NCBI RefSeq assembly: GCF_014279995.1
Contig: NZ_CP047935.1
Span: forward strand, 2,687,494-2,751,493
Reading direction: 5' to 3'
DNA: 64,000 bases
From: Synechococcus sp. BIOS-E4-1
GTDB lineage: Bacteria; Cyanobacteriota; Cyanobacteriia; PCC-6307; Cyanobiaceae
Made by a program: the position numbers and the translations under genes. This document shows, piece by piece, positions 1-64,000 of the stretch (positions are counted from its first letter, which is position 1; each line of letters opens with the position of its first letter). The notes beneath the pieces were generated by a model. It was not told where the DNA came from. It searched no databases and saw nothing but the letters and a program-made list of their open reading frames with translations.

Positions 1-64
1 ACAGTTTCCCGACTCATTCTTGTGGCGATTGAGTGGTTGGTGCTGCTAATAATCGAATGATTCC

Positions 65-244
65 TTAATTGGCATCTCTTCTGTCCGTACAGCCTAGCCA
101 GTCTGTGTCACCAGTTTCAGCTTCAATCAAAAATCGTGTAGTGATGCCGAGCGCTTCCTTCTCGGCGGGAGTTCTGTTGCTAAGAAGCTTTCGCACTGCT
201 TCATTATGTTCTTTGTTCCGCCCCGGCATTCGCTGGGTAGCCAT
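65..244 (-). CDS. Hypothetical 59-aa charged protein
   Basis: Open frame from an ATG to TAA that reads as a hydrophilic, Arg/Glu-rich soluble protein (starts MATQRMPGRNKE). No domain recognised. The opposite frame over the same bases has a much less protein-like composition, which is why I prefer this strand. It lies at the window edge with no clear operon partner. Confidence 0.4.
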   Translation of the reverse strand: MATQRMPGRNKEHNEAVRKLLSNRTPAEKEALGITTRFLIEAETGDTDWLGCTDRRDAN

Positions 245-325
245 CGGAACAGTTCGGGACTGGTGATGACGGCCGAGGCTTTTGGCTTCACAGTGAGGTT
301 AAGTTAATACATCTGATCGATTCCA

Positions 326-541
326 ATGGCAGGAGAAACACGCCAAATAACGATTACAAGAGAAGAAGCCGATCTGATCAACCTCGCGTTGGAACTCCTA
401 GTGGACTCCCGCGTTGAGCAGTTGAAGGAATTGTTGCTGCATCAGAAAGCTCGCTGGCAGACGCAAGAGGGCCGAGCAACTGTTTTTTCTTTGCGTGACC
501 GTGCTCTTTACCCAGAGCCTCGTTGGGACGATCTTCGTTGA
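326..541 (+). CDS. Hypothetical 71-aa protein
   Basis: Small soluble protein with an amphipathic, Glu/Leu-rich middle (EEADLINLALELLVDS) typical of a helical protein and a charged C-terminus. No family recognised. No strong ribosome binding site is visible before the ATG. It stands alone between non-coding stretches. Confidence 0.5.
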   Translation: MAGETRQITITREEADLINLALELLVDSRVEQLKELLLHQKARWQTQEGRATVFSLRDRALYPEPRWDDLR

Positions 542-1118
542 ATTCAGATCACCTCTTGCGTTCATGGCTGATGCCAGAGCGGGTGTTGAGGGAGAAGCAT
601 GAGTATCCCGACCGCTATGGACACCTGTTCGTCTCCACCTCCTGGGTAGGACGCCCGCTTCACAGCCTCGCACTACTTCGAGTGACGTAGCCAACCGCCC
701 TGAGGGACATGGTGCGGTCCCTTCCAGTTGATCCATCAGCTGCGTCGTGTGGCTTCGCACAGCGACTTCCCCGGCGGTTTCGTTCAGCAGTTCCCAGTGC
801 TTCAGGCGAATGAAGCTGCTGATGCCCTCATCAGAACCGGCAGACTGAAGATTGATCTGCTGGAAGCTAGTTCTGAGCCGACCTGGTCAGATGCAGATAC
901 TTTGTCTGGGGGTTTTGCAGGCAGGGCGAAGCTATCTGTGAGGGCATCGGTTTTGATCTCTCGTATTGCTGCTGTGAGAAATCACATCAGCTCAACCATT
1001 CAGCTGGTGTGACCGCCTGGGTTCCGAAAAATCCAGCCTCAAAGTGACTTCTTTCCCAATGCTGTAACTTGCAAAAACTTGCGAAATCAACCAACAATGA
1101 ATGTCTTGAGCTTGACCC
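542..1118. other. No convincing gene
   Basis: Open frames exist on both strands, but none has a protein-like composition or start site. I see no RNA gene or hairpin here. Confidence 0.4.
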
Positions 1119-1415
1119 TTAAAAAAACTTTTTCATGGATTGTACAGCACTTTTTAGTGTCTTGAATTGCATCGAGCCGATTCCTTGCTTGTAGTAGGTG
1201 TAAATGGTTTCAAATGCACGGCTTCTTTCCCAGAGTTGGAAGTGCTCACCATTAGAGAGGGTGAAGTTCCATACATCTGCTGCGCCAAGTTTATGATGAT
1301 GCTCTGTAGTGCTTGTAAGTCCCTCGTCGATCACGGTGTCAATAAAGTTCTTTGTTTCTTCAGCAGATAGGTAGCAGAGAGCTGTCATTGCATCCATAAC
1401 CATTACCCCCAGCAT
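1119..1415 (-). CDS. Hypothetical 98-aa protein
   Basis: Protein-like frame with balanced composition, no signal peptide and an aromatic/charged C-terminal half. An in-frame ATG six codons downstream (about 1397) is an equally good start. No family recognised. Confidence 0.5.
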   Translation of the reverse strand: MLGVMVMDAMTALCYLSAEETKNFIDTVIDEGLTSTTEHHHKLGAADVWNFTLSNGEHFQLWERSRAFETIYTYYKQGIGSMQFKTLKSAVQSMKKFF

Positions 1416-1647
1416 GATCGATCAGTCGGTCGTTTGGTTGTAAGTGATTGATAAGGGTTTGATGAGAAACTGCTGAGTTTCCTGAGGGATAAGTCGCACT
1501 CCATTGATGAGTTCACTGTATTGTACATGTAGGGAAGTTTTCCTTTCCGCGGTGTCGCAATACAAAAAACACGCACTCTGCGATGCTGATGACTGGTTCC
1601 GGAGGATGCTGTTTCGCCTGAGTGGCTTCATGATTTCCGCTCATACT

Positions 1648-1947
1648 TCAGAAGTGCGACTGAACTCCAAAGCCTGCAGGTTGTTCAGAAACATATCCTC
1701 GGCCAAATCCATGGGTTGGAATTATGCGGGGGTAACGATTGACCTCACGGAGATATTCTCTCCGCGCACGTCTGTAGTCACGAGTTTCATGACGCATTTC
1801 TCTACGGAGCTGCCTCAGCTCATGCCGTTTTTGATGCTCGTAGCCTCTGGCTTCCGCAGCGGGTGCCATTGTCCAAGTTGTGGCTCTAATCAACCCGGCG
1901 CAAAGAATCGTTTTGGTTGCTTCGTATGTGCTGTTCAACGTCGTCAT
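1648..1947 (-). CDS. Small secreted Arg/Tyr-rich protein
   Basis: 99 aa. The N-terminal 30 residues are a hydrophobic signal-like segment ending in AAEARG; the mature part is very rich in Arg, Glu and Tyr (about residues 40-75) and ends in a Gly-rich tail. Family not recognised. A copy of the phased CACCAGAA box array lies about 62 bp upstream, the same position as for several other small secreted proteins in the window, which supports this start and strand. Confidence 0.55.
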   Translation of the reverse strand: MTTLNSTYEATKTILCAGLIRATTWTMAPAAEARGYEHQKRHELRQLRREMRHETRDYRRARREYLREVNRYPRIIPTHGFGRGYVSEQPAGFGVQSHF

Positions 1948-2008
1948 GGTTTCAAAGCTGTGAATGATGGGGGTGGCTCTCCCCTTGACTTCTTCAAGAT
2001 CACGGTTC

Positions 2009-2072
2009 TTCTGATGAAGCCAGCTCGATCGCTTTGGTGCGAACCTAATGAGGTTCTGGTGCGCTTTTCGGG
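2009..2072 (-). promoter_or_regulatory. Phased CACCAGAA-type box array
   Basis: On the minus strand, boxes related to CACCAGAA lie at 2065-2072 (poor), 2054-2061, 2032-2039 and 2009-2016, spaced 11, 22 and 23 bp. The same spacing occurs at six other loci. The nearest box is about 62 bp from the ATG at 1947. Confidence 0.55.
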
Positions 2073-2391
2073 AACGTCTCAGATCGTCTGGTCAGCCTTG
2101 GATCAGGTGCTGAGGAAGTGGACGATATCGATGTTCAGGGGAAACAACCAACACTGTCGATGGGGGGGAGATTGGTTGGAGCTTGAGTGTTCGTCCCTCC
2201 TCTTTGGTGATGATCAATGCAGAGAATGAACACCACATCTCCATTCAGGCTGCTTCTGAGTGCTTGACGCCCTTGTTTGGATCAGCCCCGTTGATTCCCT
2301 TCAGGAGGCAGACTCCACCAGAGTCAACTCTCTATCGAGCCAGCCATGAATCACTGCCACCCGCTGACAGCCGTTCATTGAGGCTCAGCTG

Positions 2392-2652
2392 ATGAACTTC
2401 CCCAATGGCTTTGGTAGTGGCTGGGGCCAAAGCGGCGGGAATCGTGGTTTTCGAGAAATCGAACCCGTCTGCAAGCCTGGACCGGATTTCGATTCATGTG
2501 CTCGGCATCAGCTCATCGGCTCCAGTGCGGTGGTTCTGGCGATTGCCCTCTTCGTTGGACTCTCAGGGTTTGTCGTCTGGTTTGTTGTGACCGATCAATG
2601 GTTTGCTTTGGGAGACAAGCTTCATCGACTGCGTCATCGAAACCGGAACTGA
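2392..2652 (+). CDS. Small single-pass membrane protein
   Basis: 86 aa: a Gly-rich hydrophilic N-terminus, one clear transmembrane helix at about residues 43-66 (rich in Val, Leu, Ala), then a basic C-terminal tail (HRLRHRNRN). Not recognised. Confidence 0.5.
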   Translation: MNFPNGFGSGWGQSGGNRGFREIEPVCKPGPDFDSCARHQLIGSSAVVLAIALFVGLSGFVVWFVVTDQWFALGDKLHRLRHRNRN

Positions 2653-3099
2653 TCATCCGGAACTAATCAGCTGCGCTGAGCATCGGTCAACAGGATCCAC
2701 AGTGTCCGAATCTTGACTGCGGTCCGCTGACTCCGTTCCTGTCGAAAAAGATCGAGAATCAGTTCTCAGTCCATGTGTTGATGCAGACGGCAAAACACAC
2801 AGCGCTGACCCAGGTCCTGTTCATTGATCAATGCAGCGCGGTGAGCCGGGACAAGATTCATGTCCTTGTGGAGCGGCATCCAGGACGCCGATCAGCCGAA
2901 AGTCTGATCAGGTTCAGCTGTGATCAACCCGACTCAGCAACGGCACAGGCCAAGGATCGGACGGTATGTCCACCTGTTCACGGCTATCGACGTGGCCATG
3001 ACAGCCGCTCTTGCTGTCAGTCGTCATGGCAACAATCTGCGCGCGACAGTTTGGATCAAGAGATGTTCGGCTAGATGTACCCCAAGGTGCAATGCAAAC
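2653..3099. other. No convincing gene
   Basis: Between 2653 and 3099 the open frames look like shadows. Nothing else is supported. Confidence 0.35.
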
Positions 3100-3127
3100 A
3101 AAAAGCCCCAGTGTTTGTTGGGGCTTT
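3100..3127 (-). terminator. Hairpin terminator
   Basis: GCCCC/GGGGC stem around a short loop; on the minus strand it is followed by a T run. Placed just after the stop of the minus-strand gene at 3161. Confidence 0.6.
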
Positions 3128-3160
3128 GAGGGGATAGATTCCAGATTCACGACCACCTGA

Positions 3161-3412
3161 TCAATACTCCCTTCGCCTTCTCGAGGTTCCGCATTCACTC
3201 GGAGAAAGCCGACCTGCTCCACAGGCGTCCTGTAGTACCTCCCATCGCTTGATTGGTGTGTTTGCACCACGGCTATTAAGCAGTACATACACAGCTGGGG
3301 TGATCAGACGTTGTTTCAAAAGCTGTTGATTCGTTAAAGCAGACGCTGGAATCCCAGGCAGTGATGTGATGACTAGCGCGCAGCAAAGTGCTTTTAGAGA
3401 GTTGTGCGTCAT
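3161..3412 (-). CDS. Small secreted protein
   Basis: 83 aa with a clear signal peptide (hydrophobic core ALVITSLPGIP, likely cut after ASA), a short mature chain with two Cys (DACGAGRLSPSEC) and a basic C-terminus. Family not recognised. It has the phased CACCAGAA array upstream and a terminator downstream, so it is a monocistronic unit. Confidence 0.65.
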   Translation of the reverse strand: MTHNSLKALCCALVITSLPGIPASALTNQQLLKQRLITPAVYVLLNSRGANTPIKRWEVLQDACGAGRLSPSECGTSRRRREY

Positions 3413-3516
3413 GGGTGCAAGTTGGAACAGATCACGACTTCGGCCATTGGCTTGAAATGAGTGATTTCAGCGGTTTGTGGCGTCTTGAGCCTTCGACTCC
3501 TTCAAGCTCACAGTGC

Positions 3517-3580
3517 TTCTGGTGAATCCAGCCACACAGCTCTGGTGATTTTCCCAAGAAGCTTTGGTGAGCTTCTGGTG
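3517..3580 (-). promoter_or_regulatory. Phased CACCAGAA box array
   Basis: Minus-strand boxes at 3573, 3562, 3540 and 3517 (plus-strand left ends), spacings 11, 22 and 23 bp. It is followed by the shared CTTGAAGGAGTC segment. The distance to the ATG (about 105 bp) is longer than at the other loci. Confidence 0.7.
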
Positions 3581-3710
3581 AATCGATCAGATTCCACTTA
3601 CAGGCTGGAATCAGTACATTCGGAAGCTGGTGACGGCATGGCTCCAGGGCACTCAATCCGCACCGTGGTTAGGGCGGTTGGTGTTGGCTGAGCAGCCTTG
3701 CTGTAACTGA

Positions 3711-3760
3711 CACCCCGGATGGATTCAAACCATCGATCGACGGCATAAACGGCAATTTTC
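3711..3760 (-). repeat. tRNA-Arg(UCU) 3'-half remnant, degenerate
   Basis: Reads on the minus strand as a decayed anticodon arm, T-arm (GGTTTGAATCC) and 3' acceptor side. It keeps the flank GGCTGA...AGCC seen at the other copies. The 5' half of a tRNA is absent. Confidence 0.55.
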
Positions 3761-3769
3761 AATTCCGTT

Positions 3770-4315
3770 GAGCAAGGATTTTTTTTCTATGACTGGTTTG
3801 TAAATGCCTGCGGGGCATGGGTGAAGACTCTGAAACGGGCGTTTCGTCCAATGGTGCTCACATCAGTTTTCTCTTCCGTCAATGGCAGTTGACGCGCCAA
3901 TCAAGTCCAGAACCATGGCGGTCAGCCGAGCTGGCAACAGTTCAAAGCTCAGCAGCTCAGAGCAACGAGGGCAACGATGACGATGGCGGCGCTGATGGGC
4001 TCCATGGCGTTCTTCTGTCTGAATTCACCATCGATCAGATGGCTTGAATTCACCATCCCCCTTTCGAGGGAAAGACCCTGTGAGCACCATCACAGCCCTG
4101 CTTGAGGTCTGTCATCGATTCCAAGGTGGATCCCGGAGATGGTGTGCCCATCGAAACCGTACAACTCTCCAAAGCTCGTAAGAGCAATGCCTCGCTCTCA
4201 TCACTGGGGGGGATTTTCTGCAATGACTTCTGCCAAAACAACGCCATCGAAGCCCGGGCAATTGTGCTCAGACGCGCGAGATAAACCGCTCCTACTCACT
4301 TCTGCCCTTTGAGAT
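3770..4315. other. Decayed composite-repeat sequence
   Basis: Continues the repeat that follows the tRNA remnant (the CTGAAACGGGCGTTTC segment near 3830). At 4235-4255 it has a fragment reading NNAIEA, like the C-terminal part of the DUF1651-like family. No intact gene. Confidence 0.4.
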
Positions 4316-4435
4316 TCACTCGCAGACTCCAACGCACACGAAGGTCCCTGGATCGCTGAAGGCAAGAATCATCAAAACGGCCACGATGCTTCCAGCAATC
4401 AGCACAACAGGCCAGATCTCCTCTTCAGGGCGCAT
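4316..4435 (-). CDS. Possible 39-aa membrane peptide
   Basis: ATG-to-stop frame with an acidic N-terminus (MRPEEEIWP), one hydrophobic helix (VVLIAGSIVAVLMILAF) and two Cys at the end. No family known to me. Called only because the composition is that of a single-pass microprotein. Confidence 0.35.
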   Translation of the reverse strand: MRPEEEIWPVVLIAGSIVAVLMILAFSDPGTFVCVGVCE

Positions 4436-4506
4436 TTCAAGAAATAACCTTTGAAGTCTGATAAGAGAACTCTGCTTCTCACGGAACTTGCTAGCCAAGA
4501 TCCTGA

Positions 4507-4562
4507 AACCGAACCTTCCAGGGCGGCTGTCACCCTTTCGTGAAGCATCTAGCGGCCATAGA
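4507..4562 (+). promoter_or_regulatory. AACCG-N12-CGGCT dyad plus -10 box
   Basis: AACCG at 4507-4511, 12 bp, CGGCT at 4524-4528, then 28 bp to CATAGA at 4557-4562. The same element and exact spacing precede dps, metallothionein and three precursor genes. The ATG at 4590 is 27 bp after the -10 box. Confidence 0.7.
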
Positions 4563-4589
4563 CCTAAGGGGTTCCACCTAGTGGTACTC

Positions 4590-4826
4590 ATGACAGCAAC
4601 TGTCCTTCGACCCGGTTTCACTGCAGAGCAAAGCCGCCGTGCACGCCTCGCAAAAATTGATCTGGATGAGGCCATCTATGAGGCCGCTGAACAGCATCCT
4701 GATATCTGGCCACGCGGACTGATCACCAAAATCGCCACGGAACTCGGAGTCACACCGGCAACAGTTCGTCGTGAACGGACCATGCTTTTGCCAGGACTCA
4801 AGAGCGCACCTGAACTGGGCTGGTGA
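4590..4826 (+). CDS. Small HTH-like protein, 78 aa
   Basis: Soluble protein with a helical N-terminal half and a stretch ELGVTPATVRRERTMLL (about residues 50-66) that fits a helix-turn-helix. I chose the ATG at 4590 because the shared dyad promoter ends just upstream; the open frame extends further but would run through that promoter. It could be a small DNA-binding regulator. Function inferred only from the motif. Confidence 0.6.
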   Translation: MTATVLRPGFTAEQSRRARLAKIDLDEAIYEAAEQHPDIWPRGLITKIATELGVTPATVRRERTMLLPGLKSAPELGW

Positions 4827-5318
4827 ATAGTCAGGCAGTGGTTTGCCGGATGTTCAGGCACAACACCATCGAAGCCTGGGTGGCGATGCAGCAACCAGGT
4901 AGGTGGACGTATTAACTGTTCAAGTGCTGACACTCACTTGGATGGGGGGTTGACCAGAATCAATCCTGGTCGGTCAAAAAGCGACCGGCCCCCCACCATT
5001 ACTGGGAGCCAAAGGACAGCCCAAAGGCACTAGTCCAGCAAGTAGCGGCTCAAGCAAAGACAAGGAGAGCCAAGGTTTCCGGGCAGTTAACAATTTCCGG
5101 GCGGCGGGTGAGTGTTGACTGAAAAACTTTGGTGTCACTGACGCTCTCTGATGGTTGGGGCCTGGCTCCATCTCCTGCCAATACAGATTGAGGATCAGCT
5201 CTCTCTGGAGGTGGTGGCTCCAGGGGATTGGCGTGGAGGACAACGATCAGCTGCCAGTTTGATCGGCTTGTCTCAACTGACTGAGGTGGCTACAGCGACA
5301 TCAAGTCATCATCTGTTC
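4827..5318. other. No intact gene; DUF1651-like tail fragment
   Basis: Near 4855-4905 the plus strand reads like HNTIEAW...MQ, the C-terminal signature of the DUF1651-like repeat family. The rest shows nothing I can support. Confidence 0.4.
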
Positions 5319-5570
5319 ATGAAGAGATCCCTGTTCGCACTGCTGCCTTTAGTGCTTGCAACGACAGCACCTGCCGTCATGGCTCAGAAGGAAATCCCCA
5401 AAGCTCCTGGTCATGATCAGTGCCCGCTTGGTTACGTCAACACTCTCGGCACCACTTGTGTGTCGCCCGTCTACTACGAGGTGGCACCCACGTACGGTGA
5501 AGCCTGTAAGTCGGGATGGATGAATATCGGTGCTGGTTACTGCAAGAAGAAGACCCTCGGCATTTTCTGA
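5319..5570 (+). CDS. Small secreted Cys-containing protein
   Basis: 83 aa. Signal peptide MKRSLFALLPLVLATTAPA, likely cut after VMA; the mature part has four Cys (DQCPLGY, TTCVSP, EACKSGW, GYCKKK), consistent with two disulfides in the periplasm. The start at 5319 is the only one giving a signal peptide. Family not recognised. Confidence 0.7.
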   Translation: MKRSLFALLPLVLATTAPAVMAQKEIPKAPGHDQCPLGYVNTLGTTCVSPVYYEVAPTYGEACKSGWMNIGAGYCKKKTLGIF

Positions 5571-5815
5571 GGAGGCACGAGGGCTGGAAGGAACTGATCG
5601 TTGCGGTTTAGTCGTTAAACGAACAACACGGACTGGCTGCTTGCGCGTCAATAGTTAGGGAACTTCCAAAACCAAAAACAGTGGATCCCGAAAGGGGGCT
5701 TTTCTCTTGGCAGCAATCTTGTTCATTCGCTGCGTAGATCAGACGACTTGACCAGTGCTGTCCAGCCTGCGCGGTTTGTCGTTACGCAGTCACCTGGCTC
5801 GTGTGGTGTCGTTAC

Positions 5816-5905
5816 ATGATGCAGGCTTTCTGTGCAGCGCTGTTCGCAATTGCGGTTGGCCTCACTGCTGCTCTTATGGTGTTTGACCCCATTCACGCCG
5901 GATGA
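5816..5905 (+). CDS. 29-aa membrane microprotein
   Basis: Starts at tandem ATG codons. Almost the whole peptide is one hydrophobic helix (FCAALFAIAVGLTAALMVF) followed by DPIHAG. Single-pass microproteins of this size are common in picocyanobacteria. No named family. Confidence 0.45.
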   Translation: MMQAFCAALFAIAVGLTAALMVFDPIHAG

Positions 5906-5922
5906 TGGGGGAACGTTATGGA

Positions 5923-6093
5923 TCAGGGCAATGGCCAGATTTTCGTGATGATTCGACCTAGGCCTATTCCACAGGCAACACCAATGAGGATGGCGATAGC
6001 TGGGTCTAGATCACTCAGCAAGCTGACGATGAGTCCAGTTATCGCGCCAACAATGACTGCTCTTTTGATCGATCGCTTGTTGATGCTGCCCAT
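5923..6093 (-). CDS. Small two-helix membrane protein, 56 aa
   Basis: Basic N-terminus (MGSINKRSIKR), then two hydrophobic segments with Gly-rich spacing (VGAITGLIVSLL and AILIGVACGIGLGRI). The ATG at 6093 is preferred; the frame also runs upstream without protein-like composition. A similar, broken protein lies on the other strand at 6240-6510. Confidence 0.5.
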   Translation of the reverse strand: MGSINKRSIKRAVIVGAITGLIVSLLSDLDPAIAILIGVACGIGLGRIITKIWPLP

Positions 6094-6239
6094 GGCTTGA
6101 ATGCCGTGATCACGCACATTGTCATTGTTCGGTCCGGGTCGCGGCCAGACTTCAACGAATCCCGACAAGTTTCACCCACTGGTTGATCTCAGCTGGATCG
6201 CCCGGCAATGGCCAGAATCCCCGGAGCTCTTCCGATCGA

Positions 6240-6510
6240 ATGGCAGGCCCACACGACGAGATCAACAGGATTGAGCGTGAATTGGATAGCGCTGCTGCAG
6301 GCAAGTTGAAAAAGCATCAGTCGACTGGCAAGACAGCGAAGCATCAAAGTATTGATGCCGTCGTGCCACATCTGGGCTTCTTGTTGTTGTCGCTATTGCC
6401 ATCGTTTTCGGAGGACGGCTCAACATCACGCAACGAGCTGCATTGACTGGGGGGTATTTGGAGCTGCTGCAGGTTTACTGGTGGGTTATGGCTTAGGAAG
6501 GATTCGCTGA
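6240..6510 (+). pseudogene. Decayed small membrane protein
   Basis: Begins MAGPHDEINRIEREL in one frame, continues as a hydrophobic segment (LLVVVAIAIVFGGRL) in a second, and ends with GVFGAAAGLLVGYGLGRIR in a third. The last shift falls at a run of six G. The parts make sense as one protein with a Gly-rich hairpin like its neighbour at 5923. Confidence 0.4.
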
Positions 6511-6551
6511 AACGTCTCGAACAGTATCCGCTGACTGGTCAAAGTGGAGGG

Positions 6552-6749
6552 ATGCCAAACAATGGTTGCCCTATGGTTGATTGCCATCCGCCGAAGAACG
6601 GCATTGGCAGGCTCACGAATGCCCAGGAAGGGACGGTCTGTAGCTTCCGCGACGACGTGATTTCTGCACCTGCGCAGTGGCTGATGATCGAAAGCAGGCC
6701 CTTTTATGGTGGTGGTCGGCCTCACCACCTTTGCATAAGTAGAAGATAA
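6552..6749 (+). pseudogene. DUF1651-like gene, broken
   Basis: Matches the intact family member at 48855-49118: HPPKNGIG, EGTVCSF, AQWLMIESRPFYGGGRP. It then shifts frame and stops where the others read VIRRMLRHNAIEA. Part of the dispersed composite repeat. Confidence 0.55.
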
Positions 6750-6861
6750 AGAATGGTCAGTCTCGTCCTGATGACTTGGTTGCGTTCATGCTTGAAATTG
6801 ATTTCTAAGCGTTCATTGGCATACTTCTGGGTCGCTTCAACGAAGACAAGCCTGAGCGTTG

Positions 6862-7530
6862 TCACGCAGAAGTTGCCAAACTGACGGCGCGACCTAGCGT
6901 TAAGCCTAAAATATTTAACCTGACAATTGCATGAAATAAATGGAGAGACTTTGCACTTTTAGTGTTGAAGCTTACGTAGCTGGGCTGGTATTTGAAAAAT
7001 GTATCAATTGAAAGGTATAGGTAATTCAGTATTGACGGGGGCGCTTTGAATGTGATTGGCTCTGTTTCTGCCTCGTTGTTTTGGAAGTATGAATAGTTTA
7101 TTCGCCAGTACCACCAGGCAAAGGAGACAATGATAATTGGCAGGAATAGCAACATTTCCACCAGAAGCAGCTTTGGATCTTTTATTGGAGCTATGAGGAG
7201 AAGGTTGATGGAGAGCAGCTCAACGAGCCAGCACATTGATAAAAAGATTGCGAGAATGTCCTTCCCTAATCGATTATTTCTCCCAACGACTCCAGATACC
7301 ATTAAATAAGCTGTTGCCAGGAGAAACAGGCTATTCAACGGGTGGCCAAGAGAAGTGAGATTTTCTAAGAAAAAATTTGTGTCCATCAGTAATTGCTTGG
7401 TGCGGCCGTCTTCTATCTCTGCCAGGGAAAGCGACCTGTTGAATGCTGTCGTAAATAGGTATGAAATCATCAAAAAATAAATCTCCCTAGGTCTTGACAG
7501 GTATTTTGTCAATGCGTCAATAAATGCCAA
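6862..7530 (-). CDS. Multi-pass membrane protein, channel-like end
   Basis: 222 aa, AT-richer than its neighbours. About four hydrophobic helices (residues 18-30, 65-82, 92-112, 120-140), then YLSIDTFFKYQP and a last helix ending LHLFHAIVRLNILGLTLGRAVSL. That ending resembles the pore helix and second helix of two-helix (Ion_trans_2-like) channels, but no TVGYGD filter is present. The nearest relative in the window is the protein at 18421. Could be a degenerate channel or an unrelated membrane protein. Confidence 0.6.
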   Translation of the reverse strand: MAFIDALTKYLSRPREIYFLMISYLFTTAFNRSLSLAEIEDGRTKQLLMDTNFFLENLTSLGHPLNSLFLLATAYLMVSGVVGRNNRLGKDILAIFLSMCWLVELLSINLLLIAPIKDPKLLLVEMLLFLPIIIVSFAWWYWRINYSYFQNNEAETEPITFKAPPSILNYLYLSIDTFFKYQPSYVSFNTKSAKSLHLFHAIVRLNILGLTLGRAVSLATSA

Positions 7531-7926
7531 TCTTGTGTGCTCAGTTAAATCCAGGCTAGCAAAATGATATTGAAATGCTTTGAGTATGGGCTTTGGAGCT
7601 TGCGATATTTTGCTTGAGTTGGTGGCATCGTGACTTCAGTTGATCATGCTTGATGCTGATTTTTTACATCTATGGCCTTGGCACGCTTCGGGAGTGCCGC
7701 CAAGCACTGCCGAATTCTCTCCTATGGGTAGGTTGCCTCATAGTAATTATTTCGTGTAAAAATCTGCTGTAATTGATTTTGGTCCTGTTGTGGATATCTC
7801 ATATCAGCATTTCATTTTTAAAGTTTCTTGGATCTTTCTCTGCTCAATTTAGCTCAACTGTGCCGCATGATTGATGCTTTGATTGTGGCGAGCTTCTGCT
7901 CAGAATATTTTCTGTGCTGCTTGGCT
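7531..7926. other. AT-rich intergenic, no gene seen
   Basis: Low GC and no protein-like frame. Near 7840 a weak copy of the CTCAAT-type box found upstream of precursor genes is visible. Confidence 0.35.
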
Positions 7927-8124
7927 TCAGTCAATGCCCCATTCAACTCCATCGAGTTCGTCTATGCCGAGGCCGTCCGCTAGGTCTGATAGAGAAATCA
8001 AAAAACCCAATTCTTTAGCGATTTCTGCGATGGCACTTGGATCTGTTGTTGCTTTGATTTTGTCTTGCAATTTTGAGTCATTTTTGATCTTTTTCTTGAA
8101 TGCTTTAAGTTGCTCTTCGGACAT
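7927..8124 (-). CDS. Nif11-leader protein lacking a core peptide
   Basis: 65 aa. Starts MSEEQLKAFKKKIKNDSKLQ and follows the Nif11 leader pattern through EIAKELGFLISLSDL, but ends at ELDGVEWGID. It has neither the GG cleavage site nor any Cys-containing core. In prochlorosins the leader guides the LanM synthetase and is cut after GG, so this one cannot yield the usual product. Either a truncated precursor or a free leader. The CCATGACG-like -10 upstream matches other members. Confidence 0.65.
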   Translation of the reverse strand: MSEEQLKAFKKKIKNDSKLQDKIKATTDPSAIAEIAKELGFLISLSDLADGLGIDELDGVEWGID

Positions 8125-8284
8125 GGTTTTGTAATCTGTTATTTCGTCATAGCAATGATCTGAGGATGTGTCTTCATTTGTGATTGAATCGAATTCAATT
8201 GCGCCAGGTATTGTGATTTATTTTGGGCCGTTTGAAGGTGACTCAACAAATAAAAAAGTACCTAAAGTTGCGAGGACTTTCTGC

Positions 8285-8400
8285 AAGGGTTTGGATTGAG
8301 ATCAGGCTCCTCCGTTGTTGGGGGCAGCGGTGGTTCGATGGATGCACAGGAACAATGCCATCGAAGCCTGGGGCCACCTCTGCTCGGCCCTTGGTTCAAC
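8285..8400 (+). pseudogene. DUF1651-like C-terminal fragment
   Basis: Reads EIR.LRC.GQ in one frame and VVRWMHRNNAIEAWG in the next, matching the last third of the family. No start, frameshifted. Confidence 0.45.
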
Positions 8401-8403
8401 TGG

Positions 8404-8706
8404 TCAGACCTTATTCAATCCCTCTTCCAGCTCGACAAACTCTTCATCGCTGAGGCCGGGGATGATCTCAGCCGTGACGCCGAGGCCTTTGGTCCAGGGA
8501 TAGGTGTGCTTCTGCACTGCTGCCAGGTTGTCGGCTTCCACCAGCAGCACGCCTCCACCGGTGTGAGGGTGGATCTGGCGCGCTAGCAGCTTGAAACCGG
8601 CGAATTCATCCATGGGCTTGCCTCCCTTGATGTAATCCACAATCGCCTTGGCGTACTCCTCACTAGCTGGATCGGGAGCGGACCACTGGATCATGAAGCG
8701 TGCCAT
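8404..8706 (-). CDS. DUF3303-like protein
   Basis: 100 aa, soluble. Recognised from the overall pattern MIQWSAPDPASEEYAKAIV, HPHTGGGVLLVEADNLAAV and the end WTKGLGVTAEIIPGLSDEEF, typical of the small DUF3303 family (dimeric alpha/beta-barrel fold expected, function unknown). Length fits the family. It overlaps nothing and stands alone. Confidence 0.7.
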   Translation of the reverse strand: MARFMIQWSAPDPASEEYAKAIVDYIKGGKPMDEFAGFKLLARQIHPHTGGGVLLVEADNLAAVQKHTYPWTKGLGVTAEIIPGLSDEEFVELEEGLNKV

Positions 8707-9049
8707 CTAAAAGGTTGCAGATGTTGTTCGATCATCGCCTGCGCAGGCATGGGCAAGTGTTCAGATGCTGATTGCCGCGCTGATCTTATTTTCTATGGCA
8801 ACTTTCAGCCCGTTCTGTCTGGGCACAGCTGGACTGTCATCCGCTCGTCGTCCTTACGAATACGCCACTTCTGGCATAGGCCTTGAGGCTATCCCTTGGC
8901 TAATGAGCAACTGGGCTACCTACGGCCCTCAAAGAACCACTGATGCAGTTGCTGTAGGTAGGGTCTCCAGAGCAATTGGTCAGTGCTGCCTCTTAACGAG
9001 CTCGTTGGCTGTGGGGTAGCGAGGTAGGGAAGAAGCCTGGAGCACATGC
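8707..9049. other. Intergenic; possible weak frame
   Basis: An 84-codon plus frame begins at 8765 with a signal-like stretch (MLIAALILFSMATFSPFCLG), but the rest is not protein-like. I do not call it. Confidence 0.3.
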
Positions 9050-9379
9050 ATGAACCGATCTCAGGCCCTTCACGACATCGAACACTCGTCGGGGAATGGA
9101 GAGCTTGAAGAAGCCACTTATCGTTATGCCCTGATCATCGTTGACTTGATCAACGATGCAGCCGCCGAAGAGCTGCTGCGTTGTCAAACCTCGGAAGAGG
9201 TCTCAGCCTGGATACGGCGAGATGCTCTGGACTGGCAAGCAAAGCTGAGCGACGAGGCATTCGCAGAGTGGTTTGAGATTGGGCACAGCAAATCCTATGG
9301 ATGCATTGAGCAGATGCTGAGCTGTATCGACTACGAGTTTGTTTTCGAACTGTTGCTCTCAATGCGTCAGTTGGATTAG
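9050..9379 (+). CDS. Hypothetical 109-aa acidic protein
   Basis: Soluble, Glu/Leu/Ala-rich and likely all-helical (ALIIVDLINDAAAEELLRC, EEVSAWIRRDALDW). No signal peptide. Family not recognised. Composition strongly favours this frame over the antisense one. Confidence 0.6.
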   Translation: MNRSQALHDIEHSSGNGELEEATYRYALIIVDLINDAAAEELLRCQTSEEVSAWIRRDALDWQAKLSDEAFAEWFEIGHSKSYGCIEQMLSCIDYEFVFELLLSMRQLD

Positions 9380-9627
9380 CAAGTCAGGCCCTGACTTGCC
9401 GAAGAAGCCTCTGGTGTAGACAGAGGACTAATGGCTGATTTTTCGCGATGGGCAATTTCACCTTCAAGTCATTATCAACCACTCCACGCTTAAATATTGA
9501 TGGCCATGACCTCTGTTATTTGTGATTGATATTTGTGTTGCTTGGCTTTTGTCTTTTTTGGAAGCCTTTGTGAAATGATCGATTGCTTTAGGGTTATTGT
9601 ATTCTGTCTCCAGTTGTTACCGATACC

Positions 9628-10503
9628 GTGGTTCGGGGGCTGATCTGGGGAATCTCTACTTGCTTTGTTTTTAGCTTCTATATTGTCTTGTCTAAATATC
9701 TTCTTGCGCACTTTTCTGCGCCATGGTTGTTGCTTGCTTCAGGTGTTGGAATTGTTGCCTTAATTCCCTCTGTTGTCAAGCGATCTAATGTCTATAAAAG
9801 CTGGGATCATAAGCAGTGGAGGCTGGTCATTTTAATGGCTTTATTGAGTGGGTTGTATAATTTTTCTATCCTGCTCAGCATCAATTATTTGCCGACATCT
9901 ATTGCGACGATGTTTATCGGGCTTTCTTCTGTGACACTGTTGCTCCGAACATGTGGTATTGAAGCAAGGTCGCCCCTGCTCCTAGAGGTTTTGGCTGTCA
10001 TTTTTGCTGTTGTTGGGGCTTTCCTTGTTTTAGGAGTGAAGCTCCAATCATTTTCCTTTATTGGTTTGTTGTTTGGCGTTTTTACGCTGATATTTGGTAC
10101 GAATGCCGTCATATTGACCGGCAGAATGCGCGGAATCGTTAATGCAAAAGAAGTTGTCTTCTCCAAGCAGCTCAGTAAGGTAGTTTTTGCGTGTTTTGGG
10201 CTGATTTTGATTTCACGATTGCCTGCGGCCCCCTACCCTGCATTGGCAGTGCTCTGGGTGTTGTTGCTTGCTACTGGATGCCTGAAAATGCTAGAGAGTT
10301 TTACAGCTTCAAAGACTGCGTTTGCTTTGCCACCGGTGACTTTTAGGAATATATTATTACTTAACTTGCCAATTGTCGCTTTTGCAGAGTCTTGGCTGTT
10401 CGATGTTCACCTCGATCACTACCAGTGGATCGGCATATTTTTTATTATGCTTTCTGCTCTCAGTGCGATCTTTTCTGGTGAGAAACGTCTTAAAGCGCTT
10501 TGA
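9628..10503 (+). CDS. DMT-superfamily (EamA-type) permease
   Basis: 291 aa with about ten hydrophobic helices in two similar halves (roughly 1-140 and 141-285), the EamA layout of drug/metabolite transporters in the inner membrane. Family signs include the ALLSGLYNFSILLSINYLPTS region with the end of helix 4 and the last pair of helices near WIGIFFIMLSALSAIFSG. Starts at GTG; no ATG near. GC is lower than its neighbours, which suggests transfer. Substrate cannot be told. Confidence 0.8.
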   Translation: MVRGLIWGISTCFVFSFYIVLSKYLLAHFSAPWLLLASGVGIVALIPSVVKRSNVYKSWDHKQWRLVILMALLSGLYNFSILLSINYLPTSIATMFIGLSSVTLLLRTCGIEARSPLLLEVLAVIFAVVGAFLVLGVKLQSFSFIGLLFGVFTLIFGTNAVILTGRMRGIVNAKEVVFSKQLSKVVFACFGLILISRLPAAPYPALAVLWVLLLATGCLKMLESFTASKTAFALPPVTFRNILLLNLPIVAFAESWLFDVHLDHYQWIGIFFIMLSALSAIFSGEKRLKAL

Positions 10504-10715
10504 AATAATATTTGGTCGTTTGTCATCCTTCCCACGCAAGAGATTTACATTTTCAAGCTCAGTTGTTTTTTGCGCCGGATGCTCAGTCATAAATCCTTCG
10601 ATTGCTATGAGCACGTGCAACAAACAGTCGGGTGGAAGCGATTCCCTCCCAGGTGATGAGTTGATCAGACATCTCAGCCGCTTCACATAGCATGCAGTGG
10701 GGTAAAACCACTGCA

Positions 10716-10925
10716 ATGAATTTTAAAGAAGGCGAGCTAATCGCAATTTTTTTCGGATCAGTCGCAATCCTGCATGCTTTCCCCTTTGCTTGGGAGAGCC
10801 ACGAGATCAACAGGTGCGTCGAGTATCAGCGACAGCACTTACACAATAGTGGTTTGACTAAAAACAGAATTCATGCCAAAGCTGTGAATTATTGTCAAGG
10901 AGGTCAAGCAGGCATCAGTCCATAA
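10716..10925 (+). CDS. Small exported or membrane protein, 69 aa
   Basis: Starts MNFKEGELIAIFFGSVAILHAFPFAW, a single hydrophobic helix or uncleaved signal, then EINRCVEYQRQHL...AVNYCQGG. The paired Cys in a C-x(n)-YC-x-GG layout is common in small picocyanobacterial proteins. Function unknown. Overlaps the convergent gene by 11 bp. Confidence 0.55.
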   Translation: MNFKEGELIAIFFGSVAILHAFPFAWESHEINRCVEYQRQHLHNSGLTKNRIHAKAVNYCQGGQAGISP

Positions 10926-11124
10926 CGGGCTGAGTCATTAAGTCTTCACGCTTGAAATGATGCCCGCCATGCTGGTGACGGTTCAACACCGGCTCTTTGG
11001 GTCGAATGTGCTGTACCAATGCATCGCCCTCATAGTGTTCAATTGCACTCCATTTTGCCAGGCATTGAAGCGTGATTTCTGGAATTCTGGAAGTTGTTGA
11101 TGTGTGAAATACCTGCATCTGCAA
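10915..11124 (-). CDS. Hypothetical 69-aa protein
   Basis: His- and Gln-rich soluble frame (VLNRHQHGGHHF), convergent with and slightly overlapping the gene at 10716. No family. Moderate doubt. Confidence 0.4.
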   Translation of the reverse strand: MQMQVFHTSTTSRIPEITLQCLAKWSAIEHYEGDALVQHIRPKEPVLNRHQHGGHHFKREDLMTQPVMD

Positions 11125-11471
11125 AGGGTTTCTGTATAGGATTAGGTTGAGGTTTTACGTGTATTTCTGATGTTCGCTCTTGACGCCGGTGCAATAACGC
11201 ACATTGAGTACTGGTGTCTTTAGCGCTATCTGATGTTCCTGCAAATCAATATCAAATCCTAGGGGGCTGATGCCAGGGAGACAGAATTGACTGCTCGCGC
11301 TGAAGTTGTCTTCATCGAAATTGCTAATGACTAGTGGACATCAGTATTGGTTTAATTTTATCCTGTTTTTAACAGTTTCTATTGCAATTGTGTTCAGCAT
11401 GGCTGGCTGCTTTTGTTGTTTTGATTTTTTGGAAACAACGGATTGTGAAGGTGCAGGCGTTAATCCCCAAG

Positions 11472-11492
11472 AAAAAACCCGCTCTTGGCGGG
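11472..11492 (-). terminator. Terminator of precursor gene
   Basis: CCCGC/GCGGG hairpin followed by a T run on the minus strand, 20 bp after the stop at 11514. Confidence 0.7.
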
Positions 11493-11513
11493 ACTTCTCG
11501 CTTGTCAATGGAT

Positions 11514-11774
11514 TCAGAGGTCAACCGAATCGTTTTTGCAGAGAGTTTTATGATGACACATGCAGTAAGATCCAAACTGTCCTCCGCTTGCTTCTTCAAG
11601 CTCCTCTTCTGTAATTTTCGATGGTTGATTGAGGCCGTTTGCAGAAAATGCAAAACCCGCTGATTTCGCCGCATCAACGACTTCTTCTGTTGACTTTGCA
11701 GTTCTGATTGTCTCCTGGAGGCTTCTATTGCCTTCGAGTTTTACCAAAAATGCATTGAGTTGTTCTTGAGTCAT
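11514..11774 (-). CDS. Nif11-leader lanthipeptide precursor (copy 1)
   Basis: 86 aa. Leader begins MTQEQLNAFLVKLEGNRSLQ and ends EEELEEASGG; core QFGSYCMCHHKTLCKNDSVD plus Leu, with three Cys and Ser/Thr that a LanM could join into thioether rings. By analogy with prochlorosins, modification and GG cleavage happen in trans; no synthetase lies nearby. The start at 11774 is set by the leader pattern; the frame runs 21 codons further into the promoter. Identical to the copy at 12906. Confidence 0.85.
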   Translation of the reverse strand: MTQEQLNAFLVKLEGNRSLQETIRTAKSTEEVVDAAKSAGFAFSANGLNQPSKITEEELEEASGGQFGSYCMCHHKTLCKNDSVDL

Positions 11775-11801
11775 GGGTGTCTCCGAGAGGGACCTTTTCG
11801 T

Positions 11802-11857
11802 TCTACGCCTCTCACGTTGCAGGGAGTAGAGGGGCAACCGACCTCAGCAGTACGGTT
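11802..11857 (-). promoter_or_regulatory. AACCG-N12-CGGTT dyad plus -10 box
   Basis: Dyad at 11836-11857, 28 bp, then CGTAGA (minus strand) at 11802-11807. Same geometry as at dps and metallothionein. Confidence 0.75.
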
Positions 11858-12019
11858 TCAGGACCTGTCCGGGCGGGTTGCACGGAAGCAGATTCACAAG
11901 CTTGGTGGCGATGGACAGGCAGAAGCCAGCTGGCTGGAAACGGTGTGATTGAAGGATTTGGGCAAGCATGGCCGGGGAATTCAGAGTTTGCTATGAGCTA
12001 ATTAGCTACATGCATTTTG

Positions 12020-12232
12020 ATGAATCAGAGTCAGGACGCTAAGCGTCATGAGAATGACCACAAGCATCGATCGGATGCCGGTTCTCTCGATATTGAAGTT
12101 GAGCGGAATCGCAGTGTGAATCACCTGTCAGCCAAGACGATCAGTAATGAAGAACTCAAGAAGGTTGACAAACAGACAAATGAACTCATGAAGGACCAGG
12201 GGCCAGCCACCTTCCGTAAGGAGATCAATTGA
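12020..12232 (+). CDS. Hydrophilic 70-aa protein
   Basis: Very charged, His/Lys/Asp-rich and likely disordered (MNQSQDAKRHENDHKHR). Lies one base before the next gene, whose AAGGAG site is inside this gene's end, so the two form an operon. Unrecognised. Confidence 0.55.
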   Translation: MNQSQDAKRHENDHKHRSDAGSLDIEVERNRSVNHLSAKTISNEELKKVDKQTNELMKDQGPATFRKEIN

Positions 12233-12233
12233 A

Positions 12234-12434
12234 ATGAGTAACGAACATCATCAAAGCGGCAGACGCCCAAACAAAGCTGATCTTGAACGGTTTGATCCTG
12301 TTCATCGTGAGAAAGAACCGCTGAAGCAAGCTAGTGCAGAGGAACGACACAGTCATCCCAACGAAAAGAAGCGAGAGCACTCTCATGGTGAAGACAATTT
12401 TATGGAGGAAGTCAAGCGTCTTGATGCTCCATAA
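12234..12434 (+). CDS. Hydrophilic 66-aa protein
   Basis: Charged, His/Glu/Lys-rich and likely disordered (REKEPLKQASAEERHSHPNE). AAGGAG about 10 bp before the ATG. Operon partner of the gene at 12020 and similar in character; both sit between the two copies of the 705-bp repeat. Confidence 0.55.
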   Translation: MSNEHHQSGRRPNKADLERFDPVHREKEPLKQASAEERHSHPNEKKREHSHGEDNFMEEVKRLDAP

Positions 12435-12861
12435 ATCAGTAAGTTCTCCAATGGTGAGAATGGGACCACTCATTATTAATCTTCATTCGCTGCGATTCGT
12501 GTGCAGACCAGGCCATTGGAGGGGCAACATGCAACCAGTGGTTACGGATGCTCTGGCATAACGTCATCGAAGCTACGTAGACCACATAGAAATCAGGCGG
12601 GCGGTAACGTTGCCCGCCTGGTGGTAGAAGATCCTGCAAGTCAATAACAGAGCATAGGGGGCTGATGCCAGGGAGACAGAATTGATTGCTCGCGCTGAAG
12701 TTGTCTTCATCGAAATTGCTAATGACTAGTGGACATCAGTATTGATTTAATTTTATCCTGTTTTCAACAGTTTCTATCGCAATTGTGTTCAGCATGGCTG
12801 GCTGCTTTTGTTGTTTTGATTTTTTGGATACAACGGATTGTGAAGGTGCAGGTATTAATCC

Positions 12862-12884
12862 AAAAAAAACCCGCTCTTGGCGGG
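12862..12884 (-). terminator. Terminator of precursor gene, copy 2
   Basis: Same CCCGC/GCGGG hairpin and T run as at 11472. Confidence 0.7.
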
Positions 12885-12905
12885 AATTTTCGATTGTCAA
12901 TGGAT

Positions 12906-13166
12906 TCAGAGGTCAACCGAATCGTTTTTGCAGAGAGTTTTATGATGACACATGCAGTAAGATCCAAACTGTCCTCCGCTTGCTTCTTCAAGCTCCTCTT
13001 CTGTAATTTTCGATGGTTGATTGAGGCCGTTTGCAGAAAATGCAAAACCCGCTGATTTCGCCGCATCAACGACTTCTTCTGTTGACTTTGCAGTTCTGAT
13101 TGTCTCCTGGAGGCTTCTATTGCCTTCGAGTTTTACCAAAAATGCATTGAGTTGTTCTTGAGTCAT
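12906..13166 (-). CDS. Nif11-leader lanthipeptide precursor (copy 2)
   Basis: 86 aa, identical in protein sequence to the gene at 11514, including leader, GG site and three-Cys core. The identity shows recent duplication or ongoing gene conversion. Confidence 0.85.
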   Translation of the reverse strand: MTQEQLNAFLVKLEGNRSLQETIRTAKSTEEVVDAAKSAGFAFSANGLNQPSKITEEELEEASGGQFGSYCMCHHKTLCKNDSVDL

Positions 13167-13193
13167 GGGTGTCTCCGAGAGGGACCTTTTCGT

Positions 13194-13249
13194 TCTACGC
13201 CTCTCACGTTGCAGGGAGTAGAGGGGCAACCGACCTCAGCAGTACGGTT
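13194..13249 (-). promoter_or_regulatory. AACCG-N12-CGGTT dyad plus -10 box
   Basis: Duplicate of 11802-11857: dyad 13228-13249, -10 box CGTAGA at 13194-13199. Confidence 0.75.
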
Positions 13250-13336
13250 TCAGGACCTGTCCGGGCGGGTTGCACGGAAGCAGATTCACAAGCTTGGTGG
13301 CGATGGACAGGCAGAAGCCAGCTGGCTGGAAACGGT

Positions 13337-14029
13337 CATGTTTGAAGCGGTGACTTTCGCATGGATGCCTGATGACAGTTCGCGCGCTTCAAGGTCACGC
13401 TGTTGAGCTAAGGCGAAGTGGTGACCACTTAAGCCGATGTCAACTCTCTGGAAAGGGACATCAATGCTGCTGGTGTTCCCAGTGCAACGTCGAAAAAGAA
13501 CCGAGTTTCAAGACAGTGATGACTTTTAAAAATCGACTGTTGAAGATCCCCTCACCATTGGTCTTGATAGGAGATTCCTGTCCTCATCAAGATGTTGATC
13601 AATTTCAATGAATGGAAGCTTTTGTTTGTCTCACTTTCCATTTAGTCAGAGTCAGCCCAGGAGTTAACGTGAAAAATTTTGTATGTCTCGGTTGCATCAA
13701 TTCAAGTCACTGATTTTCCGTTTGCTGCAGTCTCGATAAGGTTTTGAAGAATACAAGCTCGAGGCACGCTCTTTGGACCGAATGTTTGTGCAGAGGTGAT
13801 CAATCAGGTTTGAGTCTTCCCTGAGTGAAATCATGTCTCCGCATAGGGTGGCCTGCATTCTGGAGATGTCAGTCGCCAACAAAGTTCCGTAGAGCCTGAA
13901 ACTGTTGGACATCAGCAGCAGGAAAACCATGCTGATTGGCAAGACACAAGGTCTTTGGAAGTGTTTGAGCGAAAAGCCTTGGAAACGACGTATTCGAAGC
14001 TGTGACTTTCGAGCTGGTCGATTGGCTGA
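13337..14029. other. No gene seen
   Basis: About 690 bp without a convincing frame on either strand and with no clear hairpins. Confidence 0.35.
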
Positions 14030-14125
14030 TCACTGCGCCGGTCGAGCTGCCTTGTAAAGGCTGAGTGTGAAGCAAGCAGCACCGAAGCTGACGACCAAGA
14101 CCAAGAGATCCGATGTTCCGAACAT
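14030..14125 (-). CDS. 31-aa single-pass microprotein (family copy)
   Basis: Begins MFGTSDLLVLVVSFGAAC, then FTLSLYKA and a short tail. One transmembrane helix. Very close to the microprotein at 47890 and related to the pair at 41444/41536, which makes chance unlikely. Confidence 0.6.
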   Translation of the reverse strand: MFGTSDLLVLVVSFGAACFTLSLYKAARPAQ

Positions 14126-14374
14126 GAGGCTTCCACTAGTGAACCAATGTTAAGCGGTTCATTGCGGAATGTAAAGAGGGCGGGTGGCTTGGGGCTGCTC
14201 TGCCTGCCCGCACTGTGCGGGTACAGCTGAAAAGTCAATCGATGAACACACGCAGGCTCAGGGCATTTCTCCATCGTTGCCCAAGCCCAAGAAGGCTCCC
14301 TGCTCCCCTGTGTGTTGATCGTCATACATGGAAAAATGCATGCAGGCCACTGCACTCAAATTTTTGGAGGAGTG

Positions 14375-14767
14375 ATGACTCAAAGGCATGCTGCTATTGC
14401 TTCGTTGTCTCTACTGGGGTGCGTGCCATTCCTGATTTTCCCGCAAGTTCAGGCAGCTGTGCCGAAAAAGTTCTCTCTTGATTGCGAGGATGGCACCTTG
14501 ATTCGAGTGACTGAGCTGTCTGCTCAATCGACCCATCGTTCTCCACTGGCTGATCTCATTGAGGTTCGCTTGAAAACTCCGCAGTCTGGATCTTCTCGAT
14601 ACAGGCTGCTAGCAGCATTTCCTGGAGATTTTGGTGGGCGCTGGGTTTATACGAGTCCAGAGGGGCCAAATTTCAGTCTTCTCCTGTCAGGTCAATCGTC
14701 GATTTGGTATCTTGATTTTGATGGAAAGCCATCAATTCGTTGTGCCCGCGATCAATCCAATCTTTGA
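14375..14767 (+). CDS. Secreted protein, 130 aa
   Basis: Strong GGAGGAG site just before the ATG at 14375. Signal peptide with hydrophobic core IASLSLLGCVPFLIF, likely cut after VQA; the mature part looks like a small beta-rich domain (YRLLAAFPGDFGGRWVYTS) with two Cys (LDCEDG, IRCARD). Not recognised. Confidence 0.65.
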   Translation: MTQRHAAIASLSLLGCVPFLIFPQVQAAVPKKFSLDCEDGTLIRVTELSAQSTHRSPLADLIEVRLKTPQSGSSRYRLLAAFPGDFGGRWVYTSPEGPNFSLLLSGQSSIWYLDFDGKPSIRCARDQSNL

Positions 14768-14867
14768 TGTCGACTTAATTCAAAGTAGCGTTCGCAATAA
14801 CTATTGAGCCGGCTTATATGTTTTCGTATTACCGTCCTTTTTGGCTTTGTGACTGCTGATATATCAG

Positions 14868-15060
14868 ATGCCGAATAAAGACTGGTCACTTAGTGGCCAA
14901 GGTTGATCCGGGAACGGATTCGGTTGGCTAATGAACGACCTGGAAGGAAAAAGCTGTCGCTTCACCATCGACAACCCAACTACACAGCGCCAGTGGCTTG
15001 TGGTTGAGATCAGGCCGCTGCATGTTGGTGATCAGCCTTTCGTTCATGCCAGATATTGCA
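14868..15060 (+). pseudogene. DUF1651-like gene, broken
   Basis: Reads PNKDWSLSGQG, stop, then GFGWLMNDLEGKSC and QWLVVEIRPLHVGDQP. One in-frame stop and a lost 3' end. Confidence 0.5.
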
Positions 15061-15062
15061 GT

Positions 15063-15837
15063 TCAATTTGTGCACTTGGCTAGGCTTTCTGTGGACGTTT
15101 TGTAGTGTTTACTGTTGTATTGAGTATAAACAATGCGAACGCCACCCGCCCGTTTATACGATGTCTGAGAGCTCTCCTGAAGTCCAATGCCTGCTGATTG
15201 ATCACCGATCAAAGGCTGGCCAGTCAAGAGCGGTACGATTACATCTGCCTTAAGCGCGATTAATTTTTCCGGTTTGGAGATGTAATCTGCTTCGAGGATA
15301 TTTTCAGATTCATTTCTATTATTCGACTTCACTACTACTGTTATGACGATGTGGTTGACAGCATTTTCATCAGCTGTCTTTCCGGTCAGTAAATCAGGTG
15401 CACCTGATCCCAGATCTCCGTTCGGATGGACAACTTTGTAGTCACGCTTATGACATATTCCACTAGCATTGAGAATTGTCTCTCCCGTAAGGGAATTAGT
15501 CACTTCGGTGACTGAGGTTTCTGTATCGCTTCGGAGCGCTGAACGCAGAGAATCATCTGGCAGGGTGGGGGCCAAAATCTGATTCAACTACAATTGGAGT
15601 TTCAGGATGCGCGCCACCGCGATGACCAACAGTTTCAGTTTCTGCAGCTGCGTCTCTATCAGCCCAACCTGAAAAGTCAATGAGAATGGTCTCTTCATAA
15701 GCTTTCTCTTCTCGCCACCGCTTTTCAACTAGTCGCTTATGACCTTCTGCTGAATCTGGTTCTCTCTCTTCTTTTGGAAGTTTGTTTCACTTTTCCCACG
15801 GGTCATGAGTTGTATGGATCTGATTGGAAGCTGTCAT
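15063..15837 (-). pseudogene. Broken gene for a ~255-aa unknown protein
   Basis: ATG at 15837 (MTASNQIHTTHDPWEK), in-frame TGA at 15787, then about 75 open codons (EGHKRLVEKRWREEKAYEE). A shift at the GGCCCCC run near 15560 leads into a long frame ending at 15063 (TGETILNASGICHKRDY). The parts join into one acidic soluble protein. Unknown family. A phased CACCAGAA array lies 59 bp upstream, as at intact genes. Confidence 0.5.
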
Positions 15838-15895
15838 TGTTGTTAGGAGTAATGTTTCGAGGCGCTGTCCCTGAACCTTTTCACAATCACAGCTC

Positions 15896-15959
15896 TTCTG
15901 GTGAATTCCCCTACACAGCTTTTGTATAGACAGTTCGAGGTTCTGGTGAACGCCTGTTG
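15896..15959 (-). promoter_or_regulatory. Phased CACCAGAA box array
   Basis: Boxes at 15952 (poor), 15941, 15919 (poor) and 15896; spacings 11, 22 and 23 bp. Nearest box 59 bp from the ATG of the broken gene. Confidence 0.6.
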
Positions 15960-16084
15960 AATCGCTCAGATCCCTCTTCAAGGCCTGCTTCAGTTCTTGT
16001 TCAAGCCTGTGCTTTCATGATTTCCCGGCCATAAAAACCGCCTGGTGGCGGGTAAGGATTGGCTGAGAAGCCATGTTGTCATCG

Positions 16085-16130
16085 ACGCCGCTTGATGGAT
16101 TCGAATCATCGAGCGACTGCTTGATGATCG
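16085..16130 (-). repeat. tRNA-Arg(UCU) 3'-half remnant, degenerate
   Basis: Keeps the T-arm GATGATTCGAATCCATC on the minus strand. The anticodon arm is damaged. Confidence 0.55.
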
Positions 16131-16334
16131 CTCCGTACTGGAGAACGGTCTGGGTTGGCTGTTGCATGCCGAGGAAGGTGTTCTGCGGTCTCACGCGTCC
16201 GCTGCCGGCTGCCTGTGCGCAGTGAGTAACCATTCAAACGATCTCAGACCAGCGGTCTGGGGCCGTATGAAACTGCCATCGTGCCGGCAGCTGCAAAATC
16301 TGCTATCCCAATTTGTAGAGTTGATTGAACAAAG

Positions 16335-17204
16335 ATGATCCTTGTCATGGCCTCCACTGGCATGTTTGGTCGTCCTGTTGTTGAAGGCTTAGCCAAACGT
16401 GGTCTGCCAGTCAGGGCAACAGGACGATCTGAAAAAGGGTTGGCAACGTTGGATGCACCTGGGGCTGAACTTATTCCCGCCGATATGGATGATCCTTCAT
16501 CTTTGCTCAAATTAATGAATGGAGTCGACAAGGTGCTGGTCAATGCACCCATGGATGATCAGAAAGAAGTCCGAGAGAAAAACGTTATTGAGGCCATGAT
16601 TCGCTCTGGTAATGGGGCAAAGATTGTGCTTTTAACTGGTGGAGTGCTGCATGATGACGCACTTGGTGCGGCTGGGTTAGCCACCGAGAAATTAATGCGT
16701 TCCTCGGGTCTGCCCTGGACGGTTGTCGGTCCTCAGACGGTCATGGAAACCAATTTCAAACCATTTCGGGAATTGATCCAAAGTGAAAGCATGTTGATGT
16801 CTTGTGTTGGAGCAGCAAAGGTTGGTTTTGTGGCGTTGGACAATGTCACAGATGCATTCATAGCTGTTTTAGAATCAAATAATGATGCACATGTTGGTTG
16901 TGAATATGTGATTACTGGGCCGGAGGCGGTGACTTTTGATGATGTGGCCACTGCTGCCACAGAGGCTCTTGATCGCCGCATTATCTATCAAGACATGCCA
17001 AGAGATGAGTTTCGGAAGCTAATGGTGACAGAAGCCGGTTTTTCAGAATCAGATGTAGATATTGAGGTGATGTGTCACCTCGATGCTTTCCGTGCAGGCA
17101 AGGCTGCTCGGACGACAGATGACTTTACGAGACTTACGGGAAAGAAATCAAAATCGGTGAGGGAGTGGTGGATTGACAATGCCAACTATTTTCTCAGCAC
17201 CTAA
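16335..17204 (+). CDS. NmrA-like NAD(P)-binding protein
   Basis: 289 aa. Starts MILVMASTGMFGRPVVEGLA: a beta strand and Gly-rich loop typical of atypical short-chain dehydrogenases of the NmrA/QOR2 type. ADMDDP follows the second strand (residue about 50) and AKIVLLTGG the central one. The YxxxK pair is not obvious (GLATEKLM instead), as in redox-sensing NmrA-like proteins. Cytosolic. May be an oxidoreductase or a NAD(P) sensor. No operon partner. Confidence 0.8.
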   Translation: MILVMASTGMFGRPVVEGLAKRGLPVRATGRSEKGLATLDAPGAELIPADMDDPSSLLKLMNGVDKVLVNAPMDDQKEVREKNVIEAMIRSGNGAKIVLLTGGVLHDDALGAAGLATEKLMRSSGLPWTVVGPQTVMETNFKPFRELIQSESMLMSCVGAAKVGFVALDNVTDAFIAVLESNNDAHVGCEYVITGPEAVTFDDVATAATEALDRRIIYQDMPRDEFRKLMVTEAGFSESDVDIEVMCHLDAFRAGKAARTTDDFTRLTGKKSKSVREWWIDNANYFLST

Positions 17205-17434
17205 TAACTATCGAAAGCCTATATCGCGCAGGCGACTTGATCACCGTGCAGGTGCTCGTATAAAAAGCTTTTCTGTCAGATCGTTCTTAATGCTGCTCTC
17301 GTTGGGTTGTGCTCCATTTGAGTTGGTTGCTCGGGAGTTGGGTGGTATCCGCATAACGCACTCTACGTTCTCTTCAAGAGTTTAGTATTGCTTTGAATTG
17401 CCCCACAATGGCATCATGTTTCCCGATATTCAGC

Positions 17435-17830
17435 TCAGATGCAATTAGTAAATGCAGAATTGCCAACTAAGTTTGTTGTGCAATGATGAGATTGGATCTG
17501 ATTCAGGTTGTTCCTGGTACGAGCTTCATATGCCCTCTGCGCATTGATCTTTAGATTGCTGGCCTGGTAGTCAGTAAAGCAACCTTCAGCCACAGTCCGC
17601 TTGAAGAGAAGCCCACCAGCTTTGATTTTTCGATAACGCGTTCCCTCAGGACAGTTATGATTGACATCGATCGTTCCTATTGCTTTTTTCTTGCTTTGCG
17701 TCAGTTGACAAGTGTTTAGTTCAGAGCCATAAAGCCCGAAGCATTCATTTGCTTGTGCTTGGTTGGGAGCTGCAAGCAAACATGTGATGCCGAGAAAAGC
17801 CGCAGCTGACAATCTAGAAATGAAATGCAT
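17435..17830 (-). CDS. Secreted Cys-containing protein, 131 aa
   Basis: Start at 17830 gives a signal peptide (AAAFLGITCLLAAPNQAQA, likely cut before NECFG). The mature protein has about five Cys and a Lys/Asn-rich C-terminal part. Not recognised. Confidence 0.65.
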   Translation of the reverse strand: MHFISRLSAAAFLGITCLLAAPNQAQANECFGLYGSELNTCQLTQSKKKAIGTIDVNHNCPEGTRYRKIKAGGLLFKRTVAEGCFTDYQASNLKINAQRAYEARTRNNLNQIQSHHCTTNLVGNSAFTNCI

Positions 17831-17931
17831 TGGTTTGCCGTGAATAGAGGAGGTTTTCCCTCCGATGTACTCACCATCGCCCAACTGAACTTGTTCCACC
17901 TCACCCGATCAGGTGGTCTTCAGAACGGTTG

Positions 17932-18040
17932 CCTCCCCCATTTGGGTAGCCCTAAAAACTCTCTTCTAGTGCTGCCCAATACTCACAACTCCATTCCCTG
18001 CCGTCTGACTCCAACAATTTGCTTTGATGCGACTTGCTGC
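17932..18040 (-). pseudogene. Fragment of the 39893-type gene
   Basis: The minus strand ends ECWAALEESF-like, matching the C-terminus of the protein at 39893 (CEFWAPLEESSF), together with the shared downstream bases (CCCCCATTTGGGTAGCCC on plus). Confidence 0.55.
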
Positions 18041-18420
18041 AGAGTTGCACCCTGATCGACTCGAAGCATCGACCAGCTGCTTCGAAGCCAATTTTCAGCC
18101 CTGTCGTCGTCAATAATTTCCAGACTGTGAGAAAGCTCTTAATTCCTGGGGCAACTGGGGGCGACCCAGAAAAGGCTCGATGATCCGGCATTCTTTAACA
18201 GAACCACTTTGTTTATGGGATCGATCAATTGTCTAAACGCCTGTCTTTTTTCTTACTTGCTGGGGAGGTTTCAGGCGCGTGCTTCAAATGCGGATCCTGT
18301 TTCTTTGGACAGAGTCTTGGCGCGACGGGTTTCAGTAGCATCCTCTGGCAGGTGGTTGCTCTATAACCACCCCTTAGGATCGAAACAGGTGAGCTTTTGG
18401 ACCATATATCTTCGAACTTG

Positions 18421-19149
18421 TCATCGAGAATGAGATCGTCCAAGAATTAAGGCGATCAGGATCGCCACATACAGTTGACCACTCACGGTAATGATTGTGA
18501 CAACTACTGAGGAGATTGTGTCTCCCGAATTTACAACTCCAGATCCTACTGTGGTTAAAAGGTTAAAAGCTGCTGCCATTAACACTGGCGAAAAGTGGCC
18601 AACTGTATTTGATATGCTTCCCAGGTTGTTATTTGCACCACCATTGGTGAGAATGTTGAAATCAAATGCGCTGGGATGTAGCTCAAGAGTTGCTGTCAAC
18701 AGCACGCCACCGGCCACTCCAATCAAGAGATAACCTTCCACCGCAGCCATTACCACAGCAACAGTTACGAATGGTTCGCGTACGAGTGATTTTATTAGAC
18801 GTAAAATGCTTGCAAAATAAAATAAAATCCAAGTAATCACATGTAAAAGTGTAAGCCACTGGCCTAGGTTTGGAAGTAGCTCCAGGCTTAAACGCCAGAT
18901 CGCTTCAAGCGTAATGGCGAAGATTCCAAGTCCAAAGAAAACTGAATTCAGCTTTTTTATTTGTGTATAGCGGCTGACCAGCCCAAGTATTACCCCTGCA
19001 AGGGCTATGTTCAGGAAAGATTGAAAAGCCGGATAGCGCTCTGCTACTGGTAGTAATAGCAGAAAAATAACTTGTGCTGCCAAAAGTGTGATATATCCAC
19101 GATGACGTAAGCGTAATCTTCTGATGAACTCCCGAGAGTAGTGAACCAT
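18421..19149 (-). CDS. Two-pore-helix cation channel-like protein
   Basis: About 242 aa from the ATG at 19149; the frame extends 20 codons upstream. A basic N-terminus is followed by about six hydrophobic helices. Near residue 205 lies a pore-helix-like stretch FNLLTTVGSG followed by VVNSGDTIS and a final helix VSGQLYVAILIALILGR, the classic end of Ion_trans_2 potassium-channel-like proteins. The usual TVGYGD filter is replaced by TVGSGVVNSGD. Inner membrane. Likely ion conductance, selectivity uncertain. Confidence 0.75.
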   Translation of the reverse strand: MVHYSREFIRRLRLRHRGYITLLAAQVIFLLLLPVAERYPAFQSFLNIALAGVILGLVSRYTQIKKLNSVFFGLGIFAITLEAIWRLSLELLPNLGQWLTLLHVITWILFYFASILRLIKSLVREPFVTVAVVMAAVEGYLLIGVAGGVLLTATLELHPSAFDFNILTNGGANNNLGSISNTVGHFSPVLMAAAFNLLTTVGSGVVNSGDTISSVVVTIITVSGQLYVAILIALILGRSHSR

Positions 19150-19209
19150 ATTGTTGCCTGCGGTTTTGTTGGTTACATATTGATAGCGAGGGAATTGAGG
19201 TTTGTCCAA

Positions 19210-20006
19210 ATAGTTTCCTGCTACCCGCCAATTCTTTCTTTAAATTGTATTTTTAGTCTATGTCGCTCTATTGCTTTGATCCAAGTGCGGCCCTGGTGTA
19301 ATGGCTGGTGGAGGTCGTTGCTTGTGGTAGAAGCTTTGGGTTGTTTGATCCAACCCTTTCCCCTGCGTCATTCACAAGTGCCAGGATTCATGAGTTTTGC
19401 CTTTCTCGTCATTCTCTGAGTGTTTCGCAATCGTAGTAAAGTTTGGATTTGGGACATGTCTGTATTGCCAATTTTATTTGTCAGATTGGTAGTTTGTTTA
19501 CAATAAGTTTTTGTCTGAAGACTGACAGAAATGTCTGGAGGTCATCGATTGGTGCAGAGAAACCACCTGCCGTACTGTTGCAATCAATCAAAGGAGTGAG
19601 AAAAGCTCATTAATGGCCAGTGACAGAGCTCACTATTTTTTCCACAGCTGTCTTTTCTATGCCTGGGCTGGATAGGGGGGATCCTGAAACGGGTGTTTCT
19701 GGAAATAGAGAATGAGTTGTAGCCAGTTGCCTTTGAATCGACTAACGGCCGGCCTTAGGGAGTTGCTCTTCCTCTTGATGGTCAGGCGATTTCGTTAGAC
19801 AGCGCAGATGGCGAACAAGGACAGACCACTTGTTGATCGGCATGCATCGAAGAACAGTATCGGCTTGTTGATAATGACCAAGGGGGTATGGCTTGACTCC
19901 CCCGCCTTCAAATCAGAGTTGTTGGCTTTCAATACGCCTGCGGTAACGCCAGGCTTTTCTTCATGCCTTTCGGCTCATGATGCAATTGTGAGCTGATCGA
20001 TCAGCT
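19210..20006. repeat. Decayed composite repeat with DUF1651-like relic
   Basis: At 19678-19710 the GATCCTGAAACGGGTGTTTC segment and at 19808-19890 a frame MANKDRPLVDRHASKNSIG mark a copy of the repeat. The relic shifts frame after GLL. No intact gene in this stretch. Confidence 0.45.
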
Positions 20007-21278
20007 ATGGGTCACAACGTCATCGAGCATCGCACGACGAATTGCTGCGTCGTAGGGGGTGGGCCCGCCGGACTCATGCTTGGTCTTTTGTTGGCTCGTC
20101 AGGGGATCAAGGTCACAGTTTTGGAGTCTCAGATCGACTTTGATCGAGATTTCCGTGGAGACACGATTCACCCAGCGATTCTTGAAGCCCTCGATCAGAT
20201 CGGTCTCGCCGAGCGTGTTCTTGAGATACCGCATGGCCGAATGGAGATGGCTCAGCTGTGTTCTGAGGGACTACTCACCAACTTGGCGGATTTTCGTCGC
20301 CTGAAAACGCGCTTCCCGTTTGTTGCTGTGCTTCCGCAAGTTGAGTTTCTTAACTGCATCGCTGGAGAAGCCAGTCGCTATTCAGGTTTTGAGCTGGTGA
20401 TGGGAGCTCGGGTGGAGGAACTCATACAAGAGAGTGGCACCACGCATGGAGTGCGCTACCGAGATCGGCGGCATGAACTGCATGAGGTTCGTGCCACTCT
20501 CACTGTGGGAGCAGATGGGCGATTTTCCAAGGTTCGCAGTCTCTGTGGGGCTGAATCGCAGAACACCTCACCACCGATGGATGTGCTTTGGTTCCGCGTG
20601 CCTCGCAGGCTTGACGATCCCCATGATCAGCTCCGCTTCCACGTTGGCGGAGCTCATCTGGTTGTGCTCCTTGAGCGTGACAGGGAGTGGCAGGTTGGTT
20701 ATTTGCTCTTAAAAGGACAGTTTGGGGCCACCAAGGCTGCTGGCTTAGACGCCTTTCGCAGAGATCTGAGCCGTCATGTGTGCTGGCTTGCAGACCGGGT
20801 GCATGTGCTGCAGACCTGGAAGCAGATTGTTGTTTTATCCGTTCAGTCCAGTTTCGTGAAGAGGTGGTATCAGCCTGGGCTTCTGCTGATCGGCGATGCT
20901 GCTCATGTGATGTCCCCAGTCGGAGGCGTAGGAATCAATGTGGCGATTCAGGATGCAATCTCGGCTGCAAATCTGCTCACAGAAGCGCTAAAACGAGAAT
21001 CTATCGGCTTAGATCAGTTGGAGACTGTGCAATTGCAGCGGGAGGGGGCAGTTCATTCGATTCAGGGCTTTCAGACCATGGTGCAGAACCGCATCATTAA
21101 GAACGCTCTCATTAATGCCCAACCCTTCAGGTTGCCTTTGCTGCTTCGAATTTTGCTCAAGCTTCCAGTTTTGCGGAATGTGCCAGCGCGGATAATTGCC
21201 TTTGGACTCAGGCCATCAAGAATTTCCGAACACTTGATTCTCGACTACTGCAACTCTCGTTCGTCGAGTGTTCAATAA
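20007..21278 (+). CDS. FAD-dependent monooxygenase
   Basis: 423 aa, group A flavoprotein monooxygenase (FAD_binding_3 type). The dinucleotide fold is VVGGGPAGLMLGLLLARQG (residues 15-33), with ESQIDFDRDFRGD after the second strand, GADGRFSKVR (the DG motif, about 168-177) and LLLIGDAAHVMSPVGGVGIN (the GD motif, about 290-309). Likely NAD(P)H-dependent hydroxylation of an unknown substrate in the cytosol. The first codons (MGHNVIEH) look borrowed from a DUF1651-like fragment, so the native start may have been lost or replaced. Confidence 0.85.
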   Translation: MGHNVIEHRTTNCCVVGGGPAGLMLGLLLARQGIKVTVLESQIDFDRDFRGDTIHPAILEALDQIGLAERVLEIPHGRMEMAQLCSEGLLTNLADFRRLKTRFPFVAVLPQVEFLNCIAGEASRYSGFELVMGARVEELIQESGTTHGVRYRDRRHELHEVRATLTVGADGRFSKVRSLCGAESQNTSPPMDVLWFRVPRRLDDPHDQLRFHVGGAHLVVLLERDREWQVGYLLLKGQFGATKAAGLDAFRRDLSRHVCWLADRVHVLQTWKQIVVLSVQSSFVKRWYQPGLLLIGDAAHVMSPVGGVGINVAIQDAISAANLLTEALKRESIGLDQLETVQLQREGAVHSIQGFQTMVQNRIIKNALINAQPFRLPLLLRILLKLPVLRNVPARIIAFGLRPSRISEHLILDYCNSRSSSVQ

Positions 21279-21444
21279 GGACATTGAAAGTCGCAACTAT
21301 GAGGTCATGAAATGCTGGCGGGAATGGCAGCAAGCCGAAGAAAACCAACCATCCGCAACCAAGGTGGAGCTCGAACAGAGAGATTGCGAGGAATACCAGG
21401 CGTGGCTCAAAAGCGTTCAGGACAGCCCCCAAAAATCACTATAA
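21268..21444 (+). CDS. Small 58-aa acidic protein
   Basis: GTG at 21268 overlaps the end of the monooxygenase gene, so it is probably co-transcribed. Reads MFNKDIESRNYEVMKCWREW, then Glu/Gln-rich to QDSPQKSL. An internal ATG 13 codons in is an alternative start. Not recognised. Confidence 0.5.
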   Translation: MFNKDIESRNYEVMKCWREWQQAEENQPSATKVELEQRDCEEYQAWLKSVQDSPQKSL

Positions 21445-21579
21445 AGTGGAGGTGAATCGCCATTTTGTGTAGTCTACCTCTGTACAATTGTGTAGGCCAT
21501 TAAAAGCTGATTAACGGGATTTAGCTCGTGTCTGAAGAAATGAAAAGCCCCTTTTGCTGATTGAGCTTTGATGAGTACC

Positions 21580-21849
21580 CTAACCCTTCTGTTTCGCGTA
21601 ACTTCCCAATATCAAACAACTCAACGCCCGACCGAGAACACAGTCTCCTCCGCCAGCGGCGCCCTCCAATTCTTCATCTGAAAGGTCCGCTGATTGAGCG
21701 TCCTTCAAATCGTCAGAAGAAATCAAAAAACCTGCTTCTTCAGCTATGGCAACGGCAGCTTCGGCATTGCCTGCTTCTCTTAGTTTCTGCTGAAGACTGG
21801 TGTCGCTTTTGACCTTTTCTAAAAAAGCTTTGAGTTGTTCTGGGGACAT
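21580..21849 (-). CDS. Nif11-leader lanthipeptide precursor
   Basis: 89 aa. Leader MSPEQLKAFLEKVKSDTSLQ to SDEELEGAAGG; the core starts GDCVLGRALSCLILGSYAK, with two Cys but only two Ser, so at most two rings. Start at 21849 chosen by the leader pattern. Promoter of the GTTGCTATAA type ends about 30 bp upstream. Confidence 0.85.
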   Translation of the reverse strand: MSPEQLKAFLEKVKSDTSLQQKLREAGNAEAAVAIAEEAGFLISSDDLKDAQSADLSDEELEGAAGGGDCVLGRALSCLILGSYAKQKG

Positions 21850-22104
21850 GGTTTCCTGCCTCGCTGTGAGATTTATAGCAACGGTGTGCACGGCGCGCTG
21901 CGTTGGCTGTCGTGGTATGAAAAAACCTCATTTTTACCCAATCAATCGTTGGCGCAATTTGGATAAACAGCTGGTAATCGATGTTATTTGTGCTACTGTT
22001 ACCTGCGAATTTCTGTCATCCAGAGACCCTTTCAAGGCTTTGATTTGAAAGGGTTTTGTTGCTTGACTAAGTTAATTGATCCTTGTCAAGCTTGTCGGGT
22101 ATGG

Positions 22105-22134
22105 AAAACCACCATGAGGCTTCGTGGTGGTTTT
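22105..22134. terminator. Bidirectional terminator
   Basis: AAAACCACCATG...CGTGGTGGTTTT, an 11-bp perfect stem flanked by A and T runs. It serves the precursor gene that ends at 22174. Confidence 0.75.
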
Positions 22135-22173
22135 AGATTCTGTTGTTAGATTGGATTAGCAAGTTCTTATTCT

Positions 22174-22437
22174 CTAACACTGTCTTGCGCATGTGCTGCA
22201 TGTGGCCGTGCATGTGTTGCCGCATGAGCCTGTTGAAAGAGTGATTGTTCCACCAGCAGCACTTTCCAGATCTTGGTTTGTCAGTTCCATGCGTGGTTCC
22301 TCAAAAGTTTCTTTTAGTCCTGCTTCCTGAGTGATTAGGGAAACAGTTTCATAGTCAGTTGCCTTGTTAAGGGCGGCCTGCATGCTTTTGTTGTCTTGTA
22401 GTTGGTTGATGAATGCTTGGAGTTGTTCTTGTGACAT
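22174..22437 (-). CDS. Nif11-leader precursor with Cys/Thr-rich core
   Basis: 87 aa. Leader MSQEQLQAFINQLQDNKSMQ to NQDLESAAGG; core TITLSTGSCGNTCTATCSTC then ARQC, with five Cys and nine Thr/Ser, the densest candidate ring-forming core in the window. The leader diverges most from the cluster type and uses the AACCG dyad promoter. Expected to be modified in trans. Confidence 0.85.
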   Translation of the reverse strand: MSQEQLQAFINQLQDNKSMQAALNKATDYETVSLITQEAGLKETFEEPRMELTNQDLESAAGGTITLSTGSCGNTCTATCSTCARQC

Positions 22438-22465
22438 GATGTGTCTCCGTTTGGGACCCTTTCTG

Positions 22466-22521
22466 TCTAAGCCTGCTGTTTAGAAGCCGGGAGAGGGGCA
22501 GCCGCACAAGAAGATACGGTT
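22466..22521 (-). promoter_or_regulatory. AACCG-N12-CGGCT dyad plus -10 box
   Basis: Dyad at 22500-22521 and CTTAGA (minus strand) at 22466-22471, with 28 bp between. Confidence 0.7.
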
Positions 22522-22676
22522 TCAAGATCCTTTGTTTGAAGGGGTAGTCAGATTTGGTCTGAAGTTCAGTCATATTCACTGGCAACGGGGGATCGAATGA
22601 ATTGCCATGAATACCCCCCCCCCCCCTCCTTCCACTCACATACACCTGGCGGGAATGGTGAATTGTTGATTGGGGC

Positions 22677-22991
22677 TCAAGTCAGTACTTCGTATCGCTC
22701 TTCTATTATTCGATTAGGGCCCCTTTCTACATTCCAGTCGCTACTGATCAATGCAGCCCCAGGAACGGCAGTTTGAACTAGATAGGCATCGGTTAATAGT
22801 AATGATTTCAAATGAACAGGGCTCAATGTTTCAGGGTTGAATTTGAATCCACTTCCGAAGTCTGGATTTTTATTGGCATTGACTTCTGCTGAATCTTCAG
22901 CCCAGGCTTTTACGTTTTTTCGATCTTTGGAAAGTAGCTTCTCTGCGTTTTTTTGCCATCCAAGTAAAAAGAATCTGTCCCAGCATTCCAC
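22677..22991 (-). CDS. Possible PIN-like domain fragment
   Basis: 104 aa. The C-terminal part LLTDAYLVQTAVPGAALISSDWNV resembles the end of PIN-type nuclease domains (Asp-rich DAYL...SSD). The N-terminal acidic residues of a full domain are not evident. Could be a remnant of a toxin or an unrelated protein. Confidence 0.4.
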   Translation of the reverse strand: MECWDRFFLLGWQKNAEKLLSKDRKNVKAWAEDSAEVNANKNPDFGSGFKFNPETLSPVHLKSLLLTDAYLVQTAVPGAALISSDWNVERGPNRIIEERYEVLT

Positions 22992-23153
22992 TTGTGTGCT
23001 CAGTGTTACCTGTTAAGCCAGTTTTGGAATCAGCTTGACCCTCTGACTACCAGCTCCCCAGAAGCTCTAAGCAGCATTTCAGCTGTAGCGGACTGATCTC
23101 AGCAGATCAAAGTCTTTCAACTGTGAAGCTCAATCAATCAATCAATCCAAGAC

Positions 23154-23309
23154 ATGAGAACCTCAACTCAAAACAGATTTGGTTCCAGCAGGTTCGCTGA
23201 GATCTTGAATGCTCGTCTGGCGATGCTGAGCTATGTCATTGGCCTTGTGATCGAGCTGATCACTGGGCTGGGAATCCTGAGCCAGATTGGTTTTAACCAC
23301 GATTGCTGA
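23154..23309 (+). CDS. hli: High-light-inducible protein
   Basis: 51 aa. FAEILNARLAMLSYVIGLVI carries the chlorophyll-binding helix signature of the Hli/one-helix family (E-x-x-N-x-R-x-A-M), followed by ELITGLGIL. Single thylakoid helix; binds chlorophyll and carotenoid and protects photosystems during light stress. Length is normal for the family. Too short for many gene callers. Confidence 0.85.
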   Translation: MRTSTQNRFGSSRFAEILNARLAMLSYVIGLVIELITGLGILSQIGFNHDC

Positions 23310-23418
23310 TGCGCCAGAATATTGCTGAGCTAGTCGCGACCGACGATTTTCAGCGCCATGCCTCGGGTGTGATTAGAGGTGACCCTAGGGAGTTCGTGGG
23401 CCTGGGATTGTGTCAGTG

Positions 23419-24228
23419 ATGATGGATCAATGGACGCTGAATCGGCTCAACTTCCAGGGGTGCTGGCAGGGCCGTGGTGCTTGGTTCGGGCGTAATACGG
23501 AGGATCGACTTGATCTGGCATCACCGGTCAGGGTGATGGATCCCACGACGTACGACATCTCTTTTAGCGATTCCGACACCGGCGTCTGGGATGGATCTGG
23601 ATTGTTCTTCGCCCCCGGCAGCCAGGCCAGGTATGACATCAGTCGCAGCACCTACAACGCCGGCGGCGGATGCTGGCAATTCCAAGGAGCTGGAGGTCAG
23701 TCCAGTCTTGTGCCAGATCTTGACCGCCGACGCTTCGGCCACGAGATCAATCTGTTTCATGGTCGGTCCCGGTCCATGCTGGTGCTGATCTGGGAGCCAC
23801 TGGGGACGCGATGGCGTCTGCAGTTAGTGGGCGCCGTTGGTTTCCGTTGCCGCAGGGCTTCGGTGCCCGAACCGGAACGTCCTGCATTCAGGACTGCAGA
23901 GGCGATGTTGGCACCGCTGCGGGGTTGGTCTGGTGTGGTGGAAACGTTCCGGCCACAGCCTGGTTGCATCGGTCAGGTGAGTACAGCTCAGCCGTCGGTT
24001 TTTGTTCCAGATCAGTTCATGCGCCATGAAAGGACTGCCGTCATGCAGGATGCGCTGGTTTTTTCGGTGCCTGAGTATCTGCCGGAAGGTGCCTTTCAGC
24101 TGGAGATCGGCGGTCTGCTCGGTGTGGGGTTGTTTCAGCAGCTCAGCATTGTGTTTGATGACAGCAGACGTCTCACAGCCTGGGAACGCCGACGGTTCTT
24201 GGCTGATACCAAAAAAGTCGATCCTTAA
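23419..24228 (+). CDS. Conserved cyanobacterial protein, DUF3598-like
   Basis: About 269 aa, cytosolic. Begins MMDQWTLNRLNFQGCWQGRG; the pattern WQGRGAWF, DSDTGVWDGSGLFFAPGSQ and the paired beta-rich halves fit lipocalin-like DUF3598 proteins of cyanobacteria. An in-frame GTG at 23410 is an alternative start. No partner genes. Function unknown; family assignment moderate. Confidence 0.65.
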   Translation: MMDQWTLNRLNFQGCWQGRGAWFGRNTEDRLDLASPVRVMDPTTYDISFSDSDTGVWDGSGLFFAPGSQARYDISRSTYNAGGGCWQFQGAGGQSSLVPDLDRRRFGHEINLFHGRSRSMLVLIWEPLGTRWRLQLVGAVGFRCRRASVPEPERPAFRTAEAMLAPLRGWSGVVETFRPQPGCIGQVSTAQPSVFVPDQFMRHERTAVMQDALVFSVPEYLPEGAFQLEIGGLLGVGLFQQLSIVFDDSRRLTAWERRRFLADTKKVDP

Positions 24229-24309
24229 AAGGGCGTCTTTTAAAACAGCCGTCGTCGGCAAGTGTGATCACTTCTGTTCACTTAGCAGGCAAACCATGAA
24301 ACCCGCGCA

Positions 24310-24430
24310 CTTGGTGGGGCTGCAATGTCCCCTATCAACACCACATTATAAAAAGTCAGTTTTGTCAACTTCTGCTGATCTGCGCTCGATCGTGCCAGGT
24401 ATTTGAGGCTGATTTTTGGGGTTTTGAAGG
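24310..24430 (-). repeat. Orphan copy of precursor-upstream repeat
   Basis: Contains CTCGATCGTGCCAGGTATTT and the flank found upstream of most precursor genes, but no precursor follows. Confidence 0.5.
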
Positions 24431-24828
24431 TGATTGAATGATCGCCCGACACTCGCCATCTCTCAATCGTGCAGGGTGGCGAATGTGTATATTGAGCTAA
24501 TCTACCTCATATGTATCAAAGAGACAGATGCAGGTATGAAGGAAATTCCTGCTCACTTTTTGACTCTCGGCATCGCGAAAAGGTTTGATATGCAGATGGG
24601 TGCCTGGAGTGGCAAGCAGTCAATGTACGGAAAGAAGTCACCGTTTGAAAACGTGTTAAGCCTTTTGCCTAGCCATCATCGCTTAGGCGTCCAACACTGA
24701 CCTCCGCCAGGCTTATGCATCGATTCCCAGGCTTCGACGGCGTTGTGGCGCAATATCTGTTAGTTGGCTAATTCTGATGCTGTTAGCCAATGCGTAATAA
24801 TTGTCTTGGCCAAGACAATTGGAGAGCT
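24431..24828. other. No firm gene; DUF1651-like relic
   Basis: A weak plus frame (24536-24700) is not called. The minus strand at 24715-24770 reads QILRHNAVEAWESM, a DUF1651-like tail fragment. Confidence 0.35.
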
Positions 24829-25044
24829 TTAGTCCAAAGTATCGCAGTATTCATTGACGATCTCTATCTCGCTCATGACATTTGTATGTTGTGCAGTTAG
24901 CCCCAGGCGCTTCATGGCTGTAGCTATCGTGATTTGAGATGCGTCAAAGTCTGCGCATCTCAGAAGCTGTCTCTCAAGCTTGGATGAGCACCCAGCAATC
25001 ATAAAGAAGAAGGCTGCTAATATTAGTTTGTTGATAAATTTCAT
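24829..25044 (-). CDS. Small lipoprotein, 71 aa
   Basis: Signal peptide MKFINKLILAAFFFMIAGCS with lipobox IAGC, so lipidated at Cys19. The mature chain is helical with two more Cys (LRCADF, NEYCDTLD). Family not recognised. Membrane-anchored in the periplasm. Confidence 0.65.
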   Translation of the reverse strand: MKFINKLILAAFFFMIAGCSSKLERQLLRCADFDASQITIATAMKRLGLTAQHTNVMSEIEIVNEYCDTLD

Positions 25045-26029
25045 CGTTTTTTTCAGATAGGCTCTGTTTCATAGCACTGAAATTGATTGTCGACCTTCTT
25101 TCCTGTATTTCCATAGTGTTATGCCTGAGCATGTGTCTAATGACCTGCTGACCACCTCCGCGTCATGGCCTGGTTTCCACAATGACCCACTGAGAGTGGG
25201 CGGTGATCAAGTCGTTCTGGAACCGGCAGATGTGACCCATCCGCATTTTGCACAGCCAGCCACACCGTTCCTTGCTGGGCACCTTTCAACCCGTAGGCGA
25301 TTTTTGTATGGTATCCGCGCGATGTCGACACGCTCCCAGGCACGGCAGCTGATTTGGCGATTCTCAGCAGATTGGTATCTGATTGGCACCGTTGCCTGTC
25401 AGCGTCTTTCTAGGCAGGTGTGTGCAATCGGCCGTTAGTTCGGAGCTGACTCCATCGACCCTTTCCCAGAATCTCGGTTTCAGCCTCTGCCCGTGCCCTG
25501 GTTTGCTGTGGTCTTCGCTTGGCAACCATTGCTCAAGCTCATGCCCCAAGAGCTAACCGCAATAGCAACAGCAGATTAATGACTGCCACTGTTACCGCTG
25601 CATCTGGCGAAGTAAAGGGGAAGTGCGCGCTTCCGATTCATTCCGCCACTGCTATGCATGTGCGGCTGATCTGATCGGGCTAAATGATCTTACGTTCTCT
25701 CAGTTCGTGGGCAATAACCGCATGACCTCCGTGCAGTGCCATGGCACCAATACCGGTTAGCGGAGTTGATGGCTGCCGCTGTACGAGTGTTGGTTTGAGT
25801 TGCTGTTTGATAGCAGTTTTGATCGTTGATAAGTTCTGGCTGCCTCTGCTCAATCGCGCAAGGCGCTGGAGGCTAATCTAAAGAATTTGAGTGTGATTGA
25901 TTCAATAAACAGGCCACGCATTGCTAGGGGCTTTGCTGGATAATGAGTACAACTCTCATTGCTTATAGTCGGACTCTCCACTCAAGCTGCATTGATATTG
26001 TTTTATCGCTGTATACACTTCACGCCTGA
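25045..26029. other. About 1 kb with no supported gene
   Basis: Open frames at 25121-25549 on both strands are not convincing. A weak copy of the precursor-upstream repeat (CTCAATCGCGCAAGGCG) lies near 25850. Possibly decayed DNA. Confidence 0.35.
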
Positions 26030-26160
26030 GCCTGGATCAAGGTTTGGTGTAAATAATCCTCCACACTTTTCACCACTTTATTTCCCCTGATCTGGTGCCA
26101 ATCCATATCGCGTACGAACACTCACTTTCGCAATGCGCTCGCCATCACCAGATCTCAACA
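26030..26160 (-). pseudogene. Fragment of the 39893-type gene
   Basis: Minus strand matches the middle of the gene at 39893 (the region around VRDVDGCQIRLDGVVKSVE) but with frame damage. It is separated from its former upstream partner (26640-26905) by the gene at 26227. Confidence 0.5.
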
Positions 26161-26226
26161 GTGCTCAATCAGAGGTGACTGCCCTCGCACGCTTGACGAA
26201 AGCATCCATGCCGATTGTTCCTGTTT

Positions 26227-26601
26227 TTATTGATTAAGTGATCTTCCATCATCTTCTCTGTAATCAAAGAACTTGATGATTTTCATTTCAACAGGATTTG
26301 GCATGTTGTCATAGTTCTTGGATTCTATTGATGGGTCTTCCATTCCAGTGATCTCTGTTGAATCATAATTCTCGCTCCCGTCTACGCAGATTCGGTTGTT
26401 GTCCTCAAGCCATGTTCCGTCGTCATGATAAGTATATTTTGTGCCTCTCTTTAGCCAGCTAATGCACGCTTTGATGGCTTCTGTTTTCCACTCGTAGCGT
26501 TCGATTTTTGCCGCTTTCGATTCGGTGATGGAAAAAAGTAGTGTGAACTGGGCTACGGCTGCAATCGTGGTCGGGAGGATTTTTCTCAAACTATTTTTCA
26601 A
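26227..26601 (-). CDS. Secreted acidic protein, 124 aa
   Basis: Signal peptide with hydrophobic stretch TIAAVAQFTLLFSI, likely cut after SKA; the mature part has two Cys (IKACISW, NRICVDG) and an acidic C-terminal half. Unknown. AT-richer than its flanks and placed exactly between two pieces of a formerly contiguous gene pair, suggesting insertion. Confidence 0.6.
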   Translation of the reverse strand: MKNSLRKILPTTIAAVAQFTLLFSITESKAAKIERYEWKTEAIKACISWLKRGTKYTYHDDGTWLEDNNRICVDGSENYDSTEITGMEDPSIESKNYDNMPNPVEMKIIKFFDYREDDGRSLNQ

Positions 26602-26639
26602 GGCATTGACGGATTGAATTTACATCTTCCGTTTTCAGC

Positions 26640-26905
26640 CTCCATCACCACATCTCCGGGGCACGATCCAGCGCATAGGGCTTCTGGCAGTAGTGCACCG
26701 CATACCGCCACGCATCAATGCGGTGCGTGATCGCCGTTAGGTCCAACAGCTCCCGCTTCTTGGTGTGCCTCGCCTTCAGCCACGGCTGGCCCTCATCTCG
26801 ATCCGTCGCTCACAACATCGCGCGCAGCCTGCCAGTCCGCTTCCTCCGACATCCGCGTCTTGCCCGCACGCTTAAAAAGAATCTCGGCTTTTCAAAACTC
26901 ATCGC
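26640..26905 (-). pseudogene. Decayed 40237-type gene
   Basis: Aligns with 40237-40539 (GFKKAE... start, KASRR/HAPH middle, YCQKPYA-like end) but with stops and shifts. It keeps the terminal GTGGTGATG overlap with the lost partner. Confidence 0.55.
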
Positions 26906-26970
26906 CAATCGTCAGCGCACCGCCCATACGATGAGGTGGGAAGGGACGGTTGAAAAGCTCTGCTGTAATT

Positions 26971-27176
26971 GACGCTTCCTGATGGATTCAAACCATCCAT
27001 CGATCAGTGTGGAGCCAACCGTACGTATTGATCTTGCCTTGATGGCGGCAGCTCCTGTTATCCAACGTGGCGTGATTCCAAACAAGGACCGCTCACCTGT
27101 TGATCGCCATGTACCGAAGCACGGTGTTGGTTGGTTAATGAACGACCGGGAGGAAGGTCTGCAGTTTCTGGAATGA
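26971..27176. repeat. Composite repeat: tRNA-Arg remnant and DUF1651-like relic
   Basis: Partial T-arm and acceptor remnant at 26971-27003 on the minus strand, then on plus IPNKDRSPVDRH, KHGVGWLMNDREEGLQF and stop. The DUF1651-like gene is truncated after about 35 codons. Confidence 0.55.
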
Positions 27177-27261
27177 CAAGCCACCACATCGCTACGGATG
27201 GGGATCATGACTGACCCTGCTCGGATTACCCATTGGATAACTTCCCCCCAGTAGGCCTTTT

Positions 27262-27744
27262 TCAATCCTCCAGCAGGCTTCTGAGCATCCAGGCGGTTTT
27301 CTCGTGAATCTGCAGCCGCTGGGTCAGCAGGTCAGCGGTGGGTTCATCGCTGGCGGCCTCCGCCAGCGGGAAAATGCTGCGAGCGGTTCTGGCCACGGCC
27401 TCATGGCCAGCCACCAGTTCGCGCACCATGTCGAGAGCAGCAGGTGGTTGGCTGACTTCCTTGATCGATGCCAGTCCGGCAAGGGTCGCGCCGCCATAGG
27501 GGGCCACGATGCCCAGAGCCCTGATTCTCTCGGCGATCTCGTCCAGGGAGTTCCAAAGCTCGGTGTACTGGTCCATGAACATCAAATGCAGGGTGTTGAA
27601 CATCGGACCGGTCACGTTCCAGTGGAAGCCATGCGTTTTTCCATAGAGCACATAGGTATCAGCCAGTAATCGACTGAGCCCAGCAGCGATCTGCTCGCGC
27701 TGTTCCTGAGGGATACCGATGTTGATCTGGGGTGCGCTTTCCAT
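27262..27744 (-). CDS. dps: Dps-family ferritin
   Basis: 160 aa, normal length. Ferroxidase residues of the inter-subunit type are visible: [14 protein letters not shown] (His/Trp, residues about 36-49), [27 protein letters not shown] (Asp, Glu; about 51-77). Forms 12-mers in the cytosol that oxidise and store iron using peroxide and protect DNA. It stands alone, under the AACCG dyad promoter shared with metallothionein and three peptide precursors. Confidence 0.92.
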
Positions 27745-27771
27745 GGGGCTTAATCAGAGCTGCTTCATCGG

Positions 27772-27827
27772 TCTATGCCTGCTCGAAAACACTTGGGTGG
27801 AGGCCAACCGTCCTGCGAGGTTCGGTT
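27772..27827 (-). promoter_or_regulatory. AACCG-N12-CGGTT dyad plus -10 box
   Basis: Dyad at 27806-27827 and CATAGA (minus strand) at 27772-27777, with 28 bp between. The ATG of dps follows 27 bp after the -10 box. Confidence 0.8.
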
Positions 27828-28265
27828 TCAGGACCTTGTTGGAGTGGCTCTGCTGGAGCAGGTTCCCCGGCTGATGGATGTCCTGCATGCCGATCTTCTG
27901 TAGCCGGTACTTCTACCTGGGCCACTGCGCTGCCTTGATTGCTGAGCACGATCTGATAGCCAACGCGGTCCTGTCAGGGATAAGAAAATTGGCTGGACCG
28001 TTGTTGAGTCTGCTTGGAGAGCAAAGACAGGTGGAGGGGCCCATGTTCAGCAGATGCTGGCTGGCTCGTTGTGGATCAAGGTCATAAATCCCGTGTCGCT
28101 GGGTCTTGAGATCACCATCAGGTGGGTGCAAGGCCCCCCTCTTCAATGGCTTTTCGTAGCTGCTTATCAAGCAGTGCAAACGGGTGCATTTGGTTACAGA
28201 CTCTTGTCAACCTCTTCTGGCAACCTCTAGGTCACCATCGTTGGCCCTGTGATCGACCACAAGTC
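27828..28265. other. No gene seen
   Basis: Nothing convincing upstream of the membrane-protein frame at 28266. Confidence 0.3.
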
Positions 28266-28436
28266 TTGAAGCCCACCCGTGAACAGAGGTGGAATCCGCT
28301 GATCGGCTTTGTGGCCAGCGCCATCATCGCTTGCGTGCTGATCATCACCATCGGGCCCAATCCGGTGCTCGTTGGGTATCTGCTGTTCACCGGATTGATC
28401 TGGTTGCTTCTTTCATCCGGAGTGGTTGACCAGTGA
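28266..28436 (+). CDS. Small two-helix membrane protein, 56 aa
   Basis: Basic N-terminus (KPTREQRWNP) then two hydrophobic helices (LIGFVASAIIACVLIITIG and LVGYLLFTGLIWLLLSSG). The start is uncertain: TTG at 28266 is a guess, and the open frame runs upstream. Family not recognised. Confidence 0.45.
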   Translation: MKPTREQRWNPLIGFVASAIIACVLIITIGPNPVLVGYLLFTGLIWLLLSSGVVDQ

Positions 28437-28648
28437 ATGCCTACGCCTGATAGTCAGCCCGATTGACTTAAGACAAAAGAGACATGAGCCATGAGAACTC
28501 CGTGAAGCTCTGGTTTGCCTCATGAACCATGGCTTGATTGTGACTGAAGCTGCCAGCAGAAAAGAGGAGCTGAAGCGTGGGAGCAGGGCCCATGTATCCG
28601 GCGACACAGGACGCCTCGTGTGGCTTTTGTCTGTCGAGATCGCATCAA

Positions 28649-28876
28649 ATGGAAGGCTGGCTGACGGACGCGGACAAGCATTGGTCAGTCAGGTTCCATC
28701 GAGATCCGAAGGCCTGGGAGCAAGACGTTCGGGTGATCGTTGACCACGGCAGGGAAATGCGAGATGGACAGCCAGCACTCCTGAAGACGCGAAGAAACAT
28801 GCGTTACGAGGATGCGATCGCGCTCTGGAAAGAGTTGCGCCGTTATGGATGGACTGTTTCAGGAGCTGCCTGGTGA
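28649..28876 (+). CDS. DUF1651-like protein, intact
   Basis: 75 aa. MEGWLTDADKHWSVRFHRDP, DGQPALLKTRR, EDAIALWKELRRYGW and a final Trp fit the DUF1651 pattern of marine picocyanobacteria. It differs from the repeat-associated members in the window (no PNKDRP start) and looks like the normal genomic form. Function unknown. Confidence 0.7.
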   Translation: MEGWLTDADKHWSVRFHRDPKAWEQDVRVIVDHGREMRDGQPALLKTRRNMRYEDAIALWKELRRYGWTVSGAAW

Positions 28877-29336
28877 CAACGTCAAGTGTGCGTTGTTCAT
28901 TACGAGAGCTCAGAAACGGCTTACAAGCTGATCGGTACTGAGTTCTCGGGTCAGAACCAAACCTTCATCGAATGTCTTGAGTCAGCTGCTTTGGGCAGTT
29001 CAGAAAATCAAAGGATCACCCGGAGCAATCGAAACTTTGATCAAAGAGATGGCAAAAGCCAAATAAGCTTCAAACATTCAGGCATAAAGAAATTCTGGGG
29101 CGAGCCCTTAGGGGTCGGTGTATGTCATAAGCGGAGGAGGATGACGCTTCAGGACAAAACCTGCATTTGCGGGGACTGCAATGTGCCTAATCAATTTCCC
29201 ATTTTAAAAAGTCGGTTTTATTCGCTTTTGCTGAAGTGTGCTCAATCGTGCCATGTATTGGAGGCTGATTTAAAGGATTTGGATGTGACTCATGCAATAA
29301 AAAGCTTTTCAGGTACTTTGGATGAGTGGCTGACAA
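28877..29336. other. Repeat-derived, no gene
   Basis: Holds an orphan copy (29170-29310) of the precursor-upstream repeat, with CTCAATCGTGCCATG. Confidence 0.4.
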
Positions 29337-29618
29337 TTACCACTTTTTCAGTGCGCCATCCAGGCAACTATTAATGGCCGGTGACTGACCCAAAGTGCAG
29401 AAGGCTGGACTCAATCTTCTGCCTCCAACTGCTCTCTCCAATTCTTCATCTGATATCTCCGATTGAGCTTTGTTCAAGCCGTCTGCAGAGATGCTAAATC
29501 CCGCTTCTCTGGTAATGAAAGCAACAGCGTCAGCATCAGCAGCTGCTTTGAGCTGCTCTTGAAGTTTGGTATTGCCTTTGGCGTCAGCCAGGAAACCTTT
29601 AAGTAGTTCTTCTGTCAT
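29337..29618 (-). CDS. Nif11-leader lanthipeptide precursor
   Basis: 93 aa. Leader MTEELLKGFLADAKGNTKLQ to DEELERAVGG; the core starts RRLSPAFCTLGQSPAINSCL, with two Cys, three Ser and one Thr. The start at 29618 is set by the leader pattern. Unlike other precursors, its promoter is the phased CACCAGAA array shared with small secreted proteins, 59 bp upstream. Confidence 0.85.
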   Translation of the reverse strand: MTEELLKGFLADAKGNTKLQEQLKAAADADAVAFITREAGFSISADGLNKAQSEISDEELERAVGGRRLSPAFCTLGQSPAINSCLDGALKKW

Positions 29619-29676
29619 GATTTCAAGGGGTGGATGTTTGGGTTCTGACCCCTCGACTCCTTCAAGATCACAGCCC

Positions 29677-29740
29677 TTTTGGTGAACCCCACTGCCCAGC
29701 TCTGGTGAAGAACTCAAGGGGTGCTGGTGAGCTTCTGGTG
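29677..29740 (-). promoter_or_regulatory. Phased CACCAGAA box array
   Basis: Boxes at 29733, 29722, 29700 and 29677 (spacings 11, 22 and 23), followed on the minus strand by CTGTGATCTTGAAGGAGTCG. Confidence 0.8.
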
Positions 29741-29869
29741 AATGGCTCAGACTCGTTTTTCAGGCTGAAATCAGCTCAGGCAGAAGCTGGCGACGCCAAG
29801 GCTCCAGGGCACAAAACCCTCACCGTTTTCAGGGCTGTTGGTTTTGGCTGAATAGCCCTGCTGTAACTG

Positions 29870-29912
29870 ACGCCCCCTGATGGATTCCAACCGTCGACCG
29901 ACTGCCTTTTGA
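29870..29912 (-). repeat. tRNA-Arg(UCU) 3'-half remnant
   Basis: T-arm and acceptor side well kept (CATCAGGGGGCGTCAGTTAC on the minus strand), anticodon arm damaged. Confidence 0.6.
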
Positions 29913-30090
29913 GCAGCTGTTCTTTGCCTCGAATTGGACTCCATTTCCTGCCTGCACTGTTCGAGGATCAGTTCTCGGTTCAGCAGAGCGAGGCCGCCCC
30001 TATCAATCCACTCGCTTCAGCCAGGTTTGTTGATCAGATTGCACACAGAAGTGCATTTGCTTGTCAAGCTGTGCCGATAGCACTTAATAA

Positions 30091-30483
30091 ATGATCCGCA
30101 CCACACTCACTGCAGCAGCCCTTTCTCTTAGCTCTCTGTTGGCGCCTGCCAATGCGGAAGGACTCTATGACTCAAATATCGAATATGGAAATTTCAGCTT
30201 CACCAATCCCCTGATCTCAATAAATTATGCGCGTTCTTGGGATGAACCTGCTGAATATGCACTCGCAATAACGGCTAAGAATCCAATCTTTGCAGACAAT
30301 GGACTTAGGCAATCAACAGCACTTCTGGTGAATTGCAAATTAGGAAAATATTCCGTGGCTTTCGGATATAAGATAGAAAACAGTGTCGCGGCAACAGCTG
30401 AAGTTTTGGCAATCAATTTTTGCCGTTTTCATAAAAAACGTTCTCTCACAACCTCTGGTGACAGTCCGAATTTTTCCCAATGA
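30091..30483 (+). CDS. Secreted beta-rich protein, 130 aa
   Basis: Signal peptide TLTAAALSLSSLLAPANA, cut before EGLYDS; the mature chain has alternating aromatic/hydrophobic residues (YGNFSFTNPLISINYARSW, KYSVAFGYKIE) as in small outer-membrane or periplasmic beta proteins. Two Cys. Unknown family. Confidence 0.65.
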   Translation: MIRTTLTAAALSLSSLLAPANAEGLYDSNIEYGNFSFTNPLISINYARSWDEPAEYALAITAKNPIFADNGLRQSTALLVNCKLGKYSVAFGYKIENSVAATAEVLAINFCRFHKKRSLTTSGDSPNFSQ

Positions 30484-30559
30484 TTCAGGGTTCACACCCT
30501 GGATAGTTTGTAGCAGTGAGCCCATCTCTGCCTGGTGATCATCACTTAGGTTGGCAAGA

Positions 30560-30700
30560 ATCAATAATTTAGTTTTGTCTACCTCTGCTCAACTGCGCTC
30601 AATCGTGCCAGGTATTGAAGGCTGATTTATGGGGATTAGTCAGGCTGTTGAAGAAATCAAAGCGACTGTCGATGCAGGGGCTTTGATGATGAGTTTGAAA
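30560..30700 (-). repeat. Orphan precursor-upstream repeat
   Basis: CTCAATCGTGCCAGGTATTG and its flanks. It lies downstream, not upstream, of the damaged precursor at 30716. Confidence 0.5.
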
Positions 30701-30715
30701 TTACGGTTCAAGCCA

Positions 30716-30977
30716 TCAGCTGGTGCCAGGAGCGTTTGCTCCATCGCACTGAGCATTGAAAGCCACCAGAGAGACCGTCGAGTACTGGCAGCCACCAGCC
30801 ACGTTTTCCAGCTCCTCTTCACTGAGCTGACTGAACTTATCAGCAGTAAATTCATGACCATGTTCTTTAGCGATGCTCACGACATCTTCAGAAGACTTAG
30901 CTATTTTGGGTTTGTCTTGAAGGTTGCTATCACCTTTCACTTTTTCCAAAAAATGCTTTCCGTTGTTCTAGGGACAT
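30716..30977 (-). pseudogene. Nif11-leader precursor, frameshifted
   Basis: ATG at 30977 reads MSLEQRKAFF and then shifts at a run of six T (five would keep frame). In the other frame it continues EKVKGDSNLQDKPKIAKSSE to EEELENVAGG with the core start CQYSTVSLVAFNAQCDGANA. One extra base separates it from a normal precursor. Promoter GTTGCCATGA upstream. Confidence 0.75.
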
Positions 30978-31046
30978 CGCTAGCGGGTCTCTTCAGCTGT
31001 CATGGCAACGGTCAGCAGGCGCAACGTATCCGCAGGGAGTCCAATC

Positions 31047-31068
31047 AAAACCCCGCGTATGGCGGGGG
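31047..31068 (-). terminator. Hairpin terminator
   Basis: CCCCGC/GCGGGG-type stem followed by TTTT on the minus strand, just after the stop at 31075. Confidence 0.65.
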
Positions 31069-31074
31069 AATTGA

Positions 31075-31242
31075 TCAAGAAAGTGGATGCAAACCCATTC
31101 TTTCACGGATGCGGTTGATTCCTTTGTACCACCAGCTCGTATCCAAATCGTGGTCGTCGTCTATATCAAGACCTCCGGAGATGTTTTCAAGAAGCTCATC
31201 CTTCAGCTCGATGGTTTCATGATGAGTGTTTTGTTCAGTCAT
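31075..31242 (-). CDS. Double-glycine leader peptide precursor, 55 aa
   Basis: Reads MTEQNTHHETIELKDELLEN, then ISGG. ELLENISGG is the classic double-glycine leader end cut by C39-peptidase ABC exporters, and is not the Nif11 type. The mature peptide (31 aa) starts LDIDDDHDLDTSWWYKGINR and has no Cys, so it cannot be a lanthipeptide; it resembles an unmodified bacteriocin or signal peptide. The phased CACCAGAA array is upstream and a terminator downstream. Confidence 0.7.
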   Translation of the reverse strand: MTEQNTHHETIELKDELLENISGGLDIDDDHDLDTSWWYKGINRIRERMGLHPLS

Positions 31243-31311
31243 TGTTTTGAAGTAAGTCAGTTGAGTGTTGTGTGGGGTGCTGCCCCATCGACTCCTTCAA
31301 GATCACAGCCC

Positions 31312-31375
31312 CTCTGGTGAACCACACTGCACAGCTCTGGTGCAGTGCCTAACAGGTTCTGGTGAGCTTTTGGTG
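31312..31375 (-). promoter_or_regulatory. Phased CACCAGAA box array
   Basis: Boxes at 31368, 31357, 31335 and 31312, spacings 11, 22 and 23; 70 bp from the ATG at 31242. Confidence 0.8.
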
Positions 31376-31483
31376 AATGGCTCAGCTTGTCTTCCAGGTT
31401 GGAATCAGCCCATGCAGAAGCTGGCGAACCCAAGGCTCAAGGGCACTAAACCCGCTCCGCGCTTAATCGCGGCGGGTGTTGGC

Positions 31484-31917
31484 TGAAATCCTTGCTGAAA
31501 CTGAGGCCCCCTAGTGAATTCAAACCATCGACCGACTGCTTAGAAGGCAATTTTCAGACCAGTCGTATAAAGGGTTTTCATTGCTATCACATTGTTTTGA
31601 ATACCTGAGGTTGATAAGAGGCGACCCTGCACAGGGGGGTACTGGAGCTATCTCAGGCAGTGGTTCCAGTTTTTCGGTTGAGAGACCAACTGCCTTCAAA
31701 GCAGTTGGTCTTTCGCTGGGAGGGCATGTTTCAGGCGGGTGGTTCAGATGTGGATCTCCGCCTCTTAAAGCAGAGTTTTGGGGCGCTGGGTGTCAGATTC
31801 CTTCAGGCTTCATCGATGCCCGACAAGGAGAAGGTCACTTGTCGACAGGCATGCGCCCAAGAATGGTATCGGTTGATTGATGAACGCCCGGGAAGCAATG
31901 GTCTGCAGCTTTTATAA
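31484..31917. repeat. Composite repeat: tRNA-Arg remnant plus DUF1651-like relic
   Basis: tRNA remnant at 31504-31550 (minus strand: CTTCTAAGCAGTCGGTCG, intact anticodon loop), a spacer with CAACTGC...GCAGTTG and GACCCTG segments, then a decayed frame (PDKEKVTCRQACAQEW...LIDERPGSNGLQL) at 31818-31915. Confidence 0.6.
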
Positions 31918-32026
31918 CTCAGTTATGACTGAGTATAATCAATATGTTATTGCCACATACTTCTTGAGACTGGTCTGCTTTTGAGTGGACGCTTTGTTTT
32001 TACTGGAAATCTGAGCAAGATTCACT

Positions 32027-32698
32027 ATGAAGAGATGGACGTTATTCACGGCAGCTTGCTTTTGGTTAATGGGACCTCTGCCAGCTCTCGCGGAATATTG
32101 TGACAACCAACCAACAGCTCGGGCTCTAATAGCACCATGGAATGCTGCAGACCAGGAGTTCCTTGGAGGACGCACATCGATCAACTACTTCTTTGAAATG
32201 CGGAGACGTCGCTATCAAGTGGTGTACGGCAATGCCAAAGGAGTAATTAAACCTGGCTCCCCATGGCAAATTATCGAGTCAGATCCTTTCTATGATGAAG
32301 AAAAAGCCCTTGGCATCGAGCTGATTAGGGCCACCGATCGCTTGATCAGTCTTGATTTCAGGGGGGTTCGGCGTGCCAAAGATGCTGACCTAGTAATTCT
32401 GGGATACTGCGACAAGAACGACGGAAAAGAGGGGGCTGTTGCTCAGAATACCGAAGGTACCCAATACATCATGATTTTAAATGGGTGTCGAGGAATAGCT
32501 ACAGGTCAAGAAGATCCCGTATGGTTATTCCTGCACGAATTTGGCCATGCTCTTGGCCTTGAACACCCCTTCTCCGATGTAGATGGGGATTGTCTCTATG
32601 ACAACCAGCCTTTTTCAAGTGCCTCGGCGCATGCTGGGGTGACAGTGATGGCCTACAAACCACGGCCCGGAAGTCCTCCTCAGTTTTTTACTGATTAG
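32027..32698 (+). CDS. Secreted zinc metalloprotease (metzincin), truncated end
   Basis: 223 aa. Signal peptide FTAACFWLMGPLPALA, cut before EYCDN. Zinc site LHEFGHALGLEHP (residues about 167-179, HExxHxxGxxH) and Met-turn VTVMAYKP (about 206-213), as in M10-type metzincins. The stop TAG at 32696 is followed in frame by DIAVLRRIWG and a TGA at 32735, exactly the helix that ends M10 catalytic domains, so the last 12 residues seem to have been lost by a nonsense change. No propeptide Cys switch is obvious. Secreted or periplasmic. Confidence 0.8.
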   Translation: MKRWTLFTAACFWLMGPLPALAEYCDNQPTARALIAPWNAADQEFLGGRTSINYFFEMRRRRYQVVYGNAKGVIKPGSPWQIIESDPFYDEEKALGIELIRATDRLISLDFRGVRRAKDADLVILGYCDKNDGKEGAVAQNTEGTQYIMILNGCRGIATGQEDPVWLFLHEFGHALGLEHPFSDVDGDCLYDNQPFSSASAHAGVTVMAYKPRPGSPPQFFTD

Positions 32699-32802
32699 GA
32701 CATTGCTGTATTGCGGAGAATCTGGGGTTCGGAATGAGGGAGGTGCTTGCGCGATCAATGCGTTAATAGGTCTATCAGATCTTCATTAAGTTTCAGAAAC
32801 GA

Positions 32803-32968
32803 CATGCCAACTTCACACACATAGTGGGTGCTCGTTGAGCCCAGGTCATACTGCGGAGCTGGTGAGCCCGTGGTCAGGCGAATGCTCAGGCACAACGTCA
32901 TCGAGGCATGGGAAACCATGCCGAAGACAGCTGGCTGGAAACGGTGTCATACCAGCTTGTAATGACGT
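32803..32968 (+). pseudogene. DUF1651-like C-terminal half
   Basis: Reads MPTSHT, TAG, WVLVEPRSYCGAGEPVVRRM and LRHNVIEAWETMPKTAGWKR. TAG stands where others have CAG (AQWV). Confidence 0.55.
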
Positions 32969-33065
32969 TTTATCGAGGAAAACTTGAGGGAAGGGGAATT
33001 CCACTCAAATCGAATTAATGACTAACCCTGGGATTATTTTTTAATGGCATTCTTGAACTCATGGC

Positions 33066-33365
33066 TCACCAACCGCAATACCCAACAAGCCAGTCATAAG
33101 CATCGACACGTGATAGCCCTCGGTACTCCATCGGCCAGCTTTCAGTTGCGTTGCATGGGCCTACGACTTCAGCTCCGTCATTCCAGTAAATACCTAAAAA
33201 TACTTCTCCTCTCCCATAAACACCTCTACAGACATTGGCAACCCTGTCGGCTCCATCGATAACCGATTCGCATTGGTCATCCCGCCAGTCATCTCCAGGT
33301 TCCCAAGCAATGGCGGGCATTGCATTGGTGAGAATGCAAATCAAGCCCAAAGCAACGTTTTTCAT
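33066..33365 (-). CDS. Secreted Cys-containing protein, 99 aa
   Basis: Signal peptide MKNVALGLICILTNAMPAIA, cut before WEPGDD. The mature part has four Cys (DQCESV, NVCRGVYG, GPCNAT, GYCGW). Start at 33365 chosen for the signal peptide; the frame extends upstream into an unrelated gene fragment. Not recognised. Confidence 0.65.
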   Translation of the reverse strand: MKNVALGLICILTNAMPAIAWEPGDDWRDDQCESVIDGADRVANVCRGVYGRGEVFLGIYWNDGAEVVGPCNATESWPMEYRGLSRVDAYDWLVGYCGW

Positions 33366-33399
33366 GGGTTCGAGCTTCTGGTTTATGTGATTCAACTCT

Positions 33400-33587
33400 G
33401 GTTTTAACACCTCTCGCATCAGCATTTCATCTGTCCGTACAGCTCCGTCTAATCCACCGCATTGACTCCACCGGTGGGGTGGGGGGGGCTGCCGGCATCG
33501 TTGACGTGTAGTAGAGCAGTCCTCAATTGAATAGAATTTCTCTCTTCCTCGAAGCTCGATTCTACGACCACGTTTCAGTATTTCCAC
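33400..33587 (-). pseudogene. Fragment of the 42135-type gene
   Basis: EILKRGRRIELRGREKFYSI and RQRCRQ match the protein at 42135 (EILERGRWSQLRANEKFHSI). Start and end lost. Confidence 0.55.
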
Positions 33588-33597
33588 TACTGATTGT

Positions 33598-33900
33598 GTG
33601 AGTGTTTTATTGGTTGTACTGCTTCTGTCGATATCCTACTGGATTTTGAATTCCGGTTATGGCTTGACAATTGGCCGCTTAGGTGATTATTTTTTAGGGT
33701 GTTTTGGTTTTAATATTTATGCTGTGTGGTGTTGTCTGATTGGTTTTGGCTTTCGTAAAAGTTGTGGCGCATTTGTCAGGCGTATCCTGGATATCCTGAG
33801 TCGCATTTTACAAAATGTATTTGTTGCCCCAAATGATTGCGTTTGTTGGACTAGAGCTCTTGCCCCGGCGATTCCTTCTGGCTCTTCATTGCTCAACTGA
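33598..33900 (+). other. Membrane-protein fragment (uncertain)
   Basis: GTG-started frame with hydrophobic helices (VLLVVLLLSISYWILNSGYG; DYFLGCFGFNIYAVWCCLIG) loosely like an FtsK-type N-terminal membrane region. It runs antisense into a Nif11 leader relic and has no proper end. Probably a truncated fragment. Confidence 0.25.
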
Positions 33901-34046
33901 TTAAAGCCGTCAGCAGAAAACTCATGGTCGTGTTCTATACCAATTCTTCCCGCTTCATCGGGCGACTTTGCAGCCTGCAGTTTCTCCTGAAGGCTGATGT
34001 CGCTTGTGACTGTCTCAAGCAAGACTTTGAGTATCTCTTCTGACAT
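33717..34046 (-). pseudogene. Degenerate Nif11-leader gene with foreign tail
   Basis: MSEEILKVLLETVTSDISLQ and FSADGFNQLSNEEPEGIAGA follow the leader pattern, but GG is changed to GA. The tail has one Cys and is antisense to the membrane fragment at 33598, so the real core was lost by a deletion or rearrangement. Confidence 0.6.
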
Positions 34047-34172
34047 AGGGAAGGGTCTGTTCAGTCGTTATGGCAACTGTCTGCTGCAGAGGCTTTGGTT
34101 AATACTTGCTGCGCTCAATTGTGCCTGGTATTGAAATCTGACCTAAGGGCTCTTAGGCGTCATTGATGCATT

Positions 34173-34207
34173 AAAAAAAACCGCTCGCGGCGCGGCGGGT
34201 TTTTTTA
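34173..34207. terminator. Bidirectional terminator-like hairpin
   Basis: A run, GC-rich stem (CCGC...GCGG), T run. Lies beyond the stop of the gene at 34280. Confidence 0.55.
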
Positions 34208-34279
34208 TCTGGAATGGATGAAGGTCAAAATGTCAACAGCAATTTTCTGGGGTTGACTGGTTGTGTTGTTGACAAATCA

Positions 34280-34735
34280 TCATCGCCCTGGCAGGCAAGT
34301 GTAACGGGCTGTTGTCATGAAAGATGGGACTGTCAGCTTGTTAACAGCCTCCTTTCCAGCAGCTTCACAGACTTGTAGAGAGGGCATTGGAAGTACCTCA
34401 GAACCGGTTGCTTCTGCTTCAACGAAGGAGAAATTGTTCTGCTTGATCAACTCAAGCTTGGTGGCGAGAGGCGCTTTATCCATGGTCTCCCGTGTAAGGC
34501 CAAAAGCATCCAGCACCCGTTTCTGATGAGCTAGGTCGACAGCACCCTCAGGTTCAGCTGCCGTGGGCTCAAGCGTGTGGCTGGGAGCAGTGGTGTAGGT
34601 CTGAATCAATAGCCAATAGCCTGCATAGTTGGCATGGTTTTCCTGAGTGGGCTGCATGTGAGCCATTGCGGGAATAGCTGTGGAGAGTGTCGTTGCACCA
34701 AGAACAGCGACTGTGGAAAGAAACTTGTTAATCAT
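34280..34735 (-). CDS. Secreted protein, 151 aa
   Basis: Signal peptide MINKFLSTVAVLGATTLSTA to AMA, mature start HMQPTQ. Acidic and helical (VLDAFGLTRETMDKAPLATK), two Cys near the end (LQVCEA, YTCLPGR). Unknown function. Phased CACCAGAA array 69 bp upstream. Confidence 0.7.
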   Translation of the reverse strand: MINKFLSTVAVLGATTLSTAIPAMAHMQPTQENHANYAGYWLLIQTYTTAPSHTLEPTAAEPEGAVDLAHQKRVLDAFGLTRETMDKAPLATKLELIKQNNFSFVEAEATGSEVLPMPSLQVCEAAGKEAVNKLTVPSFMTTARYTCLPGR

Positions 34736-34803
34736 GAGAAGTCAGCCTTAAGTGTGTGATGTGTGGGGGAGTTTTCCCCCGGACTCCTTCAAGTTCACAG
34801 CCC

Positions 34804-34867
34804 TTCTGGTGAGCCCCACTGCACAGCTCTGGTGCAGACCCCAATAGGTTCTGGTGAGCATCTTGTG
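34804..34867 (-). promoter_or_regulatory. Phased CACCAGAA box array
   Basis: Boxes at 34860, 34849, 34827 and 34804, spacings 11, 22 and 23 bp. Confidence 0.8.
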
Positions 34868-34927
34868 AATGGCTCAGAACTCAGTCGCAATCTATTAACA
34901 GCTCCCTCCCTCCTTTAGAGCAGGAAA

Positions 34928-34953
34928 TAAAAACCCCCGTTCGTGGTGGGGGG
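34928..34953 (-). terminator. Hairpin terminator
   Basis: CCCCC/GGGGG stem and T run on the minus strand, after the stop at 35028. Confidence 0.6.
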
Positions 34954-35027
34954 ATCTATGGATGCAGAGCCAAGGTCATAGTCAAAAGAGAACAACAGGA
35001 AGACGATTGGCCTGGATCTCACCAGTG

Positions 35028-35249
35028 CTACAGGGGAGCTCCTCCTTTCTTCCCTGAGGCCATGACGGCCAGCTGCTTGTCATTGAGAGTCAAAATCTGC
35101 TGAGCCAAAAAGACAAGAAGTTCGCAGTAATCAATACCGAATCGACTGGCAACGTCGGCCACTGTTTTGCCAGTGCTGATCGGGTGGGGCTTTAATAATC
35201 GCGTGATTTGACAATCCGGGAGCTGTTGCAACTGATCCATCATATTCAT
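35028..35249 (-). CDS. Unknown 73-aa protein coupled to a Nif11-like gene
   Basis: ATG at 35249 overlaps the stop of the upstream frame (TGATG), a translational-coupling layout. Sequence MNMMDQLQQLPDCQITRLLK, then a helical middle (VADVASRFGIDYCELLVFLA) and basic end. Either a separate small protein or the former C-terminal part of the Nif11 protein put out of frame by the heptamer repeat. Confidence 0.5.
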   Translation of the reverse strand: MNMMDQLQQLPDCQITRLLKPHPISTGKTVADVASRFGIDYCELLVFLAQQILTLNDKQLAVMASGKKGGAPL

Positions 35250-35512
35250 CAACCTGTGCCCTGTGCCCTGTGCCCTGTGGCATTGAGGTAGCCCTGTCCA
35301 CCTTGACGCCATTGTGCAACGAATTCAGCCTGATACCCCTGGGCTATTTGTTCTTGGTCCCTGATCGGCATGGAGATAATCCGATTCGCTTGAGCCAGCA
35401 TCACTTCAGCGTCTGTGATTTGAAATCCCAGGTCTTGCGCAAGTTGTGCGGCATCGGCAACCTCTTTGGTGCATGTCAGTTGCTGCTGCAAATCTTTGCT
35501 GCCAGCGACCAT
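35249..35512 (-). CDS. Nif11-like protein without GG core
   Basis: MVAGSKDLQQQLTCTKEVAD, AAQLAQDLGFQITDAEVMLA follows the Nif11 pattern. In-frame codons upstream (ISPELERFFP) restore the usual leader start, but the initiating codon there is ATC, so the native start seems lost and translation would begin inside. No GG site. The C-terminus runs into a 7-bp tandem repeat (ATGHRAQGTG). Confidence 0.5.
   Translation of the reverse strand: MVAGSKDLQQQLTCTKEVADAAQLAQDLGFQITDAEVMLAQANRIISMPIRDQEQIAQGYQAEFVAQWRQGGQGYLNATGHRAQGTG
35253..35280. repeat. Four tandem copies of a heptamer
   Basis: CCTGTGC three times then CCTGTGG. Each unit gained or lost changes the reading frame between the two overlapping genes. 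Confidence 0.9.
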
Positions 35513-35620
35513 AGGAAAGAAGCGCTCTAGTTCCGGACTGATGATGTTTTTGGCTCGAAGGCGAAAGGAAAAGTTGCAGTCAGGATTTCAGTATTTTGTC
35601 CATATTCGCCTTTCGGCATT

Positions 35621-35653
35621 AAAAAAAAGGGTTCCCGGACTCCCCGAGAACCC
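35621..35653 (-). terminator. Hairpin terminator
   Basis: GGGTTCTCGG...CCGGGAACCC stem followed by eight T on the minus strand. It follows the tRNA-Arg remnant, in the place where a tRNA gene's own terminator would be. Confidence 0.7.
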
Positions 35654-35665
35654 CTGCTGTGACTA

Positions 35666-35712
35666 ACGCCCCCTGATGGATTCGAACCATCGACCGACTG
35701 CTTAGAAGGCAA
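35666..35712 (-). repeat. tRNA-Arg(UCU) 3'-half remnant, well kept
   Basis: Minus strand: anticodon loop CTTCTAA with 3' stem GCAGT, then CGGTC, T-arm GATGGTTCGAATCCATC and AGGGGGC. The bases 5' of the anticodon stem are not tRNA. Confidence 0.75.
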
Positions 35713-35876
35713 TTTTCAGCCCAGTCGTAGCAGGGGTTTTCAAGGCTATGGCTGGGTTTTTAATGCCTGGGGTCGATTGGGGGTGACCCTGAAAAGGGCA
35801 TTACTGGAGCCATCTCAGGCAGTGGCTCCAGTTTTTCGGTGGTTCGGCCAACTGCCTTTAGAGCAGTTGGTTTTTC

Positions 35877-36716
35877 TCAGTCCAGCATCGGGTGCTGAAG
35901 CCGATAGCCAAGGGCCTTGAGCCTGTCGTTACAGATGCGGCGTCCGTTACCCGAGACCGGTGCTGGCCCGCCGCTCCAGTGCACCGCGTCCAGTTGTTGG
36001 CGCTTCAGACTGCGGTCCACCAGATCGCGCATCCGGATCGGTTCGTCGTTCACCACATTCACAACGCCGCTCCAGGCACCATCCATGGCAGCGATCAAGG
36101 CACCGGCTGCGTCATGCACATGTACCCAGTTGCTGAAAAAGCTTCCGTCTCCAGTGCGCTCCTTGCCGGCCAGCCCTTTGAGTCGATCATCCAGCTCACG
36201 TCCTGGTCCATATAGGGCGGCGAGTCTGAGGATGCACACCTGTCGTTTGCTGTCTCCCATCTCGGTGATTAACCGTTCGCTCTCTAGCAAGACCGCACCA
36301 TGCTCAGTTCCAGTAGCAGGAGCTGTCGATTCATCTACCCAGTCACCGTCGGCGTCGCCATACACCGAACAGCTGCCGGTGTAGATGATCTGGTGCAGGT
36401 GAGGCAGATCAGGCAGCAGGGATCTCAGGCAGCGAAAACTGTCAACGAATGTCACGCGGTAGCCATCAGCATTCACTTGTCGATTTCCTCTGGGGGCAAG
36501 ACAGAACACAGCCGTGCGCTTGTGCTGCAATGCCGCCAGCAGCTGTGCAGGGTCGGTGGCGTCGCAGAGCATCAGCTGATCGGCGAGATCGGTCAGCTCT
36601 GCATGCCGTTCGGTCACGGTTGTGGTCAAGGTCAATGGGAGTGCCGGTCGGCGCGGTTGTAGCTGACGCGCCACGGCCTCGCCGAGATATCCACAACCAA
36701 TGATTGTCAGCCCCAT
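35877..36716 (-). CDS. NAD(P)-dependent epimerase/dehydratase (SDR)
   Basis: 279 aa, extended short-chain dehydrogenase fold. MGLTIIGCGYLGEAVARQL gives the Gly motif (GCGYLG); LCDATDP, FCLAPRGN and IIYTGSCSVYGD (central strand with the active-site Ser/Tyr region, about residues 108-120) follow. FFSNWVHVHDAAGAL and VVNVVNDEP fit sugar-nucleotide-epimerase relatives of the YeeZ type. The catalytic Tyr-x-x-x-Lys is not clear. Cytosolic; substrate unknown. Two CACCAGAA-like boxes 11 bp apart lie at 36786-36804. Confidence 0.8.
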   Translation of the reverse strand: MGLTIIGCGYLGEAVARQLQPRRPALPLTLTTTVTERHAELTDLADQLMLCDATDPAQLLAALQHKRTAVFCLAPRGNRQVNADGYRVTFVDSFRCLRSLLPDLPHLHQIIYTGSCSVYGDADGDWVDESTAPATGTEHGAVLLESERLITEMGDSKRQVCILRLAALYGPGRELDDRLKGLAGKERTGDGSFFSNWVHVHDAAGALIAAMDGAWSGVVNVVNDEPIRMRDLVDRSLKRQQLDAVHWSGGPAPVSGNGRRICNDRLKALGYRLQHPMLD

Positions 36717-36930
36717 GGTTCGAGTGAGGGTGAAGTTGAATTTAGGAAGTCTGGTCTCGCTGGAGAAGATGCAGACTCTGCGAGGTTCTTGTGAGCTTCT
36801 GGTGAATGGCTCAGAAACTTTTCACCGTTTAGGTAAGTAACGTATCTGCCTGCCTGATCTCTGATCAACTGCGCTCAATCGTGCCAGGTATTGAAGGCTG
36901 ATTGATGAGCTTTTAGGGGTGATTTACAAT

Positions 36931-36958
36931 AAAAAACCCCTGTCAGTGCAGGGGGTTT
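36931..36958 (-). terminator. Hairpin terminator
   Basis: CCCCCTG...CAGGGG stem then T run on the minus strand, beyond the damaged precursor at 37017. Confidence 0.65.
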
Positions 36959-37016
36959 GAGTGTGTAAGCCTGGTCAGGCTGTGACATCAATTTACCAGC
37001 AAGGACATCAGACAGA

Positions 37017-37291
37017 TCAGCACCGAATAATTACCCGACCCTCAATCCGAATAGTACACTCCTTAGAACACTCAGCTGACCAGGCGACACCCCCGCCACC
37101 AGCCGCACTTTCCAGCTCTTCCGCAGAAATCTCTAATTGAGCGTTTTTCAAATCATCGGCAGAAATCATAAAACCTGCTTCTTTCGCAATCGCAAGAACT
37201 ACGTCTGAATCAGCAGCTGCTTTGAGCTTTCCTGAAGCGTGTTGTCGCCTTTGACCTTTTCTAGGAAGGCTTTGAGTTGTTCTTCTGACAT
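37017..37291 (-). pseudogene. Nif11-leader precursor, frameshifted
   Basis: MSEEQLKAFLEKVKGDNTLQ, then one base is missing (CAGGAAAGCTC where siblings have CAGGAGAAGCTC, near 37230) and a stop follows. Beyond it the frame is complete: DLKNAQLEISAEELESAAGG and a core start GVAWSAECSKECTIRIEG with three Cys in all. Promoter intact. A recent loss, a sequencing error, or a phase-variable gene. Confidence 0.8.
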
Positions 37292-37499
37292 GGTTGTCGG
37301 GAGTCTTGAATGGTTATAGCAACGGCCTGCAGCAGCGTCTTTGGCTAATACTTACAGCACTCAATCGTTGCAGGTATCGGGGGAGATTTATGAGCTTATT
37401 GGCGAGATTGAAGAAGTAAAAACCCCCAACGGCGACAGGGGCTTTGATGAGTAAACTCATATACATCTACGCAATTAACAATGAGTGCATACAATAAAT

Positions 37500-37748
37500 T
37501 CAGCACCACGAGGAGTACACATAAAAATATGACATTAAACAGCAGTATGTCCCCCCAGCAGCGCCTTCCAGTTCCTCATCTGAAATGTCTGATTGAGCGT
37601 TCTTCAAATCGTCAGCAGAAATACTAAATCCAGCCTCCTTGGCAATGGTAAGAACCGCATCTGAATCGGCTGCTGCTTTGAGCTTCTCCTGAAGGCTGGT
37701 GTCAGCTTTGACTTGTTCAAGGAAAGCTTTGAGTTGCTCTTCTGACAT
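37500..37748 (-). CDS. Nif11-leader lanthipeptide precursor
   Basis: 82 aa. Cluster-type leader MSEEQLKAFLEQVKADTSLQ to DEELEGAAGG; core TYCCLMSYFYVYSSWC with three Cys, one Thr and three Ser, aromatic-rich. Member of the 37.0-38.6 kb tandem array, with its own promoter. Confidence 0.88.
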   Translation of the reverse strand: MSEEQLKAFLEQVKADTSLQEKLKAAADSDAVLTIAKEAGFSISADDLKNAQSDISDEELEGAAGGTYCCLMSYFYVYSSWC

Positions 37749-37768
37749 GGGTATCAGGTCTGTTCAGC

Positions 37769-37803
37769 AGTTTTAGCAACGGTCTGCTGCAGAGTCTTTA
37801 GTT
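37769..37803 (-). promoter_or_regulatory. Precursor promoter, CTGCAG type
   Basis: Minus strand: AAAGACTCTGCAGCAGACCG then TTGCTAAAAC as the -10 region, about 25 bp from the ATG. Confidence 0.6.
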
Positions 37804-37853
37804 GATAATTATTGCGCTCAATCTTGCCAGGTATTGGATGATGTGTTTGGTTT

Positions 37854-38099
37854 TCATGAGCCATTCCACGGCATGCACCCTGCTTTTCCCAATATTTTTT
37901 CCAAGTCTTTGTTGCCGCCAGAAATAGCTTCCAGATCAGATTTGGTGAGTTCGCTGCAGTGATCTGCATTAAAGTCGTGGCCATATTCTTTTGCAATAGC
38001 AAGTACATCCTTGGATGATTTGGCTGTATTTATTTGCTCCTGAAGATTGGAATCGCCTTTGACTTTGGAGAGAAATGTCTTGAGTTGTTCTAGGGACAT
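37854..38099 (-). CDS. Nif11-leader precursor, single-Cys core
   Basis: 81 aa. Leader MSLEQLKTFLSKVKGDSNLQ to KSDLEAISGG; core NKDLEKILGKAGCMPWNGS has one Cys and one Ser placed after it, allowing at most one small ring. The leader is of the IAKEYGHDF subtype shared with 44192 and 30716. Confidence 0.82.
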   Translation of the reverse strand: MSLEQLKTFLSKVKGDSNLQEQINTAKSSKDVLAIAKEYGHDFNADHCSELTKSDLEAISGGNKDLEKILGKAGCMPWNGS

Positions 38100-38119
38100 G
38101 GATGTCAGGTCTGTTCAGC

Positions 38120-38150
38120 AGTCATAGCAACGGTCTGCTGCAGTGTCTTT
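38120..38150 (-). promoter_or_regulatory. Precursor promoter, CTGCAG type
   Basis: Minus strand AAAGACACTGCAGCAGACCG followed by TTGCTATGAC. Confidence 0.6.
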
Positions 38151-38282
38151 GGCTAATCATTACTGCGCTCAATCGTGGCAGGTGTTGGAGGCTGATTTGT
38201 GGGGCTATTTGGTGTGATTTAAGAAATAAAAAGAGTTTCTGGCTTTTTTGGGATTGAGGATTATTGCTTAAAAGTGGGGTGT

Positions 38283-38555
38283 TTATTTGTTTAAGTCGCA
38301 GCCACAAGATTGGCAATTAGTGCCATATTTATAATAATCACCTGAACCAGTGCCACCCCCAGCAACGTTCTCCAGTTCTACCTCTGAAAGTTCTACTGAC
38401 TGAGCATTCTTCAAGTCCTCAGCAGAAATCATAAATCCCACCTCTTTGGCAATTGCTACCACTGCATCAACGTCCGCAGCTGCTTTGAGCTTCTCCTGAA
38501 GAGTGGTGTCGCCTTTGACCTTCTCCAGGAAGGCTTTGAGCTGTTCTAAGGACAT
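38283..38555 (-). CDS. Nif11-leader lanthipeptide precursor
   Basis: 90 aa. Leader MSLEQLKAFLEKVKGDTTLQ to EVELENVAGG; the core starts GTGSGDYYKYGTNCQSCGCD, with three closely spaced Cys and Thr/Ser. Its upstream region diverges from the cluster type (ATTGCTAAGTC at the -10), so it is at the edge of the array. Confidence 0.85.
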   Translation of the reverse strand: MSLEQLKAFLEKVKGDTTLQEKLKAAADVDAVVAIAKEVGFMISAEDLKNAQSVELSEVELENVAGGGTGSGDYYKYGTNCQSCGCDLNK

Positions 38556-38700
38556 GGGTGACTGGCTAGTGCGGAAGACTTAGCAATGACCGGCATCAAC
38601 GTCACCCGCACTCAGGGCACCATCAGGCTTGGTCTTGCCAAAAAAACTTGGGGCAGACCTTCTGTTTTGTGGCTAGTACTGGTGCACTAGCAGTGAGAGA

Positions 38701-38976
38701 GTGTCAGTCGACCACGGGATCTACAACCAACAGGACCCCTCAGAACAGCCGATCTTCCTGAGCGTGGTTCCAGGCATGAGGGTGATCGTGCGCCACGACC
38801 TTCTGACCGGAGAGAAGGCCGACAAGGATTGGTGGATGGGGCAGGTGATCCACTGCGGTGGTGCTGCCCGTGATCCCTCCATGCACAACCTGTTTCAGAT
38901 CGCCGATGTGGATTCAGGCGTGATCCGCTGGGTCAACGCTGATCTGGTGACGCACGTCCTTCCCGGTACCGACTAA
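38701..38976 (+). CDS. DUF3104-like protein
   Basis: 91 aa, soluble. FLSVVPGMRVIVRHD, DWWMGQVIHCGGAARDP, HNLFQIADVDSGVIRWVNAD match the small DUF3104 family of marine cyanobacteria. GTG start at 38701. Function unknown. The perfect inverted repeat CCCGGATTGATCCGGG follows at 39008. Confidence 0.75.
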   Translation: MSVDHGIYNQQDPSEQPIFLSVVPGMRVIVRHDLLTGEKADKDWWMGQVIHCGGAARDPSMHNLFQIADVDSGVIRWVNADLVTHVLPGTD

Positions 38977-39007
38977 GGCCAAGTTGGTGCCGGTCGATCC
39001 ACGCTGA

Positions 39008-39023
39008 CCCGGATTGATCCGGG
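39008..39023. repeat. Palindrome CCCGGATTGATCCGGG, copy 1
   Basis: 7-bp arms around TG. An identical copy lies at 39404, and each lies just after a plus-strand gene. No T run, so not a classic terminator. Confidence 0.7.
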
Positions 39024-39107
39024 TGATGCCAACACCCAGGGAGACGATTAGTTTCCGTGCTAATGGAGAGCCAGCGTGGCAGCCAAACAATCCACTTCAG
39101 AACCGAG

Positions 39108-39413
39108 ATGAAAAACATATCCAATGTTCTGCCTGCACTGCTGTTGGCTATGGGTGCTTTCTTCAATCCAGTTGCTGCCTATCCGACCGAGGCGTGGTTC
39201 GAACTGCTGATCGACAAGATGTGTGAGCTCACCGCGGAGAAAGGTCAAGTCGGTGAGGTGGGAACAGAGTCGGTGGATTACGTGCTCAAGCAAGGCTATG
39301 GACCTGAGTTCACCGCATATGCCTTGTCAGCTGGCGAGCAAGGTTTTGGTGTGGCAATAGCGAAAGGTCTTCTTGCAACCTGTCCAGATCTTTATCCAAC
39401 TGCCCCGGATTGA
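39108..39413 (+). CDS. Secreted protein, 101 aa
   Basis: Signal peptide MKNISNVLPALLLAMGAFFN to VAA, mature start YPTEAW. Helical mature part with two Cys (DKMCELT, LATCPDL). Function unknown. Confidence 0.65.
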   Translation: MKNISNVLPALLLAMGAFFNPVAAYPTEAWFELLIDKMCELTAEKGQVGEVGTESVDYVLKQGYGPEFTAYALSAGEQGFGVAIAKGLLATCPDLYPTAPD

Positions 39414-39419
39414 TCCGGG
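39404..39419. repeat. Palindrome CCCGGATTGATCCGGG, copy 2
   Basis: Identical to 39008-39023. It overlaps the last codons of the gene at 39108 and lies between two convergent genes. Confidence 0.7.
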
Positions 39420-39432
39420 TGGTGAATCCGCA

Positions 39433-39696
39433 TCAGGCAGTCCAGCGTCCCCATTGGTTGGGCGCATTGCTGTAACTGGTTCTGTACATCCATCGCCAGT
39501 CATTCCGAGGGCCTCTGAAACTGGGTCTCATTCGATAGCGCCTGTGCTGTACGCCACCAGGGCGATAGGACTTCGCGATTTGAGCGGCCTCCTGAGGTTG
39601 AGGTCCCTGCTCGATCAACAGAGCTTTGGCATTCGTGACAGAGCCAATGCCCAGCGTGAGGAAAAGGGTGTAGACGAAGAGTGACTTGATTGACAT
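39433..39696 (-). CDS. Secreted Arg-rich protein, 87 aa
   Basis: Start at 39696 gives the signal peptide MSIKSLFVYTLFLTLGIGSV. The mature C-terminal half is rich in Arg, Tyr, Trp and Pro (GVQHRRYRMRPSFRGPRNDW), similar in style to the protein at 1648. Phased CACCAGAA array 60 bp upstream. Confidence 0.68.
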   Translation of the reverse strand: MSIKSLFVYTLFLTLGIGSVTNAKALLIEQGPQPQEAAQIAKSYRPGGVQHRRYRMRPSFRGPRNDWRWMYRTSYSNAPNQWGRWTA

Positions 39697-39755
39697 GGCT
39701 TTAAGGAGTGAATGTGTGGGGTGTTGCCCCCTCGACTCCTTCAAGATCACAGCCC

Positions 39756-39819
39756 TTCTGGTGAACCCCACTACACAGCTCTGATGGAGACCTCATGAGG
39801 TTCTGCTGAGCTTCTTGTG
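39756..39819 (-). promoter_or_regulatory. Phased CACCAGAA box array
   Basis: Boxes at 39812, 39801, 39779 and 39756, spacings 11, 22 and 23. Confidence 0.8.
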
Positions 39820-39892
39820 AATGGGTTAAACCTTTGTCACCACCTGGGCTGACAACGCTTCCACCCGCCTGACTCCCCCGTTTGGGTAGCCC

Positions 39893-40237
39893 CTAAAAAC
39901 TGCTTTCCTCTAATGGTGCCCAAAACTCACACTCGTCATTTCCATATCGCCTCACTCGATCAATCTGCTTCGCATTTACCTTGCTCCATACATGCACCCT
40001 CTCTGTTAACTCCACATCCCTCAGCCTTGTGTGCATCAACGAATAAGTAATCCGTCCTTTTTCCTCAGCCTGAACTAAAACCTTGCACCAATCACGCTCC
40101 ACACTCTTCACCACTCCATCAAGCCTGATCTGACATCCATCCACATCACGCACCCTCATAATCCGCTCGCTATCGCCACAACTCAGCAGCACACAATCGC
40201 CAACAACTGCACGCTCACCCTTAATGACAACATCCAT
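39893..40237 (-). CDS. Unknown 114-aa protein, second of a coupled pair
   Basis: MDVVIKGERAVVGDCVLLSC, a beta-rich charged protein ending CEFWAPLEESSF. Its ATG overlaps the stop of the upstream gene (TGATG), so the two are coupled. Fragments occur at 17.9 and 26.0 kb. Unknown; the company suggests a mobile-element origin. Confidence 0.6.
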   Translation of the reverse strand: MDVVIKGERAVVGDCVLLSCGDSERIMRVRDVDGCQIRLDGVVKSVERDWCKVLVQAEEKGRITYSLMHTRLRDVELTERVHVWSKVNAKQIDRVRRYGNDECEFWAPLEESSF

Positions 40238-40539
40238 CACCACACCTTCGGCCCACGGCCCACCGCATAAGGCTTCTGGCAGTAGTTCACCGCATACCGC
40301 CACGTATTAATGCTGTGAGTGATCGCAGTGGGATCCAACATCTCCCGCTTCTTGGTGTCCCTCGCCAACAACGGTGTCAGCTCCCAAAACGCCCTGCACC
40401 GCCGGCTCGCCTTCAGCCACGGCTGGCTCTCATCGCGATCGGTCGCCCACAACATCGTGCGCAACCTGGCCAGGCCCGCTTCCTCGGTCATCTGCGCCTT
40501 CCGAAGGCTTAAACGGGATTCCGCCTTTTTGAACCCCAT
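40237..40539 (-). CDS. Unknown 100-aa protein, first of a coupled pair
   Basis: MGFKKAESRLSLRKAQMTEE, then EAGLARLRTMLWATDRDESQ and a basic end (YAVGRGPKVW). Soluble and helical. A decayed copy lies at 26640. Possibly a phage or satellite gene; no family recognised. Confidence 0.6.
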   Translation of the reverse strand: MGFKKAESRLSLRKAQMTEEAGLARLRTMLWATDRDESQPWLKASRRCRAFWELTPLLARDTKKREMLDPTAITHSINTWRYAVNYCQKPYAVGRGPKVW

Positions 40540-40589
40540 CGCCAATCTTCCGTGCACCGCCCATACGGTGTGGCGTGTGAGGACGGCTG

Positions 40590-41000
40590 AGAAGCCGTGC
40601 TGTGACTGACGCCCCCTGATGGATTCGAACCATCGACCGACTGCTTAGAAGGCAGTAATTGAGCCCAGTCGTAGCAAGGGGTTTCAGGGCTATGACTGGC
40701 TTTTTAATGCCTGGGGTCGATTGGGGGCGACCCTGAAATGGACGTTTCTGGATACAGAAGGCAAGCTGTATCCAGTTTTCTTGTGGATCGACCAACTGCT
40801 TGTCGAACAGTCGGTCTTTCGCTTGGTGGGCAGGCGATTTCTCCAGACTTCACCGATGCCGAATAAGGACCGCCCACAGGTTGAACGGCACCCACCAAAG
40901 AACGGTGTCGGCTGGTTGATAAATGATTGGGAAGGAAGTGTCTGCAGCTTCATCAACGCGAATCCAACAGCTCATGCTCAATTGGTCATGGTGAAAACAA
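40590..41000. repeat. Composite repeat, best-kept copy
   Basis: tRNA-Arg(UCU) 3' half at 40609-40655 (minus strand, full anticodon arm ACTGC CTTCTAA GCAGT and T-arm), spacer with GACCCTGAAATGGACGTTTC and CAACTGCTTGTCGAAC, then on plus a DUF1651-like frame from 40857 (MPNKDRPQVERHPPKNGVGW, INDWEGSVCSFINANP) that is lost after QLVMVKTRK. Confidence 0.7.
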
Positions 41001-41089
41001 GGAAACATTCACGCAGAGTTCCAGGAACCTCTGCCTTATGCGGGAGTTTCTTTTGTTGTTTTATTTATCGCTTTTGGTGATACCAAAGA

Positions 41090-41443
41090 ACACCGCAATC
41101 CACGTGAAAGTATTCAACAGATAAAGCACGTTGCTTGGTGAGGTCAAGAAAAGGAGGAGGGGTTTGCCCGTCCCTCCTCCGCCATCATCACCACTAATAA
41201 GTGACTTGAATAATCCATGAATCAGAGCAGACAGCCGTGGGTGGGATTGTCGTATCTAGTTCAGCGCAGAATCTTTTCTTTGATTTGTATTGTTTGACCG
41301 GCAAGTCTGCAGCTGGGACCAATTGGGCAAGCTAAAGCGCGAAATGGCTTGTGTTTTCCGTCACGAATGAACTCACCAATTGGTTCGGCGTGGGCGGTGT
41401 GGATCTCCATTCAGAATGTACCAGGAAAATGGTTGTCAGCGGA
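41090..41443. other. No gene seen
   Basis: Only a weak hairpin-like GGAGGAGGGG...CCCTCCTCC segment near 41153-41180 (possible terminator for the minus-strand microproteins). Confidence 0.4.
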
Positions 41444-41539
41444 TTACTGCTCAGAAGTTCGATTGAGCCTGTAAATACTCAAAGCAAGTACTCCAGAAGA
41501 GAAGCTTACGAGAAACAAGACTGTGATGTTTTCTGTCAT
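41444..41539 (-). CDS. 31-aa single-pass microprotein (pair, second)
   Basis: MTENITVLFLVSFSSGVLAL then SIYRLNRTSEQ. ATG overlaps the TGA of the gene before it (ATGA). Paralogue of its partner and of the peptides at 14030 and 47890. Confidence 0.6.
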   Translation of the reverse strand: MTENITVLFLVSFSSGVLALSIYRLNRTSEQ

Positions 41540-41631
41540 TGCTTAGCGGTTCGATTAATCTTGTAGATGTTGAGAGCTAAACAAGCAGTTGCAAAGCTGA
41601 TGAATAGAACGAGCAGATCGGTGGTGTTCAT
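41536..41631 (-). CDS. 31-aa single-pass microprotein (pair, first)
   Basis: MNTTDLLVLFISFATACLAL then NIYKINRTAKQ. One helix with a basic C-terminal end. Same length and layout as its neighbour; the two form a coupled pair. Confidence 0.62.
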   Translation of the reverse strand: MNTTDLLVLFISFATACLALNIYKINRTAKQ

Positions 41632-41776
41632 TCTGAAAAGACTGGTGCGAAAACCCTAAGCAACTTGTGTCGTTGAATGAATGCGTAAAACCGAACCTTT
41701 CTCGAAAACCTGCAGCGCGTCTCGCCTGTATTCCAAAGCACATATAGCTATCAAATATTTTTCACAAAATTTACTT

Positions 41777-41986
41777 TTATAAACGATCAAAATTGATTAA
41801 TTCTTCATCCATTTCAGGCGCCTGATCCATGGTGACCAGCTCTATCAAACCCGCTTCTCGATCAACAACGCGATTCGACAACGCAATGCCGTCATTTGAG
41901 CAAGCAGTCAAAAGCGAGATAACGCTTAAACAAATGACCAATTCCGTAGATGATAGCGAAGGCAGCATCGAACGGAAGCAGGTCAA
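41777..41986 (-). CDS. Small lipoprotein, 69 aa
   Basis: Signal region LVICLSVISLLTACSND with lipobox LTAC; mature acidic chain (DQAPEMDEELINFDRL). Periplasmic membrane anchor. Family unknown. Confidence 0.6.
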   Translation of the reverse strand: MTCFRSMLPSLSSTELVICLSVISLLTACSNDGIALSNRVVDREAGLIELVTMDQAPEMDEELINFDRL

Positions 41987-42019
41987 TACATGATGTCGCC
42001 TGTGTCCATTGCGAAATCA

Positions 42020-42131
42020 GGCCAGCCAATCTGTTCCTCAGTCCTACAGGCGCTTGCTTACGCACAACGCCATCGAAGCCTGGGAAACGATGCAGAAATC
42101 AGGCGGGTGGAAGCGATGCCCGCCTAGTTGG
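42020..42131 (+). pseudogene. DUF1651-like C-terminal fragment
   Basis: Reads THNAIEAWETMQKSGGWKRC and stop. No N-terminal part. Confidence 0.55.
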
Positions 42132-42134
42132 TAA

Positions 42135-42344
42135 TCATTTCTGTCCAGACAGATCCAGCCAATCCACCGCGCCGGCTCCGCCGGTGAGGAGCTGCCGGCA
42201 TCGTTCACGCGCAGCAGCGTTCTCCTCAATTGAGTGGAACTTTTCGTTTGCTCGAAGCTGGCTCCAGCGGCCACGCTCCAGAATTTCCGCTTCAGCTTGA
42301 GCCCTTGCTTTCGGCGGTGGTGGTCGCCGGCGCTTTGGTTTCAT
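42135..42344 (-). CDS. Basic 69-aa protein, mobile-element-like
   Basis: MKPKRRRPPPPKARAQAEAE, then EILERGRWSQLRANEKFHSI and DWLDLSGQK. Strongly basic and Pro-rich at the N-terminus. A fragment recurs at 33400. It lies downstream of the coiled-coil gene in the same direction, probably one phage-like block. Confidence 0.6.
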   Translation of the reverse strand: MKPKRRRPPPPKARAQAEAEILERGRWSQLRANEKFHSIEENAAARERCRQLLTGGAGAVDWLDLSGQK

Positions 42345-42488
42345 CAGTCAGCGCAGCCCTCTCAGCACTGACCGCGACAGCAGCACCGCATCACAAGCAG
42401 GAATGCAGACCTCTTGCATTGGATCGGCATCACGCGGAATCTGCTGCAGCGCAGCAGGCCGAACGACAGCTTGCCTTTTGATCAGCCA

Positions 42489-43512
42489 TCAGCTGATCCC
42501 CTGCTGCTGATCAGCTAGCCGTGCTGCATCAGCCTTCTGGCGGCGCACATATTCAATGTCCATCCGCCCGGCATGAACACCATTCGGGAACTTGATCTGC
42601 AGCTCTTCAGCAACTGCATCCACCAGCGCTGGCAGCTGTGCTCTCCACTGCTCTGCAACCGCTTCAATCGCCATGGTGTTGACCTCTGCTCTGGTGATCG
42701 GATCAGTCCAGGCATCGGTTTTGCCCTCCAGCTCCTGAATGGAAACGTCGAGCTTCTGCACCCGTGGTTCCATCGCAGCCACCTGCGACTCCACTGCGTT
42801 GCCCCGCTCCTGCATCAACAGCGTGGTGCTCTTCACCGATCCCGACAGCGCATCAATGGCGGTCGCCTGTGCTTCGAGCTGGTCACGGTGATCCGCTGCA
42901 GCCTGCTCACGCTCTCGCTGATGCTGTTCAGCCTCCTGCCCGGCCTCTGCCCTGATCGCTGAAAAGTTGGTGACCTGCTGCCCAATCGCCGCCTCCTGCT
43001 CAAGTAACGCGGTGGATTTATCGGCCTGCACCTGCAGATCCATCTGATCCATCCGCCGCTGCTGCGCTTCCACCAGCGTCAGCAATGTGGCCACCTGGCC
43101 CTCCAGCACCTTCCGTGCCTTGCGCTCTAACTCCAGTGCATCCAAAACACCATTGGCAACGGTGGCAAGAGTGTTTTCATCAGCGGTCTGCTGCTGACGC
43201 TCCGCCATCAACTCCTTACATCGCTTCTGATCTGCTGGGGAGAGATCGAAAAATTCCTCGGGGTAGCGCTGACCATCAACACCCTGAATAAACCGAACGC
43301 TGGGCTTTGGTGCTGCAGCAGCTGGAGTGCCGAGCTGCAAGTTCAGCAGGTGCCTCCACTTCGCCCAGGGCTCTTCTACGAGCGCGATCAACAGCACCCG
43401 CCTGTGCATCCTTCAACGCATCAGCAGCATCACGATCTCTGGCGACCTGCTTCTTAGACCTGGCAACGCTCGCGTTGTAAGCCGCCTGTTCAGCCTTGGT
43501 TGCTTCAACCAT
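42489..43512 (-). pseudogene. Long coiled-coil protein, frameshifted
   Basis: N-terminal part MVEATKAEQAAYNASVARSK to GEVEAPAELAA is in one frame (43512 to about 43320). The rest is in another (PKPSVRFIQGVDGQRYPEEF, then a long Gln/Glu/Ala heptad region, ending RRQKADAARLADQQQGIS). Joined it would be about 340 aa, mostly coiled coil, like phage structural or scaffold proteins. The second frame alone is open for 306 codons from 43409, so a real internal start is possible. Confidence 0.55.
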
Positions 43513-43519
43513 CAGCTCA

Positions 43520-43987
43520 TCACTCCCTGACGTTGCTGTTGGTTCGCTCGTTCTCTGCGTCCTCTGCAGCAATCAGCCGCTTTGCCTGGCGCTCATCACC
43601 ACCAGCACGAACCACAGCGTTCTGGAAGCGCTTCTGATTGGCGCCGTCTTCCATTGCCTTCAGCTGTGCCTCGAGGCTCTTCTCTCGCTGCTGCCGAAAC
43701 TCAGCAACGAACTCAGGATCGTGGTTCCAGAGATCAGCCTGCGCCGCAGCACTCAGCTCCTCTCCGGTGTGCAGCTCCGCCATCGTCGCCACACTCAAAC
43801 TTCCACCAGCAGCAACGCGCCACCTAGCAGCCTGTGCTGGATCAATCTCTGCGATCGCTGCCTGCAACATCCCCGCAGTAGATCCACTCTTTTCAAATGG
43901 ATTAGACGAGCTGATCTTGCTTGAATCAATGCCTGCCATCTTGCAAGCTCGATTCAATAATTGAATCTGCTTTGGTGTCATTTTCAT
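43520..43987 (-). CDS. Phage-like helical protein, 155 aa
   Basis: MKMTPKQIQLLNRACKMAGI, an Ala/Gln/Glu-rich chain (DPEFVAEFRQQREKSLEAQL) and charged C-terminus. It ends 7 bp before the next gene, so same operon. Composition and gene order suggest a small phage structural or terminase-adjacent gene; no family recognised. Confidence 0.6.
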   Translation of the reverse strand: MKMTPKQIQLLNRACKMAGIDSSKISSSNPFEKSGSTAGMLQAAIAEIDPAQAARWRVAAGGSLSVATMAELHTGEELSAAAQADLWNHDPEFVAEFRQQREKSLEAQLKAMEDGANQKRFQNAVVRAGGDERQAKRLIAAEDAENERTNSNVRE

Positions 43988-43999
43988 GTGGGCTGCAAT

Positions 44000-44150
44000 A
44001 TCCCAAATCACAACCCCATTCAAAAAATCAGTTTTATTTATCTCTGCTCAACTGCGCTCAATCGTGCCAAGCATTGATGGCTGATTTATGGGATTACTTG
44101 GGCTATTGAAGCAATAAGAGGCCCCTGTCAATCAAGAGGTTTTGAGTGTG
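44000..44150 (-). repeat. Orphan precursor-upstream repeat
   Basis: CTCAATCGTGCCAAGCATTG and flanks between the phage-like block and the precursor array. Confidence 0.5.
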
Positions 44151-44191
44151 TAGGTTTTGAAGCCGAGGGGGAAATCAGGCTACTTGCTCCA

Positions 44192-44410
44192 TCACCTTCC
44201 GAATGTGATTTCAGTACAGTCACCGCCACCAGCCACACCTTCTAGTTCCTCTTCACTGAGTTCAGTAATCTTATCAGCAGTGAATTCGTGGCCGTGTTCT
44301 TTAGCGATGCCCACAACGTCTTCAGGTGATTTTGCCGCTTTTAGCTTGGCTTGAAGACTGGTGTCTGCTTTGACTTTTTCGAGGAAAGCTTTGAGTTGTT
44401 CTAGGGACAT
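44192..44410 (-). CDS. Nif11-leader precursor, very short core
   Basis: 72 aa. Leader MSLEQLKAFLEKVKADTSLQ to EEELEGVAGG; core only GDCTEITFGR: one Cys and two Thr, both after the Cys. At best one ring. Subtype IAKEHGHEF. First of the second tandem array. Confidence 0.82.
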   Translation of the reverse strand: MSLEQLKAFLEKVKADTSLQAKLKAAKSPEDVVGIAKEHGHEFTADKITELSEEELEGVAGGGDCTEITFGR

Positions 44411-44429
44411 GGGTAACGTGCTTGTTAAG

Positions 44430-44463
44430 CAGTCATAGCACTTGTTTGCTGCAGAGGCTTTGG
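44430..44463 (-). promoter_or_regulatory. Precursor promoter, CTGCAG type
   Basis: Minus strand AAAGCCTCTGCAGCAAACAA then GTGCTATGAC. Confidence 0.55.
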
Positions 44464-44599
44464 TTAATACTTACTGCGCTTAATCGTGGCAGGTATTGAA
44501 GGATTATCTTAGGGCTGTTAGGGGTGATTGAAGGGGTAAAAAGCTTCTAAGGTTGCAGGGACTTTTGTGGGTGTAAGATTCATCAATTTTCTAAGATTC

Positions 44600-44866
44600 T
44601 CATTCGCATCGTACAACCGACACATAGCACTCAGAGATAGGAACACTCAACCGACAGTCGTCACTACCCCCAGCCGCGCCTTCCAGTTCTTTTTCAGAAA
44701 TCATCATTGATTGAGTGTTCTTTAAGTCGTCATCGGAAATACTAAACCCAGACTCTTTCGCAATTGCAAGAACTGCATCAGGATTCGATGCAGCTTTGAG
44801 CTTCTCCTGAAGGCTGGTGTCGCCTTCGACTTTTTCTAGGAACGCTTTGAGCTGTTCTTCTGACAT
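44600..44866 (-). CDS. Nif11-leader lanthipeptide precursor
   Basis: 88 aa. Leader MSEEQLKAFLEKVEGDTSLQ to EKELEGAAGG; core starts SDDCRLSVPISECYVSVVRC and ends in Glu, with three Cys and four Ser. Confidence 0.87.
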   Translation of the reverse strand: MSEEQLKAFLEKVEGDTSLQEKLKAASNPDAVLAIAKESGFSISDDDLKNTQSMMISEKELEGAAGGSDDCRLSVPISECYVSVVRCE

Positions 44867-44886
44867 GGGTATCAGGTCTGTTGATT

Positions 44887-44920
44887 AATTATAGCAACGC
44901 TCTGCAGCAAAGTCTTTGGC
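44887..44920 (-). promoter_or_regulatory. Precursor promoter, CTGCAG type
   Basis: Minus strand AAAGACTTTGCTGCAGAGCG then TTGCTATAAT, the closest to a consensus -10. Confidence 0.62.
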
Positions 44921-45047
44921 GAACAATTACTGCGCTCAATCATGCCAGTTGTTTGAGGCTGATTTATATGATTAGTCAGGTTACTGAAGCAGTAGAAAAC
45001 CCTTAATTTTGCGGGATGTTTGAGTGATCAAGATCACTATTTATATA

Positions 45048-45326
45048 TCACTTGCACTTAGGATCACACGCAAGTGTTGCCCCCACACAAATCGTCAATA
45101 TTGTCCAAGTATTGTTCACACATCCACCACCCCCAGCCGCGCCTTCAAGCTCTTCTTCTGAAAGTTCGGATTGAGCCTTAGTCAGGTCATCAGCAGAAAT
45201 ACTGAAACCTGCTTCCTTGGCAATCGCAAGAACTGCGTCTGAATCAGCAGCTGCTTTGAGCTTCTCCTGAAGGTTGGTGTCGCCCTTGACTTTTTCAAGG
45301 AAGGCTTTGAGTTGCTCTTCTGACAT
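45048..45326 (-). CDS. Nif11-leader lanthipeptide precursor
   Basis: 92 aa. Leader MSEEQLKAFLEKVKGDTNLQ to EEELEGAAGG; the core follows with two more Gly, starts CVNNTWTILTICVGATLACD and ends PKCK: four Cys and four Thr, a good candidate for several rings. Confidence 0.88.
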   Translation of the reverse strand: MSEEQLKAFLEKVKGDTNLQEKLKAAADSDAVLAIAKEAGFSISADDLTKAQSELSEEELEGAAGGGGCVNNTWTILTICVGATLACDPKCK

Positions 45327-45347
45327 GAGTAGCAGGTCTATTCAGTA

Positions 45348-45382
45348 GATATAGCAACGGTCTGCAGCAGTGTCTTTGGTTA
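45348..45382 (-). promoter_or_regulatory. Precursor promoter, CTGCAG type
   Basis: Minus strand AAAGACACTGCTGCAGACCG then TTGCTATATC. Confidence 0.62.
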
Positions 45383-45453
45383 ATAATTACTGCGCTCAAT
45401 GGTGCCAGGTATTGAAGGCTGATTTGTGGGCTGTTTGGCGTGATTGAAGAAAT

Positions 45454-45480
45454 AAAAACCCTGTGGTGGCAGGGGTTCTT
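45454..45480 (-). terminator. Hairpin terminator
   Basis: CCCCTGCC...CAGGG stem and T run on the minus strand, after the stop at 45528. Confidence 0.55.
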
Positions 45481-45527
45481 ATGAGTATACTTCTATGATC
45501 GTCTCAACTAACACACACGAAGCCTTC

Positions 45528-45782
45528 TTACTGTCCACTGTTGTATTTTACACATTTCCACTGTTGACTATTATTGATACATGGATTGGTCCCACCTCCA
45601 GCCGCCCCTTCCAGCTCATCATCTGAAATCTTGGTCCGAATGTCATCAGCTGAAAGCATAAACCCAGCCTCTTTCGCAATTGCAAGAGCTGCGTCAACAT
45701 CAGCGGCTGCTTTGAGCTGCTCCTGAAGACTGGTGTCTGCTTTGACCTTTTCTATGAACGCTTTGAGTTGTTCTTCTGACAC
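45528..45782 (-). CDS. Nif11-leader precursor with GTG start
   Basis: 84 aa. Same leader pattern (SEEQLKAFIEKVKADTSLQE to DDELEGAAGG) but the start codon is GTG where all array siblings have ATG. The core starts GTNPCINNSQQWKCVKYNSG, with two Cys, one Thr and two Ser. Confidence 0.87.
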   Translation of the reverse strand: MSEEQLKAFIEKVKADTSLQEQLKAAADVDAALAIAKEAGFMLSADDIRTKISDDELEGAAGGGTNPCINNSQQWKCVKYNSGQ

Positions 45783-45803
45783 GGTTAGCAGGTCTTTTAA
45801 GCA

Positions 45804-45840
45804 GTCATAGCAACGATGCTTTGAAGTGTCTTTGATTAAT
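45804..45840 (-). promoter_or_regulatory. Precursor promoter, degenerate CTGCAG type
   Basis: Minus strand AAAGACACTTCAAAGCATCG then TTGCTATGAC; the CTGCAG part is lost. Confidence 0.5.
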
Positions 45841-45909
45841 ACTTACTGCGCTCAATCGTGTCAGGCAATGAAGTCTTGTTTATGGGATTATTGACATTAT
45901 TGATGCAAT

Positions 45910-45938
45910 AAAAATCCCCTGTCAATGCAGGGGATTTG
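45910..45938 (-). terminator. Hairpin terminator
   Basis: CCCCTGC...GCAGGGG stem with T run on the minus strand, after the barrel-protein gene (stop at 45967). Confidence 0.65.
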
Positions 45939-45966
45939 GGAGTTGAACTTGACATCTAGTGTCCCA

Positions 45967-46974
45967 CTATAGTAGTGCCCATTCACCGCAGCCGAATTCC
46001 GTACAACCTCCCTTCCCCGGTCGGTCGTGCACACGTACATCTCGATTTTTTGGTGATACTGATAACGCATTAAGCGTCGGTGCTTCCCACTTTTTCTTCT
46101 TAGATGCTGTTGTGCTGGGACCACCAAAACGAATGCTGAGATCAGCAGAAACTCTTGTGTCGAATGCTTCGTCGTAGGAAATGTTTACCCCTGCTGTGAC
46201 TCCACTGGTCATTTCATAAGCCAAGCGTCCACGCACACCAGAGCCATCAACCTCTTCTTGATCACGGTGTTGGTAGTAATAACCAGCAGGGGCATGAAGT
46301 TGTGGACTAATGAAATAGCCAACATCTAGGCTGTAGGTGTTCAGTGCACCAGCGTCATAGTGACTATTTAGCTTTTGCTCAATATCCCCGAAGGGGATCA
46401 GCCCATAGCCATTAAAGGTCCAGCTGTTGGACACCGCTTCTGCGTTAATGGCGATCTGATTGAAAAAGATCGTTTGCTTATCAAAGACGGGGATACTGGT
46501 ATCGGCGTTGCCTGATTCAATAGTGCGGCTGTCGTAGCCAGCATTGAGGCCATACATCCAGCTGCGGTCGCCATTCAGCCAGCGGTAACCAACACGCGTT
46601 GAGGTGGACACTGTTCCACCAGCGACATCGGTATCGATTATGTTGCTGTCGCCCTCACGGTCAGCGAAGTTGGCATTGAGCAGCACATCAGCAAAGAACA
46701 CACTGTTCTCGCCAACAGCAATTGGAAAGAACCCGCCAATACCTGCTTGATTCGGTGTTCCTGCTCCTTGTAGAGCGCCTTGGAAGCCAAAGGTGGGCTT
46801 GACCACATCCTTGAGGCTGATGCCCATCACATCACCGAGATCCTCTGCGCTACCTGCCTCTTGAGCAGCTACTGGCTGAAGAGGAGTATTGGCGAGTGCC
46901 ATTGCAGCAACACCGCTCAGCGATAACGACAGGCGAAAGGAATGCTGTATTGGATCAGGCGTCAGTCCACGCAT
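45967..46974 (-). CDS. Outer-membrane beta-barrel (inverse-autotransporter-like)
   Basis: 335 aa. Signal peptide LSLSGVAAMALANTPLQPVA, cut near AAQ. The body has regular amphipathic strands typical of the intimin/invasin barrel: GGFFPIAVGENSVFFADVLL, VGYRWLNGDRSWMYGLNAGY, WTFNGYGLIPFGD. A Lys-rich linker (ASKKKKWEAP) and a tail SVSPKNRDVRVHDRPGKG follow, with two late Cys. No passenger domain follows, so it is a free barrel in the outer membrane. The frame extends upstream, but 46974 gives the signal peptide. Confidence 0.78.
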   Translation of the reverse strand: MRGLTPDPIQHSFRLSLSLSGVAAMALANTPLQPVAAQEAGSAEDLGDVMGISLKDVVKPTFGFQGALQGAGTPNQAGIGGFFPIAVGENSVFFADVLLNANFADREGDSNIIDTDVAGGTVSTSTRVGYRWLNGDRSWMYGLNAGYDSRTIESGNADTSIPVFDKQTIFFNQIAINAEAVSNSWTFNGYGLIPFGDIEQKLNSHYDAGALNTYSLDVGYFISPQLHAPAGYYYQHRDQEEVDGSGVRGRLAYEMTSGVTAGVNISYDEAFDTRVSADLSIRFGGPSTTASKKKKWEAPTLNALSVSPKNRDVRVHDRPGKGGCTEFGCGEWALL

Positions 46975-47032
46975 GATGCCGGGCTTTGCTTGGTTGCGCC
47001 TGTCATCGCAATTGTTCTCTTCGACTGCCAAT

Positions 47033-47056
47033 AAAAAACCCCGCACTTGGCGGGGC
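47033..47056 (-). terminator. Hairpin terminator
   Basis: CCCCGC/GCGGGG stem and T run on the minus strand, after the precursor-like gene at 47096. Confidence 0.65.
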
Positions 47057-47095
47057 GTAATTTGTCTCACTTGTTGAGAGGCCTGCGTTTAGTTT

Positions 47096-47538
47096 TTACA
47101 AACATCTTCCCAGAGGTGAGAGACAGCGATCGAGTGGTCGATCCAGATTGCCGAGGTACCTTCCCCCAGCAGCAGCTTCCAACTCTTTATCAAAGAGTGG
47201 TTGAAGCTCTGCCTGGTTGGATGTTGGAACAGCGTCCTTGGCTCTTAGTTGATCACGTATTCAGCGGCGGGCATGTTGAATTTCCCGTCTTTGGCCCATT
47301 CCGCGTAGAGATCCGCGCCCATGGTCACCTCGGCGGTGAACTTCCCCAGCGTCACGTTGCTGTGGCCCTTGCTCGAACTGCTTTCAGTGCGGGTGTTGAT
47401 GTGTTGTTTCTGGTTTTGGATGTCCTCTTCGCGAGGCGAAATCCAGAGTCCCCATGCCTTTGTGTTGATCTCTTCCCGAGGGTTCATCGATTCGTAGCTG
47501 ATGAGTCCACCATCCCCGGAGGCCAGGGGTGGGCGCAT
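47096..47538 (-). pseudogene. Frameshifted GG-core peptide precursor, non-Nif11
   Basis: Upstream frame (47538-47245) is protein-like: NTKAWGLWISPREEDIQNQK ... AKDGKFNMPAAEYVIN, stop. A second frame overlapping its end reads QLRAKDAVPTSNQAELQPLF, DKELEAAAGG and core RYLGNLDRPLDRCLSPLGRC plus Leu. One frame change near 47250 would fuse them into a ~145-aa precursor with a GG site and a two-Cys core. The leader is not the Nif11 type. Confidence 0.5.
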
Positions 47539-47754
47539 CACCTGATCGGGGGGTTTCGATGACAAAACTGCAATGGACAGATAAAAAAAGAGGAGGGCCC
47601 CACCCTCCTCAGATCGACGCGTCTTCAACTTTCCCGTCCTCAGACGAGCTAACAGTGCAGAACGGCGAACAGATACGTCGTAGTTATAAATACTTAGGCG
47701 AGCATCCCCTCACTTTGGGTTTCGGTCTGGTGAGCTTCCTGCATGCGGGAACTT

Positions 47755-47889
47755 TCAGCCTTCGGCCTCGCGGCTGTAGAGCTGCGAGCTGATCGCCATC
47801 AGCGCCAAGAAAACAGTGCTGATGGACAGAATTACGAGACTGTCGATGGTCTTTGACCTCTTCTGGAGTGGAAAGACTCTCGCAGAGAT
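47755..47889 (-). pseudogene. Possible fifth microprotein copy, no start codon
   Basis: TIDSLVILSISTVFLALMAI then SSQLYSREAEG follows in frame right after the stop of the microprotein at 47890. The layout copies the coupled pair at 41444/41536, but no ATG is visible. Confidence 0.35.
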
Positions 47890-48021
47890 TTAATCCGAAC
47901 TTTCCGTCTCAACCTGGACAGTCAGCCGATCACTGAGCCCAGCTGCCTTGTAAAGGCTGAGCGTGAAGCAAGCAGCGCCAAAACTGACGATCAGAACTAG
48001 GAGGTCGGTGGTGCCGAACAT
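47890..48021 (-). CDS. 43-aa single-pass microprotein (family copy)
   Basis: MFGTTDLLVLIVSFGAACFT then LSLYKAAGLSDRLTVQVETE. Nearly identical in its first 27 residues to the peptide at 14030, with a longer acidic tail. Confidence 0.6.
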   Translation of the reverse strand: MFGTTDLLVLIVSFGAACFTLSLYKAAGLSDRLTVQVETESSD

Positions 48022-48583
48022 GAACTTTCTGCTGATGAACAAATGTTAAGCGGCTCATTGCAGAATGTAAAGCGGATATCCGTAACGGCTTTCGCTGCCC
48101 GCGCTGTCCGGGTCCAGCTGGACAGTGAATCGCTCGCTTGGGGGATGCGCCTTCACCACCCTCTCAGCGACGGTGAATTGTCTTTAACTAATAATTACTG
48201 CGCTCAAATGTCGATCAGATCAGCGCAAGCGACACCACAACAGCACTGGTGAAATGGCCAACATCACGGCGCGGCTGCTTTGTGAGGGGAGGCCGCGTGA
48301 TGACGAGCCCGGTGACACCGCCATTTCCGCCGGGCAGATCGTCATATCAGCCACGTGGGTGAACAGGATCAAAAGTCGAGTGGATGTCCGCAAGCGACAC
48401 CAAGGTGACGATCAGGTCAGCGACAACACCAAACGACGCTGCCGCAATGATCAACATCAAAATGTGATCGCATCCTCTGAGTTCTTGCGGTCACGTGACG
48501 ATGAGTCCGTCAACAGCTCCTGCCGGACAAGTCGTCATGCCTGCCACCCGGATTGAACGGGATCACCCGGTCGAAGTTCCTAA
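48022..48583. other. Decayed DNA with internal repeats
   Basis: Imperfect internal repeats (GTGATGACGAGCCCGGT at about 48297, GTGACGATGAGTCCGTC at about 48494) and CGCAAGCGACACCA twice. No intact frame with good composition. Confidence 0.4.
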
Positions 48584-48639
48584 AACCGAACTTCAAAGGG
48601 CGGTTGGCTCACTTCCAGGGAACACCCATCGGGCATAGA
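48584..48639 (+). promoter_or_regulatory. AACCG-N12-CGGTT dyad plus -10 box
   Basis: Dyad at 48584-48605 and CATAGA at 48634-48639, with 28 bp between. The ATG of metallothionein is 27 bp further. Confidence 0.8.
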
Positions 48640-48666
48640 CCGAAGGCATCACTCTAGGAGTGAATC

Positions 48667-48837
48667 ATGAATTCGACTTTCGTCAAATGCCAATGCTTTG
48701 ACCCCGAGTGTCAGTGCCGAATCGAGGTCACAAAAGCTGTGATGCGCAACGGCAAAGCTTTCTGCTCTGAGGGATGCGCTGATGGGCATGGCTGTGGTTG
48801 CAATCGGGGGCTTTGCCCAAACGCACCGATTCTGTGA
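48667..48837 (+). CDS. smtA: Bacterial metallothionein
   Basis: 56 aa. KCQCFDPECQCRIEVTKAVM, GKAFCSEGCADGHGCGCNRG and LCPN: ten Cys and one His in the order of cyanobacterial SmtA/BmtA proteins, including the KAVMRNGKAFCSE stretch of the zinc-finger-like fold. Binds zinc or other thiophilic metals in the cytosol. AGGAG site before the ATG. No SmtB repressor gene is adjacent; instead it has the dyad promoter shared with dps. Confidence 0.9.
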   Translation: MNSTFVKCQCFDPECQCRIEVTKAVMRNGKAFCSEGCADGHGCGCNRGLCPNAPIL

Positions 48838-48854
48838 ACCCCGATTGAACGGTG

Positions 48855-49118
48855 TCACCACCTGGGCTGACACCGCTTCCAACCACCTGACTTCTGCATG
48901 GTTTCCAAGGCTTCGATGGCGTTGTGGCGCAGCATCCTGCGAATCACTGGCTGACCACCGCCGCGTAATGGCCTGGGCTCGACGATGACCCACTGGGCAT
49001 GAGAAGTCGGATTGGCGTTGGTGAAGCTGCAGACCTTCCCCTGCTGATCATTCAGCAACCAGCCGACACCATTCTTTGGTGGGTGCCGTTCAACCTGTGG
49101 GCGGTCCTTGTTCGGCAT
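48855..49118 (-). CDS. DUF1651-like protein, intact repeat-type member
   Basis: 87 aa. MPNKDRPQVERHPPKNGVGW, LLNDQQGKVCSFTNANPTSH, AQWVIVEPRPLRGGGQPVIR, RMLRHNAIEALETMQKSGGW. It serves as the reference for the many broken copies in the window. Convergent with the metallothionein gene. Function unknown. Confidence 0.65.
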   Translation of the reverse strand: MPNKDRPQVERHPPKNGVGWLLNDQQGKVCSFTNANPTSHAQWVIVEPRPLRGGGQPVIRRMLRHNAIEALETMQKSGGWKRCQPRW

Positions 49119-49182
49119 GACGCCACGATGGCGAAACGGCCTTGCGAATGCTGGGCAAACTGGAACCTGCAATCAGTTGTTC

Positions 49183-49449
49183 ATGCCAGAAACCACCAGC
49201 CCGAAAGTCGAACTGACGTGTCTGCAGGGGTTGGCTGATCTGGAACGAATCGAAGGGCCATTTCTGAATGCACTGACCGCAAGCGACCCCGAGGGAGCGG
49301 CGGTCATGCTGCGTTTGTTGCTGGCTCACATGGCATCGACCAGCAAACGGGTGATGTTGGCAATGGTGCTGGACCGGGTGGATGCAGGTGACCTGGGCAG
49401 CTTCAAACCGACAAATCACCCCGGACTGCAAAGTGCTGCAGAAGCCTGA
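49183..49449 (+). CDS. Unknown 88-aa helical protein
   Basis: MPETTSPKVELTCLQGLADL, then LNALTASDPEGAAVMLRLLL and a Ser/Lys-rich middle. Soluble, likely all-helical. A copy with an in-frame stop lies at 51088. Start fixed by comparison with that copy. Not recognised. Confidence 0.6.
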   Translation: MPETTSPKVELTCLQGLADLERIEGPFLNALTASDPEGAAVMLRLLLAHMASTSKRVMLAMVLDRVDAGDLGSFKPTNHPGLQSAAEA

Positions 49450-49585
49450 AACAGGTCTGCAAAAGGGTGAGAGCAGTGCTCTCACTTTTTCGTCAAACCC
49501 TGCTTGCAGCGGATTGCAGGCACTTGCGGGTGAGAGCAGAAATCCAGCCCCTGACTAGAAAACCCTTGCAATGACTGGGCTCGGG

Positions 49586-49633
49586 GACGCCTTCGTAAAG
49601 CGTGGGTCGCCTGTTCAAGTCAGGTCATCGGCT
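49586..49633 (+). repeat. tRNA-Thr(CGU) 3'-half remnant
   Basis: ACGCC TTCGTAA AGCGT forms an anticodon arm with CGT at the anticodon; GCCTG TTCAAGT CAGGT forms a T-arm; CATCGGCT fits the acceptor 3' strand. No D-arm or matching GCCGATG 5' strand is found upstream. Confidence 0.65.
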
Positions 49634-49921
49634 TAAGACTCAAACCCACTTACGGCTGGAGTTTTCCGCTGTAACTGGGTTTTTTCTTTGAGCGCATTTT
49701 TGCCTTTGCTCTCACCTTCATGGCTGCCACGGCCCAATCGATCACAAGAATGCGCAGCAGCTGCCCTAAAGCCTCGTCTGTCCAAAACATGAGGTGCAAG
49801 GTCTTCCTGAGCGTTCGATCCGGCAAGGGAGACACCCCCCGCCAACACCGAGACGCTGCCAATCGCCTGGGCCGCTGACACCGTTCCTGAGAGAGTTCAG
49901 CTGATCACCGCACTACAGACG

Positions 49922-50116
49922 TTGGTAGGTGAAGGTTTCGACCTGCGTGATGCGGTCGTCAGGTCCACTGAGCCCGCTACGGCCACACGTCCAACAGTGG
50001 CCAGCCCTTTTCCCAGTATCCCCGAGACAACCTTGTCCCATCGCAGATCAAAGCAGCTTCGGCATTGCCGCCCTAGGTCAGGGACTGACATTCCCGAACT
50101 CTGGTTAGAGAGATGA
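49922..50116 (+). CDS. Small coupled gene, copy A (uncertain)
   Basis: Frame reading LVGEGFDLRDAVVRSTEPAT, open upstream without ATG (VPERVQLITALQTL); TTG start is a guess. Its stop overlaps the ATG of the next gene (ATGA), which argues that it is real or was. Confidence 0.35.
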   Translation: MVGEGFDLRDAVVRSTEPATATRPTVASPFPSIPETTLSHRRSKQLRHCRPRSGTDIPELWLER

Positions 50117-50229
50117 TCGATCGGGATGATGCTTGGGGTTTCAATATTCCGATGCTTGAAGGCGCCAATTTCAGCGAATCGCCAGGTTCTCAGCGATTGC
50201 TGGTTGAAGCGCTGATAGCGCAGCTGTAA
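50113..50229 (+). CDS. Truncated copy of the 51955 gene
   Basis: MIDRDDAWGFNIPMLEGANF matches the protein at 51955, then diverges and stops after 38 aa because the repeat ends. Confidence 0.45.
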   Translation: MIDRDDAWGFNIPMLEGANFSESPGSQRLLVEALIAQL

Positions 50230-50332
50230 TAGCAACTGCTCTCAGGCAGGAGGCTGGCTTCACGTTGGAGTATTCGGCTGACTCAAGCCTCGTTTGAATT
50301 GATCCGGGACAAGTCCCCTATCAGGGCCAAAG

Positions 50333-50539
50333 TCACCACCCGGGCTGACACCGCTTCCAGCCGCCAGACTTCTGCATTGTCTCCCATCCCTCAATCGCGT
50401 TGGGCCTGAGCATCCTTCTGATGACGGGCTGCCCCCTGCTGCGTAATGGCCTTGTCTCCACGACGACCCACTGCGCTTGTGCGGTTGGCATGTCATCCGA
50501 GGCCCGCAGAGCTAACCCATCTGCGCGTGGAAAAGTCAA
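50333..50539 (-). pseudogene. DUF1651-like, C-terminal two thirds
   Basis: TAQAQWVVVETRPLRSRGQP, VIRRMLRPNAIEGWETMQKS. N-terminal PNKDRP part missing. Confidence 0.55.
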
Positions 50540-50658
50540 TGCAGACGACTCTTCGGGACAAGGAGGTCAATCAACGGCCGGTCTTTGATTGGGATCAGTG
50601 AAGTCCGGCTCATCAGCTCTGTACAAGGTGAAACTCAGAATGCCTGCTGAGCATTTGG

Positions 50659-50925
50659 TCAACGCATATAGCCGCCGTAATTACAAAGCTTGTAGGCCGT
50701 TGCCAAAGCGTTTTTTGACCAGATTTGCCCGGGATCTAGCCAGTTTTGCCCGGAATCAATTGTCGCAATAGCGGCATTGAGGTTGTCATCACGCCAGCCG
50801 CCACCTGCCTTCAGTGCGATTGGGCAGAGTGCCCTGAGAGCTTTCTTTCGAGCCTGTTTATCCGGGTCTGCATGAGCAGGGAGGCTGACGGCAAGAGCCA
50901 GCAGGAATAGGGCGATGACCTTCAT
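50659..50925 (-). CDS. Secreted protein, 88 aa
   Basis: Signal peptide MKVIALFLLALAVSLPAHA, cut before DPDKQ. The mature part has two Cys (RALCPIAL, YKLCNYGG) and a central WRDDNLNAAIATIDSGQNW. It interrupts the tandem-unit pattern, so it may be an insertion. Not recognised. Confidence 0.65.
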   Translation of the reverse strand: MKVIALFLLALAVSLPAHADPDKQARKKALRALCPIALKAGGGWRDDNLNAAIATIDSGQNWLDPGQIWSKNALATAYKLCNYGGYMR

Positions 50926-51087
50926 GCCTGGAGAATGCCTGATCAATTGATTATCTACCACTCTGCTGCCCGAGAAGCGACGGCCCGCTAAGTACTGACC
51001 AGCAGGCATCCCTAGCCTTGCATAACGCAACGATGACGAAACCACCTTGCTGATGCTGGGCAAAGTAACTCCTGTAATTAGTTGTTC

Positions 51088-51354
51088 ATGCCTGAAGCCA
51101 CCAGCCCGCGGTTCGAACTGACATGTCTGCAGGGGTTGGCTGATCTGGAACACATCGAAGGACCATTTCTGAATGCAATGGCCGCAAGCGAACCCGAGTG
51201 AGAGGCGGTCATGCAGCGTTTGTTGCTTACGCTCATGTCATCGACCAGCAAACGGCTGATGTTGGCAATGGTGCTGGACCGTCTGGATGAGGATGACCTG
51301 GACATCTTCAAACAAACAAATCAGCCCGGACTGCAAATTGCTGCAGAAACCTGA
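51088..51354 (+). pseudogene. Copy of the 49183 gene with an in-frame stop
   Basis: MPEATSPRFELTCLQGLADL to AASEPE, then TGA at 51199 (GGA in the intact copy), then EAVMQRLLLTLMSSTSKRLM to the same C-terminus. Same total length (88 codons). Confidence 0.75.
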
Positions 51355-51429
51355 AACAGGTCTGCAAAAGGGTAAGAGCAGAAATCCAGTTCCTGACTAA
51401 AATCTCCTTGCAACAACTGGGCTCGGAGC

Positions 51430-51475
51430 CTCTTTCGTAAAGCGTGGGTCGCCTGTTCAAGTCAGGTCATCGGCT
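51430..51475 (+). repeat. tRNA-Thr(CGU) 3'-half remnant, copy 2
   Basis: TTTCGTAAAGCGT, GGTCGCCTGTTCAAGTCAGG and TCATCGGCT as in copy 1; the 5' anticodon-stem strand has changed. Confidence 0.6.
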
Positions 51476-52010
51476 TAAGACTCAAACCCACTTACGGCTG
51501 GAGTTTTCCGCTGTAACTGGGTTTTTTCTTTGAGCGCATTTTTGCCTTTGCTCTCACTTTCATGGCTGCCACGGCCCAATCGATCACAAGAATGCGCAGC
51601 AGCTGCCCTAAAGCCTCGTCTGTCCAAAACATGAGGTGCAAGGTCTTCCTGAGCGTTCGATCCGGCAAGGGAGACACCCCCCGCCAACACCGAGACGCTG
51701 CCAATCGCCTGGGACGCTGACACCGTTCCTGAGAGAGTTCAGCTGATCACCGCACTACAGACGTTGGTAGGTGAAGGTTTCGACCTGCGTGATGCGGTCG
51801 TCAGGTCCACTGAGCCCGCTACGGCCACACGTCCAACAGTGGCCAGCCCTTTTCCCAGTATCCCCGAGACAACCTTGTCCCATCGCAGATCAAAGCAGCT
51901 TCGGCATTGCCGCCCTAGGTCAGGGACTGACATTCCCGAACTCTGGTTAGAGAGATGATCGATCGGGATGCTGCTTGGGATTTCAATATTCCGATGCTTG
52001 AAGGCGCCAA
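51430..52010. repeat. Large direct repeat, copy B (~580 bp)
   Basis: Matches 49583-50160 almost base for base. Contains the duplicate small frame 51764-51958 that overlaps the ATG at 51955. Confidence 0.85.
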
Positions 52011-52284
52011 TTTCGTCGAGGTTTCTATGCCTCGCGGTCTAATGCAATTCCAAAAGTGGTTTCAACTCACTCACCCGAACACATCCAACCTTTCGCTCTG
52101 GGAGGTTGTTGAATGGGGGACGTTGGTGGACCTCAACACCAACCTTCGGGGCGGCGTGGTGCTCGTCAAAGAGGACCCTTTGAATTCCATCATCCTTGAT
52201 GAGGGAAAGCCTCTAAAGGTAATCCTCGAGGGCCGCCTGATTAAAAACAGAGTCAGCGGAATGCACTCTCCATCGCTGCAATGA
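51955..52284 (+). CDS. Unknown 109-aa protein
   Basis: MIDRDAAWDFNIPMLEGANF, LMQFQKWFQLTHPNTSNLSL, GGVVLVKEDPLNSIILDEGK. Well-balanced soluble protein with a likely beta-rich C-terminal half. ATG overlaps the stop of the preceding small frame. Family not recognised; a truncated copy is at 50113. Confidence 0.65.
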   Translation: MIDRDAAWDFNIPMLEGANFVEVSMPRGLMQFQKWFQLTHPNTSNLSLWEVVEWGTLVDLNTNLRGGVVLVKEDPLNSIILDEGKPLKVILEGRLIKNRVSGMHSPSLQ

Positions 52285-52324
52285 ATGGGTGCTGTGATGC
52301 TGCCGACAGGGCCAGCAAGGCAAT

Positions 52325-52350
52325 AAAAAAACCCCACTCGCAGCGGGGCC
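52325..52350 (-). terminator. Hairpin terminator
   Basis: CCCCGCTG...AGTGGGG stem then seven T on the minus strand, about 80 bp after the stop at 52428. Confidence 0.65.
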
Positions 52351-52427
52351 ATGAAAAAGTTTGCCTAGATATGGATAGCGACTAGCACCGAACCCGGAAT
52401 AAGCATGGGGATTAGATAACAGTGCAA

Positions 52428-53066
52428 TCAGGATGCCTGAGGGCAGGGCCTTCTACCGCGTTGTGTTGTAAATACAACCTTATATGTATTATTACGCTGA
52501 TTTCGATCCCAATTCATGCGGGCCGCCTGAGCAAAAAATTCACCCCCTCCAACCGGACAAGCCGCAGGAGATGCCAGCTTCACTCCATCTTCATTGCATG
52601 TCTCACCGGGACGCAGGGAATTAAGGGGACCAGACCCTCGGCAAATAACGACATTACGATCGAATGTTCCGGAATAAGCGGCATCAACCGTCCGCCGAAT
52701 TTGAATTTTATTGGAAAACGATTTACAATTTCCTTTACCTACGTTTTTATAGACCGGGTAAGCGCGAATGATCTGACTGGATGTATATGTACCGGGCGCT
52801 CTTACCGACCCGGAAGACCCGCCCACTGAACGATACCTAAAGGAACTGGTCGGAGTTGTAATCCTCCAGGACAGCCGGATATCACATTGACCAAACGGAT
52901 CCCGTAGGTCATCACGAATCCTTGGCCCTAAATTATCGATTGAGGGTTGAGGCTGAAAACGTTGAGGCAAGCTTTGGGAGCGGACTGAAGATAGAGATCC
53001 ACCCCAGACTGGCACCATCAGCGAAGCAGCAAGTGCACATTGACTGGCGCGTTTAATGTTGAACAT
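52428..53066 (-). CDS. Secreted protein, 212 aa
   Basis: Signal peptide CALAASLMVPVWGGSLSSV; the mature part is basic and Ser/Arg-rich with six or so Cys (GQCDIRLSW, KGNCKSF, VICRGSG, GETCNED, AACPVGG, RPCPQAS). Likely periplasmic or exported, disulfide-bonded. Family not recognised. Confidence 0.7.
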   Translation of the reverse strand: MFNIKRASQCALAASLMVPVWGGSLSSVRSQSLPQRFQPQPSIDNLGPRIRDDLRDPFGQCDIRLSWRITTPTSSFRYRSVGGSSGSVRAPGTYTSSQIIRAYPVYKNVGKGNCKSFSNKIQIRRTVDAAYSGTFDRNVVICRGSGPLNSLRPGETCNEDGVKLASPAACPVGGGEFFAQAARMNWDRNQRNNTYKVVFTTQRGRRPCPQAS

Positions 53067-54175
53067 GATAATAGAGAAAGATTGATTGAGGATTGACCAA
53101 GTCCCTCAATGTTTCAACCATATGGCCCTACTAACGCCCAGGATGTGAGACCAATCAAACAGATCTGTGAGGTTGATCACAACAGATCTCAAAAAGCAAC
53201 AGAAGATTATGCCAGCCTCCAAAAGAATCAATGATCACCATGACCAACTCCCATCCAACAAACAATTCCTCAATTTCTCTCATTCAACCAATCAAGTCAC
53301 CATCCGAACCGACTCGTTCTCAGACACCACACCGCTTCCAATTCGCTCAATCCCGAGCTATAGCCAAGACCTGCAGCTATCAACATCGCTGACCTTAGCT
53401 GCCATCAGCAGCTTTTAAAGAAGAGCTGGATTCATCTGATTATCACAGCTGATTAACTAGAGCCAACCGCTCAAAGCATTCTCAGCACGCAATTTAAAAA
53501 CCTGCCAAGGCCAGAGAAAGCATCCATTAGTGCCAGTCATTGCGACGATTCATGGAGTCACAGGAGGGCTCTAAGAGCAGTTCCTCAACACTCTATACAC
53601 ATGCTTAAACCATGCCACGAATCGTGCATCTTTCCTTCGAGACACCTAATCCATCCACTAGTTCGTTGACGATTTAACGAATCACTCGCCAGGCATGCTA
53701 ACTCGGAAGTTGTGAAATTGATGATTCTGCTTGTCTTCGAAGCTGACTTTACGGACCTATGTATAGAAATCTGGATTATTCATTGCCAGCCAGAGCAACA
53801 GCTTGAAGGCGTCCAGACACGGAATCGGCCTTATGAAGCGGAAGCACCAGTTCGCATGGACGCCCAAGGAACCATGGAGCGAAAAGGGAAACCTACCGAT
53901 CAACTCATCGACAACAGTATCGATGTGAAGCAGTGCAAAGAATACGTCCAACGGTTGTTGTGACGATGTCTTTAAGCGTCAACTGGCCTTGAACCACTTA
54001 CCAGCTCGAAAAGTCTCCTTTCACGTGAATTGCCAAACCTGTTGGCTGTGACCAACATCACAAAAGGATGAGAGCTGCGACAACAACTCTGCATGTGATC
54101 ACGGAGATCCTGGGCTCATCGGTGATCTATCACCGCCTCTCTCTAAGAGAACTCCTAATCCTCACCTTTCGACCA
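53067..54175. other. About 1.1 kb without a firm gene
   Basis: Weak plus frames at 53167-53418 (Ser/Thr-rich) and 53712-53963 (ends DVKQCKEYVQRLL) are possible but not supported by a start site. Confidence 0.35.
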
Positions 54176-55057
54176 ATGCATTTCGCCACCAAATCCCTCG
54201 CCCTGAGCTTCGCAGCAGCAGCTGGTTTAAGCGGCATCAATACAATCACCGCTCTCTCCGCCCAGGCAGCCACCCGATGCGACAGCGGAATGCTGCTGGG
54301 CCGCTACACCTTGAAATCGGAACTCAACAATAAATACGTGCGGGCCGGCATTGGTTCCGGTGCCTATGTCGGCGCCAAAAGCAACAGAGTGGGCGGCAGC
54401 ACCAGCTGGGAAACATTCGACATCTATGACCTGGGCAATCGCGATGGTCTCAACGGAGGTACCTATGCCCTGCGAAGTACGCAAGATCCCAATCGTTGGG
54501 TGAGTGTGAACTCTCAGAACGCACTGAAACTGATGCGTGGCTGCAACACTGCCAGCAGAAACCGTCTGTTCCGCGCCAACAGAGTCGGCAACATCCTGCA
54601 GCTTCAATCACTCTCCAATCAGCAATGGGTGATCCAGCGCTCCAACAACATGCTTTACGCCAATGCAGCGACCATGGGCGGCAACGTACCCAAAGCACTG
54701 CAATATCGGCTAACGCGCATCGGGTCCGGGCCAACGAGCCCCAGCCCACAACCGCAGGTCAACCTCAACGGCTGGTTCAGAGGCAATAACAAAGGCGTCT
54801 ATTCCGTACAACGCAGCGGCAATTCATTCCAAATGAAAGGCTTCCTCAATGGCAAGCCCTTCAATCTGATCACCGGTAACATCCAGGGCAACATCATTAA
54901 TGCCAGCTGGAAAAACTACTGCAATCGCAGCACAGGCTCCCTCAAACTGCGCATCACAAGCAACGGTCTGGTCAAAGTCGGCGGCAACCCTGGTTTCAAC
55001 ACCTCATGGTCTCCCACACAAAATCCAGGTTCCATCAGCAACACTCCTGATTGCTAG
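54176..55057 (+). CDS. Secreted fascin-like beta-trefoil protein
   Basis: 293 aa. Signal peptide LALSFAAAAGLSGINTITAL to AQA. Residues about 30-180 show beta-trefoil repeats as in fascin/actin-crosslinking-like domains: GRYTLKSELNNKYVRAGIGS, GGTYALRSTQDPNRWVSVNS, NILQLQSLSNQQWVIQRSNN. A Pro/Ser linker (PTSPSPQPQ) leads to a second small domain (GWFRGNNKGVYSVQRSGN). Probably binds surface polysaccharide outside the cell. Terminator follows at 55145. Confidence 0.75.
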   Translation: MHFATKSLALSFAAAAGLSGINTITALSAQAATRCDSGMLLGRYTLKSELNNKYVRAGIGSGAYVGAKSNRVGGSTSWETFDIYDLGNRDGLNGGTYALRSTQDPNRWVSVNSQNALKLMRGCNTASRNRLFRANRVGNILQLQSLSNQQWVIQRSNNMLYANAATMGGNVPKALQYRLTRIGSGPTSPSPQPQVNLNGWFRGNNKGVYSVQRSGNSFQMKGFLNGKPFNLITGNIQGNIINASWKNYCNRSTGSLKLRITSNGLVKVGGNPGFNTSWSPTQNPGSISNTPDC

Positions 55058-55144
55058 GGAGCCAGCTTTCAGTGAGCTGGCGCGGTAACGGCAGCGGCAC
55101 AACGGGGCCAGATTTAGCTAACGACAGCCAGCTCACACCTCCCC

Positions 55145-55171
55145 AAAACCCCGCCCGCTGCGGGGTTTTTT
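55145..55171 (+). terminator. Strong hairpin terminator
   Basis: AAAACCCCGC...GCGGGGTTTTTT, 88 bp after the stop at 55057. Confidence 0.8.
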
Positions 55172-55298
55172 CTTGCCTGTGATCAACATCACAACCACCC
55201 ATGACACAGCTCATCAACCCATCTCCCACTCTCAGAGATCTTGGGTTTATCGGTGGGACACACAGCACTTCCACTTCTCTCCCCACACCCTCGCCACC

Positions 55299-55775
55299 AT
55301 GAACCGCTCACTCTCCATCCTCTCCTCTCTCACCCTCTCCTCCGCTGCGCTTCTGTCTGTTCAGCCGCAAGAGCTCAACGCCATGACCATTGCTTTTGAC
55401 TGCTTTGAGCGCAGCACTGAAAAACTGGTTGCCCGCAGTGCCGTCGACATGACCAGCATGGCCATCAGCTGCCTGCCAGTTCCAGGCACAACCCTCACCG
55501 AGGATTCCGGCATCGATTCAGAGGACGATGACATCATTGTTGATCACACCGGTACAGGTGAAGATTTCGACCAGGATGCTGACTCTGACATCGACATTGC
55601 AGACGAAGACATTGGAAACGAAGACGTTGGGAACGAAGACATTGCCTACGAAGATGAAGACGTTTATGAAGATGAAACCAATCCTGAAGCTTCCACAGCC
55701 TCACAAATCGGTGAAGCCCTCGGCAAGCACATTGGCGATCTCTTAGTTCAGGGGCTTAACGATCTCTTCCGCTGA
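55299..55775 (+). CDS. Secreted acidic repeat protein, 158 aa
   Basis: Signal peptide LSILSSLTLSSAALLSV. A short Cys-paired domain (FDCFERS...SCLPVPGT) is followed by an Asp/Glu tract with short tandem repeats (DEDIGNEDVGNEDIAYEDED) and a C-terminal helix (IGEALGKHIGDLLVQGLNDL). The acidic tract may bind calcium or keep the chain extended. Paralogue of the next gene in the first domain. Confidence 0.65.
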   Translation: MNRSLSILSSLTLSSAALLSVQPQELNAMTIAFDCFERSTEKLVARSAVDMTSMAISCLPVPGTTLTEDSGIDSEDDDIIVDHTGTGEDFDQDADSDIDIADEDIGNEDVGNEDIAYEDEDVYEDETNPEASTASQIGEALGKHIGDLLVQGLNDLFR

Positions 55776-55969
55776 TCCTCGAATCATTCCCGCCACACCT
55801 TCCACGTAGATGCAAAACTTCTGCCCTACTCTCCACATCAAAAAGGCAAGCAGGGCCTCCAAGATGCTGAAATAACAAACCAACAAAGCCTCGTGTCACG
55901 GCGAGATCAACCCCTTCCATCGCCATAAGTTCTTTCCGAATCAAACGCAAACTCATTGATGATGCAGAC

Positions 55970-56560
55970 ATGCGCATAGTCCATCAAAGCGCTGCGGGTC
56001 TAATTCTCCTCGCTAGCAGCACACTCATCTTCACTCCAAAAGCCGATGCCAACGCTTATCGATGCTTTGATCGCCAGTCCGGCGAACAGGTCGCCATCAG
56101 CGACATCGACATCACCACCCTCAGCGTGAGCTGTCTTCCCAGCAACGGAACCACGACACCCCTCAGCAACGAGAGCGAATCAGAACCCGAAACGGTGCCA
56201 CCGAGCACAGGTTCCATAGTTGCCCCCTACGACGGGGAAGATGAATCCGAATCTGGGCAGCCTTTCCAGGCTCCATCGGACACAACACTTGACCCACTGG
56301 CTGCCCGAAGGGCAATCAACTTGGCTCGCGGAACAGCCGTTTCACTCAATGGTGGACTGAGTCAATACCGCCCTAGCACTTGCATGTTTGCCAGCGCCAT
56401 GGGCAACCCCTGCATCACCCGCTCTGATTCACAAGGCATTGAATTCACGATTCCAGGTGGTCCTCCAGGCTGGGAACAAAACGATGCAGAGCCAAGCGTG
56501 GTGACTGTGGTGGTGATTGCACCAGACGGCCGCTCCGTCTTGGAATCAAATAACAACTGA
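55970..56560 (+). CDS. Secreted protein, paralogous N-terminal domain
   Basis: 196 aa. Signal peptide SAAGLILLASSTLIFTPKAD; domain YRCFDRQSGEQVAISDIDIT...SCLPSNG parallels the gene at 55299. An acidic Ser/Glu linker and a C-terminal domain (TCMFASAMGNPCITR, VVTVVVIAPDGRSVL) differ. The two lie in tandem, 194 bp apart. Confidence 0.65.
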   Translation: MRIVHQSAAGLILLASSTLIFTPKADANAYRCFDRQSGEQVAISDIDITTLSVSCLPSNGTTTPLSNESESEPETVPPSTGSIVAPYDGEDESESGQPFQAPSDTTLDPLAARRAINLARGTAVSLNGGLSQYRPSTCMFASAMGNPCITRSDSQGIEFTIPGGPPGWEQNDAEPSVVTVVVIAPDGRSVLESNNN

Positions 56561-56967
56561 ACGAGCCTTCCCCCTTCGAGCCTCAAACGAATAACAAGAC
56601 AATCTCGTCCAACCGCTTTCATCAAGAGTCAACGTCAGCCGTTGAGTTCAAAACACAAAGACGAGACAGTAATCGATGGGGGACAGTCGCCGACGACAGT
56701 TGTTTCGATAAACTCGCTATCTCATTATCAGCAGATTGGCATAATTACTCAATGCCAGAGGCATGCTTGCACGGGTGCAAAATGTCCAATCCGCACAAGC
56801 ACAGCTCAGTATTCCACCCACATCAAATCACTTAAGCCTTGCAATGCGTTGGTCAACGTCACATCCCTTTTTCATTGTTTGTACTAACACTGCTAGCAAG
56901 TCCCTAAATAGCACTGCCATCCAAGATCAGCCTTTGAGCTTTCGGCCCAGCATCGAATGAGCCCATG
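56561..56967. other. No gene seen
   Basis: Short weak frames only. Confidence 0.35.
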
Positions 56968-57215
56968 TCAGATCAGTCCTGCTGCCACGAAAAGCCTCCA
57001 TCGCACCGTGATGAGCCGCAAACAGCTCATTAACAATGACGATGACGCAGCTGGATCACTGATCATGCCGCTTTCAATCAGGATCACCATCTCGGCCAGC
57101 CAATTGGGAAGGGAGGGGAGTTCTGCATAACTCAACCGATTGCTTTTTACATGGGCAGCGATTTCACCGGTGATCCAATCGGCGGCCAACTGGGAATCGG
57201 TGCCGGCAGCGACAA
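56968..57215 (-). pseudogene. gatB: gatB C-terminal fragment
   Basis: VVAAGTDSQLAADWITGEIA, AHVKSNRLSYAELPSLPNWL, AEMVILIESGMISD is the GatB-Yqey tail region of the Asp/Glu-tRNA(Asn/Gln) amidotransferase B subunit. Only about 55 of roughly 490 residues remain, followed by unrelated sequence. A functional gatB must be elsewhere. Confidence 0.7.
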
Positions 57216-57672
57216 CAGCCTTATGTCCTCAGCCATCAGACGCCCATCGGTGAGAACGTGCGTGTCGTACTGATACATGGCTCCTTTTTGCCACGCAAAC
57301 AAGACTTGTCTTCTCGCTTTTTTCGGTCTGCTCTTCCTGCAGATCCGACCTGGATGCGTCCGCTCTGTGCAGAGAAGGGGCTTGGCGCAGAGGCACCGAT
57401 CAGAGAGCTTTCCTGAAAGCCTCAAAGTCGTTGAGCAGTCAGCTTGCCGCCAGGGACCCCAGCCAAGACGAAGTGACCAGAGATTATTTCTTCTGAGAAC
57501 TATTTAGATGCGTAAAGCGACGCCAAGAATCAGCAGGTTTATGACGCCTATTTCATGAAGCTGTGCAACATGGGGCATGCGCACGCTCAAACGGCAACCT
57601 TTCGAAATGCTCTGCCTTCAGGTTTCCCTTAGATTTGGATCAACGTTTTTTCCGGGCTTTGCCCGCCGATCC
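57216..57672. other. No gene seen
   Basis: Low-quality frames on both strands; nothing else evident. Confidence 0.3.
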
Positions 57673-57768
57673 ATGGCCAAGAGTCCAAAAGAATTGGTGT
57701 TTCTTGGTGGCACTTTCCTGTTCGGACTTGGAGCACTGGAAGTGTGCCTTCGCTTCGGAGGGTTCTAA
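57673..57768 (+). CDS. 31-aa membrane microprotein
   Basis: MAKSPKELVFLGGTFLFGLG then ALEVCLRFGGF. One helix. Same length as the 41444/41536 family but little sequence likeness. Confidence 0.45.
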   Translation: MAKSPKELVFLGGTFLFGLGALEVCLRFGGF

Positions 57769-57831
57769 GCGATGGCAATCAAGAGGCTCACTCAGAGGGT
57801 CCACAGCCCCTGAAAGTTCGGCAAGTTTCTC

Positions 57832-57856
57832 AAAAAAAAGCCCCGCATTCGCGGGA
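57832..57856 (-). terminator. Hairpin terminator on minus strand
   Basis: CCCGCGAATGCGGGG followed by a run of T on the minus strand. No minus-strand gene clearly ends here, so its user is unknown. Confidence 0.5.
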
Positions 57857-57977
57857 CCATCGTTAACAGGAGTAATCACTCAGCTCAGATTGCGCAATCC
57901 ACAAGCTTGGTGGGCGACAGGTGTGCCGACGTGACATCACATCCATCAGACGAGGCAGCAAATGAGTGCTGAGCGTC

Positions 57978-58175
57978 ATGGAGACGACGAGCTTTGAGCT
58001 CTTTTTCTTTGATCATTGCGAGGGTGTTCATGAGAACTTCCTACAGCGCCTCAAACCCCGTTGCCTGTTTGAGATCGGACTGCGCCCCTCTTGGGGCCAA
58101 CGTGTTTCAACCCTAATCGATCCAATCGGTCCTGGTGAGGTGAATACCGAACAACTTGTGCCGGGAAGACCGTAA
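57978..58175 (+). CDS. Hypothetical 65-aa protein
   Basis: METTSFELFFFDHCEGVHEN then a basic-hydrophobic middle. Moderately protein-like; no family. Confidence 0.35.
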   Translation: METTSFELFFFDHCEGVHENFLQRLKPRCLFEIGLRPSWGQRVSTLIDPIGPGEVNTEQLVPGRP

Positions 58176-58374
58176 CCCTGCCTGCTGCGCATGAATCCGC
58201 AAGCCTCGGCGAAGCGTGACCGCACAAGCGCCAGCATCGCCTGACAACTGCTACGAGGCAGCGGATTTCAGTGCCATCAAGGCAACCCATCCGAATCGGT
58301 GGGTCGCATGGGTTGCAGATGATGTCCTTCTCAGACGCTTTCCCGTTATGGTCACCATTTAAAGAAGGGATCGT

Positions 58375-58503
58375 ATGGGCGATTACACCGTTGCGATTTG
58401 GGCCACCATTGGACTTGTGGTGGTGTTCACTGTGCCAGTCGTCTGGCAATTCATGCAACCCAACGATGACGATTTCGGAGATCTCACAAAGCGCCCCAAA
58501 TAA
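58375..58503 (+). CDS. 42-aa membrane microprotein
   Basis: MGDYTVAIWATIGLVVVFTV then PVVWQFMQPNDDDFGDLTKR. AAGAAGGG site before the ATG. One helix and an acidic tail, N-terminus likely outside the membrane. Not recognised. Confidence 0.6.
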   Translation: MGDYTVAIWATIGLVVVFTVPVVWQFMQPNDDDFGDLTKRPK

Positions 58504-58932
58504 ATTCTGTCCACAACTTCGCAGAACAGCCAAGCTCAACACAGACAACATCAAAACTGATCGAGACCTGTGGAGATCGGCATGATTCCGTTTGGGATTC
58601 AAGCAAAACCCAACTGTTCAGGGAAGGAATCCTCAGACGTGAACGCACATTGATCCACATGCCAGTCTGAAAGAAAAGATCTCAGCAAAATCAACTTTCA
58701 ATTGAAATTTATATTCAGCCAATGAAGATTCAACGAATCATTCATTAGCTTGCTTCAAAATCCTTGCATTCAACAAAAGCTCTATTCCAGAACGGGACGA
58801 ACCGAAGATCGAAGCAGAGATTCTAAACAACACCAATACAAATACGGCAACAACTACAAACAAGCATTAAGTGATATGGTCAAACATATGGAAGCTCAGC
58901 TTGCCAATTGCAAGCTCTAATCAACCCAGCAA
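58504..58932. other. AT-rich intergenic
   Basis: No gene or clear structure seen. Confidence 0.35.
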
Positions 58933-59103
58933 TTAAGACTTCTTGTTTTTGGAGTGGCTGTGCTTGGAAGACAGGTGTAGCAAACTCGAGGCTTTTTCCT
59001 GCTCCTCCACTTTCGCCAGGCGAGTCACAAGATCCCAGGTGTCTTGAGCTGACATTTCGCCATCCTCTTCCCACTCCAAAGAAGACAAGTCAGAGGGAGG
59101 CAT
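58933..59103 (-). CDS. 56-aa charged protein
   Basis: MPPSDLSSLEWEEDGEMSAQ, DTWDLVTRLAKVEEQEKASS and a His/Lys/Ser tail. Soluble, helical middle. An internal ATG (MSAQDTW) is an alternative start. The opposite frame is not protein-like. Confidence 0.55.
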   Translation of the reverse strand: MPPSDLSSLEWEEDGEMSAQDTWDLVTRLAKVEEQEKASSLLHLSSKHSHSKNKKS

Positions 59104-59417
59104 CGCGCGGAAGTCGGCTCCACAACTTAATGGAAGGACTGCTGATTTCCGTCATTGCAACAGCAATCAAACCTTTAATGATTTGGAAATTGGTCGTGGC
59201 GCATACGAATGTCCATGGTCCTGGGTGACCTCACTGTCCCCACCGCCGTAAGTCTAGAGCTGGCGAACGAGCGCCACCTGTCTACGCTCCAGACCAAAAA
59301 CTCAAAGAACGATCAACAGCACCAAAGTCATTCCATTCGTTGATGCATTGCTTCAGGTTTTGATGCATCGAGCGCAGTCAATGAACAGTTGGAGGGCTCA
59401 GAACAGTTGGTCAATTC

Positions 59418-60650
59418 TTGGATCGGCAGTCTTTGCGTCACCAGACCCTCAACAAGTTGAGCACTAACAATCAGACTGCACGCACCATTGACGAGTTCAT
59501 GGAACAGGGCAGCTTGTCCAGCCGCAAAATCAGGCAACTGCATCGCAGTCACATGCGCGATGCCACCTTGGATGAGGTGTTCATCGTGCTCAGCGTTGGA
59601 GCAAGCCTGATCTCCACCCTGGGGCTGCTCGCCAACAGCACTGCAGTCGTGATCGGCGCCATGGTGGTGGCTCCTTGGATCATGCCTCTACGAGCCGCAG
59701 CGTTCGCCATCCTGCTGGGCGAAGTACGACTGCTGGGACGATCACTGAGAACCCTGCTGGCAGGCGTCTTGAGCACCACGCTGCTCTCCTTTCTGCTGGG
59801 TTCTGTGGCTGGCTTGCCACGGTTCGGTACAGAGGTTCTGACCAGAACAGAGCCCAACCTGCTCGATCTGGGGATCGCACTCGTGGCAGGAGGTTTGGCG
59901 ACCTACGCCAAGTTGCGGAGCGATGCCGTGAGTTCGCTGGCGGGAACGGCAATCGCCGTGGCCCTGGTACCTCCTGTCTGCGTGATGGGACTGTTGCTGT
60001 CACACCAGAACTGGAGTCAGGCCTCCGGAGCTGGATTACTTTTCGCCACCAACCTGCTGGGCATTCTCACAGGCGGCTTGGTACTGATGGCCTGGCAAGA
60101 CTCCGAATTCCGCCAAAAGCTGCTCCGAAGTCAACTCAGCGTGGCCAGCTTCACACTGACAGGCCTGTTGCTGATTCCACTGGGAGGCAGCTTCATCGGA
60201 TTACTGAATCAAGCCAATCGCGAAAACCGGCGATCCATGGTGGAACAAACAGTTCGTAAATTTCTTGTTAATAAAACTCTGACCTTCAGCGATCCGGAAT
60301 TAGTGGATGTGGAAAAGGTTGATATTGGCTGGAGACCAACCAAACATGGCAAGAACAAAGAAGAGGGAATTATTCGGGTCATTGTTCGTGTAACAGATCC
60401 CGACCTTCCCAGCTACAAGCAGGTGACCTTGGTACAGGAGAAGATCAATAAACTTCTTCAGAGCAATTACCAGCTTGTTGTTCAGCGCACAGCTGTAGAC
60501 GTGGTTGGTCCGAAAAAAGTGATCCCTTCAGAGCAGGAATCCAAGGAGACTGAGATTGAACAACCTTCTCAAAACAACAAGGCAGATACTGGCGAGCCCC
60601 AGAACAAACCTCTGCCGCAGGAATCCGGCGATGCTTTGGATGAACGATGA
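59418..60650 (+). CDS. DUF389 family membrane protein
   Basis: 410 aa. Core with six or so helices starting STLGLLANSTAVVIGAMVVA, PWIMPLRAAAFAILLGEVRL, the DUF389 (TIGR00341-like) signature of conserved cyanobacterial membrane proteins. A soluble C-terminal domain (about residues 280-365) and a Glu/Gln/Pro-rich disordered end follow. The start is TTG at 59418 or ATG at 59499. Inner membrane; function unknown. Confidence 0.82.
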   Translation: MDRQSLRHQTLNKLSTNNQTARTIDEFMEQGSLSSRKIRQLHRSHMRDATLDEVFIVLSVGASLISTLGLLANSTAVVIGAMVVAPWIMPLRAAAFAILLGEVRLLGRSLRTLLAGVLSTTLLSFLLGSVAGLPRFGTEVLTRTEPNLLDLGIALVAGGLATYAKLRSDAVSSLAGTAIAVALVPPVCVMGLLLSHQNWSQASGAGLLFATNLLGILTGGLVLMAWQDSEFRQKLLRSQLSVASFTLTGLLLIPLGGSFIGLLNQANRENRRSMVEQTVRKFLVNKTLTFSDPELVDVEKVDIGWRPTKHGKNKEEGIIRVIVRVTDPDLPSYKQVTLVQEKINKLLQSNYQLVVQRTAVDVVGPKKVIPSEQESKETEIEQPSQNNKADTGEPQNKPLPQESGDALDER

Positions 60651-60771
60651 CAGTTTTGTTGATTCGTGATGATCTTGTTCGGTTCTTGGATGGAATTCAG
60701 AACTCAATGGTCAGGAAATCATCCTGGAGCTGATGCCATCCATGCATGGATTCCGGCCATAAACTCGGCTG

Positions 60772-61827
60772 ATGAGGCAGACCGGACGTCGCGCATTTCT
60801 ACGGCTGATCGCTGGCGCAGCGGTTTCAGGCAGCGTTCTTGATGACCTGCTCCGAAAGACCGGATCTCACCCGCATGGCCAAGCCTCTGCTCAGAACGTT
60901 GACAGCTTGAAACTGGGCTTGATCAGCGACCTGAACGGCTCCTACGGAAGTACGACCTACGGCAGCTCCGTTCAGCGCGGAGTGAAGTTGCTGATGCAGC
61001 AACAACCCAACCTGGTGCTCTGCGCAGGAGACATGGTGGCTGGCCAGAAAAGGTCGTTGACGAACTCTCAGCTGAAGGCGATGTGGGCTGGTTTTGAACA
61101 ATCGGTTCAAGCACCGCTTCAAAAGGCAGGAATTCCCATACTCCCGGCCATCGGCAATCACGACGGATCGAGTCAACAGCATCAAGGACGCTGGATCTAC
61201 GGGCGTGAGCGCCAGCAGGCTGATCTGTTCTGGGGAAAGCATCGCGTGAATCTGCAATCCAGGTTCATTGAGAACGAACGATTTCCCTTTCAGTACGTCT
61301 GGAGACGTCCCGGACTGTTTGTCGTCGTCATCGACGCCTCTTCCGCCAACGTGGATTCCTCACAACGCCAATGGATCGAGTCAGCACTGACCTCACCCTA
61401 TCGCCAGCCTGATGACCTGTGCTTGGTCATGGGCCACCTCCCGCTAACAGCCTTCAGCGAAGGACGGGCTCGCGCTGGGGAATGTATCGCCAATCCACAG
61501 GAGCTGGCCGTTCTGCTGCGAAGCGGCGGTGTTGATCTGGTGATCTCAGGTCATCATCACGCCTGGTACCCATCTGAATCAATGGGTCTTCGGCTGTTGA
61601 GTCTTGGAGCGATGGGAAGCGGCCCCCGCCGGATCATTGGCAGCGGTGTGAATGCACCACCATCTCTGACGCTTCTTGAGTGGTCTCGAGCCTCTGAGTT
61701 GATCAGTGAAACAACCATTGATCTCACCACCATGCAGCCCATGTCCAGCGATCGCCTTCCAGCCCAGGTGAATGTTGCTGGTTTTGCAGAAGCTCGCCGT
61801 AGAAGCCTGCAATGGCAGCGGGGGTGA
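60772..61827 (+). CDS. Tat-exported metallophosphoesterase
   Basis: 351 aa. Twin-arginine signal GRRAFLRLIAGAAVSG, cleavage likely after ASA. Calcineurin-like motifs in order: LGLISDLNG (D-x-H replaced by D-x-N), VLCAGDMV (GD), AIGNHDG (GNHD, about residue 125), MGHLP, and ISGHHHAWY (GHxH, about 260). Two-metal phosphoesterase acting in the periplasm, possibly on organic phosphate. Monocistronic, convergent with psbA. Confidence 0.85.
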   Translation: MRQTGRRAFLRLIAGAAVSGSVLDDLLRKTGSHPHGQASAQNVDSLKLGLISDLNGSYGSTTYGSSVQRGVKLLMQQQPNLVLCAGDMVAGQKRSLTNSQLKAMWAGFEQSVQAPLQKAGIPILPAIGNHDGSSQQHQGRWIYGRERQQADLFWGKHRVNLQSRFIENERFPFQYVWRRPGLFVVVIDASSANVDSSQRQWIESALTSPYRQPDDLCLVMGHLPLTAFSEGRARAGECIANPQELAVLLRSGGVDLVISGHHHAWYPSESMGLRLLSLGAMGSGPRRIIGSGVNAPPSLTLLEWSRASELISETTIDLTTMQPMSSDRLPAQVNVAGFAEARRRSLQWQRG

Positions 61828-61879
61828 CTGATTGCCGGTCACTGATCTCACAGCTCACTGATCCGACAGTCAGCCAACA

Positions 61880-61908
61880 AAAAGCCCCCTCGTGAGAGGG
61901 GGCTTTCC
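61880..61908. terminator. Bidirectional terminator
   Basis: AAAGCCCCCTC gtga GAGGGGGCTTT, an 11-bp perfect stem between the convergent phosphoesterase and psbA genes. Confidence 0.85.
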
Positions 61909-61945
61909 GATTCAGCTAAAGCTGAATCTCTTGGAGACTTCAGCC

Positions 61946-63025
61946 TCAGCCGATGGCGGGAGCTTGCAGAGCCACAGGAGTGGACTCAGCAGCAGCCAGG
62001 TCGAGGGGGAAGTTGTGAGCGTTGCGCTCGTGCATCACTTCCATGCCGAGGTTGGCGCGGTTCAGCACATCAGCCCAGGTGTTCAGGACACGGCCCTGAC
62101 CATCAAGGATGGACTGGTTGAAGTTGAAACCGTTCAGGTTGAAGGCCATGGTTGACACGCCCAGGGCGGTGAACCAGATGCCGACAACGGGCCAGGCAGC
62201 CAGGAAGAAGTGCAGGCTACGGCTGTTGTTGAACGATGCGTATTGGAAGATCAGGCGACCGAAGTAACCGTGGGCAGCCACGATGTTGTAGGTCTCTTCC
62301 TCTTGGCCGAACTTGTAGCCGTAGTTCAGTGAATCGTTCTCAGTGGTTTCGCGAACCAAGGAGGAGGTCACCAGTGAACCGTGCATGGCGGAGAACAGTG
62401 AACCACCGAAGACGCCAGCCACACCAAGCATGTGGAAGGGGTGCATCAGGATGTTGTGCTCGGCCTGGAACACCAACATGAAGTTGAAGGTGCCGGAGAT
62501 GCCCAGGGGCATGCCGTCAGAGAAGGAACCCTGACCGAAGGGGTACACCAGGAACACGGCGGAGGCAGCAGCCACAGGTGCGCTGTAAGCAACGCAGATC
62601 CAGGGGCGCATGCCAAGGCGGTAGGAGAGTTCCCACTCGCGACCCATGTAGCAGAAGATGCCGATCAGGAAGTGGAAGACAACCAGCTGGTAAGGACCGC
62701 CGTTGTACAGCCACTCGTCGAGAGAAGCAGCTTCCCAGATGGGATAGAAGTGAAGGCCGATGGCGTTCGAGGAGGGCACAACAGCACCGGAGATGATGTT
62801 GTTGCCGTAGATCAGGGAGCCGGCGACGGGCTCACGGATGCCGTCGATGTCGACGGGGGGTGCTGCGATGAACGCAACGATGAAGCAGGTGGTGGCAGCC
62901 AGCAGGGTGGGGATCATCAGCACACCGAACCAGCCCACATAGAGGCGGTTGTTGGTGGAGGTGACCCACTCGCAGAACTGCTGCCAGCCATTAGCGCCGG
63001 AGCGCTGCTGAATGGTGGTGGTCAT
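61946..63025 (-). CDS. psbA: Photosystem II D1 protein
   Basis: 359 aa. Full-length D1 with five membrane helices. Residue 130 is Glu ([10 protein letters not shown]), the high-light D1:2-type state. Manganese-cluster and redox residues are in place (Asp170 region, His190, [11 protein letters not shown] loop; C-terminal [16 protein letters not shown] where processing follows Ala344). The N-terminus [20 protein letters not shown] is that of marine Synechococcus copies. Thylakoid membrane. Confidence 0.98.
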
Positions 63026-63236
63026 GAGAACGGAAAAGAAGGTCTCCGAAGAGACGGTTACGGAAGGGCAGGAAGCCCTGCCAGTTGTGATTGTAAAGCA
63101 ACATTGCGCAAGATGTCGGCTGCTTTATGAAGCTGTCGTGAAGAACCATTGAGACCTCGCTCAGGCGCGGCCCAGGCCGAAGAGAGACCCCTAAAGGATC
63201 GCTTAAGATTCTCAGGTTGTGTCCCAGGAGACGCTC

Positions 63237-63377
63237 GTGGTCCTGATTCGTTGGTTGATCGCAGGACAGCGTCTGGAGGCAACCGTGCCCACCAAGGATG
63301 CGCGCCACAGGCGACATGAACTGGAGGCGCAGGGTGCGGTTGTTTATTGGAGTGAACGTCTGGTCGAAACTGGCTGA
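63237..63377 (+). CDS. Small 46-aa protein
   Basis: GTG start: MVLIRWLIAGQRLEATVPTK, then HELEAQGAVVYWSERLVETG. Divergent from psbA. Reads like a small conserved cyanobacterial protein; family name unknown to me. Confidence 0.55.
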   Translation: MVLIRWLIAGQRLEATVPTKDARHRRHELEAQGAVVYWSERLVETG

Positions 63378-63413
63378 ACACCCACACTGGAACCATCAAC
63401 AACCGCTGCGGTC

Positions 63414-63767
63414 ATGCACCCGTCTTCAGCCCCCGCCGTTCGATCGCTGGCCATCGCTTTGACCGCCGTGATGACAGCTGTGCTCGTTAGTGCCTGTCAG
63501 AAGAAGTCCGACACTCAGCCTTCAACAGACATCAGTCGCGACGCACAGATCAGTGAGCTGAAAAGCCGCCTTGACCAGCTTGAACAACGGGTGAACAAGG
63601 GAATGCCTGGCAGTGACGACAGTGGAGAGCGAGTCCCGCCAGGACCGGTCAAATCCATCACATTCCGCAGCGGCACCGCCGACGACCGGCTGAGGATCTA
63701 CTGGGAAAACGGCAAGGTGAGCAGTCTTCCCTGCACGCTGGAACAGGGCACCTGGGCCTGTGGATGA
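63414..63767 (+). CDS. Lipoprotein with coiled coil, 117 aa
   Basis: Signal ALTAVMTAVLVSACQKK with lipobox VSAC. Residues about 43-62 form a heptad coiled coil (ISELKSRLDQLEQRVNK), then a small C-terminal domain with two Cys (SLPCTLEQGTWACG). Membrane-anchored in the periplasm. Family unknown. Confidence 0.7.
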   Translation: MHPSSAPAVRSLAIALTAVMTAVLVSACQKKSDTQPSTDISRDAQISELKSRLDQLEQRVNKGMPGSDDSGERVPPGPVKSITFRSGTADDRLRIYWENGKVSSLPCTLEQGTWACG

Positions 63768-63878
63768 GCCTGTTCAGCAGGAGTGGATCAACAGTCACAA
63801 CAAGACATGCGTTTGCAGTTTCGAGAAACACCATTCACTGAGCATGGGCATCAGGCTGTTGGCCCATCAAAGAAACCC

Positions 63879-64000
63879 ATGAACCGAATGCTGAAAGCGG
63901 CCGTCGGGCTTGCCCTCACCCTGGGAGGCATCGGTGCAATCGAAGCAGCACCCTCCCTGCCACTCGCACAGCCCAAGGCAGCAAACCTGGCAAGGATGAA
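63879..64000 (+). CDS. Secreted protein, 5' end only
   Basis: MNRMLKAAVGLALTLGGIGA then a likely cleavage site and Pro/Ala-rich start of the mature part. Runs off the window. Confidence 0.6.
   Translation, partial: MNRMLKAAVGLALTLGGIGAIEAAPSLPLAQPKAANLARM

Follow-up and report, generated by a model that had tools for sequence, protein, structure and literature searches.

The window, the whole 64,000-nucleotide stretch of the Synechococcus sp. BIOS-E4-1 chromosome that was analysed, carries two tandem units, A and B, each containing the 3' half of a tRNA-Thr(CGU) gene. Half A (49587–49633, plus strand; nucleotides 27–73 of the tRNA) agrees with the intact gene at 46 of 47 nucleotides and half B (51432–51475, plus strand; nucleotides 30–73) at 44 of 44. 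The intact tRNA-Thr(CGU) is a single-copy gene, at 2515275–2515347 in genome coordinates, 222 kb from its halves and on the opposite strand. A 20-base T-arm word, allowed up to two mismatches, is matched three times in the 3.31-Mb genome, always exactly, at the two units and the intact gene, and its reversed control has no match in the same 3.31 Mb. In an ungapped 44-nt scan of the window, likewise, the Thr units give 44 and 43 matches, and no other place more than 25. The original prediction hinged on the remnant matching a tRNA-Thr gene of the genome, which both halves do.

The halves belong to a near-identical block of 581 bp (49592–50172 in unit A and 51434–52014 in unit B, plus strand), in which the tRNA half is accompanied by a terminator, the remnant of an integrase N-terminus and a further 167 bp. 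The two blocks agree at 577 of 581 positions, leaving four differences, and the predicted pair of tandem units, with a tRNA half and a repeated stretch of about 580 bp in each, is borne out. What had been read as coupled small genes, however, are not genes: tblastn with the intact integrase of 392 amino acids identifies them as a frameshifted and truncated remnant of integrase codons 1–39 and 41–108, at 49720–50044 in unit A and 51562–51886 in unit B, both on the plus strand.

The intact integrase, a tyrosine-recombinase-like protein, adjoins tRNA-Thr(CGU) and is likewise 222 kb from the units. An intact integrase stands beside tRNA-Thr in BIOS-E4-1 and in four of 30 other genomes of the genus. 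The protein scores 15.5 bits in Pfam, below the cut-off of 27.1; R243, K269, YxxR, MGH and Y380 are invariant across 10 integrase sequences. The protein is thus far a putative recombinase.

Upstream of each block lies what appears to be the right end of an element. Unit A has a DUF1651 gene (48855–49172, minus strand; PF07864, 25.5 bits against a cut-off of 22), and unit B a DUF1651-like remnant (50333–50539, minus strand) with 78% DNA identity to it over 157 nt. The next gene, encoding 88 amino acids, is intact in unit A (49183–49449, plus strand), and its copy in unit B (51088–51351, plus strand) is interrupted at codon 38 by an in-frame stop; on both copies the prediction had been right. 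The 88-amino acid region is 85% identical between the units over 300 nt. Its codons indicate that this gene is under purifying selection among four Thr copies (dN 0.000–0.027 against dS 0.060–0.206 for the six pairs, over the first 68 codons). A 42-bp left arm then precedes half A (49540–49581, plus strand) and, in a more diverged form, half B (51382–51423, plus strand). In IMG/VR no relatives of the Thr integrase or of the 88-amino acid protein were found with single queries, nor with an alignment of the latter; an alignment of the integrase retrieved one contig, at 24% identity only, and no close viral relatives.

Downstream of block B, the plus-strand stretch 52015–57316 is what remains of an older Thr-site element, colinear with the relative G024 to 55053 and reaching the native 3' flank of tRNA-Thr, where the core genome resumes at about 57317. 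A third Thr half would be expected near 57.2 kb, where that flank resumes, and none was found there in the window scan. The last gene of unit B, described earlier as full, is indeed an open frame of 109 codons (51955–52284, plus strand); its status as a gene is doubtful, because the matching stretch of G024 contains stops and a change of frame. The relative G003 has the same right end and Thr half joined directly to the native tRNA-Thr 3' flank, and G001 has an empty tRNA-Thr site.

On this comparative evidence integration at tRNA-Thr(CGU) left the Thr units behind as debris, each of them ordered like an attachment junction. The right end of one element (DUF1651, the 88-amino acid gene and the 42-bp arm) would be followed by the tRNA 3' half and then by the integrase end of the next element, which had already decayed.

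Late copying of the Thr block

The two blocks differ at only four of 581 positions, whereas block B differs from the matching G024 stretch at 124 of 595 aligned bases (471 identical). Both blocks, moreover, share the integrase frameshift and truncation. Hence the alignments argue that the 581-bp block was copied between the Thr junctions recently, after the integrase had decayed. The original prediction of tandem integration followed by complementary decay is therefore right in part only: integration at tRNA-Thr(CGU) and the junction order stand, and for the block the complementary decay does not. It was also incomplete, since the units now lie far from the intact tRNA and the window holds, in addition, eight halves of tRNA-Arg(UCU).

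In its full form, that reading supposes two successive insertions of complete elements at tRNA-Thr, each then decaying in place. The junction order of each unit agrees with it, as do the right ends of A and B, which are only about 85% alike and so represent two different element ends. The defects common to both blocks, with so few differences beside the divergence from G024, speak against it, as do the reversed orientation and remoteness of the units, and this history is rather unlikely.

Copying may instead have proceeded by insertion of an integrase-less circle of 1.84 kb, or by conversion or duplication. In the first case the 1.84-kb unit, comprising tRNA half, block, DUF1651 remnant, 88-amino acid gene copy and arm, would be a minimal element inserted by the resident Thr integrase into the half already present. 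The tract of identity begins at the tRNA half, the expected strand-exchange site of the integrase; insertion of a circle would give the tandem order, and an intact integrase exists in the genome. There is, however, no second copy of the unit among the loci compared, and its 160-bp and 523-bp spacers are matched nowhere else among these loci, save for 52 bp at 81% at 2250829 of the BIOS-E4-1 genome. Furthermore, the start of the tract is not exactly placeable within an otherwise identical half, and conversion or template switching fits equally well. Movement as a minimal element is thus a tentative suggestion, somewhat doubtful, within the broader reading of late copying.

Arg halves and shared element ends

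The eight tRNA-Arg(UCU) 3' halves all lie on the minus strand. Rung 1 (40608–40656) matches the intact tRNA at 49 of 49 positions (48/48 in the scan), and rung 2 (35666–35714), which ARAGORN calls as a tRNA, at 46 of 48. The matches out of 48 are then 42 for rung 3 (31503–31552), 40 ungapped and 43 gapped for rung 4 (29869–29923), 34 ungapped and 36 gapped for rung 5 (26971–27018), 37 for rung 6 (18044–18093) and 36 ungapped and 39 gapped for rung 7 (16084–16131). Rung 8 (3708–3777) scores 35 in the scan, and a matching rung with its 594-bp downstream flank is present in G024. The eight rungs thus score 34–48 of 48, against 25 for the ninth place and 29 for the highest-scoring of 40 Markov shuffles. 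The higher the rank, the lower the identity (Spearman −0.76, p 0.028, with rung 8 entered as 38 gapped; −0.86, p 0.007, for the ungapped scan values), and the order is not strict: by one measure or the other, rungs 4 and 5–8 fall out of sequence.

Such a series is what repeated integration would leave behind. Integrative elements would insert again and again into tRNA-Arg(UCU) and tRNA-Thr(CGU), the inferred crossover lying in the anticodon loop, every insertion restoring the tRNA and displacing the old 3' half. Halves would therefore pile up as a ladder, the older rungs the more decayed, in which the succession of insertions is recorded. Rung 8, the outermost, is common to BIOS-E4-1 and G024, and for the inner rungs shared descent is not demonstrable. 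The flanks of rung 1 are indeed 85–87% like the DNA around a G024 rung at 119436; shared descent of this pair was considered and dropped, because G024 has that left-end sequence after its intact tRNA-Arg too. Six integrase queries gave no integrase next to tRNA-Arg in BIOS-E4-1.

The element ends themselves recur at different tRNA genes. The 88-amino acid gene is common to Thr, Arg and Val right ends, and the 42-bp arm to Thr and Arg ends, the arm of half A sharing 33 of 42 bases with that before rung 2 (35718–35759, minus strand) and 31 of 42 with that before rung 1 (40662–40703, minus strand). The best of 2000 random 42-mers from the window reaches 21 of 42. A clear left arm is present at only three of the eight Arg rungs (31–42 of 42 bases against the rung 2 arm); rung 6 has 23 of 42 at the same spacing, rung 8 a resemblance by eye only, with gaps, and rungs 4, 5 and 7 have 15–21, within chance. 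A 23-base motif, allowed up to three mismatches, has 19 matches and its reversed control none. The three matches with at most one mismatch all abut tRNA halves, the pattern itself having been drawn from two of these three. The other 16, with two or three mismatches, comprise eight members of a hairpin-plus-T-run family, two at tRNA-Ser sequence, the rung 3 arm and five unassigned sites.

Inversion between the Arg and Thr islands

In BIOS-E4-1 the Arg halves, like the Thr halves, are opposite in orientation to their intact tRNA. In the 15 relatives whose two tRNAs lie on a single contig, Arg and Thr are on the same strand and 114–221 kb apart in 11 and divergent in four, and the convergent arrangement of BIOS-E4-1, with 28 kb between them, occurs in none of the 15. 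The 3' flanks of tRNA-Thr in G001, G003, G011 and G021 match DNA of the window, and the DNA 3' of tRNA-Arg in G001 and G024 matches, reversed, DNA left of or within the window. The opposite-facing halves and tRNAs therefore appear to reflect a derived inversion, about 236 kb long, with one end in the Arg and the other in the Thr island, which would also be why the Thr units are distant from their tRNA and on the other strand.

The inversion probably took place through a 1.33-kb inverted repeat, R, the copies of which are 96% identical. R2 (47239–48565, minus strand) is the proposed right breakpoint and matches R1 (2498458–2499783, genome coordinates) in inverted orientation at 95.9% over 1328 bp. 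Among the repeats listed, of at least 100 bp, R is the only inverted one of at least 90% identity to join both breakpoint intervals. Across R, psbA, Nif11 and the larger element genes switch strand; small frames left of R1 occupy both strands. The whole of R occurs in no relative, so that no parental junction fixes the breakpoint. Homologous exchange between these copies, one in each island, would have flipped the segment, carrying the intact tRNAs and the Thr integrase to 2487–2515 kb and leaving the halves, now backwards, in the window.

Two further repeats were considered. The psbA copies (2496363–2497533, and 61871–63041 in the window) are 99.8% identical and inverted, and the inversion does not end there, because both flanks of the window copy are colinear with G001, G011 and G021. 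A nested second inversion through repeat X (2487332–2488073 and 2504332–2505073, 91%) may have occurred but is not needed, since with R as breakpoint the two X copies sit in separate elements and are oriented alike with respect to the tRNA of each.

The Thr integrase could itself have made the inversion, by exchange between an attachment site in the Arg island and tRNA-Thr, which by its geometry would likewise leave the tRNA intact at one end and an arm-half junction at the opposite end. However, the strand of the larger genes switches at R and not at the tRNA half, and a Nif11-like match that lies upstream of the Thr right end in G024 runs the way an exchange at R would predict, making this origin quite improbable. 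Misjoining of the contig through R is also improbable: a 1.33-kb inverted repeat of 96% identity does stand at both proposed ends, but the assembly is a single contig, 99.99% complete, long reads usually resolve repeats of 1.33 kb that differ by 4%, and the halves, right ends and blocks are independent of it.

Exchange at R is thus the preferred origin. In an unlikely extension of it, the attachment ends of tRNA-Thr would now be facing each other, so that the intact Thr integrase would be unable to excise the element and would invert the 222-kb segment instead, with an intact tRNA-Thr in either state, and would also have moved the integrase-less 1.84-kb mini-element; if true, the chromosome would have a tRNA-driven invertible segment.

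Against the reading of two islands split at R, cargo is common to both: the Thr element of G003 carries, without change of direction, stretches like those at 2492–2498 kb of BIOS-E4-1, which are here ascribed to the Arg island. On the halves, the integrase remnants, the arrangement in relatives, the shared right ends and the late copying, the window is very probably island DNA from repeated insertions at tRNA-Arg(UCU) and tRNA-Thr(CGU), split by inversion at R and with one block copied late. An ordinary kind of genomic island would thereby have been turned into an unusual arrangement.

Related island systems

Tycheposons have a satellite lifestyle, with transfer in phage capsids or vesicles. 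They were reportedly described from Prochlorococcus by Hackl et al. (Cell, 2023). Published accounts give them tRNA insertion sites, a tyrosine recombinase and variable cargo in marine picocyanobacteria (PMC10872708), and count them among proposed phage satellites (PMC11389934). By description the BIOS-E4-1 islands are alike in host, tRNA site, recombinase type and variable cargo, a tRNA insertion site and a tyrosine recombinase being found here in a marine picocyanobacterium. Flexible islands of Methylophilaceae are described as having recurring 20-bp tRNA-Lys repeats in an additive island and a large inversion, for which their authors see a link with a tycheposon; that description has no two islands exchanging attachment ends (PMC10872708).

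The ssrA islands of Dehalococcoides are reported to be tandem and bounded by more than 12 displaced 3' repeats of one RNA gene, with a conserved motif just upstream of the repeats, and those without an integration module are thought to be mobile together with others (PMC3146451). The many repeats in one orientation resemble the eight Arg halves, and the upstream motif may have a counterpart in the 42-bp arm, which precedes both Thr halves but is clear before only three of the eight Arg halves, weak at rung 6, seen by eye alone at rung 8 and absent from rungs 4, 5 and 7. As described, they use a serine recombinase and the tmRNA gene, whereas here the recombinase is of the tyrosine type and the sites are two or three tRNA genes, and that description includes no splitting inversion (PMC3146451) of the kind proposed for BIOS-E4-1.

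The Islander collection, in its published description, defines islands by an intact tRNA and a displaced 3' fragment, with an anticodon-centred crossover and tandem arrays; among 3919 islands it lists four tandems with at least three members, every one of which has an integrase and a fragment of its own, and it discards candidates whose fragment is opposite to the tRNA (PMC4383910). BIOS-E4-1 has an intact tRNA and displaced fragments for both Thr and Arg, and a tyrosine integrase beside tRNA-Thr with conserved catalytic positions and a weak Pfam score. Its Thr fragment, however, is on the opposite strand, 222 kb off and not downstream in the orientation of the tRNA, and would be filtered out under the orientation rule so described. 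Downstream fragments in the same orientation are present in G003 and G012 (Thr) and in G024 (Arg). Islands split by inversion may hence be under-counted by finders that require orientation.

A divergent tyrosine integrase, cluster158946, is reported to be missed by common profiles and to lie near tRNAs in islands of Prochlorococcus and Synechococcus, with groups that follow the tRNA (PMC10187409). The likeness is by description, the tRNAs given there being tRNA-Phe or tRNA-Cys, as against Thr(CGU), Arg(UCU) and others here. Integrases beside two different tRNAs in the present comparison are 60–65% alike, and with the same right-end module at several tRNA genes they offer a natural series on the change of target by tyrosine integrases.

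The Thr units and their integrase

The two-unit tandem proposed in the original prediction was confirmed in the 3.31-Mb, single-contig genome of Synechococcus sp. BIOS-E4-1 (G000). The near-identical blocks lie at window 49592-50172 and 51434-52014 and differ at 4 of 581 positions. The displaced tRNA 3' ends (halves) of the units do match tRNA-Thr(CGU) of this genome, as had been supposed, over 46 of 47 nt in unit A and 44 of 44 nt in unit B, and a genome search placed their T-arm word solely in both units and in the single intact tRNA-Thr(CGU) gene (contig 2515275-2515347, minus strand).

Adjoining that gene is an open 392-aa gene (L059:8951-10129, minus strand). Its Pfam score lies under the cut-off (15.5 vs 27.1 bits), and the protein matches an integrase in PHROGs (3.6e-07). 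Residues R243, K269, Y345-x-x-R348, M-G-H371 and Y380 are invariant across 10 sequences, which we take to be the tyrosine recombinase pattern with Tyr replacing the usual first His. In tblastn, integrase codons 1-39 and 41-108 map to both units in different frames, so that what had been read as small coupled genes in the block is not genes but an integrase remnant. The DNA homology ends at 50005 (A) and 51847 (B), with a further 167 bp common to both units. Among the 31 genomes of the genus set, G000 included, 17 hold matches to the integrase at 1e-20 or better. Integrases 60-65% similar to that of the Thr site adjoin tRNA-Arg(UCU) in G014, G016 and G019, and more distant relatives stand at most 1.5 kb from Arg, Val, Pro and Gly tRNA genes, while some others have no tRNA in reach. 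A search beside tRNA-Arg of G000 found no integrase.

Locus L141 of G024 is colinear with unit B and past it (window 51449-55053, 82.5%). With gaps omitted, the block agrees at 471 of 595 positions between B and G024, 455 of 576 between A and G024 and 577 of 581 between A and B. On the simplest reading the integrase truncation would predate the G000-G024 split and the block copy would postdate it. The near-identical tract starts where the tRNA half starts. The copy could have arisen as a 1.84-kb circle inserted by the resident integrase, or else by conversion or template switching, either of which would suffice. Compared with the fetched loci, the spacers of the 1.84-kb unit match no other place apart from a 52-bp stretch at another site of G000 (81%).

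The attachment site and its shared right end

G001 presents the empty site, with the native 3' flank directly after tRNA-Thr. In G003 one element of about 13 kb in all occupies the site, in the order tRNA, integrase, DUF1651-like sequence, 88-aa gene, 42-bp arm, tRNA half and native 3' flank. In the better-kept halves, whether Thr, Arg or Val, the tRNA match begins at nt 27-33, in the anticodon stem-loop; we infer a crossover within the anticodon loop.

Thr half A is preceded by an arm that has 33 of 42 bases in common with the arm of Arg rung 2 and 31 of 42 with that of rung 1. Of 2000 random window 42-mers, none shares more than 21 bases with a Thr arm. The right-end stretch of unit A (window 49115-49591) matches Thr-half right ends in G003, G012, G016 and G024, Arg-half right ends in G011 (91% of 271 bp) and G016, and sequence near the Val(UAC) halves of G000, there with 58 of the 88 aa; some match occurs in 12 of the 31 genomes. 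Across four Thr copies of the 88-aa gene (six pairs, first 68 codons), dN is 0.000-0.027 and dS 0.060-0.206, and the gene is under purifying selection.

Elsewhere in G000, about contig 3203544 (L208) and 952338 (L216), more insertion sites are indicated by two tRNA-Val(UAC) halves, accompanied by a relative of the 88-aa gene, and by a 47-nt tRNA-Ala(GGC) half that matches perfectly. Beside a motif match in the region of 1973733 (L054), a tRNA-Ser-like sequence breaks off, ~19 kb from tRNA-Ser(UGA) at 1954465, and is perhaps another displaced half.

The ladder of tRNA-Arg(UCU) halves

A search of the window with 42 distinct tRNAs returned tRNA-Arg(UCU) halves besides the Thr halves. The eight Arg halves, rung 1 (40608..40656) to rung 8 (3708..3777), are the top eight minus-strand places of an ungapped 48-nt scan, scoring 34-48 of 48. 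The next minus-strand place, the ninth, scores 25. No plus-strand place exceeds 26, and nothing in 40 first-order Markov shuffles exceeds 29. Rung identity drops with rank counted from the proposed intact-gene side (Spearman -0.76, p 0.028; with scan values -0.86, p 0.007), the order not being strict. Against the rung-2 arm, a clear arm is found at rungs 1, 2 and 3 (37, 42 and 31 of 42 bases); rung 6 has 23 of 42 at unchanged spacing, rungs 4, 5 and 7 have 15-21, and rung 8 shows a resemblance by eye only, with gaps. Among random stretches, 2 of 500 reach 24.

The ladder of G024 sits 3' of its intact tRNA-Arg, with scores of 48 (intact), 44, 47, 38, 41 and 36, each of 48. Rung 8 and its downstream flank occupy the same place in G000 and G024 (85.5% of 594 bp), and both rung 7 flanks occur in G024, where the half scores below the listed places. 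Common descent is not established for rungs 1-6. ARAGORN calls a tRNA-Arg(UCU) at rung 2 (window 35667-35737), where an Rfam scan reported no tRNA; this is a 3' half fused to an element end, and a tRNA annotation is unwarranted.

Order and cargo of the Arg and Thr islands

In G000, tRNA-Arg (plus strand, 2487245) and tRNA-Thr (minus strand, 2515275) are convergent and 28 kb apart, and all ten window halves point opposite to these intact genes. Fifteen relatives carry both genes on one contig, and the convergent order occurs in none of them. In 11 (G001, G004, G006, G007, G009, G010, G011, G017, G018, G021 and G024) the two genes share a strand, and Thr lies 114-221 kb 3' of Arg. In the other four (G013, G014, G020 and G023) Arg is on the minus and Thr on the plus strand, 230-293 kb apart; this arrangement hints at a further rearrangement close to the Arg island. 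In G001 and G011 the tRNA-Thr 3' flank corresponds to window DNA from 57481 onward, and in G021 to that from about 59477; in G003 window DNA from 57320 onward follows the Thr half. The DNA 3' of tRNA-Arg in G001 and G024 corresponds, reversed, to DNA left of the window, and in G024 also inside it.

Judged from these gene orders, a single inversion would restore both, with ends within 2487-2515 kb and window 40.7-49.5 kb. The best inverted repeat linking these intervals is R (2498458-2499783 vs window 48565-47239, 95.9% of 1328 bp); the other listed inverted repeats of at least 100 bp are mostly Nif11-like, at 67-84% identity. Left of the first copy of R lie psbA and three Nif11-like leaders on the plus strand, with small frames on both strands. 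On its right side the minus strand carries a Nif11-like leader, a beta-domain gene and the large Thr-element genes; Nif11-like genes at window 44-46 kb are also minus. These strands fit an exchange at R. The exact ends can only be inferred, because the whole of R is in no relative and cargo is common to the Arg and Thr islands. As the attachment ends are now inverted, an integrase acting on tRNA-Thr and half A would, from the geometry, flip 222 kb instead of excising the element.

Passages in published work describe tandem islands in Dehalococcoides, where displaced RNA-gene ends are preceded by a motif (PMC3146451), a tycheposon-linked inversion in Methylophilaceae (PMC10872708) and a family of divergent integrases in picocyanobacteria, found at tRNA-Phe and tRNA-Cys (PMC10187409). 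Islander reports 4 tandems of three or more among 3919 islands, and discards fragments reversed relative to the tRNA (PMC4383910). A marine Synechococcus comparison delimits islands by means of tRNA and mobility genes, and the words 'inversion' and 'tandem' are absent from its main text (PMC2441476). A literature search, with subscription papers mostly outside its coverage, returned no account of two tRNA islands with ends exchanged by inversion.

Nif11-like leader peptide genes are repeated in both islands (window 21500-46000; L060:5227-7514 and 17246-17518). One of them, window 44600-44866, was tested in NCBIfam, and its score is that of a Nif11-type RiPP precursor. A direct repeat (window 11472-11771 and 12864-13163; 99% identity, at least 300 bp, 1392-bp spacing) overlaps Nif11-like sequence. 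In the Thr element, one 834-aa frame (L059:5333-7837) joins a Topo VI B-like ATPase, a transducer and Topo VI A/Spo11-type Toprim parts; it is perhaps a topoisomerase of type IIB in fused form. The genes at L060:11265-12458 and window 61871-63041, presumably both psbA, are 99.8% identical over 1171 bp and inverted, the former being a second copy in the island next to tRNA-Arg. The window copy is adjoined by a PhotoRC-I RNA (window 63042-63083), which scores above the gathering score, as does a Glutamine-II riboswitch at window 58050-58105.
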